Positions 1-64,000 of a stretch of 64,000 nucleotides of DNA are shown here, one piece after another. This DNA is from Halovenus salina. GTDB lineage: Archaea; Halobacteriota; Halobacteria; Halobacteriales; Haloarculaceae. The stretch spans positions 1 to 64,000 of the forward strand of contig NZ_CP112975.1 in the NCBI RefSeq assembly GCF_026410925.1. The letters run 5' to 3'. The position numbers and the translations under genes are program-made. The stretch's first letter is position 1, and every line of letters begins with the position of its first letter. Under the pieces are notes generated by a model. The model had not been told where the DNA came from. It saw only the letters and a list, made by a program, of their open reading frames with translations, and did no database searches.

Positions 1-303
1 GATGATCTCGAAGACGCAATTGTTGACATACTCGAGAGTATTGCAGCAGGGGACACCTCGAAAACACTCTCGGTTCGTGACGACCATCTCGCAGCACTAA
101 TTCTAGGTTTGGAAGACGCCGAAAAATTGGATGATGTTGGAGCAACCTTAGAAACCGAGTTAGACCAAACCAGTGACAGCGAGAGTTTTGATAGGAGTGA
201 AATCATGCGGTTGGCCATCCGAGCTGGGCTGGAAGAGGCTGCCCCTGAAGTGGTTGAGACGGCCCGCGATGCATATGGCCGCCACGCCGCCAATAGCTTT
301 TAG
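1..303 (+). CDS. C-terminal part of a small acidic protein, possibly ribbon-helix-helix-like (5' end outside window)
   Basis: The reading frame is open from the first base, so the gene begins outside the window; 100 residues are visible before the TAG at 301-303. The tail (DRSEIMRLAIRAGLEEA and following) has the spacing of a short helical DNA-binding segment like those of CopG/RHH antitoxin-type proteins, but no full domain is visible. A TTG at 109 could be used as a start, yet the upstream codons in the same frame are just as protein-like, which favours a longer gene. Function is not established. Confidence 0.55.
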   Translation, partial: DDLEDAIVDILESIAAGDTSKTLSVRDDHLAALILGLEDAEKLDDVGATLETELDQTSDSESFDRSEIMRLAIRAGLEEAAPEVVETARDAYGRHAANSF

Positions 304-362
304 ATACAGATGCGTATATGATTACGAATACGGAAACGTATATGAATACGTATATTCACGGT

Positions 363-698
363 TCAAGGTTTCCCAAGATACTCTGAGGTCAACTCGCTGC
401 CTTCGCGGTAGTAGCGGTACAGGTACGGCCCGTGCATGTCAGCTGGAGCGCCGCTAGCACATTTGCAGGTGTCGTCACCGCACTTCACCTTCTCTTTCAC
501 GACAGTGCCCTTCCCGCTATCGTCCAGGTTGACGGGCTCCGCAGTATCCGGCAGCTCCTCAGGGTCGACTGGCTGCTCACGGTACTCGATCAGCGCGTCG
601 ACGTACTCGCGGATGTCTCGGAGGGTATCCGCGTCCTGTTTCGGGAGACCCTCTGCGAGGTACTTCGGGAGCGACGCTGGAGGTTCTGGCTGTGTCAT
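363..698 (-). CDS. DUF6788 family protein
   Basis: A 111-residue acidic protein. Its C-terminal half has a conserved cysteine cluster (KCGDDTCKCASG) followed by HGPYLYRYYREG, the signature of the haloarchaeal DUF6788 family. The family is common on plasmids and genomic islands and has no proven function; the cysteines suggest metal binding. I chose the ATG at 698 (MTQPEPP), which has a GGA-containing stretch just upstream. The ATG at 711-713 would add five residues but lies inside a perfect inverted repeat that is better read as a control site. Confidence 0.75.
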   Translation of the reverse strand: MTQPEPPASLPKYLAEGLPKQDADTLRDIREYVDALIEYREQPVDPEELPDTAEPVNLDDSGKGTVVKEKVKCGDDTCKCASGAPADMHGPYLYRYYREGSELTSEYLGKP

Positions 699-700
699 TT

Positions 701-747
701 CCTTATGTAACATACACTGGCCACTGAACTATGAATGTTACATAAGG
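701..747. promoter_or_regulatory. 13-bp perfect inverted repeat upstream of the DUF6788 gene
   Basis: CCTTATGTAACAT at 701-713 is exactly complementary in reverse to ATGTTACATAAGG at 735-747, with 21 bases between. It overlaps the leader of the minus-strand gene. The 9-bp core TATGTARCA/TGYTACATA recurs as inverted pairs at 7691-7726 and 43827-43868, so this looks like a shared operator or stem-loop rather than chance. Confidence 0.55.
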
Positions 748-877
748 TTAGATCCCGTGCAAGACTGAGATTGTAACTTCAGTCGTGGTCAGAGAGTGCC
801 TCGGCCCTGCAGATTCTGAAACTGCTACTCACTACCGAGTCGGAACCTTGAGGGAGGCGACAGGAGAGTCGTGATTC

Positions 878-1162
878 ATGAGTCCGACCGTCCACGAGGT
901 TCGGAACGCAATTCGAGTGGCAACGGGTCGCTTCGAGCGGGAATTCGATGGGTCGTTCACGAAGGAGGAGCTGCAAGCGATTTGTGAGGCACTTGAAATC
1001 GATATCAACGACGTGAAGCGACCGTCCACATCGCGGATGTGTCGACTAATCCGGGTACAAGTTGGCATCGCGGCGTCGGTGGAGGAGGCGGACGACTCCG
1101 CGTTCCGGAAGGCTGACCTCCAAACGATTGCTGACAACGTGGGAGCGTCATCCGAGCAGTAG
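878..1162 (+). CDS. Small acidic protein, function unknown
   Basis: A 94-residue protein starting at ATG 878 with GGAG-type bases upstream. It consists of two similar helical halves: a segment ending in FTKEELQAICEAL (residues 27-39) and a later FRKADLQTIADNV (about 77-89), suggesting an internal duplication of a small helix-hairpin unit, as in some DNA-binding or EF-hand-like helical repeats. Family not recognised. Composition (Asp/Glu-rich) fits a real haloarchaeal gene. It stands alone between the DUF6788 gene and the next plus-strand gene. Confidence 0.6.
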   Translation: MSPTVHEVRNAIRVATGRFEREFDGSFTKEELQAICEALEIDINDVKRPSTSRMCRLIRVQVGIAASVEEADDSAFRKADLQTIADNVGASSEQ

Positions 1163-1201
1163 TCGACAGTTTCTCGATCGGTTTACAGCGCTATTGAGTG
1201 A

Positions 1202-1789
1202 ATGACGACTTGTTATACAAGTCGGACAGCACGCCGGAGACGGTCAGTGCCGATAGGGTGGGTTCAGTGGTATGCCCATGAAACCGATATTCCGGTCTTC
1301 GCCTCCGGCAATCAACATCTCAAGTCGGAGTGCGAAATTCCCGGCCTCTCGGAAGCAGAGCGACTGTGGAACGAAGTCAAAGGCGAGGAATACGAGTACA
1401 GTAACTCCGAGTTCGAGAACCATATCAAGCCACGTCGGAGAGACGGGCTACGGTTGATAAGGGCCTTGTACGAAGAGACGTTCCCCGACGAAGATTTCCG
1501 CTTCATCGTCGTTGACGACGAGGACGTGAGCGATTTGGAAAACGAAGGCCCTTGGACCTACTACACTCCGTGGGACTTCGTGGAAGCCGTCGAATCCGGT
1601 GACTTCGCTCTTGAAGAACCCCCTTCCGACGCGTTCAGGAACGAGGGAGTTCCATTCAACTCTACGAACGACCCAGACTTCGACCACGACAAGGAGCGGG
1701 AAATCCGGCAGATACAAGAGGAATTTCGGACTCCCAACAGCTCTAGCAATAACAGTGCGAACTACAAACCGACGTTAGAACACCGATAG
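1202..1789 (+). CDS. Hypothetical acidic protein
   Basis: A 195-residue protein rich in Glu, Asp and aromatic residues. The first 15 or so residues are basic (TSRTARRRR) and unlike the rest, so the true start may lie downstream, for instance near WVQWYAHET. No known family is evident. The C-terminal 40 residues (many Asn/Ser) look unstructured. The gene ends over the convergent relic of a modification gene, overlapping its stop by about 15 bp. Confidence 0.5.
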   Translation: MTTCYTSRTARRRRSVPIGWVQWYAHETDIPVFASGNQHLKSECEIPGLSEAERLWNEVKGEEYEYSNSEFENHIKPRRRDGLRLIRALYEETFPDEDFRFIVVDDEDVSDLENEGPWTYYTPWDFVEAVESGDFALEEPPSDAFRNEGVPFNSTNDPDFDHDKEREIRQIQEEFRTPNSSSNNSANYKPTLEHR

Positions 1790-1933
1790 ATAATTCCCGA
1801 CTACTTCGCGGTCGCTATCGGTCAGGTCGTACGAGTCGTAGGCTGCCTCGTCTATGTCGGCGTTGAGGCGCTTTGCCACGTCGGTAAGGTTCCGACTGAC
1901 GAGATTCATCCAGTCTTTGTAATATTTGATACC
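1775..1933 (-). pseudogene. C-terminal relic of a restriction-modification (methylase/Type IIG-like) gene
   Basis: Read on the minus strand, 1775-1933 encodes about 50 residues: KYYKDWMNLVSRNLTDVAK, then LNADIDEAAYDSYDLTDSD, REVVGNYLSVF and a stop at 1775-1777. The form 'D(I/E)xAAYDxYxLTxxER..V..YL' is the usual extreme C-terminus of Eco57I-like DNA methyltransferase/nuclease proteins. No start codon or catalytic part is present; a stop lies upstream in frame at 1955-1957. It abuts the Mrr-type gene, so it is probably what remains of a partner enzyme. Confidence 0.55.
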
Positions 1934-1935
1934 TA

Positions 1936-2880
1936 TTATTGGATTCCTCGATAGTCATTATTTTCTTCTTTGACATTTTCTGAAGGAATATTTCCACCAA
2001 CAATTTTCTTCCACTTACTCCTCAATATTCCAGATTTCAATATCCATAGTGAACCGCATTTTTTGCATCCAGCCACCTTCTCATATGATTTAGTTTTGCT
2101 TATCCCTAAAATCGCATTGAACTTAATTTTAAATCCAGAATTGTCACTCTCGTACTTGTATAAGTAATCATCACAAGTTGGACATTCTCCACCACTGGGG
2201 TAGCTTTCATCATCATCATCTTTATACTTGTGTTCTTTACCATTGTCTCTTAATTGAGCGAATTTCACCCCACTTTTAGGGTCTACGTTATAACTTACTC
2301 CGTTCGCTTTGTTCTCGGTCGTTGAAGATGATTTTTTAGTGGAATTTGTGTTCGAATTTTTGGAAGCTGAAACTGATGATTTGTTAGAGGTCGAAAAAGA
2401 TGAATTCTTGTCGGAGAGTGAGTTCGAACTTTTACTTGTTGATGTAGATGTCTTAGACTCAAAATAATCAGAAAGGAAGTCCTGAGAGTCCAGTTCGAGT
2501 ATCATTTCGCACAAATCATTTCCATCAACCAGCTTGACATTCAAATCGTCGGCTGTCTGTTGAGCTTGGGCTGTGAACGAGCTTGTTGTCACAACAACTA
2601 CGGCGTCAACATCGCTTTCCTGTTGTCTCAGACTACTATATTGTTGAATATCTGGACTGCCTATCTTATTGCCAGCGGAATATCGCTTCGCCTGTATGAG
2701 ATGCTTCTGAGAGAAGGGACCGCTCTTCTCAGCAATAACGTCAATTCCACGGTCGCTTGAGCCGGTTGTGACAGTCGTTTCCCACCCTCGTTGTTCCCAG
2801 ACATTGGCAACCAACTGTTCAAACTCGTACTCGTCCATCTGGGGAAGTTGAGAGAGAAGTTCGTCTCGATTCGGATTCAT
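1936..2880 (-). CDS. Mrr-type restriction endonuclease with C-terminal zinc-ribbon
   Basis: A 314-residue protein. Residues about 15-110 form an Mrr_cat domain (PD-(D/E)XK fold): FEQLVANVWEQRGW, then SSDRGIDVIAEKSG and HLIQAKRY, giving the catalytic Asp and the QAK triad. The middle (about 140-205) is a Ser/Asn/Thr-rich linker. The C-terminal part carries CPTCDDYLY and CKKCGSLW, a probable zinc ribbon. Members of this family cleave DNA, often modified DNA, and act as defence enzymes. ATG at 2878-2880 is the natural start. The relic of an R-M gene lies directly downstream. The AT-rich, Ser-rich linker differs from the neighbouring genes and suggests transfer. Confidence 0.85.
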   Translation of the reverse strand: MNPNRDELLSQLPQMDEYEFEQLVANVWEQRGWETTVTTGSSDRGIDVIAEKSGPFSQKHLIQAKRYSAGNKIGSPDIQQYSSLRQQESDVDAVVVVTTSSFTAQAQQTADDLNVKLVDGNDLCEMILELDSQDFLSDYFESKTSTSTSKSSNSLSDKNSSFSTSNKSSVSASKNSNTNSTKKSSSTTENKANGVSYNVDPKSGVKFAQLRDNGKEHKYKDDDDESYPSGGECPTCDDYLYKYESDNSGFKIKFNAILGISKTKSYEKVAGCKKCGSLWILKSGILRSKWKKIVGGNIPSENVKEENNDYRGIQ

Positions 2881-2987
2881 TTACACCCTACTTGATTATG
2901 ATTCATTGAAAGTGTTGTCCCGAGATAGTCTGTAAAGCCGAAAGTCCACAGTGCTATTGAACGTTTTACTGCGGTGAAACAAGCTAT

Positions 2988-3284
2988 TTAGCCGAATGAG
3001 GTTCCGCCATCAGGAGATGGGTTGGTCCGTTCGCATGTCCAGAATGCGTTGGCATCAGAGTCCCAGATCACTCGAAATTGCCGGTTGTCGTCCGTGGTCC
3101 ATATCATATATTCACTCCGTTGCACGTCATTCCAAGTCTCAGAGCGTAGTGAGCCAATATGGACAACATTTGTCCACAGTTCTAGCAGTTGAGTGATTTC
3201 ATCAGCTGTTGGCGGGACTTGTGGAAGCGCATCGGGGAAATCCTGGGGTGCTTCGCGTGCACTAATTACGAGGTCTTGGACCAT
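2988..3284 (-). CDS. Hypothetical acidic protein
   Basis: A 98-residue protein with several tryptophans (LLELWTNVV, SETWNDV, YMIWTTDD, RVIWDSD, AFWTCER). The tail ends in a flexible Pro/Gly stretch. No family recognised. The start at ATG 3284 follows an AT-rich stretch (3300-3320) that could hold a promoter. It is transcribed in the same direction as the Mrr-type gene, about 100 bp upstream of it, but is too far from it to call an operon. Confidence 0.5.
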   Translation of the reverse strand: MVQDLVISAREAPQDFPDALPQVPPTADEITQLLELWTNVVHIGSLRSETWNDVQRSEYMIWTTDDNRQFRVIWDSDANAFWTCERTNPSPDGGTSFG

Positions 3285-3359
3285 ACCTGCTGGACTCCTG
3301 CCTAAAATATTAAATTTATGCCGACTCTCGTCACGAATTTTCTTACGCTAATCCCAATT

Positions 3360-3476
3360 GAGTGCTGCATAGGTGGACGCCACTGGCCGGTTAAACTCTG
3401 TCAGAGAAAGAGTCTCACGGAGTGGCCAGCGCTCAGTACACAAATCTACTGAGTGGTCGTGAACGGTTCTATGACA
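3360..3476. repeat. MITE-like element or IS-end remnant
   Basis: The right end (about 3443-3476, ending TTCTATGACACGCC) resembles the right end of 4731-4767 over about 34 bp and the terminal sequence TTCTATGACACCCTC of the ISH11-like copies. The left end GAGTGCTGCATAGG is only an imperfect inverse match. No gene is inside. The call rests on these end similarities. Confidence 0.3.
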
Positions 3477-3546
3477 CGCCTAGGGTGTGAAAAATTGTCT
3501 CGACCACACGGTTCAGGTCAGGACTGACAGCCAGGAGGAACCGCAA

Positions 3547-3699
3547 TCATGCAGGGGCGACGACTGTCCCACAGTCGGGACACTCCGCCCAGATGCCGGT
3601 CGCACCATTGTCTTTCGTATATTTGACGAGGAGCCACGCTTCGGGAATCGCCGCATCACAGTTCGGGCAGTGACCGAGGAGTTGCGTGTCGTCGGACAT
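3547..3699 (-). CDS. 50-residue CxxC zinc-finger micro-protein
   Basis: Minus-strand frame from ATG 3697-3699 to TGA 3547-3549. The 50 residues begin MSDDTQLLGHCPNCDAAIPE and contain two CxxC knuckles, CPNC (residues 11-14) and CPDC (40-43), with an aromatic spacer (AWLLVKYTK). Haloarchaea encode many such proteins of under 70 residues with two CP[DN]C motifs; those tested bind zinc and affect growth or biofilm traits, but most have no assigned role. The frame is complete, acidic and free of oddities. A plus-strand frame of 78 codons over the same bases is less plausible. Confidence 0.75.
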   Translation of the reverse strand: MSDDTQLLGHCPNCDAAIPEAWLLVKYTKDNGATGIWAECPDCGTVVAPA

Positions 3700-3862
3700 C
3701 TAAAGGGGGGAAGGAGCGTGTGACAGTGTCCTTCCACCTCCCAGTAGGTCGACCGTGATAGTAAGCGTTGGTGCTTTGTCGTCTATGAACACCGAATTTC
3801 CGATGCACGGGCACCCGACTGGCCGGTAGAATTAATTCGCTGCCGTCGGAACGGTCACAATC

Positions 3863-4015
3863 GTGAGCGTACGGGGCGTCCTCAGGCGATTGCTCCCGGG
3901 CGACGAAATCGAAGTCGTCGTGGAGTGCCGTCAGTGTGGAACAAGTCTTGATCCTGATGCGGCGGAATGTCCCGACTGTCGCGCTGAAGAAATTGTTCAG
4001 TATCGGATTCCCTAG
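3863..4015 (+). CDS. 50-residue zinc-ribbon micro-protein
   Basis: GTG at 3863-3865 to TAG at 4013-4015 gives 50 residues starting VSVRGVLRRLLPGDEIEVVV. The central part carries CRQC (residues 22-25) and CPDC (36-39), with GTSLDPDAAE between, a standard zinc-ribbon arrangement. It is divergent from, and 160 bp away from, the other micro-protein. Minus-strand ORFs across this region are cysteine- and arginine-rich in the wrong way and are taken as shadows. Function unknown; metal binding is inferred from the cysteine spacing. Confidence 0.65.
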   Translation: MSVRGVLRRLLPGDEIEVVVECRQCGTSLDPDAAECPDCRAEEIVQYRIP

Positions 4016-4124
4016 TAGGCTTGTGATCGAATGGCTCTGTTGAAATCCTCTATCGATGAGAGAGTTTTGCGGCGGTGCTGAATAAAGAGGGTGAGTGCAG
4101 CAGCACGACACTCACCGACCTAAA

Positions 4125-4595
4125 TCAACAGATGGAATATGTTGATTCCAAGGTCTCGGATGCTTCGAAATAAAAGACGATATTGCCGAGGCAGTCGGAG
4201 ACGGACACATTAACGCTGGTATCGTTACCAGAGGAGTCACTCGCAGTTACCGACACTGGTCGACTATCCTCCGGGAGAGATTCCTTAGTGATTCCTGCAA
4301 CGACGACATCCGAGCGTTCAGTAACCGTATGGGACTCCTGATAGAGTTGGGTACCCTCACGCGCAACCGTGATTGTCAAGCTAACCTCGTGGTCCAGTGA
4401 ATTATCGATGCGAATGGGGTGGGGATAGTCACCAGCTCCGGAGACGACGAGATCGTCCGACTTTGAGGGAGAAGGTGAGTTCGTTTTCGAGGGAGAAGGT
4501 GAGTCCGGCGAGGCAGTTTCGTCATCACTGAGACATCCCGTAAAACCTACTACGGCGGCACTTCCAAGCGCTCCGAGCATGGTCCGGCGTTTCAT
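4125..4595 (-). CDS. Secreted lipoprotein, function unknown
   Basis: Starting at ATG 4595, the N-terminus MKRRTMLGALGSAAVVGFTG leads to a lipobox cysteine (FTGC, Cys21), with a twin-arginine-like KRR, so the protein is probably Tat-exported and lipid-anchored, the usual haloarchaeal pattern. A Ser/Pro/Lys linker with the twice-repeated SPSPSK follows, then a roughly 100-residue beta-rich domain (IDNSLDHEVSLTITV) like haloarchaeal DUFs with an Ig-like fold. An upstream ATG at 4625 would put ten residues in front of the signal and is rejected. Confidence 0.75.
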   Translation of the reverse strand: MKRRTMLGALGSAAVVGFTGCLSDDETASPDSPSPSKTNSPSPSKSDDLVVSGAGDYPHPIRIDNSLDHEVSLTITVAREGTQLYQESHTVTERSDVVVAGITKESLPEDSRPVSVTASDSSGNDTSVNVSVSDCLGNIVFYFEASETLESTYSIC

Positions 4596-4658
4596 ATATC
4601 TGCAAAGCAGAGACATCGGATTCATTCTTCGGATGTATCAAATGGTAATTTGACCGAT

Positions 4659-4767
4659 GCGCGCCGTGTCTTGCACGGCACTACGAACATCATCGGTAAT
4701 TGGTAGGAACTCATGCGGTCCGTCCACAGATCGACTGACCGGTTGTGAATGACTGTACGACACGCTA
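4659..4767. repeat. MITE-like element related to 3360-3476
   Basis: Ends are GCCGTGTCTTGCAC on the left and GTACGACACGC on the right, an imperfect inverted repeat. The last 34 bp match the right end of 3360-3476 at about 24 of 34 positions. There is no coding potential inside. The two elements flank the lipoprotein/micro-protein cluster. Confidence 0.3.
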
Positions 4768-4771
4768 ACTG

Positions 4772-5200
4772 TTATAAAATTCTTCTAATGAGTCTCCACA
4801 CCATCTTCGTACCTACCCATGTCCATTTCGTAATTGCGATTACCAAAAGAATAGGGTATTTTATTAACAAAAGATAATAGTATTTCAGTGATGTCTTTCC
4901 TACAGATTCTAGATCAACTGACGAAGGGAGGGGTAAATCGGGGTTATTATCAGTTTGCATTTTACCTGTTGGAGCTACCTTGTCGTTATGATGGATAGCA
5001 TCATGACAATCCTTACATAGTGTTTTCAGATTGCTTTTCTTGTGTGATCCACCATCACTGATTGGAACAATGTGATGACAATGAAGCTCATTGTTACTTT
5101 TCGGTCCACCGTTTGCTCCACAGTTTTGGCAGGTGTAGCCATCCCGTTTTTTCACCTTCCGACTTCGTGAATGCCAATCATCGGGGTATCTATTCGACAC
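4772..5200 (-). CDS. HNH endonuclease with C-terminal transmembrane segment
   Basis: A 142-residue protein. Residues 5-75 form a classic HNH fold: VKKRDGYTCQNCGANGG, then ELHCHHIVPISDGGSHKKSN and LKTLCKDCHDAIHH; the two CxxC pairs and the HH...H metal-finger residues are all present. Residues about 105-135 are hydrophobic (YYYLLLIKYPILLVIAI, then WVGTKMVW) and predict one membrane helix, which is unusual for this family. The likely role is DNA cleavage at the membrane, for example against incoming DNA. The gene is AT-richer than its neighbours, suggesting recent transfer. Confidence 0.8.
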   Translation of the reverse strand: MSNRYPDDWHSRSRKVKKRDGYTCQNCGANGGPKSNNELHCHHIVPISDGGSHKKSNLKTLCKDCHDAIHHNDKVAPTGKMQTDNNPDLPLPSSVDLESVGKTSLKYYYLLLIKYPILLVIAITKWTWVGTKMVWRLIRRIL

Positions 5201-5358
5201 TGTTTACTGAATGATTGTTGTCAAGAAATAAGTATCTAACTCAATTTGTCTTTAATTTAATACTCTCAGAGCATCCATTCATCGGTCAGTCCCGATACTA
5301 ACTGCAGCAGCAAGACATTTCAGGTCCCGGAGAGCAGGCACACCGCGTTAGATTCACA

Positions 5359-6421
5359 GAGGGTGTTATAGAACTCTTGTCACACCGTGATGATCGTGCT
5401 TCCCGGATTGTCTCCGCGTTCGTAGTTGGTGATAGCGACGACGAGGCGAAGGCACAGGGCAAGAAACACCTGCGCTCGTGCGTGGACGCGGCCTCGGGCG
5501 TGCGTTCGCCCGGGCCGCAGTCCTTCACTGATTCATTGGTTCGTTCGACTCCAGTACGGCGGTTGTACGTCTCATCCAACGTGGACTGCTTCAACTGAAT
5601 GTCCTCGCTGTGTTGTTCGAGACGGTCTTCGACCCTGTACTCGATGTCTTTCGGGTCGTCGGTGTTTCGCGCGTTGTATGGGGCGACTGGCACGACGCCT
5701 GCGGCCAGCAGGTGGTCGTGCCAGTCGAGCGTGTCGTAGGCGCTGTCACCGACCATCCAGATCGGCTGTGCGACGGCGAGCGCGTCACGCGTGACGCGCA
5801 TCGCCGTCTCTTCTGGCGCTTGTTTACTCTCTGTGAACTCCGCCGCGATCGGTATTTTTTGCCCGGTCGAGACGATTGTACAGCCGTAGCCGTGGTAGTA
5901 TTCGTCGTCAGTTGGATCGTAGCACTTCGAGGCGTCTTGATCGGCGGGCATCGCCCTCAGGTCAGTTGAATCGATGCAGTAGGTCAAGTCGAGCAGGCCG
6001 CGCGGGCGGCCTGCTCGACAAGGTGGTCGAACACCTTGTTAACGACGTGTTCGAGGTCGGTAAGGAAGCGATCGACCGCGTCTCTCGACGGTGGTCGATC
6101 GAACCCACAGCTCAGCCAGACAACCGTGTTCCGAAGTTCTCGTTCAACGGGACGAATGCCGTAGATGTCCTTGTAGTAGCAGTGGAGGAAGCCACGCATC
6201 AGCTCTGGTGGTTCGTGGTCTCGTGTTCGCCCCGTCTCCGCCGGAGCGAACACGTCGAACTCTTCGAGAAACTCGAAGGAGAGGTGCTCGAACAGCAGCG
6301 TCTCGGTCTCCACGACATTGAAGAACGAGTCTACCGAAGGATCATCCTGCAGGGTCGCTGAACTCATCCACCTCAGCGTTCACCCTGCTCTTTGGTGTGC
6401 TACTCGTTCTATGACACCCTC
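5359..6421 (-). mobile_element. ISH11-like insertion sequence (IS5 type), copy 1, inactive
   Basis: 1063 bp bounded by GAGGGTGTTATAGAA (5359-5373) and its inverse TTCTATGACACCCTC (6407-6421). It is about 90% identical to the element at 32713-33780, which is 1068 bp. Only TTCACA is shared between the two flanks, so there is no clean 9-bp target duplication here, unlike copy 2. From memory, ISH11 is an IS5-family element of 1068 bp with 15-bp ends; the name is given on size and ends, not a search. Confidence 0.8.
5380..6367 (-). pseudogene. Transposase of ISH11-like copy 1, two frameshifts
   Basis: Compared with the intact 330-residue transposase at 32734-33726, this copy has lost one base near 6000 (plus strand CCGCGCGGGC against CCGCGGCGGGC), which splits the protein after VEQAAR. 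It has also lost one base near 5512 (CCCGGGCC against CCCGAGGCC), which replaces the C-terminal CLRLVVAITNYE region by an unrelated tail. The conserved N-terminal half (FDRPPSRDAVDRFL) and the DDE-type Asp in CIDSTDLRAMPAD remain recognisable. The product should be inactive. Confidence 0.85.
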
Positions 6422-6588
6422 TTCACAGCGTGATGTATCAGTTTTCCACCTGGAGGGAACTAACAGACAGTCACGGTTTATTCGATAAGTCGTAACAGAT
6501 TCCCCGAGTTTCACTCGAAATCCGGTGTGTATACCCCCGATTGTACCAGCCGCTAGATACTTTAGTGCCGGAAACTAAACTAATCGTA

Positions 6589-7188
6589 ATGCGTATCGAA
6601 TCGACCAGCGGCGATGAACATAAAGTATGGCTCACCGACAGGGAGATCGAGGACCTCCGACGGGCGACCCGCAGCCAGCGCGATGACATTATCATCCAAC
6701 TCGGCGCGTACGTCGGCCTGCGAGCGTTCGAAATCCCACAGCCGACACCAAGCGATATCACTGAGAGCGAAGGCGGCCAGTACCGGCTGCGCGTCAAGGC
6801 CGGGAAAGACACCAGCGGGAATGGTGGAAAACCGCGGAACGCTTTCCTCCCCGACAGCGTCGAGCGCGATCTCCAGCGCTTTCAGAACAGCGAGAACATC
6901 TCACCGAGGGACCCCTTTATCGATTTGAAACAGCCCGGTGTCCGCGCCGTCGTGAAGCGCACCGCCGAGCGTGCAGCTGCAGAAACCGGTGTCGAGGACT
7001 TCCGCAAGGTCAGTACCCACGACCTCCGACGGCGGTTCGCCCAGCGCCTCCTCGTCGACGAAGCGATGAACCCGCGCGTTGTCATGCAAGTCGGCGGGTG
7101 GAGTAGCTTCCAGGCTATCGAACCCTACCTAAACGCGCCAAGCGAAGACATCGTCGACGATGCCTTCTCGGAAGTCGATGTCGTCTGA
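6589..7188 (+). CDS. Tyrosine recombinase (phage-type integrase), catalytic domain only
   Basis: From ATG 6589 the protein has 199 residues, about half the length of a full integrase; the N-terminal core-binding domain is missing or very short. Catalytic features in order: Arg I in GAYVGLRAFEIP, a beta-hairpin Lys region in GKDTSGNGGKPRNAF, the HxxR box in STHDLRRRFAQRL, and the conserved GGW plus IEPYL near the end with the Tyr nucleophile. An earlier start at 6541 adds 16 residues with no similarity to the family. It probably mediates excision or integration. The region just before the start contains TTTAGT/ACTAAA arms that may be a promoter or operator. Confidence 0.75.
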   Translation: MRIESTSGDEHKVWLTDREIEDLRRATRSQRDDIIIQLGAYVGLRAFEIPQPTPSDITESEGGQYRLRVKAGKDTSGNGGKPRNAFLPDSVERDLQRFQNSENISPRDPFIDLKQPGVRAVVKRTAERAAAETGVEDFRKVSTHDLRRRFAQRLLVDEAMNPRVVMQVGGWSSFQAIEPYLNAPSEDIVDDAFSEVDVV

Positions 7189-7198
7189 GCTTTTCTAA

Positions 7199-7657
7199 AT
7201 CCCCCAGATTCGTCCAGCCGGAATCAAAACGACAGCCAACGACGAGTATCGCCTCCACGTCCCAGCTGGAAAAGATACGACAGGTAACGGCGGGAAACCC
7301 CGTGATGCGTTTCTCCCCGCGTCCGTCGAGCGCGACCTCCAACGCTACCAGAACGCCGAAAACATCGCTCCCCAGGACCCCGTTATCGATCTGTCGACTG
7401 ACGGCGTCCGGAAAGTAGTCATCCCCACTGCAACGAAAGCCGCCGAGCAGACTGGTGAGGAACGGTTCCAACACGTCAGCTCCCACGATTTCCGCCGTCG
7501 CTTCGCCCAACGCTTACTCGTTGACCAAGAGATGAATCCCCGTGTCGTCATGGCCATCGGCGGCTGGGACTCATTCGCCGCCATCGAACCCTATCTCACC
7601 GAACCAACCGAGGACGTGATCGACCGCGCATTCCAAAATACAGACACTCCTGTGTGA
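7199..7657 (+). pseudogene. Second, 5'-truncated tyrosine recombinase
   Basis: The frame is open from 7199 (just after a TAA) to TGA 7655-7657 and encodes 152 residues without a start codon. It begins at IPQIRPAG, which corresponds to the residues right after Arg I of the preceding gene, and continues with GKDTTGNGGKPRDAFLP, SSHDFRRRFAQRLL and IGGWDSFAAIEPYL. It is about 55-60% identical to the first gene, so it is a diverged paralogue rather than a fresh duplication. Losing Arg I makes it inactive alone. Confidence 0.8.
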
Positions 7658-7690
7658 TCCGCTGAAAAAATAGAGAGACAGTATCTGTTG

Positions 7691-7726
7691 TATGTAGCAA
7701 TAAACGGGATTAGGCTGTGCTACATA
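7691..7726. promoter_or_regulatory. 9-bp inverted repeat, same family as 701-747
   Basis: TATGTAGCA (7691-7699) and TGCTACATA (7718-7726) are perfect inverse copies 18 bases apart. They lie between the truncated recombinase and the end of the pilin-like pseudogene, so they could serve as a bidirectional terminator. The core matches the inverted pairs at 704-744 and 43827-43868 except for A to G at one position. Confidence 0.4.
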
Positions 7727-7744
7727 TGAGGAAAGAGAAAAGAA

Positions 7745-9868
7745 TCAGTTACTGCTGTATGGGGCCGTCTGTGGTGAAGTCTGCGAGATGCCGTTTTCGT
7801 TAAGGAGCGTTACACGGACTTCATCGGCTGGGTTACCCCCACCAACAGTAATTGTCTGTTGTTGTGTTCAGTACTATCGACATCCACTGTCTCGGTTTTA
7901 ACAACATTCCCGTTTTTGAGTGATTCGACGCGGATCTGTGCATCGGGATCACTTGTTTCTAACGGTCACATCAATATTAGTTCCACCACCATCCTGTGTA
8001 TTGATGTTAGTAATTTTGTAGGTGTCTAAGTTACTTTTCCAGATCATCTATAAATGTGCCATCCGCATCGAGGAGTGTTGCGATATCACCGCCGTTATTC
8101 CAAATGTACGCATCAGTCGACCAATTGAACCGGTAGTCTGTGTCTGGGACTGCACTCTCAGCTGTTTTATTTGTCGTGATGACAACTGTGTCACTGCTGG
8201 TCAGAATCTGTCGTGGGAACGTAAAGTCGTAGTTTTGCCCCTCATCGTGAAGTTTCCAACCTTCTGTCGAGACCGGTTTTCCTGTGTAATTGAACTTCAC
8301 ATACTCCTCGTCTAAATCAAGCTCGGTAATGTTTGCAGTCACATTTGTTGGTGCTGGCTCGGGGAAGACAGTCACATTCAGTGTATCTTGACTTGTCCCC
8401 GAGGATGCAATAACGCGTGTTGAACCGCTTTGACTACTGTTGAACGTTACCGAGCCGCCGCCATCTGTAAATGTCTGTGTGTACTGACCGCTTTTAAGCT
8501 CACCAATATCTTGATTCTCAATAGCAAAGTTCGCACTCCCCGTTAGCTGCGGTTTGTTTGGGATAGTGAAGATGAGATTATCTGAATCCCCCCCAGCAAT
8601 AAATCGTGTACTTGACGCTTGCTCATCCCAGTCGATTTTGTACTCTGGCTGCGTTGCAGTTCCATTTGCTGGTGGTGTGACAGTGATGCTTGTGGTAACT
8701 GTCCGTGCCTCGGGATCAGCCGCAACGTCGGGCGCTGTTGAATTCTTTGCGAGTGTGAATGTGACATCAACTTCACCAGTTGTGTTTTCAAATGGCAAAT
8801 ACCGGTATGTATACTCTCCGCCACTCGCCTTCTCACGCCGTATCGTACCATTCCCTTGGGTGATGTTGTCATTTACTGTCGCATTGACACGTTCGTTGTA
8901 TTTGTTTCGTGTCTCGACAGTAATGCGCTGTGACTCGGCGCTTGTAATGTTGAACGACCGCCTGTTTTGATCAGTAATATACGCTGCCTTATCGCGCGCT
9001 GTCTGTGTGCCAACGCCAACCTTTACCAACTGCAAGGAGTACGTCCCGCGTTTGAGTTCAACATGTAACATCGAGTAGTCGTCTGCGCTTCGATATCTGT
9101 CGTGTCGACAGCAGTGACGTTCCCGTCATCCAATTCATCTTCAAATACCTCTCGCCATTCACTCACGTTCATCCGTGTTGGAGTCGAAATCGTCATGTTG
9201 TGGCTCTCGTTGCCGACCTCGACAGTCCGCGTTCTGGTACTTATCGGCTCGATGTCGACCGAGATGCTGTTGACCCGGTCCTCTCTGAGTGTCCCGTTCA
9301 CTGCGACCATGGTGATTGTGTCGTCGCGGACCAGGGTCTGCCCAGTTATGGAAAGTTCCTGATTCTCCCCAAACTTGTTGTACAGTACGCTATGTTCGTA
9401 GATAGTCCGGGGCGCATTTCTGTACTCGTTGTACCGGGGCTCGTACTCTATCGCGCCAGTATTGTACTGCCGGGCAGTTCCATTCCAGAAATCACCGATT
9501 TCCCCGCTTGCAGATGCGTTCTCGATGCTGACGTTGAACCCGCTGTCCGTCGTCTTGACTGTCCGTATCGTCCCGCTCACAGGTGGGGGATTCCTGAAAA
9601 TCGTTCGTGAGGGATAGCGAACACCCAAATCAATTGTCGTTGAGCGCGGAGTCGATATACCGGGGAGTGAATTCACAGTCGTCCGCAGCTCTATCATTTG
9701 CTTCTGGACCTCTTGATTATGATTGAACTCGATTTCTTCATTCTGGGCAGGAACCTGGAATGCCTGCCATGTCGAAAGCGCAACGATGAGCATGCCAAAT
9801 AGTAACACAGCGCCGATTTGTACCGATTGTGCGCGTGTATCGTTCCGGAACATATGACTGAATCCCAT
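7745..9868 (-). pseudogene. Pilin-like surface protein with lamin-tail domain, broken by at least three frameshifts
   Basis: The first frame (9023-9868) begins with a class III-type signal: RNDTRAQSVQIGAVLLFGML, a hydrophobic helix behind short polar residues, as in archaeal type IV pilin-like DUF7289 proteins. A one-base shift near 9085 moves the reading to the second frame (8031-9071), which continues the same domain with HVELKRGTYSLQLVKVGVG, then beta-sandwich modules and a lamin-tail-type domain (ITELDLDEEYVKF...YIWNNGGDIATLLD). After a stop at 8031 a further 90 residues are readable in two more frames (ITNINTQDGGGTNIDV; IRVESLKNGNVVKTETV) to a stop at 7745-7747. The original product was probably a secreted or pilus-like protein of about 700 residues. 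Confidence 0.7.
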
Positions 9869-9972
9869 CTGAGACAGCGCGAGTCACGCGCAATCTCGTA
9901 TTCCCGTGATTAAGAGGATGTATGGTATGGGTCTATTTATGCTAAGGGGTCCTTGCTCAGAGATGTGGAATA

Positions 9973-10380
9973 ATGGGTGGCAGTCGAGCTCTTCCATTAT
10001 CCGGGGAAGGGGCACTTGGTGACGACCGCATCAAGCGATTCTGGGGATTAGGACTGATTGCTGTCTTTTTGCACGGTGTTGCTGATCCTGTTATAACATA
10101 CATTACAGTGAGCGTGTATGATGTTGGTCGAGAGGCAAACCCATGGCTAGCCACTCATTTAGAAAAAGGAGCAACTTCTTTTCTACTCGTCCATGCCCAA
10201 CTTTATTTGATAATCTTCGGGATTTTTGCTGCATTTACCTGGCTATTTTATCGTGGGACGGACTCAGAAAGAGAGCAGATATACAAGTTGTCACTTGTGC
10301 TGTGGTCGTTGATAATTCTCTGGGGAGCATTCATCGTGGGGAATAATCTGTTCGTACTGGCAGACGGTATTGGTTTCTAG
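9973..10380 (+). CDS. Small membrane protein, DUF5658-like
   Basis: A 135-residue protein with three to four hydrophobic helices: FWGLGLIAVFLHGVADP (about 23-40), LYLIIFGIFAAFTWLFY (75-92) and LVLWSLIILWGAFIVGNN (106-124). A conserved-looking GREANPW sits between helices 1 and 2; 'D...T......E.NP' is the signature of the DUF5658 family of small archaeal membrane proteins. ATG 9973 is followed closely behind an AT-rich stretch (9921-9945), compatible with a leaderless transcript. Function unknown. Confidence 0.65.
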   Translation: MGGSRALPLSGEGALGDDRIKRFWGLGLIAVFLHGVADPVITYITVSVYDVGREANPWLATHLEKGATSFLLVHAQLYLIIFGIFAAFTWLFYRGTDSEREQIYKLSLVLWSLIILWGAFIVGNNLFVLADGIGF

Positions 10381-10473
10381 TGGAGTTTCAAGCGTGATTT
10401 GCTGGATAGAGTTGGCGGGGTTTGATACGAGCGTTGTCGATTGTGAGTTGTCATCCGATTGCAGAATCGTGTA

Positions 10474-11736
10474 TTATTTCGAGCGGTGACGCACGACAAC
10501 TGTAGCACTTGCCGTAGTTATCAGACTCGCAATAACTATCGTATTCTTTTGATTTGACGCCCCATACGGTTCTTGTATAATGAGGGCGTCATTGTCGTCG
10601 TAGACAAAGACAGTGTCGCCGCCGTTGTTCCAGATCGCGCTGCCACTACCCCAGTATAATTCGGTTTCAGTGTCTTCTCCAGAGCCGGTGTAGAGTGTTA
10701 CTTTTTCCCCAGACCCAAGAGTAAAACCGTCGGGGAAGTGGTAAGTATGTTCGACATCATCCTCAACTCGCCACTCACTCAAATCTAACTCTTCGTCGCC
10801 TTCGTTTCGGAATACCACGTATTCGTCGTTGAGATTTTCGTTCTCGTTGCCTTCCGCGTCTTCGTGGATTTCTGCAACTACTAATGGGCCATCGCTTTGG
10901 CTGTCGGTTTCCGTGGGGGTAGTGACAGATCGGCACTCCCAAACGCCAGTTTGAGATGATTGCGCACTATCTTCTGCGTTGTAGAAACGGTCAGACTGAG
11001 TGAAATCGCTGTCATAGACTCGTGCGTATCCTCCGCTAACAAGCTGATAGTTGAAATTCTCTCCGCCGACAATCAAGTATCCGAGCAGTCGACCGTAGCT
11101 ACCACGGGAATCAGATTTTTCATCAAACTGGAGCGTTACTGTTCTCCCGGTCAGTTCATCCTTAGCATATTCAGATGCTTGGTCTCCCCAATCACGGAGA
11201 CATTCACGGCCTGCCTCGGTATCTGGAATACCCTCATATTCACTTGGATCGACAGAAACGTGTACTTCAGGCGTGTCGACTCCAAGTAGTCTGACTGTAT
11301 CTGTCGACCCATTCTCGAATTCAATATCTACCGTATCTCCGTCAATTACGTTGGTGATAGTAACTGTCAATTCAGTGGTTCCACTATCCGGAGTTTTCGT
11401 CGGTTCTGGAGTTTGTGTCGGTGTTGAGCGAGGGGTAGGGGTCTGAGTTGGTGTGGGCGTCAAAGTCGGTGTTGGCGTCGGCGTTGTAGATGCGGTGGGC
11501 GTTTGAGAGGCTGTTGTTATAGTTGTAGGAGAATCTGTCGGTGTGCCTGTCCGTGTTGTCTCGCTGTCACTCGTCTCTGCAGATGTAGCTTGTTCCGTTT
11601 CAACGACTGTAGGTGATGTCACCGCCTCTGTTGGTTTCTCCTGTGTTGGTGTTGGACTACCTGTACCACCACAGCCTGCAAGAATGACTACGACTGAAAG
11701 AGAGAATACAACTATCAGTGTCCGTCTATACATCAT
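10474..11736 (-). CDS. Secreted lipoprotein: thermonuclease (SNase-like) domain fused to a lamin-tail domain
   Basis: 420 residues. Residues 1-22 are a lipoprotein signal (VVILAGCGG lipobox). A 90-residue Thr/Pro linker follows, with many TPTPT and TQTPT runs, typical of exposed haloarchaeal lipoproteins. Residues about 122-270 form an SNase-like domain: TNVIDGDTVDIEF, VRLLGVDTPEV and YGRLLGYLIVGG keep the Asp/Arg-rich catalytic pattern. Residues about 290-400 form a lamin-tail domain (VVAEIHEDAEG, then DEYVVFRNEG, LSEWRVED, AIWNNGGDTVFVYD). It ends in a short hydrophobic segment (TIVIASLITTASATVVV). Likely an extracellular nuclease; the lamin-tail part may bind DNA or envelope material. Confidence 0.85.
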   Translation of the reverse strand: MMYRRTLIVVFSLSVVVILAGCGGTGSPTPTQEKPTEAVTSPTVVETEQATSAETSDSETTRTGTPTDSPTTITTASQTPTASTTPTPTPTLTPTPTQTPTPRSTPTQTPEPTKTPDSGTTELTVTITNVIDGDTVDIEFENGSTDTVRLLGVDTPEVHVSVDPSEYEGIPDTEAGRECLRDWGDQASEYAKDELTGRTVTLQFDEKSDSRGSYGRLLGYLIVGGENFNYQLVSGGYARVYDSDFTQSDRFYNAEDSAQSSQTGVWECRSVTTPTETDSQSDGPLVVAEIHEDAEGNENENLNDEYVVFRNEGDEELDLSEWRVEDDVEHTYHFPDGFTLGSGEKVTLYTGSGEDTETELYWGSGSAIWNNGGDTVFVYDDNDALIIQEPYGASNQKNTIVIASLITTASATVVVRHRSK

Positions 11737-11828
11737 ATATTAATTGAATACTAACAAATGATTAATTTATCGTCCCCGGCTGTTGCATTCACACTTTGTA
11801 TGCTTGCACAGCCCCACCAGCCAATTCT

Positions 11829-13228
11829 CAGTACCTCACAAAGCCTGTTAGTTGAGAGGTCTGCTTGCTGAACTGTGACCAAACAGAACCAACAAGCAGA
11901 CGGTGAAATCCACGAGGACCAGCTTCTTAACTTTCTCGTCAACGCACTCACCGGTGCATTCGGCGTAAGTCTCGCTGAGAATGCTGAGATCAATCCCGAA
12001 GACATCTACGAGGTCCTCGTCGGCGCAGCCGCCGACGGGACCTCGATCTCCATGCTCTGTGATCGGAGTGAAGACAGTCCATCCAGTACGGATATCCTCT
12101 ACCACCTCCGAACCAAGTTCGATCTTGACACCGTCAAAGCCGTTGGCAACACACTACTCCAAGAGTACACGCTTGAACTGCTCCTGAGCAGGTGGAAATC
12201 GTCGTGGATTTCCACCTGCGACCCTACTACGGCGACAGAGACGAAACAGACGGTCTCTATTACAACGAAGCGAAAGATGGAACCACCGCATTCCATGCCT
12301 ATGCTACATTGTACGCCCGCGTGAAGAACAAACGCTACACCTTGGCGGTGCGCCGTCTCACCGACGGCGACACCGCCAGCAGTGTCCTTGCAGAGTTTCT
12401 TGGCCTTGTCGATGACTTCGACTTCGAAGTCAAGGCGCTCTACGTGGACAGTGAATTCTACGACGGCAAGTGTCTCACGCTGATGCAAGCGCACAACCAC
12501 GCCTATGTCGTCCCGATCATCCCGTGGGGAACAAAGATTCAGAACGAACTCTCCAAAGGATGGAGTCGTGAGATTGAACACGACTTGACGACGGAATTCG
12601 ACGGTCACGAATGGACCGTCGAATTCCCGGTCATGATCGACTGTACCTACCAACAAGGGCGGTACGGGGAGCATGGAGTGGCGCGTCACGGCTACGCCGT
12701 CGACGCGCCGTTCATCGACACACCGGGTCAGGCCCGCAAGCACTACAGCAAACGCTTCGGAATCGAAGCGACCTACCGATTATCAGAGTCATCGTTGATT
12801 TCAACGACGACGCAAGATGCGACGAGACGGCTCCTGTTCGTGGTACTCAGCTTGCTGCTGCAGAACGTCTGGCGGTATTTGCATTGGGAGTATGCGGCGA
12901 CGCCACGCCGAGGCGGGCGTCGCCTCTGGTGGTGGCCGTTCGAGGAGTTCATTCGGATGATCACCTGTGCAGCGTGGAACGCATTGTCGGTGAGACGCAA
13001 GATTCCAACAAACAAACCACCTGACGACCAGTTCATCCGGTAGATATCGACCGGGAAAGCCTGACTTCGTAGTGGTAACGCTGTTGTCGTCGGCGGCTGA
13101 CCGCCGCCGACTCGACACCATCTACCAGTTGTTGTCTGTTTGGTGGAAAATTCACACGAGACCTGTGCCAGCTGCAGCGTTCATCTGCGGGTTGCGGTCA
13201 ATCAGCACCGAACCTTTGTGAGGTACTG
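11829..13228 (+). mobile_element. ISH3-family insertion sequence
   Basis: 1400 bp bounded by CAGTACCTCACAAAG (11829-11843) and its inverse CTTTGTGAGGTACTG (13214-13228), a 15-bp perfect terminal repeat. No convincing short target duplication is seen at the flanks. The transposase inside is of the ISH3 family (ISH51/ISH27 relatives, normally about 1.39 kb). Confidence 0.85.
11875..13043 (+). pseudogene. ISH3-family transposase with one frameshift
   Basis: The first frame, from GTG 11875, encodes the N-terminal part (EIHEDQLLNFLVNALTGAFG, then DGTSISMLCDRS). Near 12188 one base is missing: GAACTGCTCCTGAGCAGG should read ...CTN CCT GAG CAG GTG GAA. The rest (VEIVVDFHLRPYYGDRDETD, then LYVDSEFYDG and HYSKRFGIEATYRLSES) continues in the +1 frame to TAG 13041-13043. 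The DDE residues are visible as VVDFHLRP, YVDSEFYD and FGIEATYR. The full protein would be about 389 residues. As it stands no intact transposase is made. Confidence 0.85.
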
Positions 13229-13278
13229 ATGCTTGATAACCCAACTGATTCCACCCGATTTACGGGGTCTTCCCCGTT

Positions 13279-14187
13279 TCAATTCATCATTTCGGCTTGT
13301 TCAGCAGCTTCGGCCGCTGCTACTACGAGTTCAACGTGTGACTCTAACGAAGTGGCATCCAGCACCAGCCCACGCTGGTCACAAGCGACAGTCGCTTTCG
13401 GTGTTTGCGTTCGATCATCTTCAGCGGCTTCTAATGCTTTTCGAGCGAAAGTTGCGGAATGGCTGTCGGATTTCTCTAGTCGCGCTGTCAGCGCGTCTAT
13501 CATCATCCCGGCTGCATCCCCAATTGCAACGCCAGGATTGTCGACCGTGATGACTTGCTTGAGGCGTGGTGTGAGGAGGGTTTCCGCACGCTCTTCAGGA
13601 AGGTCACCCCAGACTGCAATCCCGTCTTCGACACTGACTGTTCGCGTACCACCCATTTCTGGAAGGTTAGCCAGCGATTCTTCGTTCGGGGCGATATCGG
13701 GAATTGTACCACCTGATTGTGCCAGATCAGTCATTTCCTCATCAGACTTGCCAACAATCGCACTCCACTCCAAGGGACGGTCAAGTTCAGCTTCGATATG
13801 GGTGTAGGTTGTTCCCGAACTACCTTCGGGAGTACCACCGCTGGTGTAGGAGTAGACTCGAATCGGCCGGCCGCCCACGTCGCCGGTCAGTTCAGGTTTG
13901 AGAATCCCGTGGCGACCAAAATTCGTTTTGAACCCTATGGATCGAGCAGTCTTATGCCACCGTCCGGCAGTTATCAGGCTACCAAGGAACCCAGCAATGA
14001 CTGGAAGTAACATCGCTCCAATAATCGCAACCGGTGGGCCAACAGGTATCATCGACGGCGTTATGAAAGGGGAAGCAAAGCCGAGTATCACAGCAATGAT
14101 GCCCCCTGTCAGGACCAAGGCTACTCCAACCAATATAGATGTAATCCGAACCATGTTTGAATACAGCAAATCAAGATTGTACGTCAC
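13279..14187 (-). CDS. Membrane protein with cytoplasmic domain, function unknown
   Basis: A 302-residue protein; a start at MVRITSILV (residue 12, position 14154) is also possible. Two transmembrane helices lie at about 13-35 (ITSILVGVALVLTGGIIAVI) and 50-72 (VAIIGAMLLPVIAGFLGSLI). A soluble domain follows: GRWHKTARSIGFKTNFG, then GDVGGRPIRVYSYTSGG, a layout shared with haloarchaeal membrane proteins distantly like DUF3137. The last 30 residues are rich in Ala/Glu and helical. It lies alone between ISH3 and the IS4 element and is intact. Confidence 0.65.
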   Translation of the reverse strand: MTYNLDLLYSNMVRITSILVGVALVLTGGIIAVILGFASPFITPSMIPVGPPVAIIGAMLLPVIAGFLGSLITAGRWHKTARSIGFKTNFGRHGILKPELTGDVGGRPIRVYSYTSGGTPEGSSGTTYTHIEAELDRPLEWSAIVGKSDEEMTDLAQSGGTIPDIAPNEESLANLPEMGGTRTVSVEDGIAVWGDLPEERAETLLTPRLKQVITVDNPGVAIGDAAGMMIDALTARLEKSDSHSATFARKALEAAEDDRTQTPKATVACDQRGLVLDATSLESHVELVVAAAEAAEQAEMMN

Positions 14188-14463
14188 TTAAATTTTGTTC
14201 GTAAATATATCAAGATTACAAACATCTCAATATCTGGTCTGTTGCTTCTGTCGCGTTCTGAGTTAATAAAGCCCTGGAGAAATTGAGACCTCTTCGGGTG
14301 GTATTGAAGCAGGATCGCTGGGAGTGATCAGCTCCGAACAAGAGCATCAAACCATGTGGTCGGTCAAGAGAACCCGCGTCTCGAAGATATAGGGGAGAAA
14401 ATCACAGGTGAGACGACAGCCGTCGCTGGTGGGCGACGGCTGTCACCGGTAGACTGGGCTCAA

Positions 14464-15817
14464 TCAGCCGAACGACTCCAGCGTCTCGTTCCAGAACGTC
14501 CGGACTTGCTGGATTGCACGCGCCATGCCACCCTTCACCGGGTGGCATTGGCGAAACCACTCGACAAGCACGTAGGCAATTAGCGCACAGAACAGCTCGA
14601 GCAGGACGCCGTTCAGCGATATCGAGTGGAAGTTCTCGATGTTCAGATACTGCTTCAGCTCCCGAAAGAGAATCTCGATACATGTCCTGAGCGTGTAAAT
14701 GCTGATCACGTCGATGGGACCGTATTCTGACGACGCCAGCGTCGTCAGGTACTCGATCTCTTCTCCGTCTGGTGTTTCCAGAACAATCCGGCAAAACTCT
14801 TCACCAGTCTCGGCCAACTCAATGCGTTCATCACGAACCCGCCGCGTCGATTTGCCATCAGAGTTGTTTGGCTGAGCGGCGTTGGTCCCGGAGACAGCTA
14901 CTTCGAACTCTTCGAGGACTTCGATGACATCAAACCGAGCGTCGGAGTGCAGCAGCGTAACGAAGTCGTCGTCACTGTGCTTGATCTCACAAAATCGGAG
15001 ATAGCGCGTGTATGCACGGTCAAAGACCCAGATGACCGAGTCGAGGTCTGCGAAGACCTCGACATCGTCTTTGAGGAGATTGAACTGCGGGCTTTCGTGG
15101 CTGTCGCCTTCTGTAACAGTGGCATCGAGTGGGTTTTTGTGTTCTCCGTCCACGCGCCCAGCACAGTGAAGTTCGAGTCCCCGGTCATCTGTATCAATCT
15201 CGTAGACATCTTCGTCGTCTCCGACGAATTCGTCTGATAGTGATTGTTGTGGTTATTTTCGTGACCACGTCACGAATCTCGGTGTTTCACGGCGTGAGAC
15301 CCGCGCCTCGTTTCCCGACGGCGGTAACGACTCGCAACAATCACTATGAGACGACAACAGAGCGTGTGAGTTCGAGGTTCGTTGCGTCGGCAGCGACGAC
15401 ACCTCGCGTCAGCCATTCCAGTCGTTTTCGTTGGACTGCTCGCTGATGATACAGTTGTGGCGTGTGCAGTAGCTCGAACAGGAGGCGAACGACCGCGCGG
15501 TAGTCGCAGTCGTTCGTGAGTTCGGAGAACCGTGACTTGGGCATGTGTTCGAGGGACTCGTCAACAACGGTCTTGTCTTCGAGTTCGGCAAGAGAACTGG
15601 ACGGATCGAGGCCTTCACGAACAGCGACCTTGAGGTGGTTCGTGAAGTCGTGTTTGTCCGAGTGGATGCCGATTCTGAACTCGTCGGCAATAGACTCGCT
15701 GTCGACTGCGTCGAGCAGCGAGTAGAGTGCATCAGCGACAATTTCGTCAGTATTGATGTTGCTGGCGTCTGTACCTCTTGTTGACGGCCTGTGTTCTGAG
15801 TTGGAAGCTACAGACAT
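14464..15817 (-). pseudogene. IS4-family transposase interrupted by a MITE
   Basis: The N-terminal frame (15344-15817) runs to VAADATNLELTRSVVVS and stops; the C-terminal frame resumes at SDEFVGDDEDVYEIDTDD and ends at TGA/TAG near 14464. Removing 112 bases (15238-15349: the insertion plus one TGA copy) restores one frame of 414 codons, VVVSDEFVGDD without a gap. Conserved parts include MPKSRFSELTND, VFDRAYTRYLRFCEI and the C-terminal DDE glutamate in LRTCIEILFRELKQYL, the Y-(2)-R-(3)-E-(6)-K pattern typical of IS4 transposases. Confidence 0.85.
15238..15346. mobile_element. 109-bp MITE inserted in the IS4 transposase, TGA target duplication
   Basis: Starts TAGTGATTGTTG and ends CAACAATCACTA, a 12-bp perfect inverted repeat that extends imperfectly inward. 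It is flanked by TGA at 15235-15237 and 15347-15349. Precise removal of 112 bp restores the host reading frame. It has no coding capacity, so it must have been moved by a transposase supplied in trans. Confidence 0.85.
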
Positions 15818-15870
15818 TACAGGCCGTCACGACCGGCTCATGCCAGTTTTAAATACTCAGAACGCGACAG

Positions 15871-16249
15871 TCAGTACTTAATTTTTCATACATGATCATT
15901 CTTCTGGTTTACTAATATGTTGTGTCCACGTGTCAATAGCCACACCCCAGTCCGGTCAATTTGTACACGTTCTTACGTCGGAGATCGTTGATTCGGCTCA
16001 GGCAGTGGTCCAGAATAGTTCTCACGGCTTAATTCGCTGGGTCTTGGATTATGCTCTCCGATTAAATATATCGGAGGTTCGGGTCGATATTCGGACTATA
16101 TCGCACTAAATATATCATCACTAAAATAGGAAATACGGCAGTACAGGGTGTGAGAAGACTTCTGTACCACTGCCACAGTTTGGTTAAAGAATGACCGGAC
16201 AGAAAATATGACACTCAGTCTTATATACTCACACAGTATTTGTAACACT
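15871..16249. other. AT-rich intergenic region with a small hairpin and probable promoter
   Basis: No gene is seen. CTCCGA (16056-16061) and TCGGAG (16071-16076) form an inverted repeat around ATTAAATATA, which itself looks like a TATA-type box. AAATATATC occurs again near 16110. These probably lie in the control region of the downstream lipoprotein gene. Confidence 0.35.
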
Positions 16250-17628
16250 ATGAAAAATTGTCAGAAGACATCTCGCAGACGACTGCTCAAAGTTGGTGTG
16301 ACTGCGGTTTGTGGCCTCGCAGGTTGTACCAGTCTGACGGACAGAGAGAATGGAGGGTCCAGGTCACAAGACGCGACACGGAACACGGAATCGACATCGA
16401 CCTCGTCAGGGCAAATTCGTGACGGGCCACCTGAGATGTCGGGTTGGCCACTTGATCAGTACGGACCTCGAAACACCTGTTACAACCCGACGACATCAGG
16501 GCCATCAGGTCCAGTCAAGGAAGCGTGGTCAACAACACTTGCCACACGTCAGTCCATAGGGCAACCAGGGGCGGAGAAACTGTTGTGGTGCAAGACGGGA
16601 CACTCTACACGACGAACGGTGGTGGTATCGTCCAGGCCATTGATACAGGGGACGGGTCTGAGGTGTGGTCACGCACAATAGCACTCCAATCAGGCAATAA
16701 ACGGCCAACAATCAGGTCACTTGCTGTCATGGATGGGCGTGTGTTTGTCCCAACCGGAGCCCGAGGGAGTCTACTGACGCTTGATGCGAACACCGGTGAG
16801 ACCCTTTGGGAGACAGATTCAACCGATGAGGGTGTTGAAAATCCACAGCGATACGACACACCGGTGAAGGGATCACCAACAGTCGTTGATGGGACTGTCT
16901 ACGTCGGAGATAATCGCTACAATATCTATGCACTGGACGCAGCAACCGGTGAGCGTATCTGGGTTTATACAGGCATTGAGCCAAATCGCCGTAAAATCAA
17001 CTACCAACTCGCTGTGCATGAGGGTCTCGTATATACCGCTCGCCAGGCACTCGATGCAGAGACAGGGGAGATTGTTTGGGATACTGAACTCCCGCCAGAA
17101 AACAGTCTTGGAGGAGACCCAACTATACACGGAGATGATCTCTGGGCACTGCGTACGTATGCGCTCCGGCAGCTTGATCTGAAAACAGGCGAACAACGCA
17201 GTTATCACGGCTATGAAACCGATGTGCGGACATCTGGAAGCCCAGTCGCTGGAGAGGGGCATATTTATTTTGCATCAAAAACACGCAAAGGGACAGTATA
17301 CGCTCTTCCGAACGACCCAGAAAAAATTAGCGCCTATCTTGAACAGCCGGCCGGGAGAACGTGGCAGAAGGCGCTTGCAGCCTGGCAGACATCGTCGTTC
17401 CAGGGAGGCGTCGCTCAATTTCAGGCGTCGATTGCGGATGGCGTCCTCTATATCCGTTCATCCTTGAAAGACAGAGGCTATCTATACGGCGTAGATGCTG
17501 CAACCGGTCAGCGGTTGTTCGAGTTTGAGACGTCAGTGAGTTCGTTCAGCAGTGCGCCGATTATCGTTGACGGCACTATCTATATTAGTACCCACGATGG
17601 CAAATTATTTGCTCTCTCTGAAAAGTGA
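16250..17628 (+). pseudogene. PQQ-type beta-propeller lipoprotein with one frameshift
   Basis: From ATG 16250 the protein starts MKNCQKTSRRRLLKVGVTAV and reaches a lipobox at GLAGC, with a twin-arginine motif (SRRRLLK), so it is a Tat-exported lipoprotein. Reading must shift once near 16565 (after RQSIGQP) to enter the long second frame, which contains at least six propeller blades: VVVQDGTLYTTNGGG, IVQAIDTGDGSEVW, LLTLDANTGETLW, IYALDAATGERIWVY, ALDAETGEIVWDT and LYGVDAATGQRLF. The repeated 'DAxTGExxW' form is that of PQQ-like repeat proteins, which often act as outer-surface scaffolds without any cofactor. Confidence 0.8.
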
Positions 17629-17973
17629 AGAATCGGGGTCTCCATGGCGACGGTCCTGTTTCTTTGAAACTCATCTGTTGAGTCTGAAAGAGAGTCGTTA
17701 AACGATTCTTCACACGAGAGATCGAAGACTCGTAAAGAATCTCCGTGATTCAACTTGTGAGAAACCCTTGCAGATGCCCCCTCTGCCCATATTCCGCACC
17801 CCGAACGAGCAGCCAGCGAATTTGAGGAAACCAAGCTAGATTTTGCGCCTTCTTGTTGCTGAAACTGAAGGAATTGCGACTCCTGACCACTCACTTCGTT
17901 GTTGCTATCAGATATGTGTAATGAAGGTCGCGGTTTTCGGGGCAAATGACAAACTCTCCCCGCTGTGAAAACA
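17629..17973. other. Intergenic region, no gene seen
   Basis: The only long frame here is a minus-strand ORF with Ser- and Cys-rich, non-acidic composition overlapping the 3' end of the propeller gene; it is not credible. The region probably includes the left flank of the IS1634-type element, but I could not find its terminal repeat. Confidence 0.4.
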
Positions 17974-19843
17974 TCACTCATCTTCAACACCGTACACTTC
18001 GACACTCAGATCAAGCAGTTCGAGAACTCGTTCAGGCACATCCACATTCGCTGGAATGATTCGCTGCCCGTCATCGTCAACGATGACGACCATGTTCTCG
18101 AATCGTTCGAGGACACGTCGGCCGGTGGGCCGACGAGTTTTCGGCCCACCGGCCAACTTCATCGGCTCTTCAGCCGTGGCTAACGCCCGCCGTGCTCGCT
18201 GCTCGATGAGCGAGTATATCAATAACGCCAGAATCAGTACGTACCCGAGTGCTTCCACGCGGTCGGGCCGGTTCAGAAACACCGGCCCGACCCGCTTGGG
18301 ATCTTTTAGTACCGGAAACCGCCGTTCTACCGTCTGCTGATCTTTATACAACTCCAGAATCTCTTCTCCAGTCCACTCCTCAGTGTCTGTCAGTGTTGTA
18401 ACTAACACAAAGCAGCTTTTGTGCTCTTTTCGTGTCTTGATTACTTGTTCATCCCTCTGTACCGTGACAGCTACTTTATACACTGTCTTGTACGGGTCCC
18501 AGTCTTTTGGTGGACGCCCAGGACTGTCACGTGATTTCTTTTCCTCAGTTTCGACAACATCAGTCTCGATTTCGAAGCAATCCTCATCGTGATCAGCGAG
18601 CCACTCCGCGGCGGCTTCTACCGCGTCTTCTTCACACGCAAACGAGCGGTCGGCCAGCTGGTCGACCGCGTCCGACAGGTCTTCTTCAGTGCTTTCGAGG
18701 TCCTGCTCGATGCGGTTCTCAGCCTGCTCTTTCAACGACGATGACCGAACGACAACGCACTGAACATCCTGTTCGTAGAGCGTCCCTGGAAAACTTTGAG
18801 TCTGATAGGTTGCGGCGTCATCGTCTTCAGAGAACGCCCCCAGATCTGTCCAGTTGTCTTCGTCGAGAGCTGTCTCGATCATGTCATTCGTAAGGTTGTA
18901 GGTGCGCGCGAGTCGGCTGATGAGTTCGATATCGAACTCATCTGCTGCCTCGAATGTCTCCTTTGAGACGACTTTACAGTCACCAACATAGGCAGCAAGC
19001 TCGTCAGTATTGACCCAGCGAGACAGATTCTCGATGACATCGACGTTCCAGGTTTTGTCAGAGGCGTTCCCGTCGAGGATGTCACCGACGACGGGAACGC
19101 CGTGTTGATCGACACCGAGTCCAACGGTGTACTGCTTGAGATCACCACGATTGTCTTTGCTGTGTCCGTACGTGATGTTCAGTGCTTGGTCGGACTCATC
19201 GTCAGTTTCGTAGTCTCCCTGGACAGAGACAGTCGTGGTGTCAGAGTGAACAACGCGAGGAGAGTGGGTTTCTCGGCTGGCAGCCTCCCACATCACGGTC
19301 CCGAGGACCGTGCGGAGTCCTGTCTCAGCAAGTTGATCCAGGCCACGGCCAAGTGCATCGTCGTTGAGATTGTCTGGCTCGATTCCGTCGTGAAAGAGGT
19401 TCTCAGTGTCTGTTGCCTCAAAGAATTCGGGGAGCCGATACAACGGCTCCCCTTCAGTCAGGACGTTCATAATGAGCGCCATAACTCTCTCACCGTAGTA
19501 CTCCGTAGAACATTTTGAACAACTGGTGCCACGAAACAACGCCGACAGCCACTCAGTGTCGTATCTGTGAATTGAGTTTCTCAATAGGTTTCCAGGAGTA
19601 CTAGGGTGAGAGAGTAGACTGCTGTTCGTCCCACTCAACGAGATCGTTGACAGTTTCCACGAGGCCTGATTCACGGCAGACTGCTGCGATAATTGGGAGA
19701 GGTCCGGGAGTAAATGCGCCTGCTGCGTCTTGTTCGGCGACGGCTTTGTCACGCTGGTGTTGAAGTGACTTCTTTTCGGCTTCTAGCTCGGCGATTCGCT
19801 GTTCAAGCTCTTTACGTGACAGGTCTGACGGGTCGGGTTCCAT
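17974..19843 (-). pseudogene. IS1634-family transposase interrupted by a MITE
   Basis: The gene begins at ATG 19843 with a coiled coil (LEQRIAELEAEKKSLQHQRD) and runs to VEWDEQQSTLSP, where the insertion 19496-19603 brings in a stop. After it the reading resumes as GERVMALIMNVLTEGEPLYR and continues for 540 residues, with DDE residues seen in VVHSDTTTVSV, YVGDCKVVS and the YKDQQTVERRFPVLKDP box. Removing 109 bases gives exactly 587 codons. The apparent 592-residue ORF starting at 19752 has a false N-terminus made of MITE sequence read in an alien frame. The outer ends of the IS were not identified. Confidence 0.85.
19496..19603. mobile_element. 108-bp MITE inserted in the IS1634 transposase
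   Basis: Begins TAGTACTCC and ends GGAGTACTA. The flanks CTCTCACC and GGTGAGAG are themselves an inverted repeat that belongs to the host codons (LSPGER), so the element sits in the centre of a natural palindrome. It differs in sequence from the 15238-15346 element but has almost the same length and also TAGT...ACTA ends. Confidence 0.8.
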
Positions 19844-20243
19844 CTGCTGTTATGTGTCTATTTGAGTCCATAGTCAAGAAACGACATGGTCCAAAATCTC
19901 TTTGACTCAGTCTCAAGCTAATCACCAGACGGAAAATTGATTCCTGCCAATAGACGGGTGCGGAATATGAGTTGTATGGGAAGATGTCCGGCTTAACGCT
20001 GAAAGGAATAATAAAAACAAGATTAAGATACTGTCCAGTTTACGAAGAGTGGAAAACGTATGCGAGAGAGCGGTTGTGATATTTGTGCCAGAAAGTTGCG
20101 TGTGTATTGAGTGCAACCCCCACATTTTCCGGCAGTCTACTGACGCACAATGTTAATACTTTTGGGACGAGGATAGATTGTCTTCTACATATTCAAGAAA
20201 GGACCTGTCTTACTCGTCACCGACAAAGCGCGTTCACAGTCAC
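19844..20243. other. Intergenic region, no gene seen
   Basis: About 400 bp between the IS1634-type transposase and the large minus-strand gene. Short frames are not acidic and have no family features. It presumably contains the right flank of the IS and the terminator of neither gene that I can identify. Confidence 0.35.
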
Positions 20244-22606
20244 TCACCCGACTGCTGCGGAGAGTGTCGCCTGAGCTGGATCGGGATACACGCCAAACTC
20301 CACCGACGAACTGTCGTCTCCCCCGAGCCGACCTTCTTGATCTAACAGGACAGCCAGGAGTGAGACGACTGGCTCAACCGGCGGATACTGTCTCGTCAGC
20401 GGCCCTATATCCCGCTCGATTGGGGGCGGCCCCCAGAACGCTGCCCTCGCTACCGCTCCTCCAAACTCAAATCCATACTCGACGCCGTACTCATCAGCGC
20501 TGGTCAACAGAACCTCAGACACCGCGTTCGAGAGGTGCCATTCCCCACCTGTTGCCGTGGTCTTCTGCCCCACCAGCATTCTCGGCAACGGCTCGCCATC
20601 GTGTCGTTCCGTTCGGAACGGGAGGGACAGCCGCCACATCGTTGCTTTCCCGCATCCCTGGTCGTCACGATCCAGGAGTCCGGCGCTCTCCAACTCCGCA
20701 AATCGCCGCTCGTTGGGTGGTTCTGACAGTGATTTTGCTGCACATCCTGCGAGGTCAGCTAACTCTGCTTTCGATACTCGCTCCTGGGCGTCGAGCAACG
20801 CTGCGACCACCTTTGACACGACAGTTTCACCCATCTCAGGCAGGATTCGTCGCCATGACAGCTGGGACAGTCCGTACTGAACATCCTGTAGATCCATCTC
20901 TCGCGGCTCGTCTTCTCCCCCAAGAGCAGCTACCGCGTCCGCCGCTGCCACAATGTCACTGCTCAACCCCGCCAGCACCGAGATCGCCTGCCGCTCCGGG
21001 CGCAGCCCATCTTTAAATGACAGGATTCGAGTGACTGCTTCCGCCACTGCTCGACGACAATTCCCGTCGACGACACTCCCAGTGAGCACGAACGGCGCGA
21101 AATTCTCGCTGTCGTCCTGCAATTCCAGGTCAGCAGAGGAGTATGAGAGCGTCTCTTCGAGGTCCGCAACGCCCTCTCCAGTCAGCACCCACGACCCAAG
21201 CAGTGTCCCTTCGGGGTCCATCGGGTCCACATTCGGCTCAGAGAGCAGTTGCTCACGTTTCTCTGGCCGTGATTCGTGCAGGACGCGATACCCTGAGTAT
21301 GCTCCGTAACGGCTACCGACGCTGCTCGCAACAGCCAAGAACGTGCGGAGGTCGCAACGATCACTCTCGTCGACCGGAGCACCGTTCGGAAACTGGAGCT
21401 CTCGGACGACATCAATCTCCAAGAGGTCGTACAGTCGGAGCGCCACGCCCATCAACCCGTGAGCCATCCGCAACAATTCGCTCGCTACAGCTCCGTCAAC
21501 CCCATCTTCGTCATGGAGGTCATCAGTCATTGCGAGCAAGTCTCGACGGGCCTGTTCAAGACGGTTACACAGTCCACTCCCAGTCGCGTCCACGTCTCGA
21601 AGCCAGCCAAGACAGGCTGCATCCCGGAGCACATACGGATTCGACACGACCAATCCGTCCAGACTCATCCCGTCCGGGTGTCCAGCCAATCGCTCAGGAG
21701 TGAGGACCTGGCTGAATGCCTTGTCCGACAGTAACGCTGAACACAACCGCACCGCTGTCAGCGCGATTGAGGATGAGTAATCCACACTCACAACGACCTC
21801 CTCTCGATCAGCATCGTAGCTGAATCGACTCTCACGATGATCTCGATGAACTGCTGATTCTGGCAGTGATCGCTCCAGAAGCGCGAACTGCCCCGTCGAG
21901 GCCGCTGCTGCCGTTGCATGGTGGTCTGTGAGAGAAAGGTACTGTGTAGACAGAGCGGAAGAAGAGGTATGAGAACCTTGGAGAGAATCATCACTACCCG
22001 AACTCTCCGCATCAGATGACGGGCTGTCTCCCCTTCGTGTGCGCGTTGGGATAACACGGTACTATTGTGAGAGTTTCGGGGGTCGCTCACGGCGGATGAC
22101 GAGGTAGAGCTGTCATGCGATTCTGCTTGTCCAGTGTGTTCGATAGACCACTCCGCAGACGAGGAGGGAGAGCCAGAAGAAGCCGACACATCGGTCGTAA
22201 CAGTCACATCTGGATGCTTCTCAAGAGCGACGTGTCCGATCGGCGTGACACGTGCATGACTGTCGCCGTTGCGAGTCGGCGTCTCGATAAGGTCCGCATC
22301 GCGCAGGCGTTTGAGGCGGCGTCGGAGGGCAGACTTCCCCACATCCCCAAACTGTGTATCGGCATAGAGAGAGCTGTAGGAACGCATCTCTTGCTGCGCG
22401 GCGGCGAGCGAGGAGAGAACCTCCCAGGCAGGGTGGTCAACGCCTAGCTCCTCAAGCCCATCCACAGCCGCCTGTGCGCGTTGCTCCGTAATCGTCGATG
22501 CAGTCTCCCGGGAGCGGAGGCGCTGGTGTGCGTCCTCGCTCACGCTCGTCGGCAAATCAGCGCCGTGCTGGTCGAGAAACTGCCGGAGCATCAATCTGGA
22601 ACCCAC
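20244..22606 (-). pseudogene. Large plasmid-type protein with N-terminal winged helix; one frameshift; function unknown
   Basis: Two frames that belong together: 22606 down to about 22045 and then a shifted frame down to 20244. The second frame is open well upstream of the ATG at 21791 and reads on without a break from DSPSSDAESSGSDD through TGQFALLERSLPESA to SVDYSSSIALTAVRL, so the shift lies near 22045. The intact protein would have about 787 residues. Residues about 80-135 resemble a winged helix (GKSALRRRLKRLRDADLIET, then HARVTPIGHVAL). A second wHTH-like segment lies at VSKAELADLAGCAAKSL. The C-terminal 388 residues are repeated at 34091-35255. Large acidic proteins of this kind (such as RepH-type) are found on haloarchaeal plasmids; a replication role is possible but unproven. 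Confidence 0.6.
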
Positions 22607-22684
22607 GATAAGAACCTCGAAGCCGGGGAACGACAGTGAATGTGCCGAAGGAATCTCCTTCGTCGGTTCTCTTTGCCGACGTTC

Positions 22685-23368
22685 TCACTCTGATCCGGAC
22701 AACAGGGCCTCGGTGACATCAGCGTACACCCGAGTCGTGAGGTTGACCAGGTGGAGACCGGCAACGGTGAGGGCAATCCCGATCAGCGAGGCAAGGAGCG
22801 CCTCAGGGAGAGTCTCGATGGCAAGTTGCCCCTGGCTGATGGTGGTAACGCCGAGGTCGATCGACTCTGTAGTGTCGAAGTACTGGACACCCTCTCTCCA
22901 GTAGACCGCCGGGGCGACGACGAGGCTAAGCGACAACGCAAATCCGACCACGAGCGCGACGAACAATCCAATGCCTGTACCAAACGAGGCAAACGCTAAT
23001 ACCAACAAAAGGTAATTTATCGGGTCGGTTGCAACCTGTTTGAGATAGGGGACAACAGGCGTGTTGTTCGGGTCGACCGGCGACCACTCGACATCTCGGT
23101 CAAGCAAGGTTCGCAAGAGCGTAGCCTCAACGACGCCGACGTACCCGGCCACTGCGAGGACGCCCGCGAGAATCGGGAGACCCACGAGCAGCGGAGCGAG
23201 CGACACGCCAAGGGAGAGTCCTGTCACGAACACCGTGAGATACGCGATTCCAAGCGGGAACCGAGCCACGAGGTACAACAGGTTCTTGTAGGTCTGTGCG
23301 TCGGTTGCCACCCCGAGGGTTCGAGTTGGCACCCGTCTGTCAGTCTGTCTTGCTTGGTGGTTTTCCAT
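22685..23368 (-). CDS. Membrane protein with putative sensor domain
   Basis: 227 residues from MENHQARQ. Four hydrophobic segments are present: YLTVFVTGLSLGVSLAPLLV, ILAGVLAVAGYVGVVEATLL, INYLLLVLAFASFGTGIGLF with FVALVVGFALSLSLVVAPAV, and LPEALLASLIGIALTVAGLH. The N-terminal YLVARFPLGIAYLTV matches the opening of the 'putative sensor' family (PF13796), in which the membrane domain normally precedes a kinase or regulator part; here it stands alone. The start at 23374 would add two residues. It is co-oriented with and 80 bp upstream of the large gene at 20244. Confidence 0.65.
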   Translation of the reverse strand: MENHQARQTDRRVPTRTLGVATDAQTYKNLLYLVARFPLGIAYLTVFVTGLSLGVSLAPLLVGLPILAGVLAVAGYVGVVEATLLRTLLDRDVEWSPVDPNNTPVVPYLKQVATDPINYLLLVLAFASFGTGIGLFVALVVGFALSLSLVVAPAVYWREGVQYFDTTESIDLGVTTISQGQLAIETLPEALLASLIGIALTVAGLHLVNLTTRVYADVTEALLSGSE

Positions 23369-23374
23369 ACACAA

Positions 23375-23889
23375 GACATACTGGGGATATGGGATAGAAT
23401 GCGTCTCTAGCTATCCAGATGTCCTCGTGTATTCATTACTTGGTCTGTTGCTCAACGTCGCTCATAATGGGCCAGCAAGATAGCCTTTCGCAGTAGTTTG
23501 GATGCTGGCAGCTGTCTCTCTCCCGTCTCAAAACGGAGCCCCCACAAGTATGGGGGGAAGGAACTCTGGAATGGTGACGACGCGGGAAGGGGCTCCGTGT
23601 CGGAGTGCTTCGCGTTAATATAAAAATACTCGGGTCACACCCAACCCCTGTTGAGGACGTGTCGGCCACCTTCCTTCGCGCCTGTCGACTTGTTCTCACA
23701 AAAAAATACCTCCTGCTAACGTACTTCCACAACCATGCGGTCAAGCATTGCTGCAGAAAAAAATCGCCTCTCACGCGGCCTCATCCACATGCTACTGTTA
23801 CATCTTTGTTTCCCGACGGTGGGACAAGTATCAGAAACACGCCACATAATATCCGATGATTATTTTACTCTCGTAACTAGGCATAATAT
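23375..23889. other. Intergenic region of about 500 bp, no gene seen
   Basis: Frames are short and Cys/Arg-rich. The region divides two divergent genes (22685 minus and 23890 plus), so it should hold promoters for both; ATTATTTTACTC (about 23860-23870) is the best TATA-like stretch for the plus-strand gene. Confidence 0.35.
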
Positions 23890-24141
23890 ATGTCATCGAC
23901 ACACGCAGAATCGTACGCAACGTGTCTTCAGGATAGTCTCGATTCTTCTGGCCACTGGCGTGTCCAAGTAGGTGACACAGAAGCGTTGGAAGCCGTCTTG
24001 AGTCACGTCTGGTCATTGTCACGCTCCGACGTTGCTGATCTCACTGTTGAGGTGCTGACCCTCGATGAGACGGTGAACAATCTTGATGCTAGCGTCCCAC
24101 TCCGGCTGAAAACAAGCGAACTCACGTCTGCAAACATATAG
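23890..24141 (+). CDS. Small acidic protein, HalOD1-like or hypothetical
   Basis: 83 residues from ATG 23890, starting MSSTHAESYATCLQDSLDSS. The size, the position after a TATA-like stretch and the acidic composition support a real gene. The layout (EALEAVLSHVWSLSRSDVAD, then TVEVLTLDETVNNLDASVPL) is faintly like HalOD1 output domains found singly in haloarchaea, but the usual glycine signature is missing, so the family is not assigned. Confidence 0.5.
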   Translation: MSSTHAESYATCLQDSLDSSGHWRVQVGDTEALEAVLSHVWSLSRSDVADLTVEVLTLDETVNNLDASVPLRLKTSELTSANI

Positions 24142-24239
24142 CCCGTTGCACGCTTTCAAGATTAGCTCAGACCTATCGTATAGTGTTCACTAGCGGTAGA
24201 AATAGTCACTTTCACTAGATTAGAAGTCGGATCAAGGGT

Positions 24240-25457
24240 ATGTCCACTACCAGATCCGACACTGGTGACGACACGGCAGAGACTCATGAATCTACTGTTC
24301 GGAAGTACCTACGAGGCCACAATGAGGTCGCGTCAAAGGCGTCCCTCCGCGCCGGCACCGACGTGCCGGCGTGGTACATCAATCAAATCGCCTCCACAGA
24401 CACCTTCTACACCTCGCTCAACCACAACGGCGAATACGTCGCCAGCAAGCACATTGTTGGTCACCGCTCTACCCACGACGGGTTCTGGCGACCCAAGGTG
24501 GATGACGGCGTTGCCGTCTTCCACCGCAAGGAAGATACCAAACCCGTGCTCAAGCACCTCGCGTTCACCCGCCCATCTGGACTCACCGTCCCCGAAGCAA
24601 ACGACCTACTCCGTCGCCGCTGCTACCGTCCGCTCAAGAAACTCGCCAAACAAGGCGACGTTCACGCCGCTGACTGGCAAGATACCACCGTCTACACCCA
24701 CAGCTGGTCGTCCCGACGGGACGCCCAGCTGACCCAGCGCGAAACCGATCAACCGACCGATGTCACTCCTGACGACCCAACTGAAGACGGCTATCTCTAC
24801 CGGGATGAACTCGTTGCGACCTTCCTCTCGGTTGCTGTTTCACAGATTCAGTCGATATCTCCGGAACGTGCTGCTGCACTCGTTTTGCGGCAGTTCGAGG
24901 GCGACTCGTTCGACGCCCTCGAACGCCGCCTCCAGCGGAACCACTCGTTCCGTGAGGCGCTGGATTACGTCGAGCCAGAGGATGTCCCCGACGGGACATC
25001 CCTCTGGCGGGCCTTCGACGAGCTTCAACCCGAAGAGCTTCGTGACTGCCTCCAGTCGATGTGTGGCGAATTGCTCGCCGATCACGACCATGCTGGCGAG
25101 TTCATCGTGATCGACGGGACGCACATCGCCGCCTGGGCAAACACGCGCGAAGAGATCGAAAACGGCGACGTTGAAGGCGCAAGCTGGGGAAAGCACGAAG
25201 GCTCGTTCTACGGGTACAAGGTGTTCCTCGTCGTTGATGCCGCAAGTGAACTGCCGGTCGCCATCACGATGGAGACCGGCAAACGCAACGATACTGTCGC
25301 GTTTGAACCGCTCATCGAGGAGTTCGATGAGCGGTACGAGACTGACAATCTCCAGGCAGCACTGGCTGATGCGGGCTTCGACAGCCAAGACAACCGCGAG
25401 TTCTGCCAGGAACAGCTTGACTGTCCGTTGCTGACAGCGGAGCGTGTCATACAATAG
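24240..25457 (+). pseudogene. DDE transposase, C-terminus cut by a small inserted element
   Basis: 405 codons are read. The N-terminal half (ASTDTFYTSLNHNGEYVASK) precedes a DDE domain: FIVIDGTHIAAWANTREE (first Asp), LADAGFDSQDNREF (second Asp); the third acidic residue is absent because the frame stops soon after LDCPLLTA. The last codons (ERVIQ) belong to the terminal repeat AGCGTGTCATACAAT of the element starting at 25441. The protein is therefore truncated and presumably inactive. The outer terminal repeats of this IS were not found. Confidence 0.7.
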
Positions 25458-25588
25458 TTCTCGGCCAGATCAGTTCACACAGCCGCGTCTAGATAGAAGA
25501 GGAAATGCGGTGTTTCCCTGAACTAGGCGTGAGATGAACCAGTCACTATCCCTGCGTAGAGGGTATGAGACGGATTCTATGACACGCT
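25441..25588. mobile_element. 148-bp MITE-like element
   Basis: AGCGTGTCATACAAT (25441-25455) and ATTCTATGACACGCT (25574-25588) are inverse copies with one mismatch. There is no coding capacity. The terminal sequence resembles the ends of the ISH11-like elements (GTGTCATAGAA), which could mobilise it. No obvious target duplication. Confidence 0.55.
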
Positions 25589-25668
25589 GGGAATTGGGTA
25601 GTCCATCTCCTTTTGTTCAAGCGTAGAGATTACGCCCGCGGCACGGAATTCTCGGCCAGGCTCTCCAG

Positions 25669-27194
25669 TTAGGAAAATGTGCCAACGTCGGAGGTGAGCG
25701 ATCGGGCCGTTTTCGCACCACTGAGAATGGCTCCCGTGAACCCGCCACCTGGACTCGACCAAGCTGAGGCAAAATGGAGCCCATCGACGGACGGTTCAAT
25801 CTCGCGCGCGCCCAGCGTCTGGTTCGGTGTCGGTGCGAACCCATACGCAGTACCGAGTGGATTGTGCGTGAATCGCTCGATGGTGTGGGGTGTGGCAAGT
25901 TCTTGATGGACGACAGCATCGGAGGCACCCGGGAGCACTTCGTTGAGCCTCCGGAGCAAGACGTCGCCGACGCGGTTTTTCTTGCGGCGGTATTCTGGAT
26001 CGGTCAGCCCACACCACGCGTTGTGGTAGTCGACGGTCGTGATGGCGCCGACAGACTTACCATCGGGTGCGAGGTCGGCGGCCACCTGGCTGTAGTCGAC
26101 GAACGTGAGTCTGCGGCTTCCGAACCCCGCCGGAGGTGTGTCACTAAGGTCAGCAGCGTGTCGATGTCCGTACCCTCGATGATCGTCGAGTAGCACTCGT
26201 TGCCGAGGTCCGCGGGAGTTGGCTCGAACACGAGGTACAGCGTGGTCAACGACGGCGCGATCGCCCGGTCCGAAATCTCCGCGGCCAGCGTGGACCCGTG
26301 CGGGTCCGCCAGGAGATTCTCGGCCACGGTCGGTACTGCGGCGTTCGCGATCACGGAGTTTGCCTGGGTGGTTTGCTCGTCCGTCTCCGTATACGTCTTG
26401 GCGTGTGTGGCTCCCGACACCCAGCCGTCGCGGACGTGGATGTCCGAGACCAACCGGCCACAATCGACTGCCCCACCGTTCTCTTCTATGAGCGAAACGA
26501 GATAGTCCGAGAGGCGCTGGGATCCACCCCTGACGTAGTAGCTCCCGCCATCGATGTACCCGCCTTGGGCGACCGCGAAGAACGGCAGCGACAGCTCGTA
26601 GGGGTCATCGTGATAGTAGCCCAGATTCGCTCCCAGTGCGAGTTTACAGCTTTCATCGTCGATCACGTCGTCGAGTAACTCCCCGAGAGTCGTCTTCCGG
26701 TATCGCCCCAGGGTTCGTTGCCGAACCGGTGCAAGTGCGTAGTCGACGAGGGAGGGCTCCTCGAAGAACGGCCAGTCAGCAACCTCTCGTCTCGTTGTGA
26801 GAATGACGTTGATGAACTTCCGGATGCCCGCATTCTCCTCGGGGAAAGCAGCCGCATATGCATCGATAGCAGCCTCGGGTCCATGGGGGACGGTGATGTC
26901 AGTACCCCGCGTGGGATCGACGTATCGGTAGAACTGGTCGATCTGCTCGAAATCAACGTTCTCGAAGACGCCGAGGTGCTCGAAGACCGGCGTCTTGAGA
27001 TCGTCCTCGTCCAGTCCATCCATCTCGTGGAGGCTTACCTCGATCTCGGCATCGAACCGCTGAAAGGTCGTCGCACAGCCACCAGGCTTGTCGTGAGCTT
27101 CTAGAACGCGGACGGAGTCCCCCGCCTCGGCCAAGAGGGCACCTGCCGTGAGTCCGCCGAGCCCTCCACCAATAACGAGGTGGTCCATCGTCAT
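25669..27194 (-). pseudogene. FAD-dependent oxidoreductase of the phytoene desaturase/CrtISO-like family, one frameshift
   Basis: From ATG 27194 the protein starts [20 protein letters not shown], the dinucleotide-binding fold, followed by [17 protein letters not shown], the flavin-contact motif of desaturase-like amine-oxidase relatives. It runs to about 26150 ([10 protein letters not shown]), where one base is wrong; the sequence continues in the next frame as [20 protein letters not shown] and ends with LHFASAWSSPGGGFTGAILS, the usual C-terminal FAD motif. The total would be about 508 residues. It is divergent from the HTH-10 gene at 27321, which probably controls it. Substrate unknown. Confidence 0.75.
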
Positions 27195-27320
27195 TGCTGA
27201 CGCCCCTGCTTGTTCTGTGCATTCATAGTCGTCGTTTCGACCATGATTTTTACTGGGTTCGGGGAGAGGAATCACCTGGGACAACATGTTGTTGATAATC
27301 GAACTTCCGGGTGTCTGGTC

Positions 27321-27980
27321 GTGATTGTAGCCAGATTTAAGGCTCGCCTCCCGCCGGAGATGTGGATTGCGGACGTAAGCGAAGCGATGCCGGACGCGAC
27401 GTTTCGGCTTCTTTCGGGCGTGCAGATTGACGACGGCGCAGTCGAACTGGGCGAAGCGATCAGCGACGACCCAGAGGCGATCGGCGCGGCCGTGGCCGAC
27501 CACGGGTCGATCTACGATATCTCCGTCTTGGCGACTGACAACCGACGTGTTCTTTCCAAATACGTGACGACCGACACAGAACTATATGACCTTGTCTCGG
27601 CGTCGTCGCTCCCCGTGGAGTTCCCGGTCGTCGTTCGCGACGGGTGGTACGAACTCGACCTGACTGGAACGCGTGATGAGTTCGAGGCGGTTCGCCAAGC
27701 GCTCGATGCGTCCGGCCGGGCGTGGGAACTCCTCTCGCTCGTCCACGATGAGAGTCCAGCAGGGATCGTAACGGAGAGACAGGAAGAAGTGCTGAATGCT
27801 GCCCTCCGGAAGGGGTATTTCGAGGTTCCCAGGGAATGTACGCTCGCGGAGCTGGCGGCGGCGATCGGCATCGACAAATCGACGACGAGCCGGATTCTTC
27901 GGCGGGGGGCTTCACAGGTGTTACAGTGGTGCCTGACAGGTGGAGGCGCCGTCAATAGTGATTTGCACAACTTTCGCTAG
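27321..27980 (+). CDS. Bat-type HTH-10 transcription regulator
   Basis: 219 residues from GTG 27321 ([19 protein letters not shown]), the usual beginning of this family; the frame is open further upstream but those residues are not family-like. The N-terminal 150 residues are the sensing part ([15 protein letters not shown], then [20 protein letters not shown]). Residues about 155-205 form the bacterio-opsin-activator HTH ([20 protein letters not shown], then [20 protein letters not shown]). The last 20 residues diverge from the normal form and may be a lengthened tail. Divergent from the flavoprotein gene, 126 bp apart, indicating local control. Confidence 0.8.
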
Positions 27981-28173
27981 ATGTTCGTTGTAGTTCAGTA
28001 GTTGGAGTGTCGACGATACCAGTCAGCCATCTGACTAGTTTTGGCCGACTTACACCTGTCGAACTCAGTGCAGTTCGATCATCAGATCCGTAGTGTGAAT
28101 TTCGACGAGACTGTCTACAACCTCACCAAAAGTATTGAGCTCTCGTGATATTGAATATTAAATTTGGCTCACA

Positions 28174-28992
28174 TCACTGAAATTCGTGTTTCCAGCGATC
28201 GATTAGTTCTCTGGCGTCGTATTCGACGTTTTCCGTATCACCATATTTGTCCATATCATCGTAATCCTCTGCAGAAGATTTGAGTATGTAATGGTGGTCG
28301 CAGTAGTCGTCTCCTTCCCCAATGCAGTGATCCCGTTTGAAGAACAGTTCAGGAGTGTTTACGTCGAAATGGATATGATCACAATAGCACGCCATCGATG
28401 CTGCGTAGTCGAGACCGTATTCTTGCATCACTTCGATGTATCCACAGCGGGTGAACTGATACTTGACTTCCCTGCCATCTTCGGAAACTTTCTCTGTCCA
28501 CTCGAACCCATCACCAGTCCCTAGATAGTCCCGCATATCGTGTCTAAGCGGATTGATGCTCTGAGCGTGAGGGTGTGATTTGAACGTGTCCTCAAGATAC
28601 GGCACAGTTGCGGGGACCGTCGACTCTGCCATGAGAAGTTGAGCGGTCTCTTCATCACAATGCTGTTTGATCCGTCTGAATAGGCAGATGAATGGGACCA
28701 TATCGTCAAAGATCTTCTTGAACGCATCCTGCATCTCTTGACTTGGGAACTCGAACGCATCTGGTCTCCAGTTGGGTTTCTTGAACGTAGGGTCCCAGAA
28801 GAACGCCTTTACAATGATCTTCGTGGCAGTTCCCTCACCGAGCTCATCAGCGAGAATTTCTCGGATATCCATGAGCGTCTTGAGATCCCCCATCTGTTCC
28901 ATTTCGCCCTGCTGAGGATCAAATTTCTCCGTTTCGTGGAATTCTTTAGACTTCTGGTCGCGAGGTGCCGATTCTCGATCGATCTCTGGCAT
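28174..28992 (-). CDS. L-2-amino-thiazoline-4-carboxylate (ATC) hydrolase family protein
   Basis: 272 residues. The C-terminal half shows the family signature: FTRCGYIEVMQEYGLDYAAS, then MACYCDHIHFDV and a final GEGDDYCDHHY, matching the '(C/G)Y.E...E.G...L.C..D' and 'EGDD.CD' pattern of ATC hydrolases (PF14196). Known members open thiazoline rings or act on related heterocycles; others are unexplored. The N-terminal 60 residues are acidic and helical. It lies 560 bp downstream of a gene cluster with a flavin monooxygenase and shares its direction, but the intervening DNA contains a regulator relic, so cotranscription is doubtful. Confidence 0.7.
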   Translation of the reverse strand: MPEIDRESAPRDQKSKEFHETEKFDPQQGEMEQMGDLKTLMDIREILADELGEGTATKIIVKAFFWDPTFKKPNWRPDAFEFPSQEMQDAFKKIFDDMVPFICLFRRIKQHCDEETAQLLMAESTVPATVPYLEDTFKSHPHAQSINPLRHDMRDYLGTGDGFEWTEKVSEDGREVKYQFTRCGYIEVMQEYGLDYAASMACYCDHIHFDVNTPELFFKRDHCIGEGDDYCDHHYILKSSAEDYDDMDKYGDTENVEYDARELIDRWKHEFQ

Positions 28993-29189
28993 ATTATGGC
29001 CCAGATTAAAGTCCGGATACTACTCAACCTGATTTCTAGTAGTGATGAATCATTTATCCCACCCGTCTCTCCATCCACCAGCCCAGTTTTACCACCACTG
29101 GCAACAGAGGAACAGGAAACGATACTCTGTGCTAACGATCGCGTCTCTCCGCAAACGATACCAACTTAATGAATTGGACGAATTGACAT
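28993..29189. other. Intergenic region, no gene seen
   Basis: About 200 bp between the ATC-hydrolase-like gene and the HTH-10 relic; no credible frame. TAAAGTCC and ATTTATCC near 29003-29058 could be part of the promoter of the minus-strand gene. Confidence 0.3.
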
Positions 29190-29400
29190 TCGATCCATCA
29201 TAGTCTATCGCTGGTCGTGTCAGGAGTAACTCCAATTTCCTAGATGATTTCCTCCTGGATTGTTTGCCGGGGAACCTCGTCGTATCCAAACTGGGTTGGC
29301 GTTTCGAGGATACGCTGCTGGTCTTTGATGAGTGTGAGTTTGGGGTCGTCAGTCTTCTTGAGCGAAAGACAGAGATATCGTCGGAAATAGCATTCATACG
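29190..29400 (-). pseudogene. Relic of a third HTH-10 regulator
   Basis: On the minus strand, reading from about 29360 gives KTDDPKLTLIKDQQRILETP, then TQFGYDEVPRQTIQEEII, a stop, EIGVTPDTTSDRL and another stop. This aligns with the HTH region of the gene at 31367 (LSDKQRILLETALEAGYYEI, then PRETTQEELADKLGVTHATI). Only the HTH part is recognisable and it holds at least two stops, so it is a dead copy. Confidence 0.6.
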
Positions 29401-29556
29401 GTGCTCAAAGAGTCGTCTGATCCAATGAGCGTAACGAGCGCACTCCGTGGTTCCTTATGTGGCTCTTGTAGGAGAAATGATTGATACAGTGTCCCACCTA
29501 CTCCCGAACACCGGAAGAGGAGAACCACTATTTCGGCTCAATTATAGGTACAGAGA

Positions 29557-29937
29557 TCAATCTACTACACCAATTGCCACCGCAACCTTTTCAAATTGGA
29601 CTCGTTCTGTTGTGTGAACTTTGATAATGAGACCCCCATCATCCGTCGATGGCTGACCAATGTTGATCCATGGGGTGCAAAATCCCCCATCGTCCGACCA
29701 CTCACCACTGGTCGATATCGTTTCCGTGCCGCGATAGTTCCCTTTTATTCCAATTTGGGTTTCTTGAACCGACTCAGAGACCCCAGCAAAGAGAAACGCA
29801 AGTTCGGAGTCCCGAGGGCTATAATCCGGAATTTCGAGTTCAGCTATGTCACTGTACAGGACGTCACATTCAGGCGGTTGAACGGTTAGTTCACCGAGTA
29901 CCGTCCGCGAGATCGGAATGATTGGCTCATCAATCAT
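29557..29937 (-). CDS. Hypothetical acidic beta-rich protein
   Basis: 126 residues, starting MIDEPIIPISRTVLGELTVQ. The alternation of polar and hydrophobic residues (DSELAFLFAGVSE, ETQIGIKGNYRG, GGLIIKVHTTERVQFEKVAV) suggests a beta-sandwich. No family recognised. It lies 35 bp downstream of the flavin monooxygenase in the same direction, so the two are probably one transcript and may be functionally linked. Confidence 0.55.
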   Translation of the reverse strand: MIDEPIIPISRTVLGELTVQPPECDVLYSDIAELEIPDYSPRDSELAFLFAGVSESVQETQIGIKGNYRGTETISTSGEWSDDGGFCTPWINIGQPSTDDGGLIIKVHTTERVQFEKVAVAIGVVD

Positions 29938-29972
29938 AGTTCACTCATTTTGTATGCTGTCCCTCCGGATGA

Positions 29973-31145
29973 TCATATCTCACTGGACAGGAAGCCTCGA
30001 TAGTACTCTTCCATCCGATCCTGCGAGTAGAACTTCACGATCTGGTCGCGGATCCCCGTTAACAGCGAGTGGTCGAAGAGGGCGAACGTCCCGATCTGGC
30101 GGGATTTTTGCTGCACTTCGTCCACGCGATCGCGGCGACGCGTTACATAGTGGTCGAGCGCCTGTTCGAGGTATGTCGAATCGGTTCGCGTCAGTTCACC
30201 CGCGAGGACAGCGGCAGACTCCATCGCCATCGACGCGCCGACCCCTGCGGTGGGCAACGGAGCGTGTGCGGCGTCACCGATAAGGACCACGCGATCATTG
30301 GTCCACTCGTCCATCTTGAGGTCATAGAAGTCGTCGTGCCAGATGTCCTCAGCGTCCGTTGTTTCCATCTCGTCTAGCACGTCCGGAATGAACCCGCCCA
30401 TATCCTCGAAACGCTCCCGAATACGTCCTTTCCGCTCGGCGACGGGATCGGGCATCCCTTCCGGTGCAGCCACGGCTAGGAAGCAGGCCAGCCCGTCGTC
30501 GGTCGGGTAGAGACCGGCGAACCGGCCATCACCCCAGTGTTCCTTGATGACGCCGCGGTCGAGTAGTTCCTCGTCGACCCAGAAGGCCCAGCTCGTCATG
30601 CCTTGATAGGTGAGCGAGACGTCTCCAAAGACCTGTTCGCGGACCGTTGAGTGAATCCCGTCGGCGCCGACGACGAGGTCGTAGGTGCCTTCGGTCCCAT
30701 CCGTGAATGTCACGTCGACCACATCGTCGTGCTGGTCGATATCCGTCACCGTCGTTCCCATTCGGATGTTCTCGTCGGTTACCGTCTCTCCAAGCACGTC
30801 GATGAGGCGCGGCCGCCAGATGAGATGGGGCTTCCCGTATTCAACGGCGAGTCCACTTAGGTCGTAGCTGTGGAGTTTCTTCCCGCTGTCGCTGAGCAGC
30901 GTGTAGGTGTGCATCGGATCCGCATGTGCCTGGAACGCCTCGTATGCGCCGAGTCCCTTTAGGATGTTCGACCCGGCCGGCCATAGACCGAGGGCATATC
31001 CAAGCCCGCCGTATCTGTTGGTCTTCTCGACGATGTCCGGTGAGAAGCCTCGCTGTTCGAGTAAGCCTGCACAGGTCAGGCCAGCGATACCGCCGCCGAC
31101 GACAAGTACCTGCAAATCATTCCCATATCGAGTTTCGTCGTTCAT
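29973..31145 (-). CDS. FAD-dependent monooxygenase, PHBH/UbiH-like
   Basis: 390 residues from ATG 31145 (MNDETRYGNDLQVLVVGGGI). The three class A flavin-monooxygenase fingerprints are present: GGGIAGLTCAGLLEQRG near the N-terminus, LVVGADGIHSTVREQVFG (DG motif) in the middle and VVLIGDAAHAPLPTAGVGAS (GD motif) toward the end. Such enzymes hydroxylate aromatic or heterocyclic compounds using NAD(P)H and O2. A longer frame to 31301 lacks family similarity. It is divergent from the HTH-10 gene at 31367 and followed by the 126-residue gene. Confidence 0.85.
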   Translation of the reverse strand: MNDETRYGNDLQVLVVGGGIAGLTCAGLLEQRGFSPDIVEKTNRYGGLGYALGLWPAGSNILKGLGAYEAFQAHADPMHTYTLLSDSGKKLHSYDLSGLAVEYGKPHLIWRPRLIDVLGETVTDENIRMGTTVTDIDQHDDVVDVTFTDGTEGTYDLVVGADGIHSTVREQVFGDVSLTYQGMTSWAFWVDEELLDRGVIKEHWGDGRFAGLYPTDDGLACFLAVAAPEGMPDPVAERKGRIRERFEDMGGFIPDVLDEMETTDAEDIWHDDFYDLKMDEWTNDRVVLIGDAAHAPLPTAGVGASMAMESAAVLAGELTRTDSTYLEQALDHYVTRRRDRVDEVQQKSRQIGTFALFDHSLLTGIRDQIVKFYSQDRMEEYYRGFLSSEI

Positions 31146-31366
31146 CGTTGCTCTCCAGAGCGAAGTGTTCGTTGTGCGTCGGTGCGTGGTTCGAGAGGGG
31201 CATGTTCTCTCTGTTCCATGAATAATTAGGTACTCAAATTCCAGCCCTGTCGCCGTTGCTTCGACACTTCTAGAACCATTTTTACCGTGGGTCTGGAACA
31301 TCCGTCTATGCCATCATCGAACGCCGTTGAGCGCGACGTGAAACACAGGTCAACCGGTGAGACGGT

Positions 31367-32044
31367 ATGAGATACGCAACAGTCATCCTCTCGTGGGAGC
31401 GCGGGCAACTCCACGCGCTCGACGACGCGGTCGCAACGACTTCTGATGTCCACATCGAAACGACGCATTTCATCAACCCGTTGGAGGATGGAACACACGT
31501 CGAACTGGCCCAGTTCCGCGGCAACATGGAGACGCTCTCCGGCGTGTTTGAGCACACATCCGGCGTGCTGGACTACGAAGTTCCCACAGAGGACGATGGG
31601 TTCGCGTACGTCCATTACGAATCGACGCCGATGATGGAAGCCCTCTTCACTGCTATATTCGAACATACGATCGTACTTCAGTGGCCGTTGGAATTTGTCG
31701 ATGACTCGCAGACACGCGGCATCCGAATCACTTTCATGGGCTCGGAAGCAGCACTCACGAACGTCACCAGAGAGATCCCAAACAGCCTAGATCTCTCACT
31801 TGTTCGCACTGGCGAGTACACGAAAGCTCATAGTGATCCGACGCTTGCTCTCTCGGACAAACAGCGGATCCTCCTCGAGACGGCATTAGAAGCCGGATAC
31901 TACGAGATACCGCGAGAAACGACACAGGAGGAACTTGCCGACAAACTCGGAGTAACACATGCAACCATCAGCGATCGGCTACAGCGACTTGAATCGACGC
32001 TTCTTAACTCCCTACTCCCGAGCGTCGCCAACGACGATTTGTAG
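31367..32044 (+). CDS. Bat-type HTH-10 transcription regulator
   Basis: 225 residues from ATG 31367 (MRYATVILSWERGQLHALDD). The N-terminal sensing domain (LAQFRGNMETLSGVFEHTSG) precedes the HTH (LSDKQRILLETALEAGYYEI, then PRETTQEELADKLGVTHATI and SDRLQRLE), residues about 165-215. It is divergent from the monooxygenase with 220 bp between, so it most likely senses the pathway compound and controls that gene. It repeats the pairing at 27.2 kb. Confidence 0.85.
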   Translation: MRYATVILSWERGQLHALDDAVATTSDVHIETTHFINPLEDGTHVELAQFRGNMETLSGVFEHTSGVLDYEVPTEDDGFAYVHYESTPMMEALFTAIFEHTIVLQWPLEFVDDSQTRGIRITFMGSEAALTNVTREIPNSLDLSLVRTGEYTKAHSDPTLALSDKQRILLETALEAGYYEIPRETTQEELADKLGVTHATISDRLQRLESTLLNSLLPSVANDDL

Positions 32045-32432
32045 CTTACCAGTAGTTGCTAGTATGGTTTAGTTATTCGCATTTTATATCGAAAATATAC
32101 CTGATGATATATTTGGTATGTCGGCGTGAACGTGGTGTTGTCATAGTAGCCACTTCTCAAATTCGAAGAGTCAAAAGACCACATCCATACAGGTTTGAGC
32201 GAGAGGAGTGAAAATAAATCCCGGACTGGATTACTCGATCGAATGCGTCTCTATACGGTCTGCGAGTTGCATGGCCACTTCTCGCTATGGCCTCCCCGTT
32301 TCTCAAACTCGCTGAACTAACCTGCGTCCTATAAATCCAACAATTGGTGAATCATCAAGTAAGGTTACTATCATACCCTGTTGCACTCTCAAAAGAATCT
32401 GTGCCAGCTCCGCTTCATCACGCTCAAGGGAA
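32045..32432. other. Intergenic region, no convincing gene
   Basis: AT-rich start (TATATCGAAAATATACC near 32085) suggests a terminator/promoter zone. A 67-codon minus-strand frame (32303-32506) overlaps the better small plus-strand gene and is not preferred. Confidence 0.3.
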
Positions 32433-32612
32433 ATGGCTGAAGCGGTCGAGATCGCGTCGGCCCAGCTTTCACAGTCGTATTCAGCCATGGCTCTTACCGA
32501 AGACAACGAAACAGTGGCTTCTGTTCTGGAGTTGGTAAGTAAAGCTGTGCAAGACTTGGAGCATCAAGTCAGCACAACGGAAACAGTTGTTCTACGGTTT
32601 TCCTACCGATAA
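32433..32612 (+). CDS. Small acidic protein (59 residues), function unknown
   Basis: ATG 32433 to TAA 32610-32612 encodes MAEAVEIASAQLSQSYSAMA, then LTEDNETVASVLELVSKAVQ and a short polar tail. Composition is acidic and helical, like many haloarchaeal small proteins, and the start has GGGAA-type bases in front. The competing minus-strand frame is less acidic. No family recognised. Confidence 0.4.
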   Translation: MAEAVEIASAQLSQSYSAMALTEDNETVASVLELVSKAVQDLEHQVSTTETVVLRFSYR

Positions 32613-32712
32613 ATGGGTTCCTGCGAGCAGACTTGCTCAATAGCCGACAGTGATGAGCAGAACTTGCCGTGCGTGTGGCACTTTTCAACACCAAGTTTCT
32701 ACAAGTTTAGAC

Positions 32713-33780
32713 GAGGGTGTCATAGAAGTCTTCTCACACCGTGATGATCGTGCTTCCCGGATTGTCTCCGCGTTCGTAGTTGGTGATTGCGACGACGAGA
32801 CGAAGGCATAGAGCGAGGAACACCTGCGCTCGTGCGTGAACGCGGCCTCGGGCGAACGCACGCCCGAGGCCGCAGTCCTTCACTGATTCATTGGTTCGTT
32901 CGACTCCAGTACGGCGGTTGTACGTCTTGTCCAAGGTTGATTGCTTCACCTGAACGTCCTCGCTGTGTTCCTCGATGCGGTCTTCGACCCTGTACTCGAT
33001 GTCTTTCGGATCATCGGTGTTTCGCGCGTTGTACGGGGCGACTGGCACGACCCCTGCGGCCAGCAGGTGGTCGTGCCAGTCAAGCGTATCGTAGGCGCTG
33101 TCACCAACCATCCAAATCGGCTTGGCGACGGCGAGCGCGTCACGGGTGACACGCATCGCCGTCTCCTCTGGCGCTTGTTTGCTCTCGGTGAACTCGGCTG
33201 CAATCGGAATCTTTTGCCCGGTTGAGACGATCGTACAGCCGTAGCCGTAGTAGTACTCGTCGTCGGTTGGATCGTAGCATTTCGACGCGTCTTGATCGGC
33301 AGGCATCGCTCTCACGTCGGTCGAATCAATGCAGTAGGTCAAGTCGAGCAGGCCGCGGCGGGCGGCCTGCTCGACGAGGTGGTCAAATACCTCGTCAACG
33401 ACGTGTTCGAGGTCGGTGAGGAAGCGATCGACCGCGTCTCTTGACGGCGGTCGATCGAACCCACAGCTCAGCCAAACTACCGTGTTCCGAAGTTCCCGTT
33501 CAACGGGGCGAATGCCGTAGATGTCCTTGTAGTAGCAGTGGAGAAAGCCACGCATCAGCTCTGGTGGTTCGTGCTCTCGTGTTCGCCCCGTCTCCGCCGG
33601 GGCGAACACGTCGAACTCTGCGAGAAACTCGAAGGAGAGGTACTCAAACAGCGCTAGCGTCTCCGTCTCCGCGACATTGAAGAACGACTCTACCGAAGGC
33701 TCATCTTGCAGGGTCGCTGAACTCATCCACCTCAGCGTTCACCCTGCTCTTTGGTGTGCTACTCGTTCTATGACACCCTC
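32713..33780 (-). mobile_element. ISH11-like insertion sequence, copy 2, intact
   Basis: 1068 bp with terminal repeats GAGGGTGTCATAGAA (32713-32727) and TTCTATGACACCCTC (33766-33780). It is flanked by AGTTTAGAC at 32704-32712 and 33781-33789, a 9-bp target duplication, so the insertion is recent. The length equals that remembered for ISH11. Confidence 0.9.
32734..33726 (-). CDS. IS5-type transposase (ISH11-like)
   Basis: 330 residues, full length. N-terminal helical region RDAVDRFLTDLEHVVDEVFD, then the catalytic domain: YCIDSTDVRAMPADQDASKC (first Asp), IWMVGDSAYDTLDWHDHL (second Asp) and the C-terminal TGVERTNESVKDCGLGRAF (Glu). ATG 33726 has GGTGG-type bases in front, and the gene fills the element. 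It could mobilise copy 1 and the MITE-like pieces with similar ends. Confidence 0.9.
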   Translation of the reverse strand: MSSATLQDEPSVESFFNVAETETLALFEYLSFEFLAEFDVFAPAETGRTREHEPPELMRGFLHCYYKDIYGIRPVERELRNTVVWLSCGFDRPPSRDAVDRFLTDLEHVVDEVFDHLVEQAARRGLLDLTYCIDSTDVRAMPADQDASKCYDPTDDEYYYGYGCTIVSTGQKIPIAAEFTESKQAPEETAMRVTRDALAVAKPIWMVGDSAYDTLDWHDHLLAAGVVPVAPYNARNTDDPKDIEYRVEDRIEEHSEDVQVKQSTLDKTYNRRTGVERTNESVKDCGLGRAFARGRVHARAQVFLALCLRLVVAITNYERGDNPGSTIITV

Positions 33781-34006
33781 AGTTTAGACGGCAATGTCCA
33801 TGCTGTTACAACTCGGGCAGGGCTGGTTGGGATCATCAACCCCTCGTCTACACTGACGACACTCAATGTATTGGTCGCGTCGCAAAGTCGTTCAGAACTC
33901 TCGCTCAATCCTCACTCACAGAGTAGAGTCCTATTGTACCTGCTGAAGAATAGTTCTCTTGGCCGCTCTAACACCGATATACCGACGTTTCAACTCTCTC
34001 CAGAAA

Positions 34007-34036
34007 TTACGGTAATTTTGCCGTAAATTACGGTAA
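34007..34036. promoter_or_regulatory. Direct repeat TTACGGTAA, two copies 21 bp apart
   Basis: TTACGGTAA at 34007-34015 and again at 34028-34036, with an inverted CCGTAA at 34021-34026 between. The 21-bp spacing places both sites on the same helix face. It lies in AT-rich DNA between the split micro-protein gene and the end of the partial large gene. Possible operator; no gene is clearly downstream. Confidence 0.3.
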
Positions 34037-34090
34037 CTAAGATTGAACGGTTTTGCGACGCGACCAACAAATATAGACATTCAAAAGGAC

Positions 34091-35255
34091 TCATCCAACT
34101 GCTGTGGAGAGTGTCGTCTGAGGTGGATCAGGATGCACGCCGAACTCCACCGACGAACTGTCGTCTCGCCTGTGTCGATCTTCTTGATCTAACAGGACGG
34201 CCAAGAGCGAGACGACTGGCTCAACAGTTGGATATTGTCTCGTCAGCGGTCCTAAATCACGCTCGATTGGGGGCGGCCCCCAGAACGCTGCCCTCGCTAC
34301 CGCTCCTCCAAACTCGAACCCATACTCGACGCCGTACTCGTCAGCGCTGGTCAACAGAACCTCCGTGACTGCGTTCGAGAGGTGCCATTCCCCACCTGTC
34401 GCCGTTGTTTCCTGATCGACCAGCATTCTCGGCAACAGCTCGTCATCGTGTCGTTCCGTCCGGAACGGGAGGCACAGTCGCCACAGCGTTGCCTTCCCGC
34501 TTCCCCGATCTTCACGAACCAGTAGTCCGGCGCTCTCCAACTCCGCAAATCGCTGCTCGTTGGCTGCTGTCGACAACGACCGGGTCGAACACCCAGCGAG
34601 CTCTGCTACCTCCGCTTTTGAGAGGCGCTCCTGGGCGTCGAGCAACGCTGCGACCACCTTCGACACCACCTCACCACCCAGTCCAGGCAGGATTCGTCGC
34701 CATGACAACTGGGACAGTCCGTACTGGACATCCTGCATATCCATCTCTCGTGGCTCGTCTTCTCCACCGAGGGCGGCCACTGCCTCCGTCGCTGCCACAA
34801 TGTCACTGCTCAACCCAGCCACTACTGAAATCGCCTGTCGCTCCGGGCGCAGCCCATCTTTGAATGACAGAATTCGAGTGACTGCTTCCGCCACTGCTCG
34901 ACGACGGTTGCCGTCGACGACACTCCCGGTGAGCACGAACGGCGCGAAATTGTCGCCGTTGTCCTGCAATTCCAGGTCCGCAGAGGACTGTGAAAGCGTC
35001 TCTTCGAGGTCCGCAACACCCTCTCCAGTCAGTACCCACGGCCCGAGCAGCGTACCCTCGGGGTCCATCGGGTCCACATTCGGCTCAGAGAGCAGTTGCT
35101 CACGTTTCTCTGGCCGTGATTCGTGCAGGACGCGATACCCTGAGTATGCTCCGTAACGGCTACCGACACTGCTCGCAACAGCCAAGAACGTGCGGAGGTC
35201 GCAACAATCACTCTCGTCGACTGGAGCGCCGTTCGGAAACTGGAGCTCTCGGACG
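34091..35255 (-). pseudogene. 3' fragment of a second copy of the large plasmid-type protein
   Basis: About 388 codons matching the C-terminal half of 20244-22606 at roughly 90%: DVVRELQFPNGAPVDES, then FLAVASSVGSRYGAYSGYRV and so on to the same C-terminus. The similarity starts abruptly at about 35255. The 34 codons upstream that appear to give a start (SLVAGCSGPAHTGEV) are the antisense of another gene's tail (35256-35358, plus strand). The frame itself is intact, unlike copy 1, but the N-terminal winged-helix half is gone. Confidence 0.7.
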
Positions 35256-35358
35256 ACGTCGACTCTGCCGACCGCGAGACGCTCGCTACGCTCATCGAGG
35301 ATTTTTCTGATCACCTCGCCAGTGTGAGCGGGACCACTGCAACCCGCCACGAGTGACA
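35256..35358 (+). pseudogene. C-terminal tail of an unrelated plus-strand gene
   Basis: The plus strand reads DVDSADRETLATLIEDFSDH, then LASVSGTTATRHE and TGA at 35356-35358, an acidic, protein-like helical tail with no start. It meets the partial large gene tail-to-head at a recombination junction. The source gene is unknown. Confidence 0.4.
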
Positions 35359-35375
35359 TCTAAGAAGACAAGGTG

Positions 35376-35539
35376 TTATGAGATCTCGTCTAAAGAGTCA
35401 TACTCGTTCCAGCACTCGCAGTCGAGATCCTCAATTGACGTGACTTCGTCTCAGGCAGGTCAGAGAGCGGCATCCCATCGCCGACGGTAGGGCAGTCCTT
35501 GGTGTGAATCGAGAAGTCGTCAGCCGACATGGTAGCCAT
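35376..35539 (-). pseudogene. Small cysteine-containing protein, one frameshift
   Basis: From ATG 35537-35539 the reading is MATMSADDFSIHTKDCPTVG, then DGMPLSDLPE; one base is wrong near 35455, and the other frame continues DEVTSIEDLDCECWNEYDSL, DEIS and TAA at 35376-35378. The joined product would be about 54 residues, acidic, with CPTV and CECW cysteines as in small haloarchaeal metal-binding proteins. Confidence 0.5.
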
Positions 35540-35624
35540 ATCTACGAGTCGCGTCTCCCGTCTCCAACGAACTACTGCCGTCGTCTTACCCGGGTAATGG
35601 TGAGGAGTACGGGCCCAAAACGGG

Positions 35625-36617
35625 TCACTCGGCATTCGAACGGGTATGGAACGTCGTCCCCGTCCGGAAACTGGTCAACTCCTCGATCCGAGCCTCGAGT
35701 GCTTCGATTTCGTCCCGGAGTTCGGCTGCCTCGTCGTCATCACTAGCAGCAAGTTGGTCTTTCAACCCCTGGAGCCGTGTCTCCTTGCTCTCTTCGTCGA
35801 CATCGGCCTTGCGGACGTACTCGGATTCACCAATCTCGTAGACGTCCGATTCGGAGAGTTCCGTCACCTCGAGGGCGTCGTCGACTTTACTGCGGTCGAC
35901 GCTGGTAATCTGCTCACGATCGACGCCTGCGGCTTCCAGCGTCTCGATGACTGCCTGGTCGTCTTTGAGTGACTTGTTGCGCCGTGACGTCCGCTGGACA
36001 GAGCCGAATGGGCCGCTGACTGGGCGGTCGTGATGTAACCGGGTGAGCAATACGTCGGCAATCTCCTTCCGAAGGCTATCGGCGTTGCGTTGGACATCTG
36101 AACACAGTGTATACAGGTTGACCAGGGCGTCAGTCTCGAGGTCTTCGAAAGTGTCGAGGTCGTGGCGTTCGAGCGCGTCGACGAGCAAGAGTGCGTCAGC
36201 GTAGACATCAAGCTCGGGTTCAGTCCGCTCGCTGGCGTCAGCTGGCGAGCTGTCATCGTCGAGAACCTGCGTGGCTGTTGGTCCCTCTGTTTCGACGATC
36301 ATGCCCTGTTGTTCGTCGACTTCGAAGCGTGGGTGGAGACTTAACACTGCGGGGTACGGGTCGGCGTCTGGCGGGAGTCGATCTAGTTCGAACGCACCGT
36401 CGTTGTCAGTGACACGCCGATAGAGGGTCTCGAATTGATCGCGTTGCAAGGGCCGTGTGGTGTCGATGTCACGATCAAGAAAGTCGATGACAACCCGTTG
36501 TTCTTGGATATCGTGGAGACGAAAGCGATCCCGAGAGAGCGGCGTCACGAGCGTCGCTCCATCGGGGAGGTCCTCAAGTTCCTCAAGGAGGGTGTGCCAA
36601 GAGACACTGAATGGCAT
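35625..36617 (-). CDS. Acidic protein with C-terminal coiled coil, function unknown
   Basis: 330 residues from MPFSVSWHTLLEELEDLPDG; a longer frame to 36644 adds nine residues. The middle has a helical set DVYADALLLVDALERHDLDT, then LYTLCSDVQRNADSLRKEIA. A segment DDQAVIETLEAAGVDREQIT, then SVDRSKVDDALEVTELSESD is a helix-hairpin-like unit also seen in haloarchaeal island proteins. The C-terminal 60 residues (KETRLQGLKDQLAASDDDEA, then AELRDEIEALEARIEELTS) form a coiled coil. Function not known; it may be part of a plasmid or virus-derived module. Confidence 0.6.
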   Translation of the reverse strand: MPFSVSWHTLLEELEDLPDGATLVTPLSRDRFRLHDIQEQRVVIDFLDRDIDTTRPLQRDQFETLYRRVTDNDGAFELDRLPPDADPYPAVLSLHPRFEVDEQQGMIVETEGPTATQVLDDDSSPADASERTEPELDVYADALLLVDALERHDLDTFEDLETDALVNLYTLCSDVQRNADSLRKEIADVLLTRLHHDRPVSGPFGSVQRTSRRNKSLKDDQAVIETLEAAGVDREQITSVDRSKVDDALEVTELSESDVYEIGESEYVRKADVDEESKETRLQGLKDQLAASDDDEAAELRDEIEALEARIEELTSFRTGTTFHTRSNAE

Positions 36618-36807
36618 ACTGTTCTGTTGGATATCGGCAGGCAAAGAGTTACTGCCACTCTCACGCTGGAGTCTCTTGCCGACCGTGGGGCATCCCCGTC
36701 ATTTTAGCTGGAATACTGCCAGACAGGAGCGGGGAGTTCATCGAAAATCAGGTGTCGGAAAATGAGGTTTCACGACTAGTAGATCGGTTTCGTGTAGGCG
36801 TGGTAAT

Positions 36808-36945
36808 GGGCACGCTGCGGATTCGAACCCAGGGCCTCCTGGTGCCCGACTCGCTGACCGATGGTCGCGGTACGCGCCGCGCGGACTCACGCACCCGGCG
36901 AGCCGGCCTCACTCCAGGCGTTCTGCCAGACTGAACTACATGCCC
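36808..36945 (-). tRNA. tRNA-like sequence with a probable intron, isotype not determined
   Basis: On the minus strand, GGGCATG opens an acceptor stem closed by CGTGCCC (one T-G pair). GTTC/GAAC form the D stem with the loop AGTCTGGCA. CCTGG and CCAGG pair as anticodon stem but lie about 71 nt apart, so about 64 nt would be an intron. The T loop TTCGAAT is perfect, but its stem (CTGGG/CCGCAG) needs one bulged G. No position-33 U can be placed, so the anticodon is uncertain. It may be a degenerate copy or an attachment-site remnant. Confidence 0.4.
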
Positions 36946-37172
36946 AGCAATGCTACTCGTCGAAGAGTAGTGTCTTAGTAGTACTGCAGCCACAGAGTTA
37001 GTACACCGTGCTAATGTAGAATTCCGCTGGACATATGCGAACACCGTCATTTGAAGCGTGCAAGATAAGGCGCAAGTATTGCACAGTCATGGCGACAGGA
37101 GCATCAGGTGGGACTGGTGGTACTGGCAAATCTCATCATTCTTGAGGATAGAGCTAAAAAATCGGGTCACGC

Positions 37173-37685
37173 ATGGAACCACCCAGAGATGTATTAGCAC
37201 AATTCCTTGATGAGATACATGACGATCTGGGAGAGACTGATATTGAGACGGTACAGAACAGAATCAAGTCATTTCAGGAAGAATACGATTTGCAGATACC
37301 GGAAGGTGGGATAGCTATCGGTGTCCAGATCGATATTTGGTCGTATGATTACGAAGATGATATCTACTTTCTCGTGCGAGGATATGATTCAATCACTACT
37401 GGAGTTGAAGAGGTTGTCGTGGATCATGTCTACTCACTCGTATCCGCGACAACAGAAGGGGCAGCTGAACGCGCGTCTCAAATGCGTGACGAGATTCCTA
37501 CAGTAACTGAAGAGTCATACGAGTCGATGGAGACTGATATCGATATACGAATCCATGCTGATGTGTATTATAACCGGATTAGGGCGTTCTGTGATGAGAA
37601 TCAAACCGGGCAGGTGACTCAGCCATCCAAGAGCGACATTATCGAGGCTGTCGGATCTGTCATTCCGGATGATGAAAGAACGTAG
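37173..37685 (+). CDS. Hypothetical acidic protein
   Basis: 170 residues from ATG 37173 (MEPPRDVLAQFLDEIHDDLG). It is rich in Asp, Glu, Ile and Tyr, with a beta-like middle (IAIGVQIDIWSYDYEDDIYF) and helical ends (RIRAFCDENQTG, DIIEAVGSVIPDDE). No family recognised. It is AT-richer than its neighbours, which suggests transfer. It stands alone between the tRNA-like sequence and the XPB operon. Confidence 0.55.
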   Translation: MEPPRDVLAQFLDEIHDDLGETDIETVQNRIKSFQEEYDLQIPEGGIAIGVQIDIWSYDYEDDIYFLVRGYDSITTGVEEVVVDHVYSLVSATTEGAAERASQMRDEIPTVTEESYESMETDIDIRIHADVYYNRIRAFCDENQTGQVTQPSKSDIIEAVGSVIPDDERT

Positions 37686-37848
37686 AGCCTGAGAGCCACC
37701 ACACTGAGTGAAACACAGCCAGAGTAGCGATATCGTAACAAGTTCTCGTCCAAGATAGACGGCGCAAGTCACCACGCAGAACAGCGGAACTGACGGGTCC
37801 CTTCTTGAGAGAGTGGGCCTCTCCAAGTCAGCGGAGAGATGTCCAATA

Positions 37849-37889
37849 TTAACCAACAACCGGTGCGATATTGCGGAGTTGTTGGTTAA
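37849..37889. promoter_or_regulatory. 12-bp perfect inverted repeat upstream of the XPB/Bax1 operon
   Basis: TTAACCAACAAC (37849-37860) and GTTGTTGGTTAA (37878-37889) are exact inverse copies with 17 bases between. They lie 94 bp before the XPB start codon. Candidate operator or transcript stem-loop for the operon. Confidence 0.55.
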
Positions 37890-37982
37890 CAATTCGAGCG
37901 TCGTCACTGATTGATCCCAATTGCCAGTCAGGAACTCCGCTCCGCAAGACACAGCATGGGCCCGCCCGTACACTCTCTTACA

Positions 37983-39395
37983 ATGCGTCTGGTCTTCGAC
38001 GACGGCACGCTCCTCCTCGAGGACGCCCCAGATTCGGTCCCCTACGGAGAGTGGGACGACCGCGTCGACCAGTACCGCGCACGAGCCCAGCAATATCGGT
38101 CCCTCCAAGACTGGGCGGAGTCAGACACTGATGGACAGTCCACACTCCAACAATCGACTGCGCCTGTCGAGACCCTCGAAGACGATGCCCGTGCCTATAG
38201 CGATCTTTATCTCACACCTGCGGTCAAGATCGAACCCCGCGACTACCAGCAGGCCGCCCTGGCAGCCTGGACTGACCATCACCGCCGCGGCAGTGTTGTC
38301 CTCCCGACTGGCAGCGGCAAGACATTCCTCGCTGTGCAAGCCATCGCCGACGCTGGCGTCAGCACCCTTGTCGTCGTCCCAACGATTGATCTCTTGAACC
38401 AGTGGCACGCCACTCTCACCAACGCCTTCGGCGACCAACTCCCCGACGACGTTGGCGTCCTCGGCGGCGGCGATCACACTGTTACTGATATCACTGTCAC
38501 CACCTACGATTCCGCCTATCGCTACATCAACGAGTACGGCGATCAGTTTGGCTTGCTCGTCGTCGACGAAGTCCATCATCTCCCAGCTCCCACCTACCAG
38601 CAGATTCCCGAAATGACCATTGCTCCCTATCGCCTCGGTCTCACCGCAACCTACGAACGCGCCGATGGCCAACAGGAAGTGCTTAAAGAGTTGATCGGCC
38701 CTGTCGTCTATGCAGAAGATGTTGACAATCTTGCTGGTGAGTATCTCAGCGAGTACGAAACCATCCATCTCCAAGTCGAACTCACGCCCGACGAGCGCGA
38801 GCGATACGACGAGGAATACCAACTCTACCGAGAGTACGTCGACAATCACGACTTCGAGATCTGGAAGGAAAATGGCTATCAAGAATTCCTCAAACGGACC
38901 TCCTACGATCCGCATGGCCGCCGAGCGCTAATCGCCAAACAACGCGCCGAAACCATCGCTCGGACCGCCGACAAGAAACTCGATACCCTCGACAATCTCC
39001 TCAAACGTCACCACGATGACCGGGCGATCATCTTCACTGCCAACAACGATTTCGCATACGACATCTCCCAAGAGTTCATCCTCCCGTGTATCACCCATCA
39101 GACTGAGACAGACGAGCGCAGTGAGATTCTCAACCGCTTCCGGAGCGGCGAGTATTCTATGCTGGTCACCTCTCAAGTCCTCGACGAAGGAATCGACGTT
39201 CCCGCTGCAAACGTTGGCATCATTCTCTCCGGGAGTGCCTCGAAACGACAGTACGCACAACGTCTCGGGCGGATTCTCCGCCCCACCGACGATCGCCAGC
39301 CTGCTCGTCTCTACGAGATTATTACCGAAGATACGATGGAAACGTACGTCTCCCAGCGCCGTCGCCAAGGGGTGAGTGCCGATGCTGACAGCTGA
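37983..39395 (+). CDS. xpb: XPB-type superfamily 2 DNA helicase
   Basis: 470 residues from ATG 37983 (MRLVFDDGTLLLEDAPDS). Motifs: RDYQQAALAAW (Q-like), VVLPTGSGKTF (Walker A, about 106-115), VVDEVHHLP (Walker B DEVH, about 193-201), LGLTATYERADG (motif III and RED-like region), ITHQTETDERSEILNRFRSG and QRLGRILRP (motif VI). XPB unwinds DNA in repair and, with Bax1, forms an archaeal excision complex. Its stop overlaps the start of the Bax1 gene, a conserved archaeal pairing. A longer frame from 37911 is rejected because family similarity begins at MRLVF. Confidence 0.9.
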   Translation: MRLVFDDGTLLLEDAPDSVPYGEWDDRVDQYRARAQQYRSLQDWAESDTDGQSTLQQSTAPVETLEDDARAYSDLYLTPAVKIEPRDYQQAALAAWTDHHRRGSVVLPTGSGKTFLAVQAIADAGVSTLVVVPTIDLLNQWHATLTNAFGDQLPDDVGVLGGGDHTVTDITVTTYDSAYRYINEYGDQFGLLVVDEVHHLPAPTYQQIPEMTIAPYRLGLTATYERADGQQEVLKELIGPVVYAEDVDNLAGEYLSEYETIHLQVELTPDERERYDEEYQLYREYVDNHDFEIWKENGYQEFLKRTSYDPHGRRALIAKQRAETIARTADKKLDTLDNLLKRHHDDRAIIFTANNDFAYDISQEFILPCITHQTETDERSEILNRFRSGEYSMLVTSQVLDEGIDVPAANVGIILSGSASKRQYAQRLGRILRPTDDRQPARLYEIITEDTMETYVSQRRRQGVSADADS

Positions 39396-40734
39396 TCTCG
39401 CCCGCTCTCGCACGCGGGACAGGTACATCGAACCGCTGTTTATCGACACTGACGACCAGCAATATCGGGAGACAGCCAGCGAATTGATCGACATCTTCGA
39501 AGCACATCTTGGCGAGTCCAAGGGCGAGCTCGAATCGACGATTGACGAGTTGACTGTCGCCGATACCGACTACAAAATCGTCCAAGGACTGGCCAAACTC
39601 CTCCAAGACGAGTGTGAGTTCGAGACAGTAGCTCCAGTCGAACCACGAGAAATCCGTCAGTTACTGTTCGAGAAAGCTAACGACTCATATCCGATTGTCC
39701 GACAACCGACGCTTGGTGAAGACACCCAGAAGTTAGAAGTCTACAGTTCGATTGCCGATCAACTCGGCATCACGCTCGAAGAGTGTTATCGGGGAATGTA
39801 CGCTGACCTCGAGGAGAACAAGCGACTCGTGCAGTTTGGACACCGTGTTTCCGATGGATACGAGGAGACGGACGACTCACCAACCACGACTCGGTTGACA
39901 GGCGATAGTGAGGAGTCCTACGCCGAAGATACGATCACGGTCGATTGGCTGCTCACACGCTACAATCTTGCGCTCGCACAGGCTGTTCTATATGATGCTA
40001 CGGAGATGCAGATCCGAGTCTGGGACTCGTTTGCGACAGTCTTCAGCTACGTCAAGTTGTTTGGCTTGATGCACCGGATCTATCCCATCGACAGGAACGG
40101 TAATCGGGTGGCAAGTACCGATGTCGCAGAGGGCTACGAAGCTATCTTGGATGGGGCAGCGTCTCTCTTCTCGAAATCACGGAAGTACGGCATTCGAATG
40201 GCGAATTTCCTGCCTGCGCTCCCGTTGTGTGATCGCTGGGACGTAGAAGCTGATATCCTTGACGACGAAAGTGCTTCCACGGGGCGGACCCTATCGTTCG
40301 AACTTGACCACACCGATGACCTGTCGTCGCACTACTCTGCTCAGGGTGAGTTCGACTCCGACGTCGAACGGACACTCGCCCAGAAATGGGAACGAGCGAA
40401 CACGGACTGGGAACTCCGGCGAGAAGACGACGTGTTGGACCTGGGTGCTGAGGTGATGCTCCCCGACTTCGCCCTCGAACATCCAGACGGACGGCGGGCA
40501 CTGTTCGAAATCGTGGGCTTCTGGACGCCAGAGTATCTTGATGAGAAGCTGGCAAAGATACGAGATGCAGACCGTGAGAATCTGATCATCGCTGTCTCCG
40601 AGCGACTCGACTGCTCGTCGGAGGATTTTGAGGGGATGGATGACCGTGTGCTGTGGTTCAAAACAGGGATGCACGTCTACGATGTCGTGGAATTAGCAGA
40701 AGAATACGCCGTCGAGGTTTCATTACACCGATGA
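39382..40734 (+). CDS. bax1: Bax1 (DUF790) nuclease, XPB partner
   Basis: 450 residues from ATG 39382 (MLTADLARSRTRDRYIEPLF), the usual Bax1 beginning. The middle is helical (DWLLTRYNLALAQAVLYDAT, the 'RYN' signature of DUF790). The C-terminal part holds the nuclease site: LGAEVMLPDFALEHPDGRRA followed by LFEIVGFWTPEYLDEKLAK. Bax1 binds XPB and cuts bubble-type DNA structures during repair. It overlaps the XPB gene by 14 bp, so translation is probably coupled. Confidence 0.9.
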   Translation: MLTADLARSRTRDRYIEPLFIDTDDQQYRETASELIDIFEAHLGESKGELESTIDELTVADTDYKIVQGLAKLLQDECEFETVAPVEPREIRQLLFEKANDSYPIVRQPTLGEDTQKLEVYSSIADQLGITLEECYRGMYADLEENKRLVQFGHRVSDGYEETDDSPTTTRLTGDSEESYAEDTITVDWLLTRYNLALAQAVLYDATEMQIRVWDSFATVFSYVKLFGLMHRIYPIDRNGNRVASTDVAEGYEAILDGAASLFSKSRKYGIRMANFLPALPLCDRWDVEADILDDESASTGRTLSFELDHTDDLSSHYSAQGEFDSDVERTLAQKWERANTDWELRREDDVLDLGAEVMLPDFALEHPDGRRALFEIVGFWTPEYLDEKLAKIRDADRENLIIAVSERLDCSSEDFEGMDDRVLWFKTGMHVYDVVELAEEYAVEVSLHR

Positions 40735-40853
40735 GTTCAGGAGAATGGTGTTCCACTCCAAGCGTCGGTAAGCGAAGCGAATGGTTGCCTGTCGGAGCAG
40801 GTTGAACCCGCGACGGCAGCCTTTTTACCTATTCAGTGCAGGTGTAGCGGATG

Positions 40854-41426
40854 CTAGGCAGCTACGTGTAGCGGTTTAAGACCGCATTCTCCAGCGCTTT
40901 TGTCCAAGTACCGGTTCGCGTTCCCGCACTGTGGCGAGTGGATGTAACTGGGACAGCCCTCCCGACACCCACACTTATCAATCAGGTCGTCGGTCCGATC
41001 CAGCAGTCGGCCCAGCGCCTCATAGGCAGTGGCTACCAGCCCTACACCACCAGGGTAGCCGCCGTAGACGAACACGGTCGGCAGTTCTGTCTCTGGGTGG
41101 TGGCTGATCAAGAGACCACCCACGTCCCCCCGGTCGCAGAGAACCTCCCGAGGGAGCAACGAGATGAGCGCGTGTTCGACCGCGTGCAGGCCCACTCCTA
41201 ACTCCTCCATCAAGGCCTTGCGACTCTCAGGGAGATCCACTCGGACAGCAGGCGAGAGTGAGAAGTGCGTTCCTGTCGTTTCGATTTCGTGCTCCGGCAC
41301 CTCTTGCTCGAACTCTGTTTCTACCGGGTTGTCGTCGCTGGGGCTGTCGTACCCCAAATAACCGTCGTATTCGTTCCGGACAGTCAGGTCGACCAACCCA
41401 CAGTCATTGCTGTTGTGCGTCAGCAT
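40854..41426 (-). pseudogene. C-terminal fragment of a MrfA-type helicase (DUF1998 domain)
   Basis: 190 codons. The sequence ALISLLPREVLCDRGDVGGL, then HPETELPTVFVYGGYPGGVG and a cysteine cluster (KCGCREGCPSYIHSPQCG) is the DUF1998 domain that closes MrfA-like DEXH helicases, which normally exceed 700 residues. The helicase motor is absent; upstream lies an IS remnant (41436-41531), so the 5' part was probably lost by an IS-related deletion. The residual ORF starts with an accidental ATG. Confidence 0.7.
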
Positions 41427-41435
41427 TTTTATCCT

Positions 41436-41531
41436 GATGCGCTATGCCTACGGCTCGTCGTTGCAATTACCAACTACGAGTGAGGAAACGAGCCAGGCTG
41501 TGAGAAGCTATGAGATGGATTCTATGACAGG
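41436..41531 (+). mobile_element. Remnant of an ISH11-like element (C-terminal codons and one end)
   Basis: The plus strand reads ALCLRLVVAITNYE, as in the C-terminus of the transposase at 32734, then CTGTGAGAAG and ends TTCTATGACAGGCC, a decayed copy of the TTCTATGACACCCTC terminus. The rest of the element is gone. Confidence 0.65.
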
Positions 41532-41556
41532 CCTGAGACCGTCGTGCAACGGGCTA

Positions 41557-42837
41557 TCAAAACGAATCTAGTGTTGTCGTTGTCCCATCAGTAGCAAATA
41601 ATTCCGCTAGTCGATCGTCTTCTTCGAGAACTTCTTGGGCCAAATCCGGACGAATCGAAAACTCGTATTCATAATACGAACCACCCTTCGGCCCCTTATT
41701 CTGCTCATCAACGTCCAAGAATCCTTTTAATGTTAACTGCGACAACCGATCGTGAATTGTTCGATCCGTCCGAACATCCGCATCGATACGCTTTGCAGCC
41801 ATAACATATCGCTCATATATCCGGTTACGTTTGGACGGCGTCTCACCCTCTTGCTCCAACAATAGTAGCGAGTAGAGAGTCAATTTACTCTGCGTCGGCA
41901 ACCGAGTTAACTCCTCACGTACTTTATCGCGTTCAACAATCTCATCTGCCTGCCGTACATGTGCTTCGGAAATGACATCAGATTCTTCATCTCGAGCCAG
42001 ATCTCCAGCCTTATAGAGTCGCTTCAACGCCTGTCGGGCACTCCCCGAGTCTTGTGCAGCGAATGCCGCACATAACGGAATTACATCACCTTCCAAAATG
42101 TTAGACTGTAACTCGTAGGTCCCATCGTCAAGCTGCGTAGCCTCAGTATCGTGGAATGCCTCACCTGCTCGCTGTTTCAAGATGTTCCCAAGTTCGTTGG
42201 CATCATAGGGTGGGAAATGAATCTCCTCATCAGCGAGACTGTCTTTCACACGGGCCGAAAGGTTGTCGCGGAACGTGAAGTCATTTGAGATGCCAATAAC
42301 TCCAACCAGTGTTTCCTCAACGTTACCGTTATCATTAGCTCGCGGAAGCTTATACAGAATATTGTCATCGTTCCCAATAGCATCAATCTCATCTAGTACT
42401 ACAAGGCAATGCGTTGCGTCAAGGGCCTCCAGTTCATCGAACAGCATATTATAAATCATGCCGCTCGGATACCCAGTCGGTTTAATCTGCTCGTCCCGTG
42501 GACGGAACTGATTAATGAGGTTTGCAGCCACCTGGTAGCTGCTGTTCAGCGACTTGCAATTCAATTCAACGACGTGTACATCAACGCCATCGATTTGTTG
42601 CTGATCCTCAATTAATCGATCAACAACCATCCTGGATGATAGTGTCTTTCCGACCCCTGTTTGTCCATAGAGAAATAAGTTCTTTGGCGGGGCCCCATTA
42701 ATAACAGGTTTGAGTGCACTCTGGTACTGCTCGAGTTCTGTATCTCGCTCGATGAGGCGGTCGGGTTGGTACCCGTCCCGTAGGACAGATTCATCCCGAA
42801 AAATCGTCGAGTCGGGGGAGAACGGTTCAAGACCCAT
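41557..42837 (-). CDS. orc1/cdc6: Orc1/Cdc6 family replication initiator
   Basis: 426 residues from ATG 42837 (MGLEPFSPDSTIFRDESVLR). AAA+ motifs: FLYGQTGVGKT (Walker A, about 55-65), LVVLDEIDAI (Walker B) and sensor 1 region VIGISND. The C-terminal 100 residues are a winged helix (RLPTQSKLTLYSLLLLEQEG, then KGGSYYEYEFSI). It binds ORB-type repeats and loads the helicase. It lies directly beside the repeat-containing, gene-free region 42875-43625, the usual haloarchaeal cdc6-ori arrangement. The ATG at 42867 is less likely. Confidence 0.9.
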   Translation of the reverse strand: MGLEPFSPDSTIFRDESVLRDGYQPDRLIERDTELEQYQSALKPVINGAPPKNLFLYGQTGVGKTLSSRMVVDRLIEDQQQIDGVDVHVVELNCKSLNSSYQVAANLINQFRPRDEQIKPTGYPSGMIYNMLFDELEALDATHCLVVLDEIDAIGNDDNILYKLPRANDNGNVEETLVGVIGISNDFTFRDNLSARVKDSLADEEIHFPPYDANELGNILKQRAGEAFHDTEATQLDDGTYELQSNILEGDVIPLCAAFAAQDSGSARQALKRLYKAGDLARDEESDVISEAHVRQADEIVERDKVREELTRLPTQSKLTLYSLLLLEQEGETPSKRNRIYERYVMAAKRIDADVRTDRTIHDRLSQLTLKGFLDVDEQNKGPKGGSYYEYEFSIRPDLAQEVLEEDDRLAELFATDGTTTTLDSF

Positions 42838-42874
42838 CGTAGATAACAGAAGCACGGTATGTGACAAAAAACCA

Positions 42875-43625
42875 CCGTTTCATGAGAGTCATCTGTTTCA
42901 TGAGAGGTAGCCACTGCTTCACGGGACGATTAGACCCTTCATCCACCCCCTCCCCCCGATTTTCACGAGAGTTTCCCTTATGAACTAGGGGAGAATGAAA
43001 ATTAGACTATATCACAGAGAAAGTTTTAATATAGAGAGTTGATAACAATACCCGTATTACACTAGTAGTTGTTCTGTAGTTGTAGAGAATCTAGGAAAAA
43101 GCGATAGATATTGTTTCTTGCCCTCTTCCTCTATGGTGACACTCGTGAAAACCGGGGGGAGGGGACTACACTTTCGTAGTTGGATAGGTGGATTAAGAAT
43201 CACCGCCCAGTGATGCCTCTCGTCGTTATCTGATTTCTCTCCCACGAGAATTGACTGGAACTGTTCAAGCGGATCTAGTCCTCGTCGCTTCCAGGTCGCC
43301 AACATCGTTGTTCTCGTCTCGTGAATTAGGACCTCTCTGACGAATGGAGCATCTGAAACATCTTCTGAAGGGGCGTTATCGAGTGATTACAACTCCGCAG
43401 ATAACCGCTCTGGTTCCTCGTACCGTTCGGCGACGTACTCGGCTTCTCGCAACCGATGAGCCCAACGCCGCGGTATTCAGAATATGGATAATGTTACACC
43501 CCGTATTTCATGAGTGTGAAATTGACGTGTTGTCTCCTCACTCTCGTGAAAACTGGGGTGAGGGGAGATGAAAAATCACCAGCTTGTTACCACATACCAC
43601 ACTCTCGTGAAAACCGGGGGGAGGT
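42875..43625. other. ori: Replication origin with ORB-like repeats
   Basis: Four long ORB-like copies with the halophile G-string: inverted at about 42944-42971 (CCCCCCGATTTTCACGAGAG), direct at 43140-43165 (CACTCGTGAAAACCGGGGGG), 43540-43566 (ACTCTCGTGAAAACTGGGGT) and 43600-43624 (ACTCTCGTGAAAACCGGGGG). Shorter TTTCATGAGAG copies stand at about 42879-42905. Between the inverted and first direct copies lies an AT-rich stretch (42990-43075) suitable as unwinding element. No gene is inside. Position next to orc1/cdc6 supports a functional origin. Confidence 0.8.
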
Positions 43626-44211
43626 ACTATTCTTCCACGCCCAATTTCTTCTAGTATGATTGTAGCAAAGAGCTTGTAAATCGCTAAATAGGAATCTGAT
43701 CATTCTTTCACAGGGCGTTGTGGAATACGTTTCATCTTTTGAAACCTTCAATTGAATACCTCCAAACGTACAGGGAACATTGACGTGATCCTCGAAGGGA
43801 AAATGTAGCCGTGGTCAGTAGAACCTTATGTAACAACTGCCACTCGATCAATTGTAGTATGTTACATAAGGTTCTACGAACCATCTTCGCGTTCAAGATC
43901 TCAAGCACGTTGGGCTTTAATTTGATTTTACTTGATTAGCTCGTCGTCAACAGCCACTGAAATCGTTGCATTAGGAGTCACTACGTTCGTTCTCGACGCT
44001 CGTGAATGAAGGAGTCTACCAGCCAATTCACTGGTAGTGACTGTCTGCAGCGGAGAATCAAATAATTGTCCAAATTGTACTCTCTCGAGTGGTCGTTCGC
44101 TTACTCACGAGAATCGTGTTTTACCATGCCGTGCAGTTCTATCTGCAATAGGGAGCACTACAGGGTAGGGATATACTGGACATTCCACAAAGTGTAATTT
44201 CAAGCGCGAAC
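43626..44211. other. Intergenic region beside the origin; contains a 17-bp inverted repeat at 43819-43876
   Basis: TAGAACCTTATGTAACA (43819-43835) and TGTTACATAAGGTTCTA (43860-43876) are perfect inverse copies, 24 bases apart, with the same core as 701-747. Single CTCGTGA-type half sites (43999, 44105) may be minor ORB parts. No gene is seen. Confidence 0.6.
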
Positions 44212-44442
44212 TTATTTACTTAGGTTATTTTCTTTTGTTCTTGGATCATTCTCTAATTCGTATAATCCAGAGGCCAGCCTTTTCACGTGATTATGTTCTA
44301 GAAATCGTTTGAGTTTTTCACTAGCGTATGGGCGACTAATATCTAGTTGATCTGCAACATATTGGGGTGTTACACGCCCTTGAGCAAGCTCATCGAGGAT
44401 AGCTTCATCTGTTTCATTGAGGTCTTCTGGTCGGAGCGGCAC
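44212..44442 (-). CDS. Small winged-helix transcription regulator
   Basis: 76 residues from ATG 44442 (MPLRPEDLNETDEAILDELA). The body is one winged helix: AQGRVTPQYVADQLDISRPY, then ASEKLKRFLEHNHVKRLASG and LYELENDP. It is divergent from the HNH/AddAB-like region; a perfect operator-like repeat lies 70 bp upstream of its start, over the TATA box of the other direction. It is probably an autoregulated repressor of the downstream plus-strand genes. Confidence 0.8.
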   Translation of the reverse strand: MPLRPEDLNETDEAILDELAQGRVTPQYVADQLDISRPYASEKLKRFLEHNHVKRLASGLYELENDPRTKENNLSK

Positions 44443-44512
44443 TCTTACGTTTTACTACGGCTGCTCTCTTACAATAATTCTTGTCTTCTTGTAACCATTC
44501 TCAAGTTGCATC

Positions 44513-44541
44513 TATTCGTATCTTACGAATAGTAATATATA
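44513..44541 (+). promoter_or_regulatory. Promoter with 9-bp inverted-repeat operator
   Basis: CTATTCGTA (44513-44521) and TACGAATAG (44525-44533) form a perfect palindrome with a 3-bp centre, followed directly by the TATA-like AATATATAA (about 44534-44542). A repressor on the palindrome would block TBP/TFB; the winged-helix gene at 44212 is the obvious candidate. Confidence 0.55.
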
Positions 44542-44542
44542 A

Positions 44543-44740
44543 GTGGACGGGGAACAGATAATCATACGAAGTGAGTCCGCGTTAAAAGCGGCCCGGTGGT
44601 TGCAACACCGGACCACACTTCGCCGGATTGACGAAGCAATGCAAACTAACTATTGGACCGGAAATGAAACCTCCGGAACGATTGGCGAACAGCTATTGAA
44701 TGACAGCACACGACGAGAGGTAGGTGCCGATGGCGAGTAA
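44543..44740 (+). CDS. Small protein ahead of the HNH genes, doubtful start
   Basis: 65 codons from GTG 44543 (MDGEQIIIRSESALKAARWL). The sequence is basic in part (HRTTLRRIDEAMQ). The GTG sits on the TATA-like box, so if that box is used the real start must lie downstream, for example ATG 44639, leaving 33 residues. It overlaps the next gene by 11 bp and could serve as a translationally coupled leader. Whether it makes a stable protein is uncertain. Confidence 0.35.
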   Translation: MDGEQIIIRSESALKAARWLQHRTTLRRIDEAMQTNYWTGNETSGTIGEQLLNDSTRREVGADGE

Positions 44741-45956
44741 CGCTAACTCAGAGTCCGGGTCGGGACAGTCTGAGCAGGATCGAGCGGATTTGGAAGAGCA
44801 GATTTACGCGGAACACAATTCGATTCCCAAGCAACTCTGCAAGGAGGTTCTTGAGCGAGACGGACATCGGTGCCAGATCAAGGGCTGTCGCGGACGTGCT
44901 CACAATGGATCGGCACAATTGCTCGTTCAGCGGATTGAACAAGAAGACCCCAGTGACAGTGACCCTGATCTCACAGAGTTGGAGACGCGGTGCCTGCGCT
45001 GTAGTGTCTGGATCGCACAGATGCCGACGACAGAAGACCTCCGACATCGAATCAAGCAGCGTCTGGGGAGTGTCACGCTCGAGCCCAACCGTGCGGAAAT
45101 CTTGCAGTACCTCGGTGAGGAGGGGCCTGCGACAACTGGTGAGATCTTAGAAAACGTCAATTTAGGCAGCAACCCGGGTGTTCGTCAGGCATTGTACTCG
45201 TTGATGGCGTTGGATGTCGTGGAGCCGGCCGTCGAGCGAATTGTAGTCAAAGACCATGTCGAGGAGACGTACGGGCTGCCGTGGCAAGTCCCGGATGAAC
45301 ATGATGCTCGTGGTGTCATCCCGGTTCGGCCAGCGGAGCTCCGGAATCGGATACTCGACGAGTTGGTGAATCGGCTTTGCCGGCAACTGGAAGACACAGT
45401 CGAGGACCATGAGGACGTAATTGCTGGGATCGTCAAGCGGAGTCCCCGACAAGTCGGGCTTATGCGTCGACGGGCGAAAGCATTCCAATTCCCGTTTGAA
45501 CAGTGGGTGGATCGTGAAGAGTCACGCGAGGACCCAACGGCGATCATTGCAGCAGTGGATGCACTGGCGGATGAGTCGAATAATCCGTCTCGGCAGTTCC
45601 TGAGTAGAAACATCGCGGGTGTGTATGAGGCGAATGACAAGCAATCGTCAGCGGAATTGCTGCGAGCGTACGCAAAGAGCGAAGACATTACGCCGTACAT
45701 CGAGGGGCAGTCGAAGACGCCGGGAAACACTGAGGCACACAATCGTGAGGCAGACACTGTAACTGCTGACGAGGATTCCACATCGGAACCACGGAGTGTG
45801 GAGAACTCTTCCCGAAGCGCGGATGGAGAGGCGACGCGGTGGGACTTGCAGACGCTGGAAGACGCGAGTCTCGAGAGTGACGAGAGTGACGTGGAGTTGG
45901 GGGAGTTCGATCCTGGGCAGAGTAACTCACGTAGTGACGGTGACAGTGATGCATAG
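44730..45956 (+). CDS. HNH/zinc-finger and winged-helix protein, plasmid-type
   Basis: 408 residues from ATG 44730. Residues about 30-90 resemble an HNH-type finger (LCKEVLERDGHRCQIKGCRG, then LETRCLRCSVW) in which the usual central histidines are not evident. Residues 110-150 form a winged helix (ILQYLGEEGPATTGEILENV, then NLGSNPGVRQALYSLMALDV). The remainder is helical, with an acidic unstructured tail. It may be a DNA-binding regulator derived from a nuclease. Its stop overlaps the start of the next gene by 8 bp, so it is in an operon with it. Confidence 0.6.
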   Translation: MASNANSESGSGQSEQDRADLEEQIYAEHNSIPKQLCKEVLERDGHRCQIKGCRGRAHNGSAQLLVQRIEQEDPSDSDPDLTELETRCLRCSVWIAQMPTTEDLRHRIKQRLGSVTLEPNRAEILQYLGEEGPATTGEILENVNLGSNPGVRQALYSLMALDVVEPAVERIVVKDHVEETYGLPWQVPDEHDARGVIPVRPAELRNRILDELVNRLCRQLEDTVEDHEDVIAGIVKRSPRQVGLMRRRAKAFQFPFEQWVDREESREDPTAIIAAVDALADESNNPSRQFLSRNIAGVYEANDKQSSAELLRAYAKSEDITPYIEGQSKTPGNTEAHNREADTVTADEDSTSEPRSVENSSRSADGEATRWDLQTLEDASLESDESDVELGEFDPGQSNSRSDGDSDA

Positions 45957-46803
45957 GGATCAGCAGGTGGCGTTCGAGGGGGTCCTGCCGTCGATCACGG
46001 CGAGACAGAACCCGTTTGGAGAGAGCAGTTCGTGTTCGGTCGAACCAGTGGTTCTGGAGGCAGCTGAAGAGGATGAGGTTCTGCAGCAGCGGCCAGTGTC
46101 GATTCTCTGCTCGGGCTGTGGTGACGTGATCACGCGCTACCGAGATGGCATCCCATCCAGATTGGCACACTTCGAAGAGGAGTGTCAGACCTGCGAGACA
46201 GGGCTGCAGCGATGGAGTGCGGTGGCGATAGTGACTTCATTGGAGACGGCACCGAGTGTCGAGCAGTTAGAGTCGGTGACGACGGGCTATTGGGATCGGC
46301 ATCTGTGGACGGGAATCATGACTGGTGAATCGTATCCTCGAACGGAAGAGTACACAGAAGAGTACACGAAGCAGGCAAAGCAGTTTGGGTGGGAGTGGAA
46401 GGTTAGATGTCCGCTGTGTCGGCGATCACTCCCGGAGTTTGGTATTGAGATGTTCGACTACCACCACTGGCATCGTGATCCAGACCAGGGGATTTGTCTG
46501 TGCCGTGCGTGTCACAAAGGAATCACAGGTGAGGGACGAGACGGCACACAAGACTGGCGAGCACAGCAGTTGGGGCTGAAGAACAAGCACGACCTGCAAC
46601 TGACGCGGTTGGCAATTCGTGAGCAGGTGGTCAGCGATCACGAGACACTGGAAGGGTTGGTAGAGACGGTGGTGAGTCGATACAATTCGACGATGAATCG
46701 GATGGAGTTGTTCGCACTGCTCTCACAGACGTTGACGACGTCGGTCGTCTTGGATACGGTGGAGGATGAGTGGCTTCTCGCGGCGTTGTCAGTAAGTCAG
46801 TAA
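45949..46803 (+). CDS. HNH endonuclease-like protein
   Basis: 284 residues from ATG 45949 (MHRDQQVAFEGVLPSITARQ). Two zinc knuckles early (ILCSGCGDVI and ECQTCETG) are followed by a clear HNH core: VRCPLCRRSLPEFGIEMFDY, HHWHRDPDQG and ICLCRACHKGITG, with the HH...N/D and CxxC residues. The C-terminal 90 residues (KNKHDLQLTRLAIREQVVSD) are helical and are duplicated at 53756-53977. It is translationally coupled to the preceding gene. Likely a site-specific nuclease of an island, either defensive or mobile. Confidence 0.7.
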   Translation: MHRDQQVAFEGVLPSITARQNPFGESSSCSVEPVVLEAAEEDEVLQQRPVSILCSGCGDVITRYRDGIPSRLAHFEEECQTCETGLQRWSAVAIVTSLETAPSVEQLESVTTGYWDRHLWTGIMTGESYPRTEEYTEEYTKQAKQFGWEWKVRCPLCRRSLPEFGIEMFDYHHWHRDPDQGICLCRACHKGITGEGRDGTQDWRAQQLGLKNKHDLQLTRLAIREQVVSDHETLEGLVETVVSRYNSTMNRMELFALLSQTLTTSVVLDTVEDEWLLAALSVSQ

Positions 46804-46836
46804 TCCACCACGGCGTCCCTTTGGGATCCCGTTAAG
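46576..46836. repeat. Left copy of a 261-bp direct repeat
   Basis: From CTGAAGAACAAGCACGACCT to about GGATCCC, this segment (the 3' end of the HNH gene plus 33 bp) recurs at 53756-54016 with about 15 substitutions. The distance between copies is 7180 bp and the AddAB-like operon lies between them. Confidence 0.9.
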
Positions 46837-46865
46837 CTGGTTGAAGTCTTGAGGTATACCGACGT

Positions 46866-47171
46866 TCACCTTTCTGGTGGAATAAGATCTTCAGCATCGA
46901 GTTCTCCGGCTAAATATGCCATCCCTTTGTCTGTGATGCAATAATATCCGCGTCGATCATCGACACGTTTGAGCAGGCCCATTTCGGCTAACTTCCCCAT
47001 CCGGCGCGAAATTGTATCGCGTGACTTCTCGAGTACACTGAGATTTTGGGTGAGGTTAATCCAGACTGGGGTTGGGGCAAGCCAGACGTTGAGTCCTGTG
47101 GATTCTAGTTCCTCGAAGAACTCGAGGATCGCATCATCAGTTTCGTTCATCCACGGGACCCGCGGTCGCAT
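46866..47171 (-). CDS. PhiH1-repressor-like winged-helix protein
   Basis: 101 residues from ATG 47171 (MRPRVPWMNETDDAILEFFE). MNETDDAILEFFEELE is the usual opening of PhiH1-repressor-like haloarchaeal regulators; SRDTISRRMGKLAEMGLLKR, then VDDRRGYYCITDKGMAYLAG completes the winged helix. It is divergent from the AddAB-like operon with 222 bp to that operon's first likely start, so it may control it. It lies inside the segment bracketed by the 261-bp repeats. Confidence 0.8.
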   Translation of the reverse strand: MRPRVPWMNETDDAILEFFEELESTGLNVWLAPTPVWINLTQNLSVLEKSRDTISRRMGKLAEMGLLKRVDDRRGYYCITDKGMAYLAGELDAEDLIPPER

Positions 47172-47392
47172 ACCAGCGAATTCTGGTCATTGGTTGTTAG
47201 ATGCATCGGTTACTGAGACTTTCAAGCTATTTAATTCAGAAAATCGTTATATGACTCAGATTTAAGTACTTGCGCTATATACTGTATGAATATGAGCGCG
47301 GAATCTGGCGGGTTGTGTATCAATTTTCCCACATCGAGGAACGGCTGGGTTTTGAGAGCGTTCTCTGGTGGAGGCGAAATGAGGTGGTTGTA

Positions 47393-48331
47393 ATGGGTGG
47401 AGGTGGCCCGGGGTCATCTGGATGGGTGCAGACTTCTCTGGAGGTGTTTGGGGAGGAGGCATCCTCGCCGGGGATTCGCGGGGACGGTGAGCAGGTGGAG
47501 ACCCAGCAGCAACCGTTATTGTCGAAAGCAACCTTTGACAGGAAGGTTGTTGTCCATGTTGGTGATCTCACACCGTTAGTGTCATACGGTGACCATTCAC
47601 CGTTCCCGACTGAGCTCGTTCTTGCGCCTGTTGCCTTGCATCGCCGGACAATCAAGCGCCGGTTGGCGGCGGCGGATACTCCTCGAGATACGCTTTCTCT
47701 CGTTAGTCCAGATGCTGTTGCTGCGCAGGTGGTCGAGACGGCGACACAGACGCCTCCAGGACTGGTTGATCGTGTGGATCGCATCGCTCTCTTGGAGATG
47801 CTGCTGCGAGAGACGCCTGAAGCGACCGACCGGTTACAGATGGTACTTGGACCACACCCAGCAGAGTCAGTCAAACTCGTGGACCAGGCTCGAAACGAGT
47901 TGGAGACAATAACAGGGTACCATCCTGATCGCCTCACTGCTCTTCGTGAGTATTGCAATGGGAGGGACAGGCCAGCAGCGACGGATATGCAGGATTTTGT
48001 GGCAGGCACAGTCGCAATCGAACGTGCGTTGCGTGTGCGGACAGACCGTGTCACATCAACAGGAGCGCTGCTCCGTTGGGCATGTCGAAGATTGGTTTCG
48101 CAGGATGGGGAACCGTGGGATGCGGAGTATGCGTCGATTGAGCGGGTCTGGGTCTGCGGCATAAGTACGTTGTCGGCGTCGCTAGTGGACTTTCTGGTGA
48201 GTCTGCTCGTGACGACTGATGTTGAGGTACATTTGTTTCTGCGGCGGGCGTCGGCCCCGGTGGTGCAAGAACGACTTTTGGATTTGTTCGCAATCGAGAC
48301 GCCGGGATTGGAGGTGTTTGATATTCGATGA
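47393..48331 (+). CDS. AddB-like N-terminal protein (first gene of the helicase-nuclease operon)
   Basis: 312 residues from ATG 47393, which has GAGGTGG six bases in front. A 35-codon open frame (ATG 47286) ends with TAA overlapping this start (TAATG), suggesting a coupled leader. The protein lacks Walker motifs; helical segments such as LVDRVDRIALLEMLLRETPE and SVKLVDQARNELETITGYHP resemble the inactivated helicase N-domain of AddB-type subunits. Its stop overlaps the next start (ATGA). Function as a half of a split AddB is inferred from order and layout only. An upstream TTG start at 47270 would add 41 residues not like the family. Confidence 0.55.
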   Translation: MGGGGPGSSGWVQTSLEVFGEEASSPGIRGDGEQVETQQQPLLSKATFDRKVVVHVGDLTPLVSYGDHSPFPTELVLAPVALHRRTIKRRLAAADTPRDTLSLVSPDAVAAQVVETATQTPPGLVDRVDRIALLEMLLRETPEATDRLQMVLGPHPAESVKLVDQARNELETITGYHPDRLTALREYCNGRDRPAATDMQDFVAGTVAIERALRVRTDRVTSTGALLRWACRRLVSQDGEPWDAEYASIERVWVCGISTLSASLVDFLVSLLVTTDVEVHLFLRRASAPVVQERLLDLFAIETPGLEVFDIR

Positions 48332-49581
48332 CTGAGAGCGTTCTGTCCCGTTCGATTGCTGGTTTCTGTCCTGAATCGGAGGTTCCGATAGTCGAAGTTC
48401 CAGCGTCGACGCCGGCGATGGAAGCACGGATTGCACTGTCGATGGTCGCGGAATTACGAGAGCGTGGAGTTCCGATTCGTGATATTCTGGTTGTTAGTCG
48501 TGATTTAGACGGCTATGAGGATTTGCTTGTCCGGGCAGCGATTCGACACGATATTGCACCGACGATCTGGACGCAGTTACGCCTCGTCGAAACACTGCCG
48601 TATCGGATGTGTAAGACGCTCTGCGATATCTTCGCAGCGGACCAGGTTACGTTCGAGACGGTAGTGATGCCTCTTGCATTTGGATGGGTTCCACCTGAAC
48701 CGTTAGATGAGTGGCCATTGGATATGAGTCCTGTTCGGGAGATGTCTCATCAGGCGCCGACTGATGCGGTGTCGATCGAGGGTTGGCAGACGCGCGTTTC
48801 AGAGCAGTCGTGGGGGAACGATCAGTTACTGTCGTACTTGGAGTGGGTGATGGCGTGTCCTGAGAGGCCGTCACCGGAACAGTCGACTGACATCCTTGGT
48901 GGGGTACTGCAGCGGTATCGTGAGTATGTACTCCCGATTCGCAAGGAGCGTGACGGGCCGGCGTTACTGGAGACGGAGCGAGCGGTGCGAGCTGTCACGC
49001 GGATGGATGATCTTATCGAGCGGGTTGCACGGACGTACGGCCAGCGACTGGAGTTGGATTGGAGCGAGCAGTCGTGGGATCGGATCGCTGGACTCTGTGA
49101 GTCGTATGCAACGCAGCGACCTGGCCGTCGGGAACACGCCAACGCACGGGCTCTGGACATCATTGAAGCGAACGATGCTTGGGGACGAGAGGTCCCGTAC
49201 GTCATCGCCGTGGGATTGTCGGCTGGTGTCTGGCCGCAACAGCAGGAGTCACTCGTCCCAGTCTCTCTTCAGGACTCTGTGCGCAGGGGAGAAGAGGGGT
49301 TAGATCAGGTTGCACCCCGGCTCGGATGGAGCGGGATCAAGGATTACGATCAGTTCGCGGATACGGTGGCGGCTGCGACGAAGGGTGTTGTGTTGACTCG
49401 ACACACAACGGGAAGCGACGGCGGTGATCGGAGACGGTCGCCGCTATTGGAGTCGGTTCCGGTTGAACGAGTGAGCCGCTCTTCGGCGGTTGGTCTTCTC
49501 GAGGTCGAGCGGCGGATCCCTGAGGAACTGGAATCATTCTTACCGAACGCGGACTCTTCGGAGGGGGAGGTTGAAGGGTGA
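48328..49581 (+). CDS. AddB-like second protein of the operon
   Basis: 417 residues. EVPASTPAMEARIALSMVAE, then RGVPIRDILVVSRDLDGYED is the typical start of domain 2 in AddB/UvrD-like proteins. The later VPYVIAVGLSAGVWPQQQES, then LLESVP with the Arg/Asp-rich GGDRRRSPL, matches the 'GL..G.wP' region. The C-terminal PD-(D/E)XK and iron-sulfur cluster of bacterial AddB are absent. It overlaps the gene before (ATGA) and is followed after 6 bp by the AddA-like gene. It probably forms a complex with both. Confidence 0.6.
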   Translation: MTESVLSRSIAGFCPESEVPIVEVPASTPAMEARIALSMVAELRERGVPIRDILVVSRDLDGYEDLLVRAAIRHDIAPTIWTQLRLVETLPYRMCKTLCDIFAADQVTFETVVMPLAFGWVPPEPLDEWPLDMSPVREMSHQAPTDAVSIEGWQTRVSEQSWGNDQLLSYLEWVMACPERPSPEQSTDILGGVLQRYREYVLPIRKERDGPALLETERAVRAVTRMDDLIERVARTYGQRLELDWSEQSWDRIAGLCESYATQRPGRREHANARALDIIEANDAWGREVPYVIAVGLSAGVWPQQQESLVPVSLQDSVRRGEEGLDQVAPRLGWSGIKDYDQFADTVAAATKGVVLTRHTTGSDGGDRRRSPLLESVPVERVSRSSAVGLLEVERRIPEELESFLPNADSSEGEVEG

Positions 49582-49587
49582 TGAGTC

Positions 49588-52500
49588 ATGAGTAATCAGG
49601 AGTCCTCGTCGACAGACGACGACCACTCGGATTCGACTGCGGAGACATCGGACCCGCCTCGACTGAAGGGAGCACAACGGCTGATTGCGGAGGCGTACTT
49701 CGATACCAATTCTGGGTTATTCGTGTTGAACTGCGTTCCCGGTGCGGGAAAGTCGTTCGTCAGAAGTGATCTCGCAGCCAAGGAGTTGCTCAAGCGGTGG
49801 GTTGCAGGCGATCCGACACCGGAACGACGGCTGTGTGTGGTGACATTTTCTCGGGACGAGGCGTCGACGATCCGCTCGGATATCACGAGTCGTCTGGAGG
49901 CGCTTGTTACACACGATATGACGCCAGCTGGGGCTGAAACGACCGACGAGGAACTGACTGCGCTCCTCCATCGCGTTCGACAGGCACCGTATATCGGCAC
50001 GATCGACAGCGTAATTCGGACGCTTCTGAGTGAGATTCTCAGTGACGTAGGATTCAGGGAAATGCCGACGACCGGCAACGATGCGCATCTGGAGCAGCTT
50101 CATAGAGCCTGTTTCGATGCAGTCGGGTCAGATCCGGCGTATTCGTCGGCAGTGGACCGATTGACCGAGGCCTACCCGACAAGAGAGTACGACGCCGGTG
50201 TGGCGGAGTTGCTGCGGTCAGCATTGCGGTATTGCCGGTCGCATCGACTGTCTCACGATGAGTTCCGGGAACGGTTATTGGATACGATCGATGCAGTGTA
50301 CGCTGAGGGTGAGACGACATCGATTGAGGACATTGGGGCTTCGCTTGCGCGGTGTGTGTCAGCGTCTGCAGCGGAGGAGGCGATTGAGTCGCTGTCGGAG
50401 GAGGACTGTCGTTCGCTTGTGGCAGCAGATCAGGAACTTCGGGAATCGTGGGTGGCACGAATCGAGGACTTCTGTACGGTTTTGTCGGGGTATCGTGAGA
50501 CGTACGACTCCCTGAGTCGGGAGCGTGGTGTCCTTTCACATCTCGATTGTGCGTATCTGGTGGCCGAATTCTTCGATCCAGATGTCGTTGCAGGGAAAAC
50601 CCCTCAATACAGCACGGCATCTCGGGGACAGAAGCAGGATAGTGCTGGCAGCCAGAGCCGAACTGATACGTTTACGCGTGAGGACGAACAGACGGAGCAA
50701 CGAGAGAGCCGTAACTCAGGAGATATGACGGAAGACAGCGCGGTGGTGCCCCGTCAGGATACGGGCGACAATCCTGACATGGCGCGTCGTCGGAAGCGAG
50801 TGTTGGCCCGTCACCGTGATCGAATCGACTGTTGGCTGGTTGATGAGGCCCAGGATCTCTCGGCTCTCCAGCACGATGCGTTAGCCCCGTTGGTCAGGTC
50901 GGATGCACGAGTTTTCGCTGCGGGAGATATCCGTCAGAGTATCTATGGCTGGCGGGATGCACATCCTGAGCTGTTCGCCGCTGCCATCGAAGAGGGGAAA
51001 TATTTTGAAAATGACTGGCAGACACATGTAGTGGAGACGGCAACCCGGACGTACCGGTGCCGACCGGCGATTGCCCGAGCAATCAATGCAATCGCGGAGC
51101 CAGTCCTGACTGATCCGGAGCAGGGGAACCTCGGCGAGCTTGAAATGGAGTATCCACGGCTGGAGGCAGTGCGTGAATCAACCGATGAGCCAGGTATCCA
51201 CATTGCAGCGTTCAATCGACAGGGAATTCCGGGAAGTGACCAGTACGTACGTCCCTCAGGTCGGAAAGGTGAAGCTGGGCTGCTGGCGACGTATCTGGCT
51301 GGTGGCTTGGCGGATGGAACACTTACCCCTACCAGTCAGACGGAGGATTCCTCTGATGACTCTCATAGATCAGAGAGGAATTGTAATCCGCCGATTACAG
51401 TTCTCTTTCGGCGGTGCCGACACATGGAGACGTATGCAGAAGCGTTCCGAGCTGAAGGACTGTCGGTTCTCAATGCCAGCACTCCTTTATTCGAGTCGCC
51501 GGCTGTGTGTGCGGTGGTCGATGTGATGGAGTGGCTGATCGATCCACTGGAACCAGCGCGTACCGAGAGACTCATGTCTGCCACTAGTCTCGATGTTGGA
51601 GAACTAGAGACCGCGTGTGCCTCACACCAGTGGGAATTGGATGCAGTGCTTGCAGAGAGGAGTGAAGAGTTGTCAGAACGGGAGGAGGAGGTCCTTCGGG
51701 CTCTTACAGAGCTTCGAACACAGGTCAACATCCAGTATCCACAGACAGCACGAAATCTGGCCGCGGACGTGATCGAGACGCTGGCATTGCGCAGTGATAG
51801 ATATGACCTCGTCAGCGAGGAATCGCCGGCATCACGTGTTGCAAACCTGGATGCGTTCGAAGAGTGGCTCGTTTCGCTGGATAGTGGTGATGGGATGTCT
51901 ACGTCACGTGCTGTCGAGTTAGTTGAGCCGGTTCGAAACGAGCCGCGGAAGGGCCCGCCCCAGCCTGTCACTGAGGATGGTGAGGCGGATGTCGTCTTCA
52001 AAACAATCCATCAGATGAAAGGCGATGAGGCTGACGTAATTGCATTGGCTGATGTGGGGTTCAGGTTGTGGGCACCAGGTACGTCCAACCAACGATTCAT
52101 CAACTCCGGCGACGTGGTAGGACTTGCACCGCCAGAGCTCGACCACGATTTGTCTCTTACTTCTCGCCCACTCTCGGTGTTCTCGAATGGTCTGTATACT
52201 CCAGGTGGAGATTCCGGTGCAGATTCAGACACTGGGCATCACACTGGTGGACGGTCGGGCCTGGTACGTGACGTTGGCTTGCGGTGGGCGACCGAGCAGT
52301 GGTATTCTCCAGAGACAGCAGAGAGTCCCGATCAGCTGCTTGGTCACGACCAGCTTCAGCGCGTCGCACGTTCACACCGTGCTGAAGCATGGCGATTGCT
52401 GTACGTGGCGTTGACACGTGCTCGAGACCATCTGGTCATTCCATTGCCACGGACGAGCCCTGCGGGTATTTCAGAGCGCGACCGATGGGTGGATGCGATC

Positions 52501-53481
52501 CGAAACGGACTCGGATTTAGCGGTTCACCCCGTGCAGGGCAATACCTCGTTGACACACGTGGTGAGGAAACACCGTTGACGGTTTCGGTAAACGATGTGT
52601 CGCTGCAGGCTGGGGGCCGTCAGAACGGTGTAGGGAAGTCACCCGTTGAATTGAGAGCAGCTGGTGGTGACGACCGTTTCGCGGGAAGTAGTCGAGTCAC
52701 ACAGGAAACACTGCCAGCTTTCATTCCACGGCTCATTCGTCCGAGTACGCTCGCGCCGCTGGCTACCTCTCCCGAAGAATGGATGCTTGCGCATCTTCAG
52801 AATACGGAATTGCACACAGAGATGGACACAGACAGAGTGGGTTTCGAAGCGCCGTTCGAAGTAGGAGATCTTGAGCCGGAAGTACTCGGGACTATCGCTC
52901 ACAGTTTCATGCGACTGATGATCCATCGAGTGAGGTCTCGACAAACAGATGGAGAGGGAGCTGTAGAAGAGATTCTAGCGCTTCGCCCGCTTGCATCGGC
53001 GGCCGTTGAGAGACACTGTGGCCACCTCACGGAATCGACTCGCGGAGAGATTGTGGCGTTCCTCACTTCGCATGTCGGTTCCCAATTACGGGATACAGAG
53101 TGCTGGCGGCGTATCAAGGAATCTGAGGCGGTCTATCTGGAGAAATCATTAACAGGCTTAATCCGCATTGACGGCGTTGAGTTCGAGTTTGACGGTTCAG
53201 GCGACCTTGTCCTCAAACAGAAGGACGGGACTTGGGAGATCGTCGATCTGAAGCTGCAACTTCAGGATCCACATTCGGAGACGAAGGAACGGTACAGAAT
53301 TCAGGTGGGAGCGTATACATCGCTGCTTGCGTCCCAAGTGGATGGAGATATCTCAGGTCGGGTGAAGATGGTTGGGGTGGAGTGTGAGTCACTGCTGGTT
53401 GACGGTGATGAATTCAAAATCGAACAAGAGTTAGCGGCACTGTATGAAAGACTAAAATCCGGTCAGCAATTCTCGGATTGA
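49588..53481 (+). CDS. AddA-like UvrD-family helicase with C-terminal PD-(D/E)XK nuclease
   Basis: 1297 residues. NCVPGAGKSFVRSDLAAKEL (Walker A, about 48-58); CWLVDEAQDLSALQHDA (Walker B, about 412-428); FAAGDIRQSIYGWRDAHPEL (motif III); VVFKTIHQMKGDEADVIALA (motif V); AWRLLYVALTRARDHLVIPL (motif VI). The C-terminal 150 residues hold the nuclease: FDGSGDLVLKQKD, then TWEIVDLKLQLQD (D...DxK) and RYRIQVGAYTSLLA. This is the layout of AddA/RecB-type subunits, which resect DNA ends. Archaea normally use HerA-NurA/Mre11-Rad50, so the gene is likely a transferred repair or anti-invader module. A linker of Ser/Thr/Glu (about 335-390) is haloadaptive. Confidence 0.85.
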   Translation: MSNQESSSTDDDHSDSTAETSDPPRLKGAQRLIAEAYFDTNSGLFVLNCVPGAGKSFVRSDLAAKELLKRWVAGDPTPERRLCVVTFSRDEASTIRSDITSRLEALVTHDMTPAGAETTDEELTALLHRVRQAPYIGTIDSVIRTLLSEILSDVGFREMPTTGNDAHLEQLHRACFDAVGSDPAYSSAVDRLTEAYPTREYDAGVAELLRSALRYCRSHRLSHDEFRERLLDTIDAVYAEGETTSIEDIGASLARCVSASAAEEAIESLSEEDCRSLVAADQELRESWVARIEDFCTVLSGYRETYDSLSRERGVLSHLDCAYLVAEFFDPDVVAGKTPQYSTASRGQKQDSAGSQSRTDTFTREDEQTEQRESRNSGDMTEDSAVVPRQDTGDNPDMARRRKRVLARHRDRIDCWLVDEAQDLSALQHDALAPLVRSDARVFAAGDIRQSIYGWRDAHPELFAAAIEEGKYFENDWQTHVVETATRTYRCRPAIARAINAIAEPVLTDPEQGNLGELEMEYPRLEAVRESTDEPGIHIAAFNRQGIPGSDQYVRPSGRKGEAGLLATYLAGGLADGTLTPTSQTEDSSDDSHRSERNCNPPITVLFRRCRHMETYAEAFRAEGLSVLNASTPLFESPAVCAVVDVMEWLIDPLEPARTERLMSATSLDVGELETACASHQWELDAVLAERSEELSEREEEVLRALTELRTQVNIQYPQTARNLAADVIETLALRSDRYDLVSEESPASRVANLDAFEEWLVSLDSGDGMSTSRAVELVEPVRNEPRKGPPQPVTEDGEADVVFKTIHQMKGDEADVIALADVGFRLWAPGTSNQRFINSGDVVGLAPPELDHDLSLTSRPLSVFSNGLYTPGGDSGADSDTGHHTGGRSGLVRDVGLRWATEQWYSPETAESPDQLLGHDQLQRVARSHRAEAWRLLYVALTRARDHLVIPLPRTSPAGISERDRWVDAIRNGLGFSGSPRAGQYLVDTRGEETPLTVSVNDVSLQAGGRQNGVGKSPVELRAAGGDDRFAGSSRVTQETLPAFIPRLIRPSTLAPLATSPEEWMLAHLQNTELHTEMDTDRVGFEAPFEVGDLEPEVLGTIAHSFMRLMIHRVRSRQTDGEGAVEEILALRPLASAAVERHCGHLTESTRGEIVAFLTSHVGSQLRDTECWRRIKESEAVYLEKSLTGLIRIDGVEFEFDGSGDLVLKQKDGTWEIVDLKLQLQDPHSETKERYRIQVGAYTSLLASQVDGDISGRVKMVGVECESLLVDGDEFKIEQELAALYERLKSGQQFSD

Positions 53482-53537
53482 GTCTGAATGCTTCATTTGA
53501 GAGTGCCACAGCAACATTCATACAACATCCGTCCATC

Positions 53538-53698
53538 CGCCTTTAGCTAAGAGCCCAATCACAAGACAGCGGCGTAATAAACTTAGATGCAGATTTGCGT
53601 GAGTCGGGAGCTATTTTGCTGTCTGAACGGCTATTGCACCGGCCCAGCGATCTGCCAGAGCAGCCTTTACACGGCTCGTCCGGCTTAGCAGTAGCCCG
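53538..53698. repeat. Decayed copy of the 61688-61852 MITE
   Basis: About 75-80% similar to 61688-61852 along its length (TTTAGCTAA, AAGACAGCGGCGTAATA, CTGCCAGAGCAGCCTT, ACACGGC, GTCC). The terminal repeats are degraded. It lies between the AddA-like gene and the right copy of the direct repeat. Confidence 0.7.
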
Positions 53699-53755
53699 CC
53701 GCCCACCAATTTACTATATCTTGACATGTTTTCCCGCGACTTGGCACGCAGCCCA

Positions 53756-54016
53756 CTGAAGAACAAGCACGACCTGCTACTGACGCGGTTGGCAATTCGT
53801 GAGCAGGTGGTCAGCGATCACGAGACACTGGAAGGGTTGGTAGAGACAGTGGTGAGTCGATACAATTCGACGATGAATCGGATAGAGTTGTTCGCTCTGC
53901 TCTCCCAGACGTTGACGACGTCGGTCGTCTTGGATACAGTGGAGGATGAGTGGCTTCTCGCGGCGTTGTCGGTGTAAGTCGGTAATTCACGACGGCGTCC
54001 CTTTGGAATCCCACTT
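53756..54016. repeat. Right copy of the 261-bp direct repeat (fragment of the HNH gene)
   Basis: Encodes KNKHDLLLTRLAIREQVVSD and following, the C-terminal part of the HNH gene at 45949, up to a stop at 53975-53977, then 39 bp of its downstream sequence. No start belongs to this fragment; the apparent ATG at 53726 is accidental. It meets the primase fragment at about 54016. Confidence 0.9.
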
Positions 54017-54592
54017 GCCTCTATCGAGGAGGAGCACCTGCGAGAGCGCAATGTATTCTCCTCTGAGCCTGCTCCAGTGACAGTACCCCGTGCAGATGCA
54101 GTCGATGCCGAGACAGATGTCCCACTGACCATCGCAGACGAGAAACCGGACAGCGACGAATCTGAGGCCACTGAGCGACCTGTCTCAGAGTCGGTCACCA
54201 ACGAGTACGCATACGAGTTCCAAGACATCCGCAAAGCCATCCACAACGGTTTCGAGATTCGAGACTGGCTCACCGATACCGTTGGCTTCGACAGTGCGGA
54301 TGTCTTTTACAGTGGCCAGGGAGTCCACATCTATGCGAAGTCGGATGACCCTTACCTCACGCTGACTCATCAGTCCCGGAAATACATTGGTCGATACATC
54401 AACGAGCGACTCGGCTTTCCGATTGACGATGAAGTCACCTGGGACCGGTCACGAGTTATCCGGCTTCCATACAGTTTGCACACAGAGGTCAACAGAATTG
54501 TCACGCCTATCACGAGTCGTGACTTTGACTTCATCAAAGAGGCAGCACTTCCGCAATCAGTGCGCACCAACGACGGTGATATCCAATGGTAA
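54017..54592 (+). pseudogene. 5'-truncated archaeo-eukaryotic primase, small-subunit (PriS)-like
   Basis: The frame is open from the repeat junction; the first in-frame start is GTG 54077 (171 residues). The readable sequence starts LASIEEEHLRERNVFSSEPA. Primase motif II (VFYSGQGVHIYAKSD, SxH type) and motif III region (TWDRSRVIRLPYSLHTEVNR) are present, as in PriS-like AEP proteins. Motif I (the DxD pair) should lie immediately before LASIEEE and is missing; the 261-bp repeat begins exactly there. So it is very likely cut by recombination. It overlaps the next gene by 7 bp (translational coupling), as PriS and PriL often do. Confidence 0.6.
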
Positions 54593-56139
54593 CGAAAGAC
54601 CCTACGAAAAGCGTGGTCCGTGCATGGCAGGTTGCAATCAATCCGCGCAACCATTCGAAACTGAATCGGCGGCTCCTGCTTGAGCGGGGCGCACAGTACT
54701 ATAGCACGAACGGGGAGGCAAACGAGAAAGCGATGATCAACGACGTGGCGGAGTTCACTGCCTGTGCCTTCCAAGAGCCAGAACTGGATGAAATGCTTGC
54801 GGGTGAGTCCGACCCTGAAGATGCAACGGACATTGACCTCACAAATCCAGACCCCGGTCGGCTCATGCTGCTCATGACATTCGGTTCAGTGCTGGTCCAG
54901 CGACACCCGAAGATACAGAAGGACAGCCGCGACTGCATCATCCACGAGCGGCTGCACGAATACTATCTCAATAATGTGTACCGGGCGGCCCGTACCTCAG
55001 AGCATGGTGACGAGATATACACAGCTCTGGGGACAGTCGTCTACGAGCGAGATAAGGAAGATGAGTACGGCCCACCAGCTGGTGAGCCAGTCGAAGGAAT
55101 TGACACACTCGAACCACTGGGAGATGCAAAATTCTTCAAGGTGCCATTGGCTCACGCGAACCGGCATTGCGAAGCCCGGAAAGACAACAAGCCAGGTGGC
55201 GACATCCAATCCATCATCAGAGGGAAGTACGTCTACGTTCCCCTCTCGGATCACGTCAAAAAGTACCGGGACGCATTCTTCGGGCGGAGTGGTGTGGCGC
55301 GGTGTCTAGAAGAAATCGTCTACGACAATATTCCGGAAGACAAACTGGACACCTACCGTGATGCGCTCACGGGAATCAACAACAAAATCACGGAGTGGAT
55401 TGAGTACGGCGAAGCAGACAAAGTATTCAAAGCCCACCGGTACCCGCCGAAGTTGAAAGCGATCCTGCTAGCGATAGACCACGTAGACTCAGAAGTGGCT
55501 GCATTTGGTGAGCCGCTGACCAGCAAACAGATTGCACGAGCGACGAGTATCTTCCACGGGGCGACTGACATTGACTGGGTGAAGAAGACACTCGAAGGGT
55601 TGACCTCTCCCCAAGGAGTTGGGATGGTACTCGTTGATCTGGCGAACGATAGCGACGTAGACAATGTGGAGGTGGACACTCACGTTGACCCGAACGAATA
55701 TCTGATTGAGTACCACAAGTCGAACGCGAAGGTTGTCGAGGTGACTGAGCTTGAAGACCTACTGGAACTCCCGTGTATGCAAAACATTCACGAGATGGCT
55801 ATGTCGGACTCAGCACCACGGCGGTGGTACCTGTTCAGTATGGTCCGTATCATCCTGGAATTGGAGACAGACTTCAGCGTTGAAGACATCAAAGAGTGGT
55901 TCTCGCAGTACCCCTGGTATCGAGAGAAAATAACAGACTATCAAGTCCGGTACGAGAAGAAGCAAGATATTGAAGGTGAGTCACCCCTGCCGGTTGGCTG
56001 TAACAACGACAATCGCAACTTCGAAGATGTGTGTATCGGACGAGAAAATTGTGACTACTCGATCTACCAAAGTCTGAATTTCAGCGACGATGTGTACAAC
56101 CGACTGAGCGAGGACGACGACGGGTACGGTCGGCGGTAG
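54586..56139 (+). CDS. Divergent primase large-subunit (PriL)-like protein with iron-sulfur domain
   Basis: 517 residues from ATG 54586. The N-terminal 300 residues are helical with weak similarity to PriL (HSKLNRRLLLERGAQYYSTN; HERLHEYYLNNVYRAARTSE; FFKVPLAHANRHCEARKDNK). The C-terminal domain is recognisable: LLELPCMQNIHEMAMSDSAP, RRWYLFSMVRIILELETDFS, then DYQVRYEKKQ and LPVGCNNDNRNFEDVCIGRE, NCDY. The cysteines at 397, 472, 483 and 489 fit the four-cysteine [4Fe-4S] site of PriL. Together with the PriS-like gene it would form a plasmid primase, placed directly upstream of the iteron array. Confidence 0.7.
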   Translation: MVTKDPTKSVVRAWQVAINPRNHSKLNRRLLLERGAQYYSTNGEANEKAMINDVAEFTACAFQEPELDEMLAGESDPEDATDIDLTNPDPGRLMLLMTFGSVLVQRHPKIQKDSRDCIIHERLHEYYLNNVYRAARTSEHGDEIYTALGTVVYERDKEDEYGPPAGEPVEGIDTLEPLGDAKFFKVPLAHANRHCEARKDNKPGGDIQSIIRGKYVYVPLSDHVKKYRDAFFGRSGVARCLEEIVYDNIPEDKLDTYRDALTGINNKITEWIEYGEADKVFKAHRYPPKLKAILLAIDHVDSEVAAFGEPLTSKQIARATSIFHGATDIDWVKKTLEGLTSPQGVGMVLVDLANDSDVDNVEVDTHVDPNEYLIEYHKSNAKVVEVTELEDLLELPCMQNIHEMAMSDSAPRRWYLFSMVRIILELETDFSVEDIKEWFSQYPWYREKITDYQVRYEKKQDIEGESPLPVGCNNDNRNFEDVCIGRENCDYSIYQSLNFSDDVYNRLSEDDDGYGRR

Positions 56140-56314
56140 TTTTTCGGGTTGGTGTGGAGGTTCCAAGCGGAGTTTTGGAGCGGGTTCTGAGGAGGTGCTC
56201 ATAGAGGCAGCCAACTCACTCAACAACCAGCAATAATTGCTTGTATAGGCGGAGAATAGCCCCAATAATGGCATATTATCATAGGTAATTGCTATAATCG
56301 CAATACACAGTACA
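56140..56314. other. Short intergenic region before the iterons
   Basis: AT-rich (TAATAATGGCATATTATCATAG) with no gene; leads straight into the array. Confidence 0.4.
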
Positions 56315-57056
56315 GTTCAATAATAGCGATGATTGCGTATACGTTAGAATCACACCACACAAAGCAGTTCAATAATAGCGACGGTTGCGTATACGAATTT
56401 TTGATTACCACAGGACATTTTTCTTTCTGTTTGAAATACATTACCCATGTTAATCAATATAATCGCAGTACTCAGTACAGTTCAATAATAACGACGATTG
56501 CGTATACTCTATAATCGCAGTACTCAGTACAGTTCAATAATAGCGATGATTACGTATACGGTTTTTTGATTACTACAGGGCATTTTTCTTTCTGTTTGAA
56601 ATACATTACCCATGTTAATCAATATAATCACGGTACACAACGTAGTTCAATAATAACGACGGTTGCGTATACGATAGAACCACCATACACAATATGGTTC
56701 AATAATAACGACGATTGCGTATACGATTTTTTGATTACTGTAGAGCATTTTTTATTCTGTCTGAAGTACATTACTCCAGTTAATCAATATAATCGCAGTA
56801 CATGGCATGGTTCAATAATAGCGACGATTGCGTATACGGAAGAATCGCAGTACATGGCATGGTTCAATAATAGCGACGATTGCGTATACGATTCAAAAAA
56901 TGGTTCATAGTAATATAATCTTCCTGTCTGTTTGGTGCTGAAACTATATCTCACATAATCGCCTGACACAAAGCGGTTCAATAATAGCGACGATTGCGTA
57001 TACGGCAGAATCGCAGCACATAGAGCGGTTCAATAATAGCGATGATTGCGTATACG
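56315..57056. repeat. Array of ten 29-bp iterons in five evenly spaced pairs
   Basis: The unit starts GTTCAATAATAGCGA and ends TTGCGTATACG (29 bp; variable A/G at two or three positions). Copies begin at 56315, 56367, 56480, 56532, 56645, 56697, 56810, 56862, 56976 and 57028. Spacing is 52 bp within each pair and 165, 165, 165 and 166 bp from pair to pair. The spacer between pairs is also repeated (ATTTTTTGATTAC, CATTTTTCTTTCTGT, TTAATCAATATAATCGC). Short frames inside have no gene features. Candidate iteron-type origin or centromere. Confidence 0.9.
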
Positions 57057-58005
57057 ATTTTCACATAATCAGACCGTCAGAAACGGCGATTTGAGAATCT
57101 GTGGGCCTGTTTTAGAACGCGTTATAGGCTGGCCCAAGCAATCTAAGGTCGTGAGAGGGGTATATGGGGCAGTTATTTGGCCGATTTTCGTACCATCACA
57201 CCCCCCACCTGAGTTGGCATTTAGCCATATTTCAGAATCACTTTCTCAAACAATCTATTTACAAAGTAACAGGTTCGTTCAAACGCCAGCTGGGGCTGGG
57301 GGGTGTGGGACTGTTCAGGCGGCACAGTCCGGGGGCCTCTGAGGGGGTCTCCGCGGCTGCTCTATCGGTGTGGTGCGCGGACACTGCGGGGCCAGATGAT
57401 GCATATGCGCCACGTATGCATCACTGACCGCCTACACACTCGTGTTTTCTTCGCACATGAGACGCGTTGATCCGCTGTTGTTCTCATGCACCAACGGGTC
57501 CCTGACTAGCGACTGTCCGACTCTGTATCCATCGTCGCGTTCCTGTCCGAGTGTGTTGTGTCCGCTTACGAGAGGGACGGTCCTCGACCCAACGTCCGTT
57601 GGGTCTGTGGGTCCCCCCTCTCGAACTGGCCGCCACGGGCGGCCAGGTCGATAGAGCGTGGCCGGGGAGTGAGGTGTGGGGTAGGATGGGAGTGGAAAGG
57701 GAGTGGGAGTCGTGTGTGACGCTAATCAATGAGCATGTAGCGCGGGGATCAGCCCGGCGCTTAGGATGGTTCACACCCGTTCTTCTGAGGGTGTGGCAGT
57801 ATCGTACGTCTGTGACGTTCGTTCTTTGACTGCTCTGTTTTTGTTCACCTCACCACTTTTCTCACAGTATTTTGAGAAGGTGATGGGGATAGTAGTGGAG
57901 CGTCTTTGGAGGCTTCTTGCTCTATTTTCTTCGGTAGCAGAAGGGTTGTGTTGTCCTTGGTTGACTCGTCTTTTACGGTAGCAGAAGAAGTCTATTGTTG
58001 TCTTC
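57057..58005. other. Intergenic region, no gene seen
   Basis: About 950 bp; the frames are short, Ser/Cys/Arg-rich and not haloarchaeal in composition. G-runs (CTGGGGCTGGGGGGTGTGGG near 57290-57310) stand out. It divides the iteron array from the acidic gene at 58006. Confidence 0.5.
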
Positions 58006-58662
58006 TTACTCGTCCACGGACTCTACATCGTCACTGTCGCTGTTGTTGTTCCTGTTGCCAACTTTCTTTGGCTCCTCGTCCAGGTCGACGATGACACACT
58101 CACGTTCCTCATCCCAGTCGGGATAATAGCGCATGCTCAGCTCATCATCGAACTGGTCCTTGATGCTGAACTGTCGCACTAGCTCTCTGATTGCCATCTC
58201 AGAGACGCTGTTCTTATCCTCCAGATCAATCTCTTTGATCTTTACTCCAGGGCGCTCCGCTCTCAGCTTGTTGGTCTCTTCCTCCGTGAGCGTCTTCAGA
58301 TAGAGCTCGTTCTCGCTCTCGTTGTAGAGGATAGTATAGGCGTAGTAGCCCCTGAGGTGACGCTGGGAGAGGTGGGAGTTAGGGGATATCCTCTCGCCCT
58401 TTGGACTGAATCTAACGTAGCTTGAGCCTTTGAGTCCAAGGGACACGTCATCATCGAAGCCACTGAGAACGTCCTCGTCTTCGTTGTCTTCACGATCTTC
58501 TGCTGTCTCTTCGCTCCCTGACTCGTTGTCCACTGGTGTCTCTTCGCTCCCTGACTCGTTGTCCACTGGCGTCTCTTCGCTCCGTGTTTCATCGGATTCG
58601 CTGAGTTCTTCCATCTCTTGATCGTCCAATTCTTCTTGTTCTACGTCTTCTGATTCACTCAT
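58006..58662 (-). CDS. Very acidic protein with N-terminal repeats, function unknown
   Basis: 218 residues from ATG 58662 (MSESEDVEQEELDDQEMEEL). Residues 27-52 repeat SEETPVDNESG twice with a third variant (SEETAEDREDN). The C-terminal 150 residues are a compact domain: GLKGSSYVRFSPKGERISPN, RGYYAYTILYNESENELYLK and DWDEERECVIVDLDEEPKK, perhaps a beta-barrel-like fold. No family recognised. It is the only credible gene between 56.2 and 60.9 kb. It may encode a partition or DNA-binding factor for the nearby array, but this is only a suggestion from location. Confidence 0.65.
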   Translation of the reverse strand: MSESEDVEQEELDDQEMEELSESDETRSEETPVDNESGSEETPVDNESGSEETAEDREDNEDEDVLSGFDDDVSLGLKGSSYVRFSPKGERISPNSHLSQRHLRGYYAYTILYNESENELYLKTLTEEETNKLRAERPGVKIKEIDLEDKNSVSEMAIRELVRQFSIKDQFDDELSMRYYPDWDEERECVIVDLDEEPKKVGNRNNNSDSDDVESVDE

Positions 58663-60600
58663 GCGATCTCTCCACTGCTACATTCATCGGCAACTCTCAA
58701 AATATTTCTAGTGTCTCTCACGACAATCTCCCCTGATGCATAGCATCATCGCCCTCGTCGCTATCGGGACACTCAACGATTGGTCTCTTGGGCGAGGTGA
58801 CTATTTCTCCGGAGCATTCGGAAAACGACACGAATCGTGGACAGACACCAGAACCCATTATCGTGCGTTACTCGCGCGTACATCTTCCTCACGCTTCAGT
58901 CGACTCCGAATGGCTATTTCGACTCTGTTGGTCGTGCTGTGGTATTTCTCACACTCATCGGCGCTCTCACGACACGCCCCTTCCATCACACGCGGAGAGC
59001 CTCTTGTTGTGTTGCAGTGACGACCTTGAAAGCCCTCAACGGGTTCGCGGTCGCTGAGTGGCATATCTGCTCGGTCAACCGCCCGCACTCGCAGATAGCG
59101 GCCACTCAGGCGACTCTCCGATGGCGCGAACCCGTCTCGCCCTTTCAGTCCACCAGGTGTTCATTGCCCAGCTTCGCTGTTACTGCCGTACTCCAACTGT
59201 CACGCACACGCTTCTCTATCATCACTCTCGACTACTACAACAGTCGACCTCCGTCGTGTCGGTCTCTCCATCACAGCATCGTCATCGTCGTCGTTATCTC
59301 CATCGGCGTCCTCCCTCTGGGTCGGTCGTCCGCCTCTCTTGACGCACAGCATCAGCATCACACCACGTCCTTACGATTTTCAGCTCGCATCTCCGTGACT
59401 CGTCGTCGGCGTCCTCCCTCGAGGTCGGTCGTCCGTCACTCTTCCTCACAGAACCGCTTGTCGTCCTCCTCCTCGGGGTCGTCGGCCTCGATATCGCACA
59501 GCACCGCTGATCGTCTCTCTCCTCGCGGTCGTTCGACTCGCTACTGCACAACACCGCTGGTCGGCCTCCTCCACGCGGTCGTTGGCCTCTCACCGCTCAG
59601 CATCAGAATCACGCCGCATTTCTCCGATTTCCAGATCGCATCCTACCACTCGCCGTTGGCGAGCTTTCGCAAACGAACACGATCCGCGCATCCCTCGCGC
59701 GCTGTGCGCGCCAGATGAACTGGCGCTGGTCCGCCTTCGGCGCAACTTCATCATCACATACCCAACTGCACCCACACATGAGGAGCAGCAAGCTGCGCCG
59801 GGGTCGCCTCCGGGCGGTCCACCCCGAGCACTGCACGAGAGCCACCGGTTCCGACCGCGCTTATCAATCGAGGCTCTCCGGTGCTGTCCTCCGAGCCTCT
59901 GTGGGGTGAACCGTCTGTGGTGCTGTCCTCGACGGATGCTTATGCGGGCGGCCTGCGGTGCTGTGCTCGTTGCCCTGGTGCTCGCTTGCCTGCGGGCGTG
60001 TCCTCGACGGCGCTCGGGGCTCTGGCGCTCCAAGCCCGGTCGGTTTCCACATTGCGCTCGCCGAGCGCTCATTTTCTGTAGCGGTCCACCCGATGACACG
60101 GACCTCCTTCCATTCGGTCGCTCCTGCACTCCTCGCTGCGGTGCTGTCCTCGCTCCGGGGTTACCACGACATTCCTTGCTCTGTTGAACCCCGGTTCCCT
60201 CTGCGAATTTGATCGCTGATTTCAGGGGATTTGGACGCCTTCTGGCGATATGGGTAGATTACGGAACCTCACAGAGAGCATTCACGAACTCGCTACGGAA
60301 CACGTTGAGGACGTTGCGACGGCCCTCCCGCGTGCCGGGCTTTCACCCGTCTGTCGCCTTTCCTACGACACTCGGATGCTTGTTGCTAACCGCAAATAGG
60401 ATTGCCCCCGCCCCCCTATTGTTGAGTCTGTCACGGTTGTCACGTGAGTCATGCTATTCACGTTACTCATGGGTAGCTCAAATCGGTATTTCTGAGACAT
60501 CGACTGATGTGAAGAAATCACTCAGCGAATAGCTCTTTCACAATGGGTGGGGCCTTGGAAAAACGGCTTCTCTGTGAGTGCGAGCGGATACCCACCTAGA
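58663..60600. other. Gene-poor, pyrimidine-rich (C/T) region with degenerate tandem repeats
   Basis: The plus strand is rich in C and T (for example CTCCTCCTCGGGGTCGTC). Degenerate units such as CGCACAGCACCGCTGATCG, GTCGGCCTC and CGTCCTCCCTC repeat between 59280 and 59640; GTGCTGTCCTCG recurs at about 59880, 59920 and 60140. All long frames are Arg- or Ser-rich and basic, unlike haloarchaeal proteins. It does not look like the 3' part of any gene. Confidence 0.6.
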
Positions 60601-60603
60601 CGC

Positions 60604-60932
60604 TTATCGGCGAAGAAGATTCAGGATGTCGTGGACGATCTCTACTGAAGCATATTGCTGTAGAGATCGAAGCAGAGTTTCAACGGAGGCTACACGCGGG
60701 CGCACGCGATGACGGGAACAGGAAGACGTTCCGTGTCGTCGGCGTCCGCAACCGGTCGCACGCCCCGCTTCTGGTTTACAAATTGGGTGGGTTTCTCGGA
60801 TACTCTCCGCCACTGCTGTTAGAGCGACTGATCGAAGAGGCACAGAAGATTCACCAGCAACGAACAATCTTCCGTGATGACGAGAGACGGAGTCTCTCGA
60901 ACCACTTGACCTCGAGGCGATTCACTGGGTAG
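60604..60932 (+). pseudogene. Possible decayed transposase fragment
   Basis: In one plus-strand frame the sequence KHIAVEIEAEFQRRLHAGAR, then DGNRKTFRVVGVRN and LERLIEEAQKIHQQRTIF is protein-like, with LSAKKIQDVVDDLY in another frame upstream. 'RKTFRVVGVRN' resembles the middle of IS4-type haloarchaeal transposases. There is no start and at least one frameshift. The identification is tentative. Confidence 0.3.
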
Positions 60933-61371
60933 AGACGTCGTGATGACGTTCGATGACCTCAGCAAACCCGACATTCTCTTGCACTTGTTGAAGACGGACG
61001 GTCACTCGGTCACCGATGTCTGTCTCCGGGACGATCAGGACATAGCCGCGTTCGACTTTCGCAATCCCATCGCCTTGGTCACCGAGGCTTTCAATCTCAA
61101 CCTCACGTGTCTCTCCCTCCGACACAGGTAGGTCGTGTGTTCGTTCACCGTGCTGGCGAGCAGACGTGGGGTCAGCTGACTCGCCCGGTGACGGTTCACT
61201 GGTTGCTGGGGGAGCATCGGCTATGGAAGACAAAAGCGCCACCCGGTATATTTCTCCACGCTGGATGTTCCCGCGTTCGACCTCGCGCTTCGGCACTTCA
61301 ATCGTATATGTGTCGTCCTCCTCAGTCATAGTGGCCGAATACAAACACAGTAAGTCGTTGGAGATATGCAT
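60922..61371 (-). CDS. TRAM-domain RNA-binding protein
   Basis: 149 residues from ATG 61371 (MHISNDLLCLYSATMTEEDD). The start MxIS..LLCL followed by YTIEVPKREVERGNIQRGEI, then YRVALLS is the usual N-terminus of haloarchaeal TRAM proteins. A Pro/Ser/Glu linker (about 52-85) precedes the TRAM beta-barrel: REVEIESLGDQGDGIAKVER, GYVLIVPETDIGDRVTVRLQ. Such proteins act as RNA chaperones. The long linker is unusual. A start at 61392 adds seven residues and is less likely. Confidence 0.85.
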   Translation of the reverse strand: MHISNDLLCLYSATMTEEDDTYTIEVPKREVERGNIQRGEIYRVALLSSIADAPPATSEPSPGESADPTSARQHGERTHDLPVSEGETREVEIESLGDQGDGIAKVERGYVLIVPETDIGDRVTVRLQQVQENVGFAEVIERHHDVSTQ

Positions 61372-61687
61372 GACTGATTCCAGCGTTGCCATGGCTGATG
61401 AATAGATGTTCCGCTCTGATCAGCGTCTGTTCCTCATCTACTGGGCAGGGACTGTCATAGAACGGGTCGCACATCACTTCCTGCCAGTCTTTATGAGTAA
61501 TGAAGCACTCAAGGTCATCCTCAAAACTGTGCTAGATGTCACCAACAACTCTCTACTCATGAGCGATTTTCAAAAACTACCCCGAAAGTGGGGCAATTGA
61601 TGACGGGGTAGGGGGTGTCCTCATGTTGGCAAGCGAGGACGCCTAGACATCCATTCGCATATTATTTATAATTTAATACTAGGTAAT
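61372..61687. other. Intergenic region, no gene seen
   Basis: A 64-codon plus-strand frame (61406-61600) has no family features. GACTGTCATAGAAC at about 61451-61464 resembles an ISH11-type terminus and could be a single-end remnant. Confidence 0.35.
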
Positions 61688-61852
61688 CGTCTTTAGCTAA
61701 CGCTCCAATCGGAAGACAGCGGCGTAATAGATCCAGATTCAGATTCCGGACGGGCGAAACCCATCTTGCCGTCTGATATGAACAGCTGTTACACCGATTC
61801 AGTACTCTGCCAGAGCAGCCTTCACACGGCTTGTCCAGCGTAGCTAAAGACG
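61688..61852. mobile_element. 165-bp MITE with AAT target duplication
   Basis: CGTCTTTAGCTAACGCT at the left end pairs with AGCGTAGCTAAAGACG at the right end (one-base bulge). It is flanked by AAT on both sides. No coding capacity. An older copy lies at 53538-53698. Confidence 0.75.
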
Positions 61853-61953
61853 AATGCACCCGGCTTCTAAGTCACGCAGTTGAGCGCACGTCACCGCGAA
61901 ATCGCCCACCTACTCTCTACCAACAATCGCTTACCCAAGAGAAGTAGTACTAA

Positions 61954-63045
61954 CTACTCGAAGAGTTCGTCACCGCGTTCTTTCACCCGCCGAGTTCGTT
62001 CTTCACTGTAGGATTCGTGGGTCGTCTCGATACTCTTGTGCCGGAGAGCGTCCTGGGCGAGCTCTGCCTGTTCTTGGTAGAGCGTGTCGCCAAGCCCACG
62101 ACGTGCGCCGTGGGGTTTGAGTGGCTTGGCAAACTCGTACTGTGAGTCTGCGCAAAGACGTTTCACAATTCGGCGGACGCCGTCGGTACCGAGTGACGGA
62201 GGACACAGCTCGTGTTCTCGAAGATCAGCCCAGACGGTGTCTGGTGATGTCTCGACATCGGTCGGTAGTTCTCCATAGAGTGTGGGGAGATGCATTGTCG
62301 GCAGCACGGGCCAGTCATCGCCCACGGGATTGAGCAGTTGCCTCCAGCGCCGGAGTGGTTCAATCGCTGGTTCGAACAGGGGTGCTTCCTCCCACTCGCG
62401 GCTTTTCCCGTACACGGATATGATGCCGTCGTCGAGATTCAGATCTCTCCAGCGGAGGCCATTGCGTTTCTCATCGTCGTTGACGGCAGCAATCTCTGCA
62501 CCGCGGCACCCGCTGTAAGCCAGCAGATAGACGAGCGCGCGGTCACGGTAGGCTTGCCGACGGGCCTGTTCATCGGGATTGTCGAGTGCAACGTCGACGA
62601 GCTGGTCTGTGGTTGCACAGATAGCCTCCCGTTCTCGGTCACTCCAGAACTGGCGGTCTGGGTCGGTCGAGACTTCGGGAAGTGGTTCGGTGGCTGTCTC
62701 TGTTCTGGCTGGGTTGCGGTCGAGGTACTGATCGCGGACAGCCCATCCAAGCCAGGCAGCGACGTAGTCGTAGTACTGCGTGACGGTGCTGCCAGCGTTG
62801 ATATTCGACTTTTCGTTATCCATGCACTCTCGCAGTGCACGGGCAAACTGGCGAAGGTCTTGACTGGTGATCTCTTCGACTCTGTTCACATCATGTTCTC
62901 GTCGCAGCCACTCAGCACAGAGTCGTAGCACGTGTGCGTTGTTGCGCTTGTACTTTCCCGAATCGAGATCGGCGAGTCGGTCCTGGATCGCCTTTTCGAG
63001 ACCGTCATTTCGGGGAGGAGCGTCGATCTGAGCGAGATGGACCAT
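61954..63045 (-). CDS. Tyrosine recombinase (integrase), full length
   Basis: 363 residues from ATG 63045 (MVHLAQIDAPPRNDGLEKAI). N-terminal SAM-like core-binding domain (about 25-125; VEEITSQDLRQFARALRECM). Catalytic residues: Arg in YSGCRGAEIAAVNDDE, Lys in ISVYGKSREWEEAPLF, HxxR-type box in KPHGARRGLGDTLYQE, and HK...HESYSEERT with the Tyr nucleophile. It is typical of haloarchaeal island or provirus integrases. No att duplication was found in the window. The toxin-like pair lies directly upstream in the same direction. Confidence 0.9.
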   Translation of the reverse strand: MVHLAQIDAPPRNDGLEKAIQDRLADLDSGKYKRNNAHVLRLCAEWLRREHDVNRVEEITSQDLRQFARALRECMDNEKSNINAGSTVTQYYDYVAAWLGWAVRDQYLDRNPARTETATEPLPEVSTDPDRQFWSDREREAICATTDQLVDVALDNPDEQARRQAYRDRALVYLLAYSGCRGAEIAAVNDDEKRNGLRWRDLNLDDGIISVYGKSREWEEAPLFEPAIEPLRRWRQLLNPVGDDWPVLPTMHLPTLYGELPTDVETSPDTVWADLREHELCPPSLGTDGVRRIVKRLCADSQYEFAKPLKPHGARRGLGDTLYQEQAELAQDALRHKSIETTHESYSEERTRRVKERGDELFE

Positions 63046-63146
63046 TCGTGTTTCTCTGAAGGCTGTATCGTACTAATAACCACTCGCTTCTCAAAGTACG
63101 AGTGGTCGAAGGTTGTGGAGCGTCGTCGAGACTATTATTTCGACAC

Positions 63147-63674
63147 TCACTGGAAATCGTTGGCCGTGACCGTCTCGAGATATTCGACGCTTGCATACCG
63201 AAATTCGATACGGTCGTTGAAGCCATGTCGAGGGAGAAGTGTCTCTGCTGCTTTTCCCGCTGGCTTGTCTGTGGTCAAGAGAACGACGTGGTCTGCTTCT
63301 CGGGTGTCGAGTAGTTGGGCAGCAAGCCCAACTAGCGCGGTATCGGCTTTCTCGATCAGATCTTCGTCACGATTGGTCTCGTTGGCGATAAATCGGCGTG
63401 TCTGGTCCATTACTGTCGAAATGAGTGGATTCGTGTAATCGAGTTCGTTGGCGACGACGATCCAGCCTTCTTTGAGCCCTTCGGGATACGGAATGTTTCC
63501 TGATGGATACTCGTCTGCTGCTGGGTTGCCTCCAAGTTCTTCGTAGATTCGCTGTGGGATCTGCAACGAGGCGTCTGCCTGTTGGAGTGCGCGACGAAGC
63601 CGCTGAAACTTGTCGTTGTCTGGACCGCCACACCGGATGAAGACACCGGTATCAGCGATATACCCGGTCGTCAT
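63147..63674 (-). CDS. PIN-like domain protein, probable toxin
   Basis: 175 residues from ATG 63674. GYIADTGVFIRCGGPDNDKF (first Asp of a PIN site), IPQRIYEELGG (Glu), LIEKADTALVGLAAQLLDTR (Asp) and HVVLLTTDKPAGKAAETLL (final Asp) give the acidic set of a PIN nuclease. Such proteins act as RNases in VapC-type toxin-antitoxin pairs. Its start overlaps the stop of the upstream gene by 4 bp (ATGA), the classic TA arrangement. It is longer than a VapC (about 135 residues), with an inserted helical part. Confidence 0.7.
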   Translation of the reverse strand: MTTGYIADTGVFIRCGGPDNDKFQRLRRALQQADASLQIPQRIYEELGGNPAADEYPSGNIPYPEGLKEGWIVVANELDYTNPLISTVMDQTRRFIANETNRDEDLIEKADTALVGLAAQLLDTREADHVVLLTTDKPAGKAAETLLPRHGFNDRIEFRYASVEYLETVTANDFQ

Positions 63675-64000
63675 GCAGTTGTGTCGGCGTACTCAGTAGC
63701 GATTGGTTCCAGTGCTTGGAGGATGATCTCGGCTTCAAGCGGCGAGAGGTCGAGTTCCCGGGCCGCAATCCGATGGTTGACTGTGCCATCAACGTACTCG
63801 TAGGCGTAGTTGAGGGCGACAGCGAGTCCGTCGAGGCCATGGCGCTCGATGTAGACGTCGATATCTTCGTCCTCATCTCGGCGAGCAACGGCGGCAATGA
63901 GGGCTGGTGTGATTGTCTGGGTTTCACCATTGGTAGAGAGGGTGAGTGCAATCGACTCAGCATCGTACTTGTAGGGGCGCTGCTCAGTGGTTTTTTCTAC
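63671..64000 (-). CDS. Probable antitoxin-like partner (5' end outside window)
   Basis: 109 residues are visible, open to the window end. VYIERHGLDGLAVALNYAYE, then YVDGTVNHRIAARELDLSPL and EAEIILQALEPI suggest an HTH-like helical protein, with the final part near the PIN gene. Domain content (TPALIAAVARR, AARELDLSP) resembles UPF0175-type antitoxins, which pair with PIN proteins. The start and any N-terminal DNA-binding part are not in the window. Confidence 0.6.
   Translation of the reverse strand, partial: VEKTTEQRPYKYDAESIALTLSTNGETQTITPALIAAVARRDEDEDIDVYIERHGLDGLAVALNYAYEYVDGTVNHRIAARELDLSPLEAEIILQALEPIATEYADTTA

Follow-up and report, generated by a model that had tools for sequence, protein, structure and literature searches.

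The window, the whole 64,000-nucleotide stretch of Halovenus salina DNA analysed here, contains a plasmid-borne operon of three genes (Table 1) that encode an AddA/RecB-type helicase-nuclease and, ahead of it, two proteins predicted to be the halves of an AddB-like helicase scaffold. With moderate confidence, the product is read as an AddAB-type double-strand-end helicase-nuclease that has been cut down to one motor and one nuclease and that serves in accessory end processing. Among bacterial enzymes, RecBCD and AddAB have textbook status. One survey reports RecBCD, AddAB or AdnAB to be encoded in 88% of the bacterial genomes it covered (PMC6452273), and a literature search found no description of an AddAB-like pair in haloarchaea. 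The operon shows this familiar enzyme class in a new arrangement, and in organisms in which it has hardly been studied.

Table 1 Features of the operon and its surroundings, in window positions
Feature	Position	Strand	Basis or remark
Left copy of 256-bp direct repeat, 3' end of gene 45796-46803	46576..46830		244/255 identical to right copy
Segment missing from the corresponding site of contig C3, same genome	46831..53755		C3 collinear on both sides
Small winged-helix protein, upstream, divergent	46866..47171	-	HTH_27 E 0.0014 and HVO_A0261_N E 0.001, both under cut-off
Gene 1 (B1), predicted AddB-like domain 1 (RecA-like 1A + insert 1B), without Walker A	47393..48331	+	Predicted fold and alignment with one-gene relative
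Gene 2 (B2), predicted AddB-like domain 2 (RecA-like 2A + insert 2B), stopping before the AddB nuclease domain	48328..49581	+	Alignment with one-gene relative
Gene 3 (A), AddA/RecB-like SF1A helicase with C-terminal PD-(D/E)XK nuclease	49588..53481	+	Pfam, motifs
Walker A region of gene 3 (K55)	49735..49755	+	K in 21/21 aligned relatives
Motif II DEAQD of gene 3 (residues 419-423)	50842..50856	+	Invariant, 21/21
Nuclease domain of gene 3 (1052-1262): H1105, D1206, D1220-x-K1222, Q1239, Y1243	52741..53373	+	Alignment
Right copy of 256-bp direct repeat	53756..54012		Single copy on contig C3 (L125 11384-11640)
PriS-like 171-aa ORF and primase-associated protein (NF038197), downstream	54077..56139	+	297.9 bits, cut-off 100; context only

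The three open reading frames were called as real and intact. Gene 2 overlaps gene 1 in an ATGA and gene 3 (1297 aa) follows after a 6-nt gap, which confirms the overlapping or near-touching AddAB-like operon proposed in an earlier reading made from the sequence alone (the sequence-only reading). The true start of gene 1 is uncertain within the range of its candidates (TTG 47270, ATG 47393 and TTG 47519), with homology setting in near 47528. The order B1-B2-A, or B-A where B is a single gene, was found again at nearly every locus examined, and the arrangement is therefore not due to chance. The exceptions were L059, which has B halves and no recognisable A, L032, which lies at a contig end, and L054, where A is broken.

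Gene 3 was matched by the Pfam models UvrD-helicase (61.5 bits, residues 48-466) and PDDEXK_1 (39.1 bits, residues 1052-1262), as expected from the sequence-only reading. Its score against the NCBIfam model addA_Gpos was 62.5 bits, far under the cut-off of 707.65. The nuclease residues H, D, K, Q and Y were present in 21 of 21 relatives, with position 1220 occupied by D in 16 and by E in five, while no cysteine is invariant in the alignment of the A family. Gene 3 is an AddA/RecB-type helicase-nuclease with complete catalytic sites.

Neither gene 1 nor gene 2 had a significant Pfam or NCBIfam match, the AddB and AddA equivalogs of NCBIfam matched neither gene and gave no meaningful match to 10 B proteins of relatives, and a PDB sequence search with B returned nothing; B is a family without any Pfam or NCBIfam model. 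The relatives that encode B as a single gene (~670–770 aa) supplied the connection, since genes 1 and 2 align with them end to end: gene 1 with residues 15-256 of a one-gene relative (34% identity, E 6e-36) and gene 2 with residues 273-670 (37% identity, E 2e-84). The predicted model of the one-gene B (pLDDT 87.9, pTM 0.83) had AddB as all of its top five Foldseek matches, and the best AddB match by VIA-align 2 was 4ceh_B (Z 21.9, rmsd 5.2, 598 aligned, chain 2-716 of 1148), ahead of UvrD (2is6_A, Z 20.1, rmsd 9.7), AdnB (Z 16.8) and RecC (Z 16.7). Gene 1, modelled from 47492 on (pLDDT 83.3, pTM 0.82), likewise matched AddB best by Foldseek (3u44_B, E 2.8e-6) and by VIA-align 2 (4cei_B, Z 14.7, rmsd 3.4, 239 aligned, chain 2-279), where UvrD-type helicases tie.

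The one-gene B stops at the equivalent of AddB residue 716, so that the nuclease/Fe-S domain is missing. Consistent with this, PDDEXK models matched none of the 10 B proteins of relatives and neither window half, Walker A was absent from the same 10 of 10 proteins and from both halves, and the Fe-S cysteines of the AddB nuclease domain were found only in long-class relatives. The split point falls in a low-confidence linker of the one-gene B model (residues 262-269), between its two RecA-like domains. On these predicted folds an AddB-like helicase scaffold is divided between genes 1 and 2, whose products probably unite and contact the gene 3 protein. The sequence-only description of an AddB divided in two and lacking its nuclease and Fe-S parts is supported by the AddB-like fold of both models and by the one-gene relatives.

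The system was found in 54 of 392 genomes of the haloarchaeal order (a count that excludes fragments in five genomes and long-class matches in 10), in 16 of 146 genomes of the host family, and nowhere beyond the order among 294 genomes of the phylum. Relatives occurred on 13 plasmid records, all haloarchaeal, while several operons lie on contigs > 1 Mb. The homologues are accordingly not universal chromosomal genes; their distribution is patchy and often plasmid-borne. Import of the pathway, as the sequence-only reading had suggested, is not borne out, as no B relative was found outside haloarchaea. A viral origin was rejected, with no relative in IMG/VR (two scans) or among 50,697 phage records; in BFVD, a structure search at E <= 0.001 matched nothing but generic helicases. 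No close DNA relative of the locus was found in plasmid records at megablast level.

Separate B halves were present in 32 of the 54 genomes, and the split recurs across several haloarchaeal families. For tree building, identical C-half rows were dropped (70 loci to 46 rows), L041 was excluded for want of a match, and 10 long B proteins were added in one tree. The 17 split rows are non-identical, keep both halves open and break at the domain linker. Their grouping as one clade, and with it a single origin of the split, was rejected (p-AU 0.00066) because L085, a one-gene row, clusters with two split rows; B was therefore either split twice at this linker or split once and then re-fused once. 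A quick tree with an outgroup placed the 17 split rows and the fused row L085 together (SH-aLRT 93).

Contig C3 of the same genome is a sister plasmid on which the operon site is empty, and the operon in the window is flanked by 256-bp direct repeats. The same pattern would be expected whether the operon segment was inserted by recombination at the 256-bp sequence or was lost from C3 when two copies of that sequence recombined. XPB-Bax1, a repair pair, is encoded upstream of the operon (37911-40734) and again 4.5 kb from the split operon at L029, which speaks for a repair role; against this, XPB was matched in only one of 40 loci searched, some of which are the same place twice. The HNH proteins said to accompany the operon reduce to a sole window match at 4988-5131, 42 kb away. 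The upstream regulator, a putative PhiH1-type repressor in the sequence-only reading, gave weak winged-helix matches. No RNA element was found in 40000-60000 and no tRNA in the window.

Among known systems, AddAB (RexAB) of the Bacillus subtilis type is similar in its adjacent genes, in an A subunit with AddA-like helicase and nuclease, and in a B that corresponds to AddB 2-716. AddAB, a single SF1A motor with two nucleases as described in PMC4824097, differs in that AddB has a second nuclease and an Fe-S domain, whereas the B of the operon has neither of these nor Walker A and is made as two proteins, and its A falls far under the AddA model cut-off. RecBCD also has one nuclease, in a RecB-like subunit, and a motor-dead RecC-like partner, but B of the operon is a shorter protein that stops ahead of the C-terminal domain, and no RecD-like second motor recurred among the immediate neighbours in the matches listed. 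AdnAB of actinobacteria shares a subunit with UvrD and RecB-type nuclease and the AdnB fold match. Motor and nuclease domains occur in both AdnAB subunits, whereas B of the operon has neither Walker A nor nuclease. SF1 helicases with a C-terminal PF12705 nuclease are also known as UvrD-Cas4 (pfam12705) fusions in bacteria and mesophilic archaea; the passages of PMC5704561 that describe them present fusions without an AddB-like partner, and the A family of the operon differs further in having no invariant cysteine. Gabija GajB, another UvrD-like helicase, gave the best PADLOC matches of gene 3, but gene 3 carries its own nuclease, and GajA was not matched in the seven other window ORFs scanned (eight including gene 3).

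In the proposed mechanism, gene 3 would load on a DNA end, travel 3'-5' by its UvrD motor and cut DNA through the PD-(D/E)XK nuclease at its C terminus. The motor-dead, helicase-like scaffold of AddB, minus its nuclease and iron-sulphur domain, would be rebuilt by genes 1 and 2 from two RecA-like halves that are made separately and join non-covalently. In bacteria, the scaffold part of AddB guides and scans the strand. With a single nuclease, cutting would mainly affect one strand until the enzyme is regulated or blocked; this is probably the 3'-ended strand, the target of AddA. The most likely role is accessory double-strand-end processing for RadA recombination on haloarchaeal replicons, or breakdown of broken or foreign linear DNA. 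A NurA-domain protein was detected with the Pfam NurA model in 96 of 96 genomes of the host family, with two on contig C1 of this genome, so the operon is not the sole possible end-resection route. The contrast with archaeal HerA-NurA resection on which the sequence-only reading leaned is to that extent weaker than claimed. HerA and NurA are stated in a review (PMC7776575) to be absent from H. volcanii; haloarchaea without NurA are contradicted by these counts and by the match of the same model to an H. volcanii control.

Degradation of incoming linear DNA as anti-virus or anti-plasmid defence, in the manner of bacterial RecBCD and AddAB, would make the operon defence cargo. Its patchy distribution, its frequent plasmid location and the absence of the window segment from the sister plasmid would suit such a role, as would the remote long-class relatives, tallied near methyltransferase, QueC and MADS-like genes, and the defence and R-M type contexts to which PMC5704561 links UvrD-Cas4 fusions. 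However, no recurrent defence-gene neighbourhood emerged, among the matches listed, from 145 neighbours of 25 chosen short-class loci (three per side where available, taken from a custom ORF caller and at least 90 aa long). PADLOC matches were scattered, with one or two members in each of the 25 families listed out of 80, and Pfam gave at most three genes per family among the first 25 families listed. Flanking genes differ between loci, which rejects a constant partner gene, and annotated neighbourhoods hold chiefly metabolic or transposon genes. The defence pattern seen by the sequence-only reading is thus unsupported by the neighbours, and the lack of relatives in phage records also counts against it; repair and defence cannot be told apart by position or gene repertoire, and we consider a defence role unlikely, though the strongest of the competing readings.

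A helper of plasmid replication or segregation, processing ends that arise in plasmid replication and tied to the primase-associated module, is less probable still. An Orc1/Cdc6 gene lies 5 kb upstream, and the setting of the window is shared by L027, where a primase-associated gene begins directly after the split operon, and by L036, which has a fragment of such a gene downstream. Order-wide, however, both families occur in 23 genomes, on the same contig in four places and close together in two (G000:C4 and G010:C3), to which L027 adds a case outside that table, making the primase-associated protein a weak candidate partner; the operons on very large contigs also argue against this role. Pseudogenisation of an AddAB, with splitting and nuclease loss as its signs, was already disfavoured and is very improbable. 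The missing nuclease domain of bacterial AddB and the broken A at L054 would fit decay, but the open halves of the 17 split rows, their break on the domain linker, the number of genomes with separate halves and the invariant A active sites do not.

Beyond the reading as a reduced end-processing enzyme, the operon could, more tentatively, represent a fourth RecBCD/AddAB-class architecture that has one motor, one nuclease and a two-polypeptide scanner, is native to haloarchaea, is possibly hotspot-regulated and forms the end point of a series. If this is true, the haloarchaeal series would run from a two-nuclease pair through an Fe-S-keeping, nuclease-dead AddB and a nuclease-free AddB to a split one. 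An enzyme that naturally has a single motor, a single nuclease and a scanner in two pieces would allow the functions of the scanner, the Fe-S domain and the second nuclease to be told apart. Named strains of Haloarcula and of Haloferax (H. gibbonsii pHG3, H. elongans) carry the one-gene form, which is therefore genetically testable. The authors of PMC7521656 state that they know of no Chi sites or similar signals in Haloferax; the machine encoded by the operon is a candidate reader of such a signal.

The operon lies on contig C4, a 117,008-bp contig of a 3.77-Mb haloarchaeal genome of four contigs, and the window covers its first 64 kb. By family match, gene 3 encodes a helicase of the UvrD type whose C-terminal part is a PD-(D/E)XK nuclease. 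Its helicase residues (the Walker A lysine, DEAQD, GD..Q and the motif VI arginine) were identical in 21/21 aligned relatives, and the nuclease residues H1105, D1206, K1222, Q1239 and Y1243 were likewise unchanged in all 21; at position 1220, 16 of them have D and the other 5 have E. No curated family matched gene 1 or gene 2.

Coordinates of the operon genes and of other features discussed in the text
Feature	Sequence	Start	End	Remark
Gene 1	window		48331	ORF; same direction as genes 2 and 3
Gene 2	window	48328	49581	same direction; ATGA overlap with gene 1
Gene 3	window	49588	53481	same direction; 6 nt after gene 2
Operon segment	window	46831	53755	flanked by a 256-bp direct repeat, the two copies 244/255 identical
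Stretch compared with L125	window	44618	63138	84–97% identity
XPB and DUF790 (Bax1) pair	window	37911	40734	plasmid-borne
Orc1/Cdc6 gene and nearby 28-nt repeats	window	41557	43624	
Tandem unit of ~165 bp	window	56275	57059	five copies
HNH match	C4	4988	5131	
HNH match	C4	91704	91847	
One-gene copy of the system	C3	38475	44056	
949/861-aa pair	L005 (C2)	8074	13505	
Neighbour pair of long-class operon	L108	3733	8245	
Neighbour pair of long-class operon	L112	7409	11843	

Gene 2 as query recovered relatives in 16/146 genomes of the same family, mostly within an open frame of ~670–815 codons. By alignment, residues 15–256 of this one-gene form of the AddB-like subunit (B) correspond to gene 1 and residues 273–670 to gene 2; the window has this subunit divided between its genes 1 and 2. 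Neither Pfam nor NCBIfam gave a notable family for ten one-gene B proteins, and a sequence search of the PDB found no relative of them. The structure of one-gene B was modelled from 18 rows, both window halves among them, with good confidence (pLDDT 87.9, pTM 0.83). The five top Foldseek rows were AddB chains, and by VIA-align 2 AddB (residues 2–716) gave Z 21.9 over 598 aligned residues, with UvrD next. Because the UvrD match, though at Z 20.1, came with an rmsd of 9.7, the AddB arrangement is favoured. The AddB nuclease domain, which lies past residue 716, is absent from B as modelled. The sequence-only reading had described the first two genes as a divided AddB without its nuclease, and both points are supported by the alignment of the halves to one-gene B and by the best match of its predicted structure to AddB chains. 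Gene 1 modelled alone (pLDDT 83.3) matched AddB 2–279, where UvrD-type helicases tied. Low-confidence residues 262–269 of the one-gene model form a flexible linker joining two RecA-like domains, and it is at this predicted linker that the subunit is split.

In an order-wide search the B profile matched 69/392 genomes: 54 carry the short class, whose B has no nuclease domain; remote long relatives account for 10 and fragments for the other 5. Within the short class, one-gene B was present in 22 genomes and separate halves only in 32. The 46 non-identical rows comprised 17 split and 29 one-gene rows. By longest ORF, the halves overlap by exactly 4 nt in 8 of the 17; the longest-ORF start of the others, whose true start is uncertain, lay upstream or left a gap. 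To explain the split rows, the tree needs the state of B to change twice. Grouping all 17 in one clade was rejected (p-AU 0.00066) owing to the one-gene row L085, and so either the subunit was split on two occasions at one position or it was split once and later re-fused.

B was found in 13 PLSDB records, all haloarchaeal, 7 of which annotate it as two hypothetical proteins, and at 15 loci, again all haloarchaeal, in an 84,980-species collection. In a phylum sample 11/294 genomes matched, every one in the same order. Phage records gave no match, nor did IMG/VR once tblastn was applied. Several operons lie on contigs >1 Mb, including one named chromosome, and the gene set is therefore not confined to plasmids.

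The flanks of the operon vary between loci. On either side of the operon site the window is collinear with contig C3 of this genome, which has a single copy of the 256-bp repeat there and no operon; elsewhere C3 carries a one-gene copy of the system. Comparison with L125 showed that C3 and C4 share long stretches, whose identity differs from one side of the operon to the other. Downstream of the operon the window has a primase-associated gene; such a gene immediately follows the split operon of L027 and is present as a fragment in L036, but in the order-wide sample this is not a general arrangement. Downstream of that gene stands a tandem array that also occurs on C3. The Orc1/Cdc6 gene has origin-like 28-nt repeats ending in G runs nearby. 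Two HNH matches on C4 have equal scores and are likely a duplication.

Another helicase–nuclease pair, on contig C2, comprises proteins of 949 and 861 aa, both with PDDEXK_1; the 861-aa type is present in 44/146 family genomes, and a TnpB-like gene adjoins the pair in L005. At ten loci (L103–L112) the B profile further matched long B (~1,114–1,213 aa), encoded beside long A (1,207–1,295 aa). Compared as profiles, the short and long classes aligned with probability 100, across 630 columns in the case of B and 1088 in that of A. No significant Pfam family was found in six long-class B proteins scanned. Long B carries a C-x2-C-x5-C cluster near its end plus one earlier cysteine in 10/10 rows, presumably an AddB-like Fe-S pattern, and no conserved D-x-K or QxxxY was seen in these rows; long A keeps both motifs, plus a cysteine set of its own. 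Read against AddB and RecB motifs, the second nuclease of the long-class pair is probably dead. PADLOC tallies for 99 long-class neighbours included mad2 and mad3 (2 members each), a methyltransferase and QueC among the matches. A conserved neighbour pair (50% and 28% identity between L108 and L112) adjoins the long-class operon in two genomes and probably represents the MADS-like matches in those tallies. With no order in time implied, the AddAB-like pairs of haloarchaea thus include some with two nucleases, some whose second nuclease is probably dead, some whose B has no nuclease, and some in which B is split.

UvrD-Cas4-type fusions of mesophilic archaea have been published (PMC5704561); no description of an AddB-like partner or a split AddB in haloarchaea was found in the literature searched, with subscription journals mostly outside it. 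Neither the second nuclease nor the Fe-S domain of AddAB was found in short-class B, in line with what the sequence-only reading had proposed for the first two genes, and the system is therefore placed in the AddAB/RecBCD kind but not as a member of AddAB. Bacterial AddAB is described as working with a single SF1A motor and a nuclease domain in each of its two subunits, the N-terminal helicase-like part of AddB serving as scanner (PMC4824097). The haloarchaeal pair retains A's motor and nuclease together with the scanner portion of B. Such a pair would likely unwind DNA from an end, with A cutting one strand.

A defence or mobile-element setting had also been suggested for the operon. No defence setting recurred: among the first 25 of 80 families, none of the defence families had matches in more than 2 of the 145 neighbours at 25 loci. 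XPB and Bax1 genes lie upstream of the operon in the window and also near the split operon of L029, the two pairs being 80–88% identical. Given this, and with repair genes found near the operon in two loci, a role in repair is slightly preferred over defence. A NurA-domain protein was matched by the Pfam model in 96/96 genomes of the family, which conflicts with the statement in a review (PMC7776575) that NurA is absent from H. volcanii. With NurA in every one of these genomes, the hosts may therefore have another route.

Follow-up and report, generated by a model that had tools for sequence, protein, structure and literature searches.

A Regularly Spaced Repeat Array behind a PriL-like Gene of Halovenus salina, Apparently a Member of a Family of Haloarchaeal Plasmid Control Sites

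What could ten copies of a 29-bp sequence, held at almost constant distances behind a PriL-like gene, do on a haloarchaeal replicon? The copies are located in a stretch of 64,000 nucleotides from Halovenus salina (the window), which belongs to contig C4 (117,008 bp) in a haloarchaeal genome with four contigs. A preceding sequence-only reading proposed that they could be a nucleoprotein scaffold, i.e. an iteron origin for the PriS/PriL-like module or a plasmid centromere. All ten units were confirmed at the starts reported there (56315, 56367, 56480, 56532, 56645, 56697, 56810, 56862, 56976, and 57028); a degenerate 28-mer with at most 3 mismatches finds 10 matches in the window but not a single one across 100 dinucleotide shuffles, corresponding to a chance expectation of 0. 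The units share 86-100% pairwise identity. The reported distances are correct too, with 52 bp inside all five of the five pairs and 165, 165, 165, and 166 bp from pair to pair. The array is arranged as follows.

56315..57056, plus strand: ten-unit array in five pairs, defined by unit matches and spacing
56315..56395, plus strand: pair 1, units 56315-56343 and 56367-56395
56480..56560, plus strand: pair 2, units 56480-56508 and 56532-56560
56645..56725, plus strand: pair 3, units 56645-56673 and 56697-56725
56810..56890, plus strand: pair 4, units 56810-56838 and 56862-56890
56976..57056, plus strand: pair 5, units 56976-57004 and 57028-57056
56891..56975, no strand: spacer of 85 bp whose sequence shows no relation to the three long spacers of 84 bp

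The palindrome CGTATACG described for the unit is intact in nine of the ten copies and altered in the one at 56480, which ends CGTATACT; the unit at 56532 carries TTACGTATACG instead of TTGCGTATACG. A box of the AATCGC/AATCAC/AACCAC type is present ~20 bp upstream of most units, i.e. the unit extends upstream. In pairs 1 to 4, sequence as well as spacing recurs every 165 bp as a true tandem repeat and, since the long spacers are 79-87% identical, the regularity of these pairs alone could be due to duplication. The fourth long spacer shows 52-53% identity to the others (shuffled mean 52%), yet has a length of 85 vs 84 bp, and constitutes the main evidence within the window for length, not sequence, being kept. 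Because of this unrelated spacer, the array spacing looks selected. Helical-turn arithmetic was discarded as an argument, because, beyond 150 bp, every spacing agrees with one or another value in the range of 10.2-10.6 bp per turn.

A search for the 29-bp unit elsewhere, as proposed in the sequence-only reading, returned a second array in the same genome and nothing beyond it: the unit is absent from all others of the 146 genomes of the family, and PLSDB holds no relatives of the array at the DNA level. The second array occupies positions 60334-61102 on the minus strand of contig C3 (135,744 bp), inside a block ~95% identical to C4 53756-63138. Between both arrays, the units differ at 4.1% and the spacers at 11.5% of sites (p=4e-4). 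Flanking non-coding DNA differs by only 2.1%, less than the array spacers (p=2e-8). The lack of indels within the array was discarded as an argument, because the gap columns counted to its right for comparison proved to be an artefact of the alignment end.

The two contigs show further rearrangements and repeats. A segment of ~7 kb on C4 (46803-53756, with genes of 353, 417, and 1297 aa) is missing at C3 63384-63640; a ~219-bp duplication marks its two boundaries (46576-46794 and 53756-53974, 97% identity at the protein level), and homologs of the three genes are found at C3 38.5-44 kb. A ~1.07-kb sequence, probably an insertion sequence, occurs at C4 5358-6422, 32708-33780, and 92074-93142 and is ~90% identical to C3 52962-54032. 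Several ORFs of equal length and in the same order at C4 ~1.2-11.7 kb and 87.9-98.5 kb suggest a large duplication. Tandem repeats of 33 bp (window 58500-58583, within a very acidic 218-aa ORF) and of 50 bp (window 59447-59589) were also observed.

Two genes precede the array.

54077..54592, plus strand: PriS-like ORF of 171 aa, C-terminal half only (weak matches to PF01896 and to NCBIfam PriS)
54586..56139, plus strand: intact PriL-like 'primase-associated protein' of 517 aa (NCBIfam NF038197, E=1e-88)

The PriL-like protein scores 298 bits against NF038197, well above the curated cut-off of 100, and its residues C397, C472, C483, and C489 are invariant in 26 homologs. The assignment is putative, as it relies on a family named only 'primase-associated protein' and on these four cysteines. 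A fold search with the predicted structure (mean pLDDT 79) gave no significant match; a Pol alpha-primase chain, ranked fourth with E=1.1, was not accepted as evidence. Alignment with intact homologs revealed that the PriS-like protein of the window is devoid of the catalytic DxD region, which is present as DID in the homologs of loci L060 and L064; PriS on C3 (62807-63319) exhibits the same truncation with loss of the DxD region. Upstream of both genes, an AddA-like helicase-nuclease and proteins without family match are encoded, and the next clear gene on the 3' side of the array (58006-58662) is oriented towards it. The array follows a PriL-like gene rather than a known iteron-binding Rep, and no RCR-type family was detected among the window genes in Pfam, PHROGs, and NCBIfam scans. 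PriL homologs occur in 25 of 146 family genomes and, across the class, in 105 of 392, and a PLSDB search with the L064 relative retrieved 88 plasmids, among them pNRC100. A viral origin of the element was dismissed, since the PriL query had no relative in IMG/VR and no phage record was found.

Repeats of other sequence with a similar period of ~160 bp are present downstream of PriL near distant NF038197 homologs. The closest relatives by PriL (L059, L060, and L126, 34-35% identical) and a remnant (L077) harbor four palindromes CTATAGTnnnACTATAG spaced by 154, 165-166, and 165-166 bp, in detail 154/166/165 (L059), 154/166/166 (L060), and 154/165/165 bp (L126), and these palindromes form islands of conservation amid poorly conserved spacers. 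In many other loci, CGTCRNGCANNTT units occupy positions of roughly +67, +226, and +266 relative to the PriL stop codon. Here, the first two units are 157-161 bp apart in 34 of 35 rows, the second and third 40 bp in 29 of 30, and the second unit lies 130 bp from a hairpin loop in 33 of 35. By the sequence of the first spacer, 37 such elements can be sorted into five groups (one with n=27, the others small) with constant spacer length, so that part of the sample is related by descent; identity between groups is near the shuffled level (0.50), and the independent evidence provided by these elements is the agreement between groups. The ~160-bp period is common and not universal, because L124 has one unit per 82 bp (164 for two), L076 shows a spacing of 101-102 bp together with 19-bp pairs, and the two repeats of group C lie about 196 bp from each other. 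Many PriL loci were also inspected in which no repeats were recognized downstream. A resemblance between the window unit and that of group A (CAATAATAGCGA / CAATTTTAGCGA) was set aside as suggestive at most, with 18 of 500 shuffles reaching it. The window array is the most repeat-rich version seen and also among the most divergent; therefore, what holds for the function of its relatives may not apply to it. A scaffold linked to a PriL-like gene, as initially suggested, is likely given these similar ~160-bp repeats downstream of the same gene family.

Most relatives carry a second component, a stem-loop downstream of the repeats with a nearly invariant loop (GTCC.AAG.AA) and a covarying stem, in which 86% of stem cells are paired (30-53% in sliding controls) and 44 cells show double changes vs 18 in shuffles. 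The corresponding covariance model (R1) matches in 100 of 392 haloarchaeal genomes. With weak matches excluded, the hairpin is found in 85 of the 100 PriL-bearing genomes vs 10 of the 292 lacking PriL (p=3e-58, a value that overstates independence since the genomes are related, yet the contrast is large). Repeats and hairpin also stay together apart from PriL, both in stand-alone copies without PriL nearby and where insertions separate PriL from the array. On pNRC100 (L139), PriL (15056-16579) and the hairpin (22667-22712) are ~6 kb apart with arsenic-resistance genes in between, probably due to an insertion. Whether the unit always follows a PriL-like gene, as the sequence-only reading had asked, can thus be answered with usually, as stand-alone copies exist. 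Six hairpin matches were counted on a single replicon of another genome (G064, contig C2, 418 kb), and several copies also in G446. Neither the window nor C3 matches the hairpin model. A different structure was read from the sequence downstream of the array.

57397..57423, no strand: stem-loop TGATGCATATG-CGCCA-CGTATGCATCA, with one stem mismatch in the C3 copy

This stem-loop might, speculatively, be a counterpart or replacement of the hairpin of the relatives, from whose conserved loop its own differs. A described RNA was rejected as the identity of the element, as neither the window stretch nor the L064 element has a match in Rfam.

In many relatives, the element adjoins an operon encoding TrbL/VirB6 (PF19590), a protein without family, a VirB4-like and a VirD4-like ATPase, PriS, and PriL; L060, with its 165-bp palindromes, possesses the VirB4-like, VirD4-like, PriS, and PriL genes. 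The VirD4-like assignment is provisional, being based on a weak DUF87/HerA match and on operon position. In PLSDB typing, plasmid pJ7-1 and a Natribaculum plasmid are classified as MPF_T but non-mobilizable, with no relaxase found on either by PLSDB/MOB-suite typing. This T4SS operon adjacency applies to the relatives; no T4SS genes were detected in the window genome, where searches for TrbL and VirB4 homologs, run without a positive control and hence weak, were negative. A separate replication region lies on C4, outside the element.

41557-42867, minus strand: orc1/cdc6
42947-42972, 43135-43162, 43536-43563, and 43597-43624, no strand: ORB-like repeats beside orc1

This region (41557..43624) is the probable replication origin of C4, and the minimum of the cumulative GC skew falls at 42966 within it. 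The array is 13 kb away and consequently not adjacent to an Orc1/ORB origin. Orc1 is encoded on nearly all PriL-bearing replicons checked, far from the element on pJ7-1 and the Natribaculum plasmid, and the latter shares with C4 a backbone of an XPB-like helicase, DUF790, and orc1.

Taken as a whole, these patterns would fit best, with a probability of about 0.5, an array that forms one half, the protein-binding one, of a cis-acting DNA-processing site in a haloarchaeal PriS-PriL plasmid module. We infer that such a site is bound by a protein, that its DNA is folded and then nicked or primed, and that it has a role in transfer. An element-specific protein would occupy the repeats held ~160 bp apart and fold the DNA into one complex; the neighboring invariant-loop hairpin, where present as in most relatives, would then be opened, nicked, or primed, and its processing would start single-stranded DNA synthesis or transfer. 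By analogy, variable repeats beside an invariant hairpin are the logic of bind-and-nick origins, and one such origin from haloarchaea, that of virus SNJ2, has experimental backing (PMC13107129). Counted against a DNA-processing site are the lack of the model hairpin in the window and on C3, PriS without its catalytic motif, the negative though weak searches for TrbL and VirB4, stand-alone elements upstream of small operons, a PriL-like identity that the fold search did not confirm, a period that differs between groups, and the many loci in which no repeats were recognized. In the window itself, the element would act in trans, follow altered rules, or be decaying, because PriS is truncated, the canonical hairpin is lacking, and T4SS genes were not detected.

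As the best reading of its type, the element would be either oriT-like, which is slightly preferred, or a rolling-circle-type initiation site. A transfer-linked role is slightly more likely than vegetative replication because the element sits where a T4SS-primase operon ends and Orc1 and ParA have loci of their own. The oriT of bacterial conjugative plasmids comprises a nic site and is served by a cognate relaxase. The element resembles it in the T4SS operon adjacent in relatives, in the combination of variable binding repeats and a conserved hairpin, and in stand-alone copies reminiscent of mobilizable plasmids, whereas the directly adjacent primase genes have no parallel there. Archaeal conjugative plasmids have no recognized relaxase, and their DNA processing is an open question (PMC9905601). 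It is conceivable, as a tentative proposal, that T4SS plasmids of haloarchaea use the elements as origins of transfer, i.e. as a primase-coupled oriT without recognized relaxase, in which a ~160-bp scaffold presents the hairpin and stand-alone copies mark mobilizable plasmids.

A vegetative origin of iteron or rolling-circle type, used by PriS/PriL plasmids besides the Orc1 origin, appears somewhat unlikely. Repeats and hairpin adjoin primase genes and the relatives are plasmids, and a precedent exists in the haloarchaeal betapleolipovirus SNJ2, where the region following the initiator gene (rep/ORF19) contains a non-conserved binding site and a conserved hairpin that together form an experimentally shown rolling-circle origin (PMC13107129). 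Like this origin, the element is haloarchaeal and bipartite, with a specific binding repeat upstream and a conserved hairpin downstream, after the last gene of an operon. SNJ2 differs in having a single short inverted repeat, the spacing of which is not conserved, instead of two to ten repeats at a fixed ~160 bp, an RCR endonuclease gene instead of PriS-PriL genes, and a hairpin where the window copy has none of the model type. Haloarchaeal Orc1/ORB origins, one of which is located on C4, likewise consist of repeats beside a replication gene, but the array is unrelated to ORB in sequence. In RSF1010 (IncQ), the oriV combines iterons with ssi hairpins that serve the RepB' primase. Both systems unite iterons and hairpins with a primase of the archaeo-eukaryotic type on a single replicon; unlike RSF1010, element replicons also carry Orc1, their repeats are spaced much more widely, and a RepC-like protein that binds the iterons is not known for the element. 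The cumulative GC skew of C4 peaks at 58000, beside the array, but gene direction changes at the same place and the peak was discarded as confounded, and the minimum lies at the Orc1 origin. Orc1 on nearly all PriL replicons checked, a window PriS lacking the catalytic motif, and stand-alone elements in genomes without PriL, which make PriL unlikely as the initiator everywhere, also argue against a vegetative origin. The iteron origin initially proposed for the PriS/PriL module is conceivable but not needed, as C4 has orc1/cdc6 and ORB-like repeats at 41.6-43.6 kb and most PriL replicons checked also have orc1.

The repeats could instead be operators of a regulator and the hairpin a leader or promoter part of the downstream operon, a control region that we consider unlikely. 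It would explain that, in many loci, element and hairpin point in one orientation towards small downstream genes ~140-270 bp off, and that two different downstream gene sets occur; stand-alone elements, which sit upstream of small operons, fit it as well. However, the downstream genes vary between the sets and the element is kept, rigid spacing across ~330 bp exceeds the needs of an operator, and the next clear window gene faces the array.

The plasmid centromere put forward in the sequence-only reading, bound by a ParB-like protein, is disfavored and must be rated improbable. Regular direct repeats on large plasmids do resemble known centromeres, but the array is not at the partition operon on C3, C4, pJ7-1, or the Natribaculum plasmid: ParA-like genes are located at C4 85786-86634 (29 kb from the array) and C3 101.8 kb and, far from the element, at 80650-81468 on pJ7-1 and 225-1076 on the Natribaculum plasmid. 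Near-identical arrays on two plasmids of one cell would, moreover, predict incompatibility. Least of all is a functionless tandem duplication of a 165-bp unit to be expected, since the identity of pairs 1-4 including their spacers is offset by the equally long but unrelated spacer that precedes pair 5, by spacing conserved at distant loci, and by units that change more slowly than spacers between C3 and C4.

The array belongs to what is apparently a widespread and so far undescribed family of plasmid control sites in haloarchaea; descriptions of the element are absent from the titles and abstracts listed in open-access searches, a provisional statement given partial coverage. The combination of fixed spacing and changing repeat sequence points to a definite nucleoprotein geometry. 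As a cis element tied to haloarchaeal T4SS-primase operons and found also on pNRC100 and pJ7-1, it offers a short, testable segment for transfer or replication.
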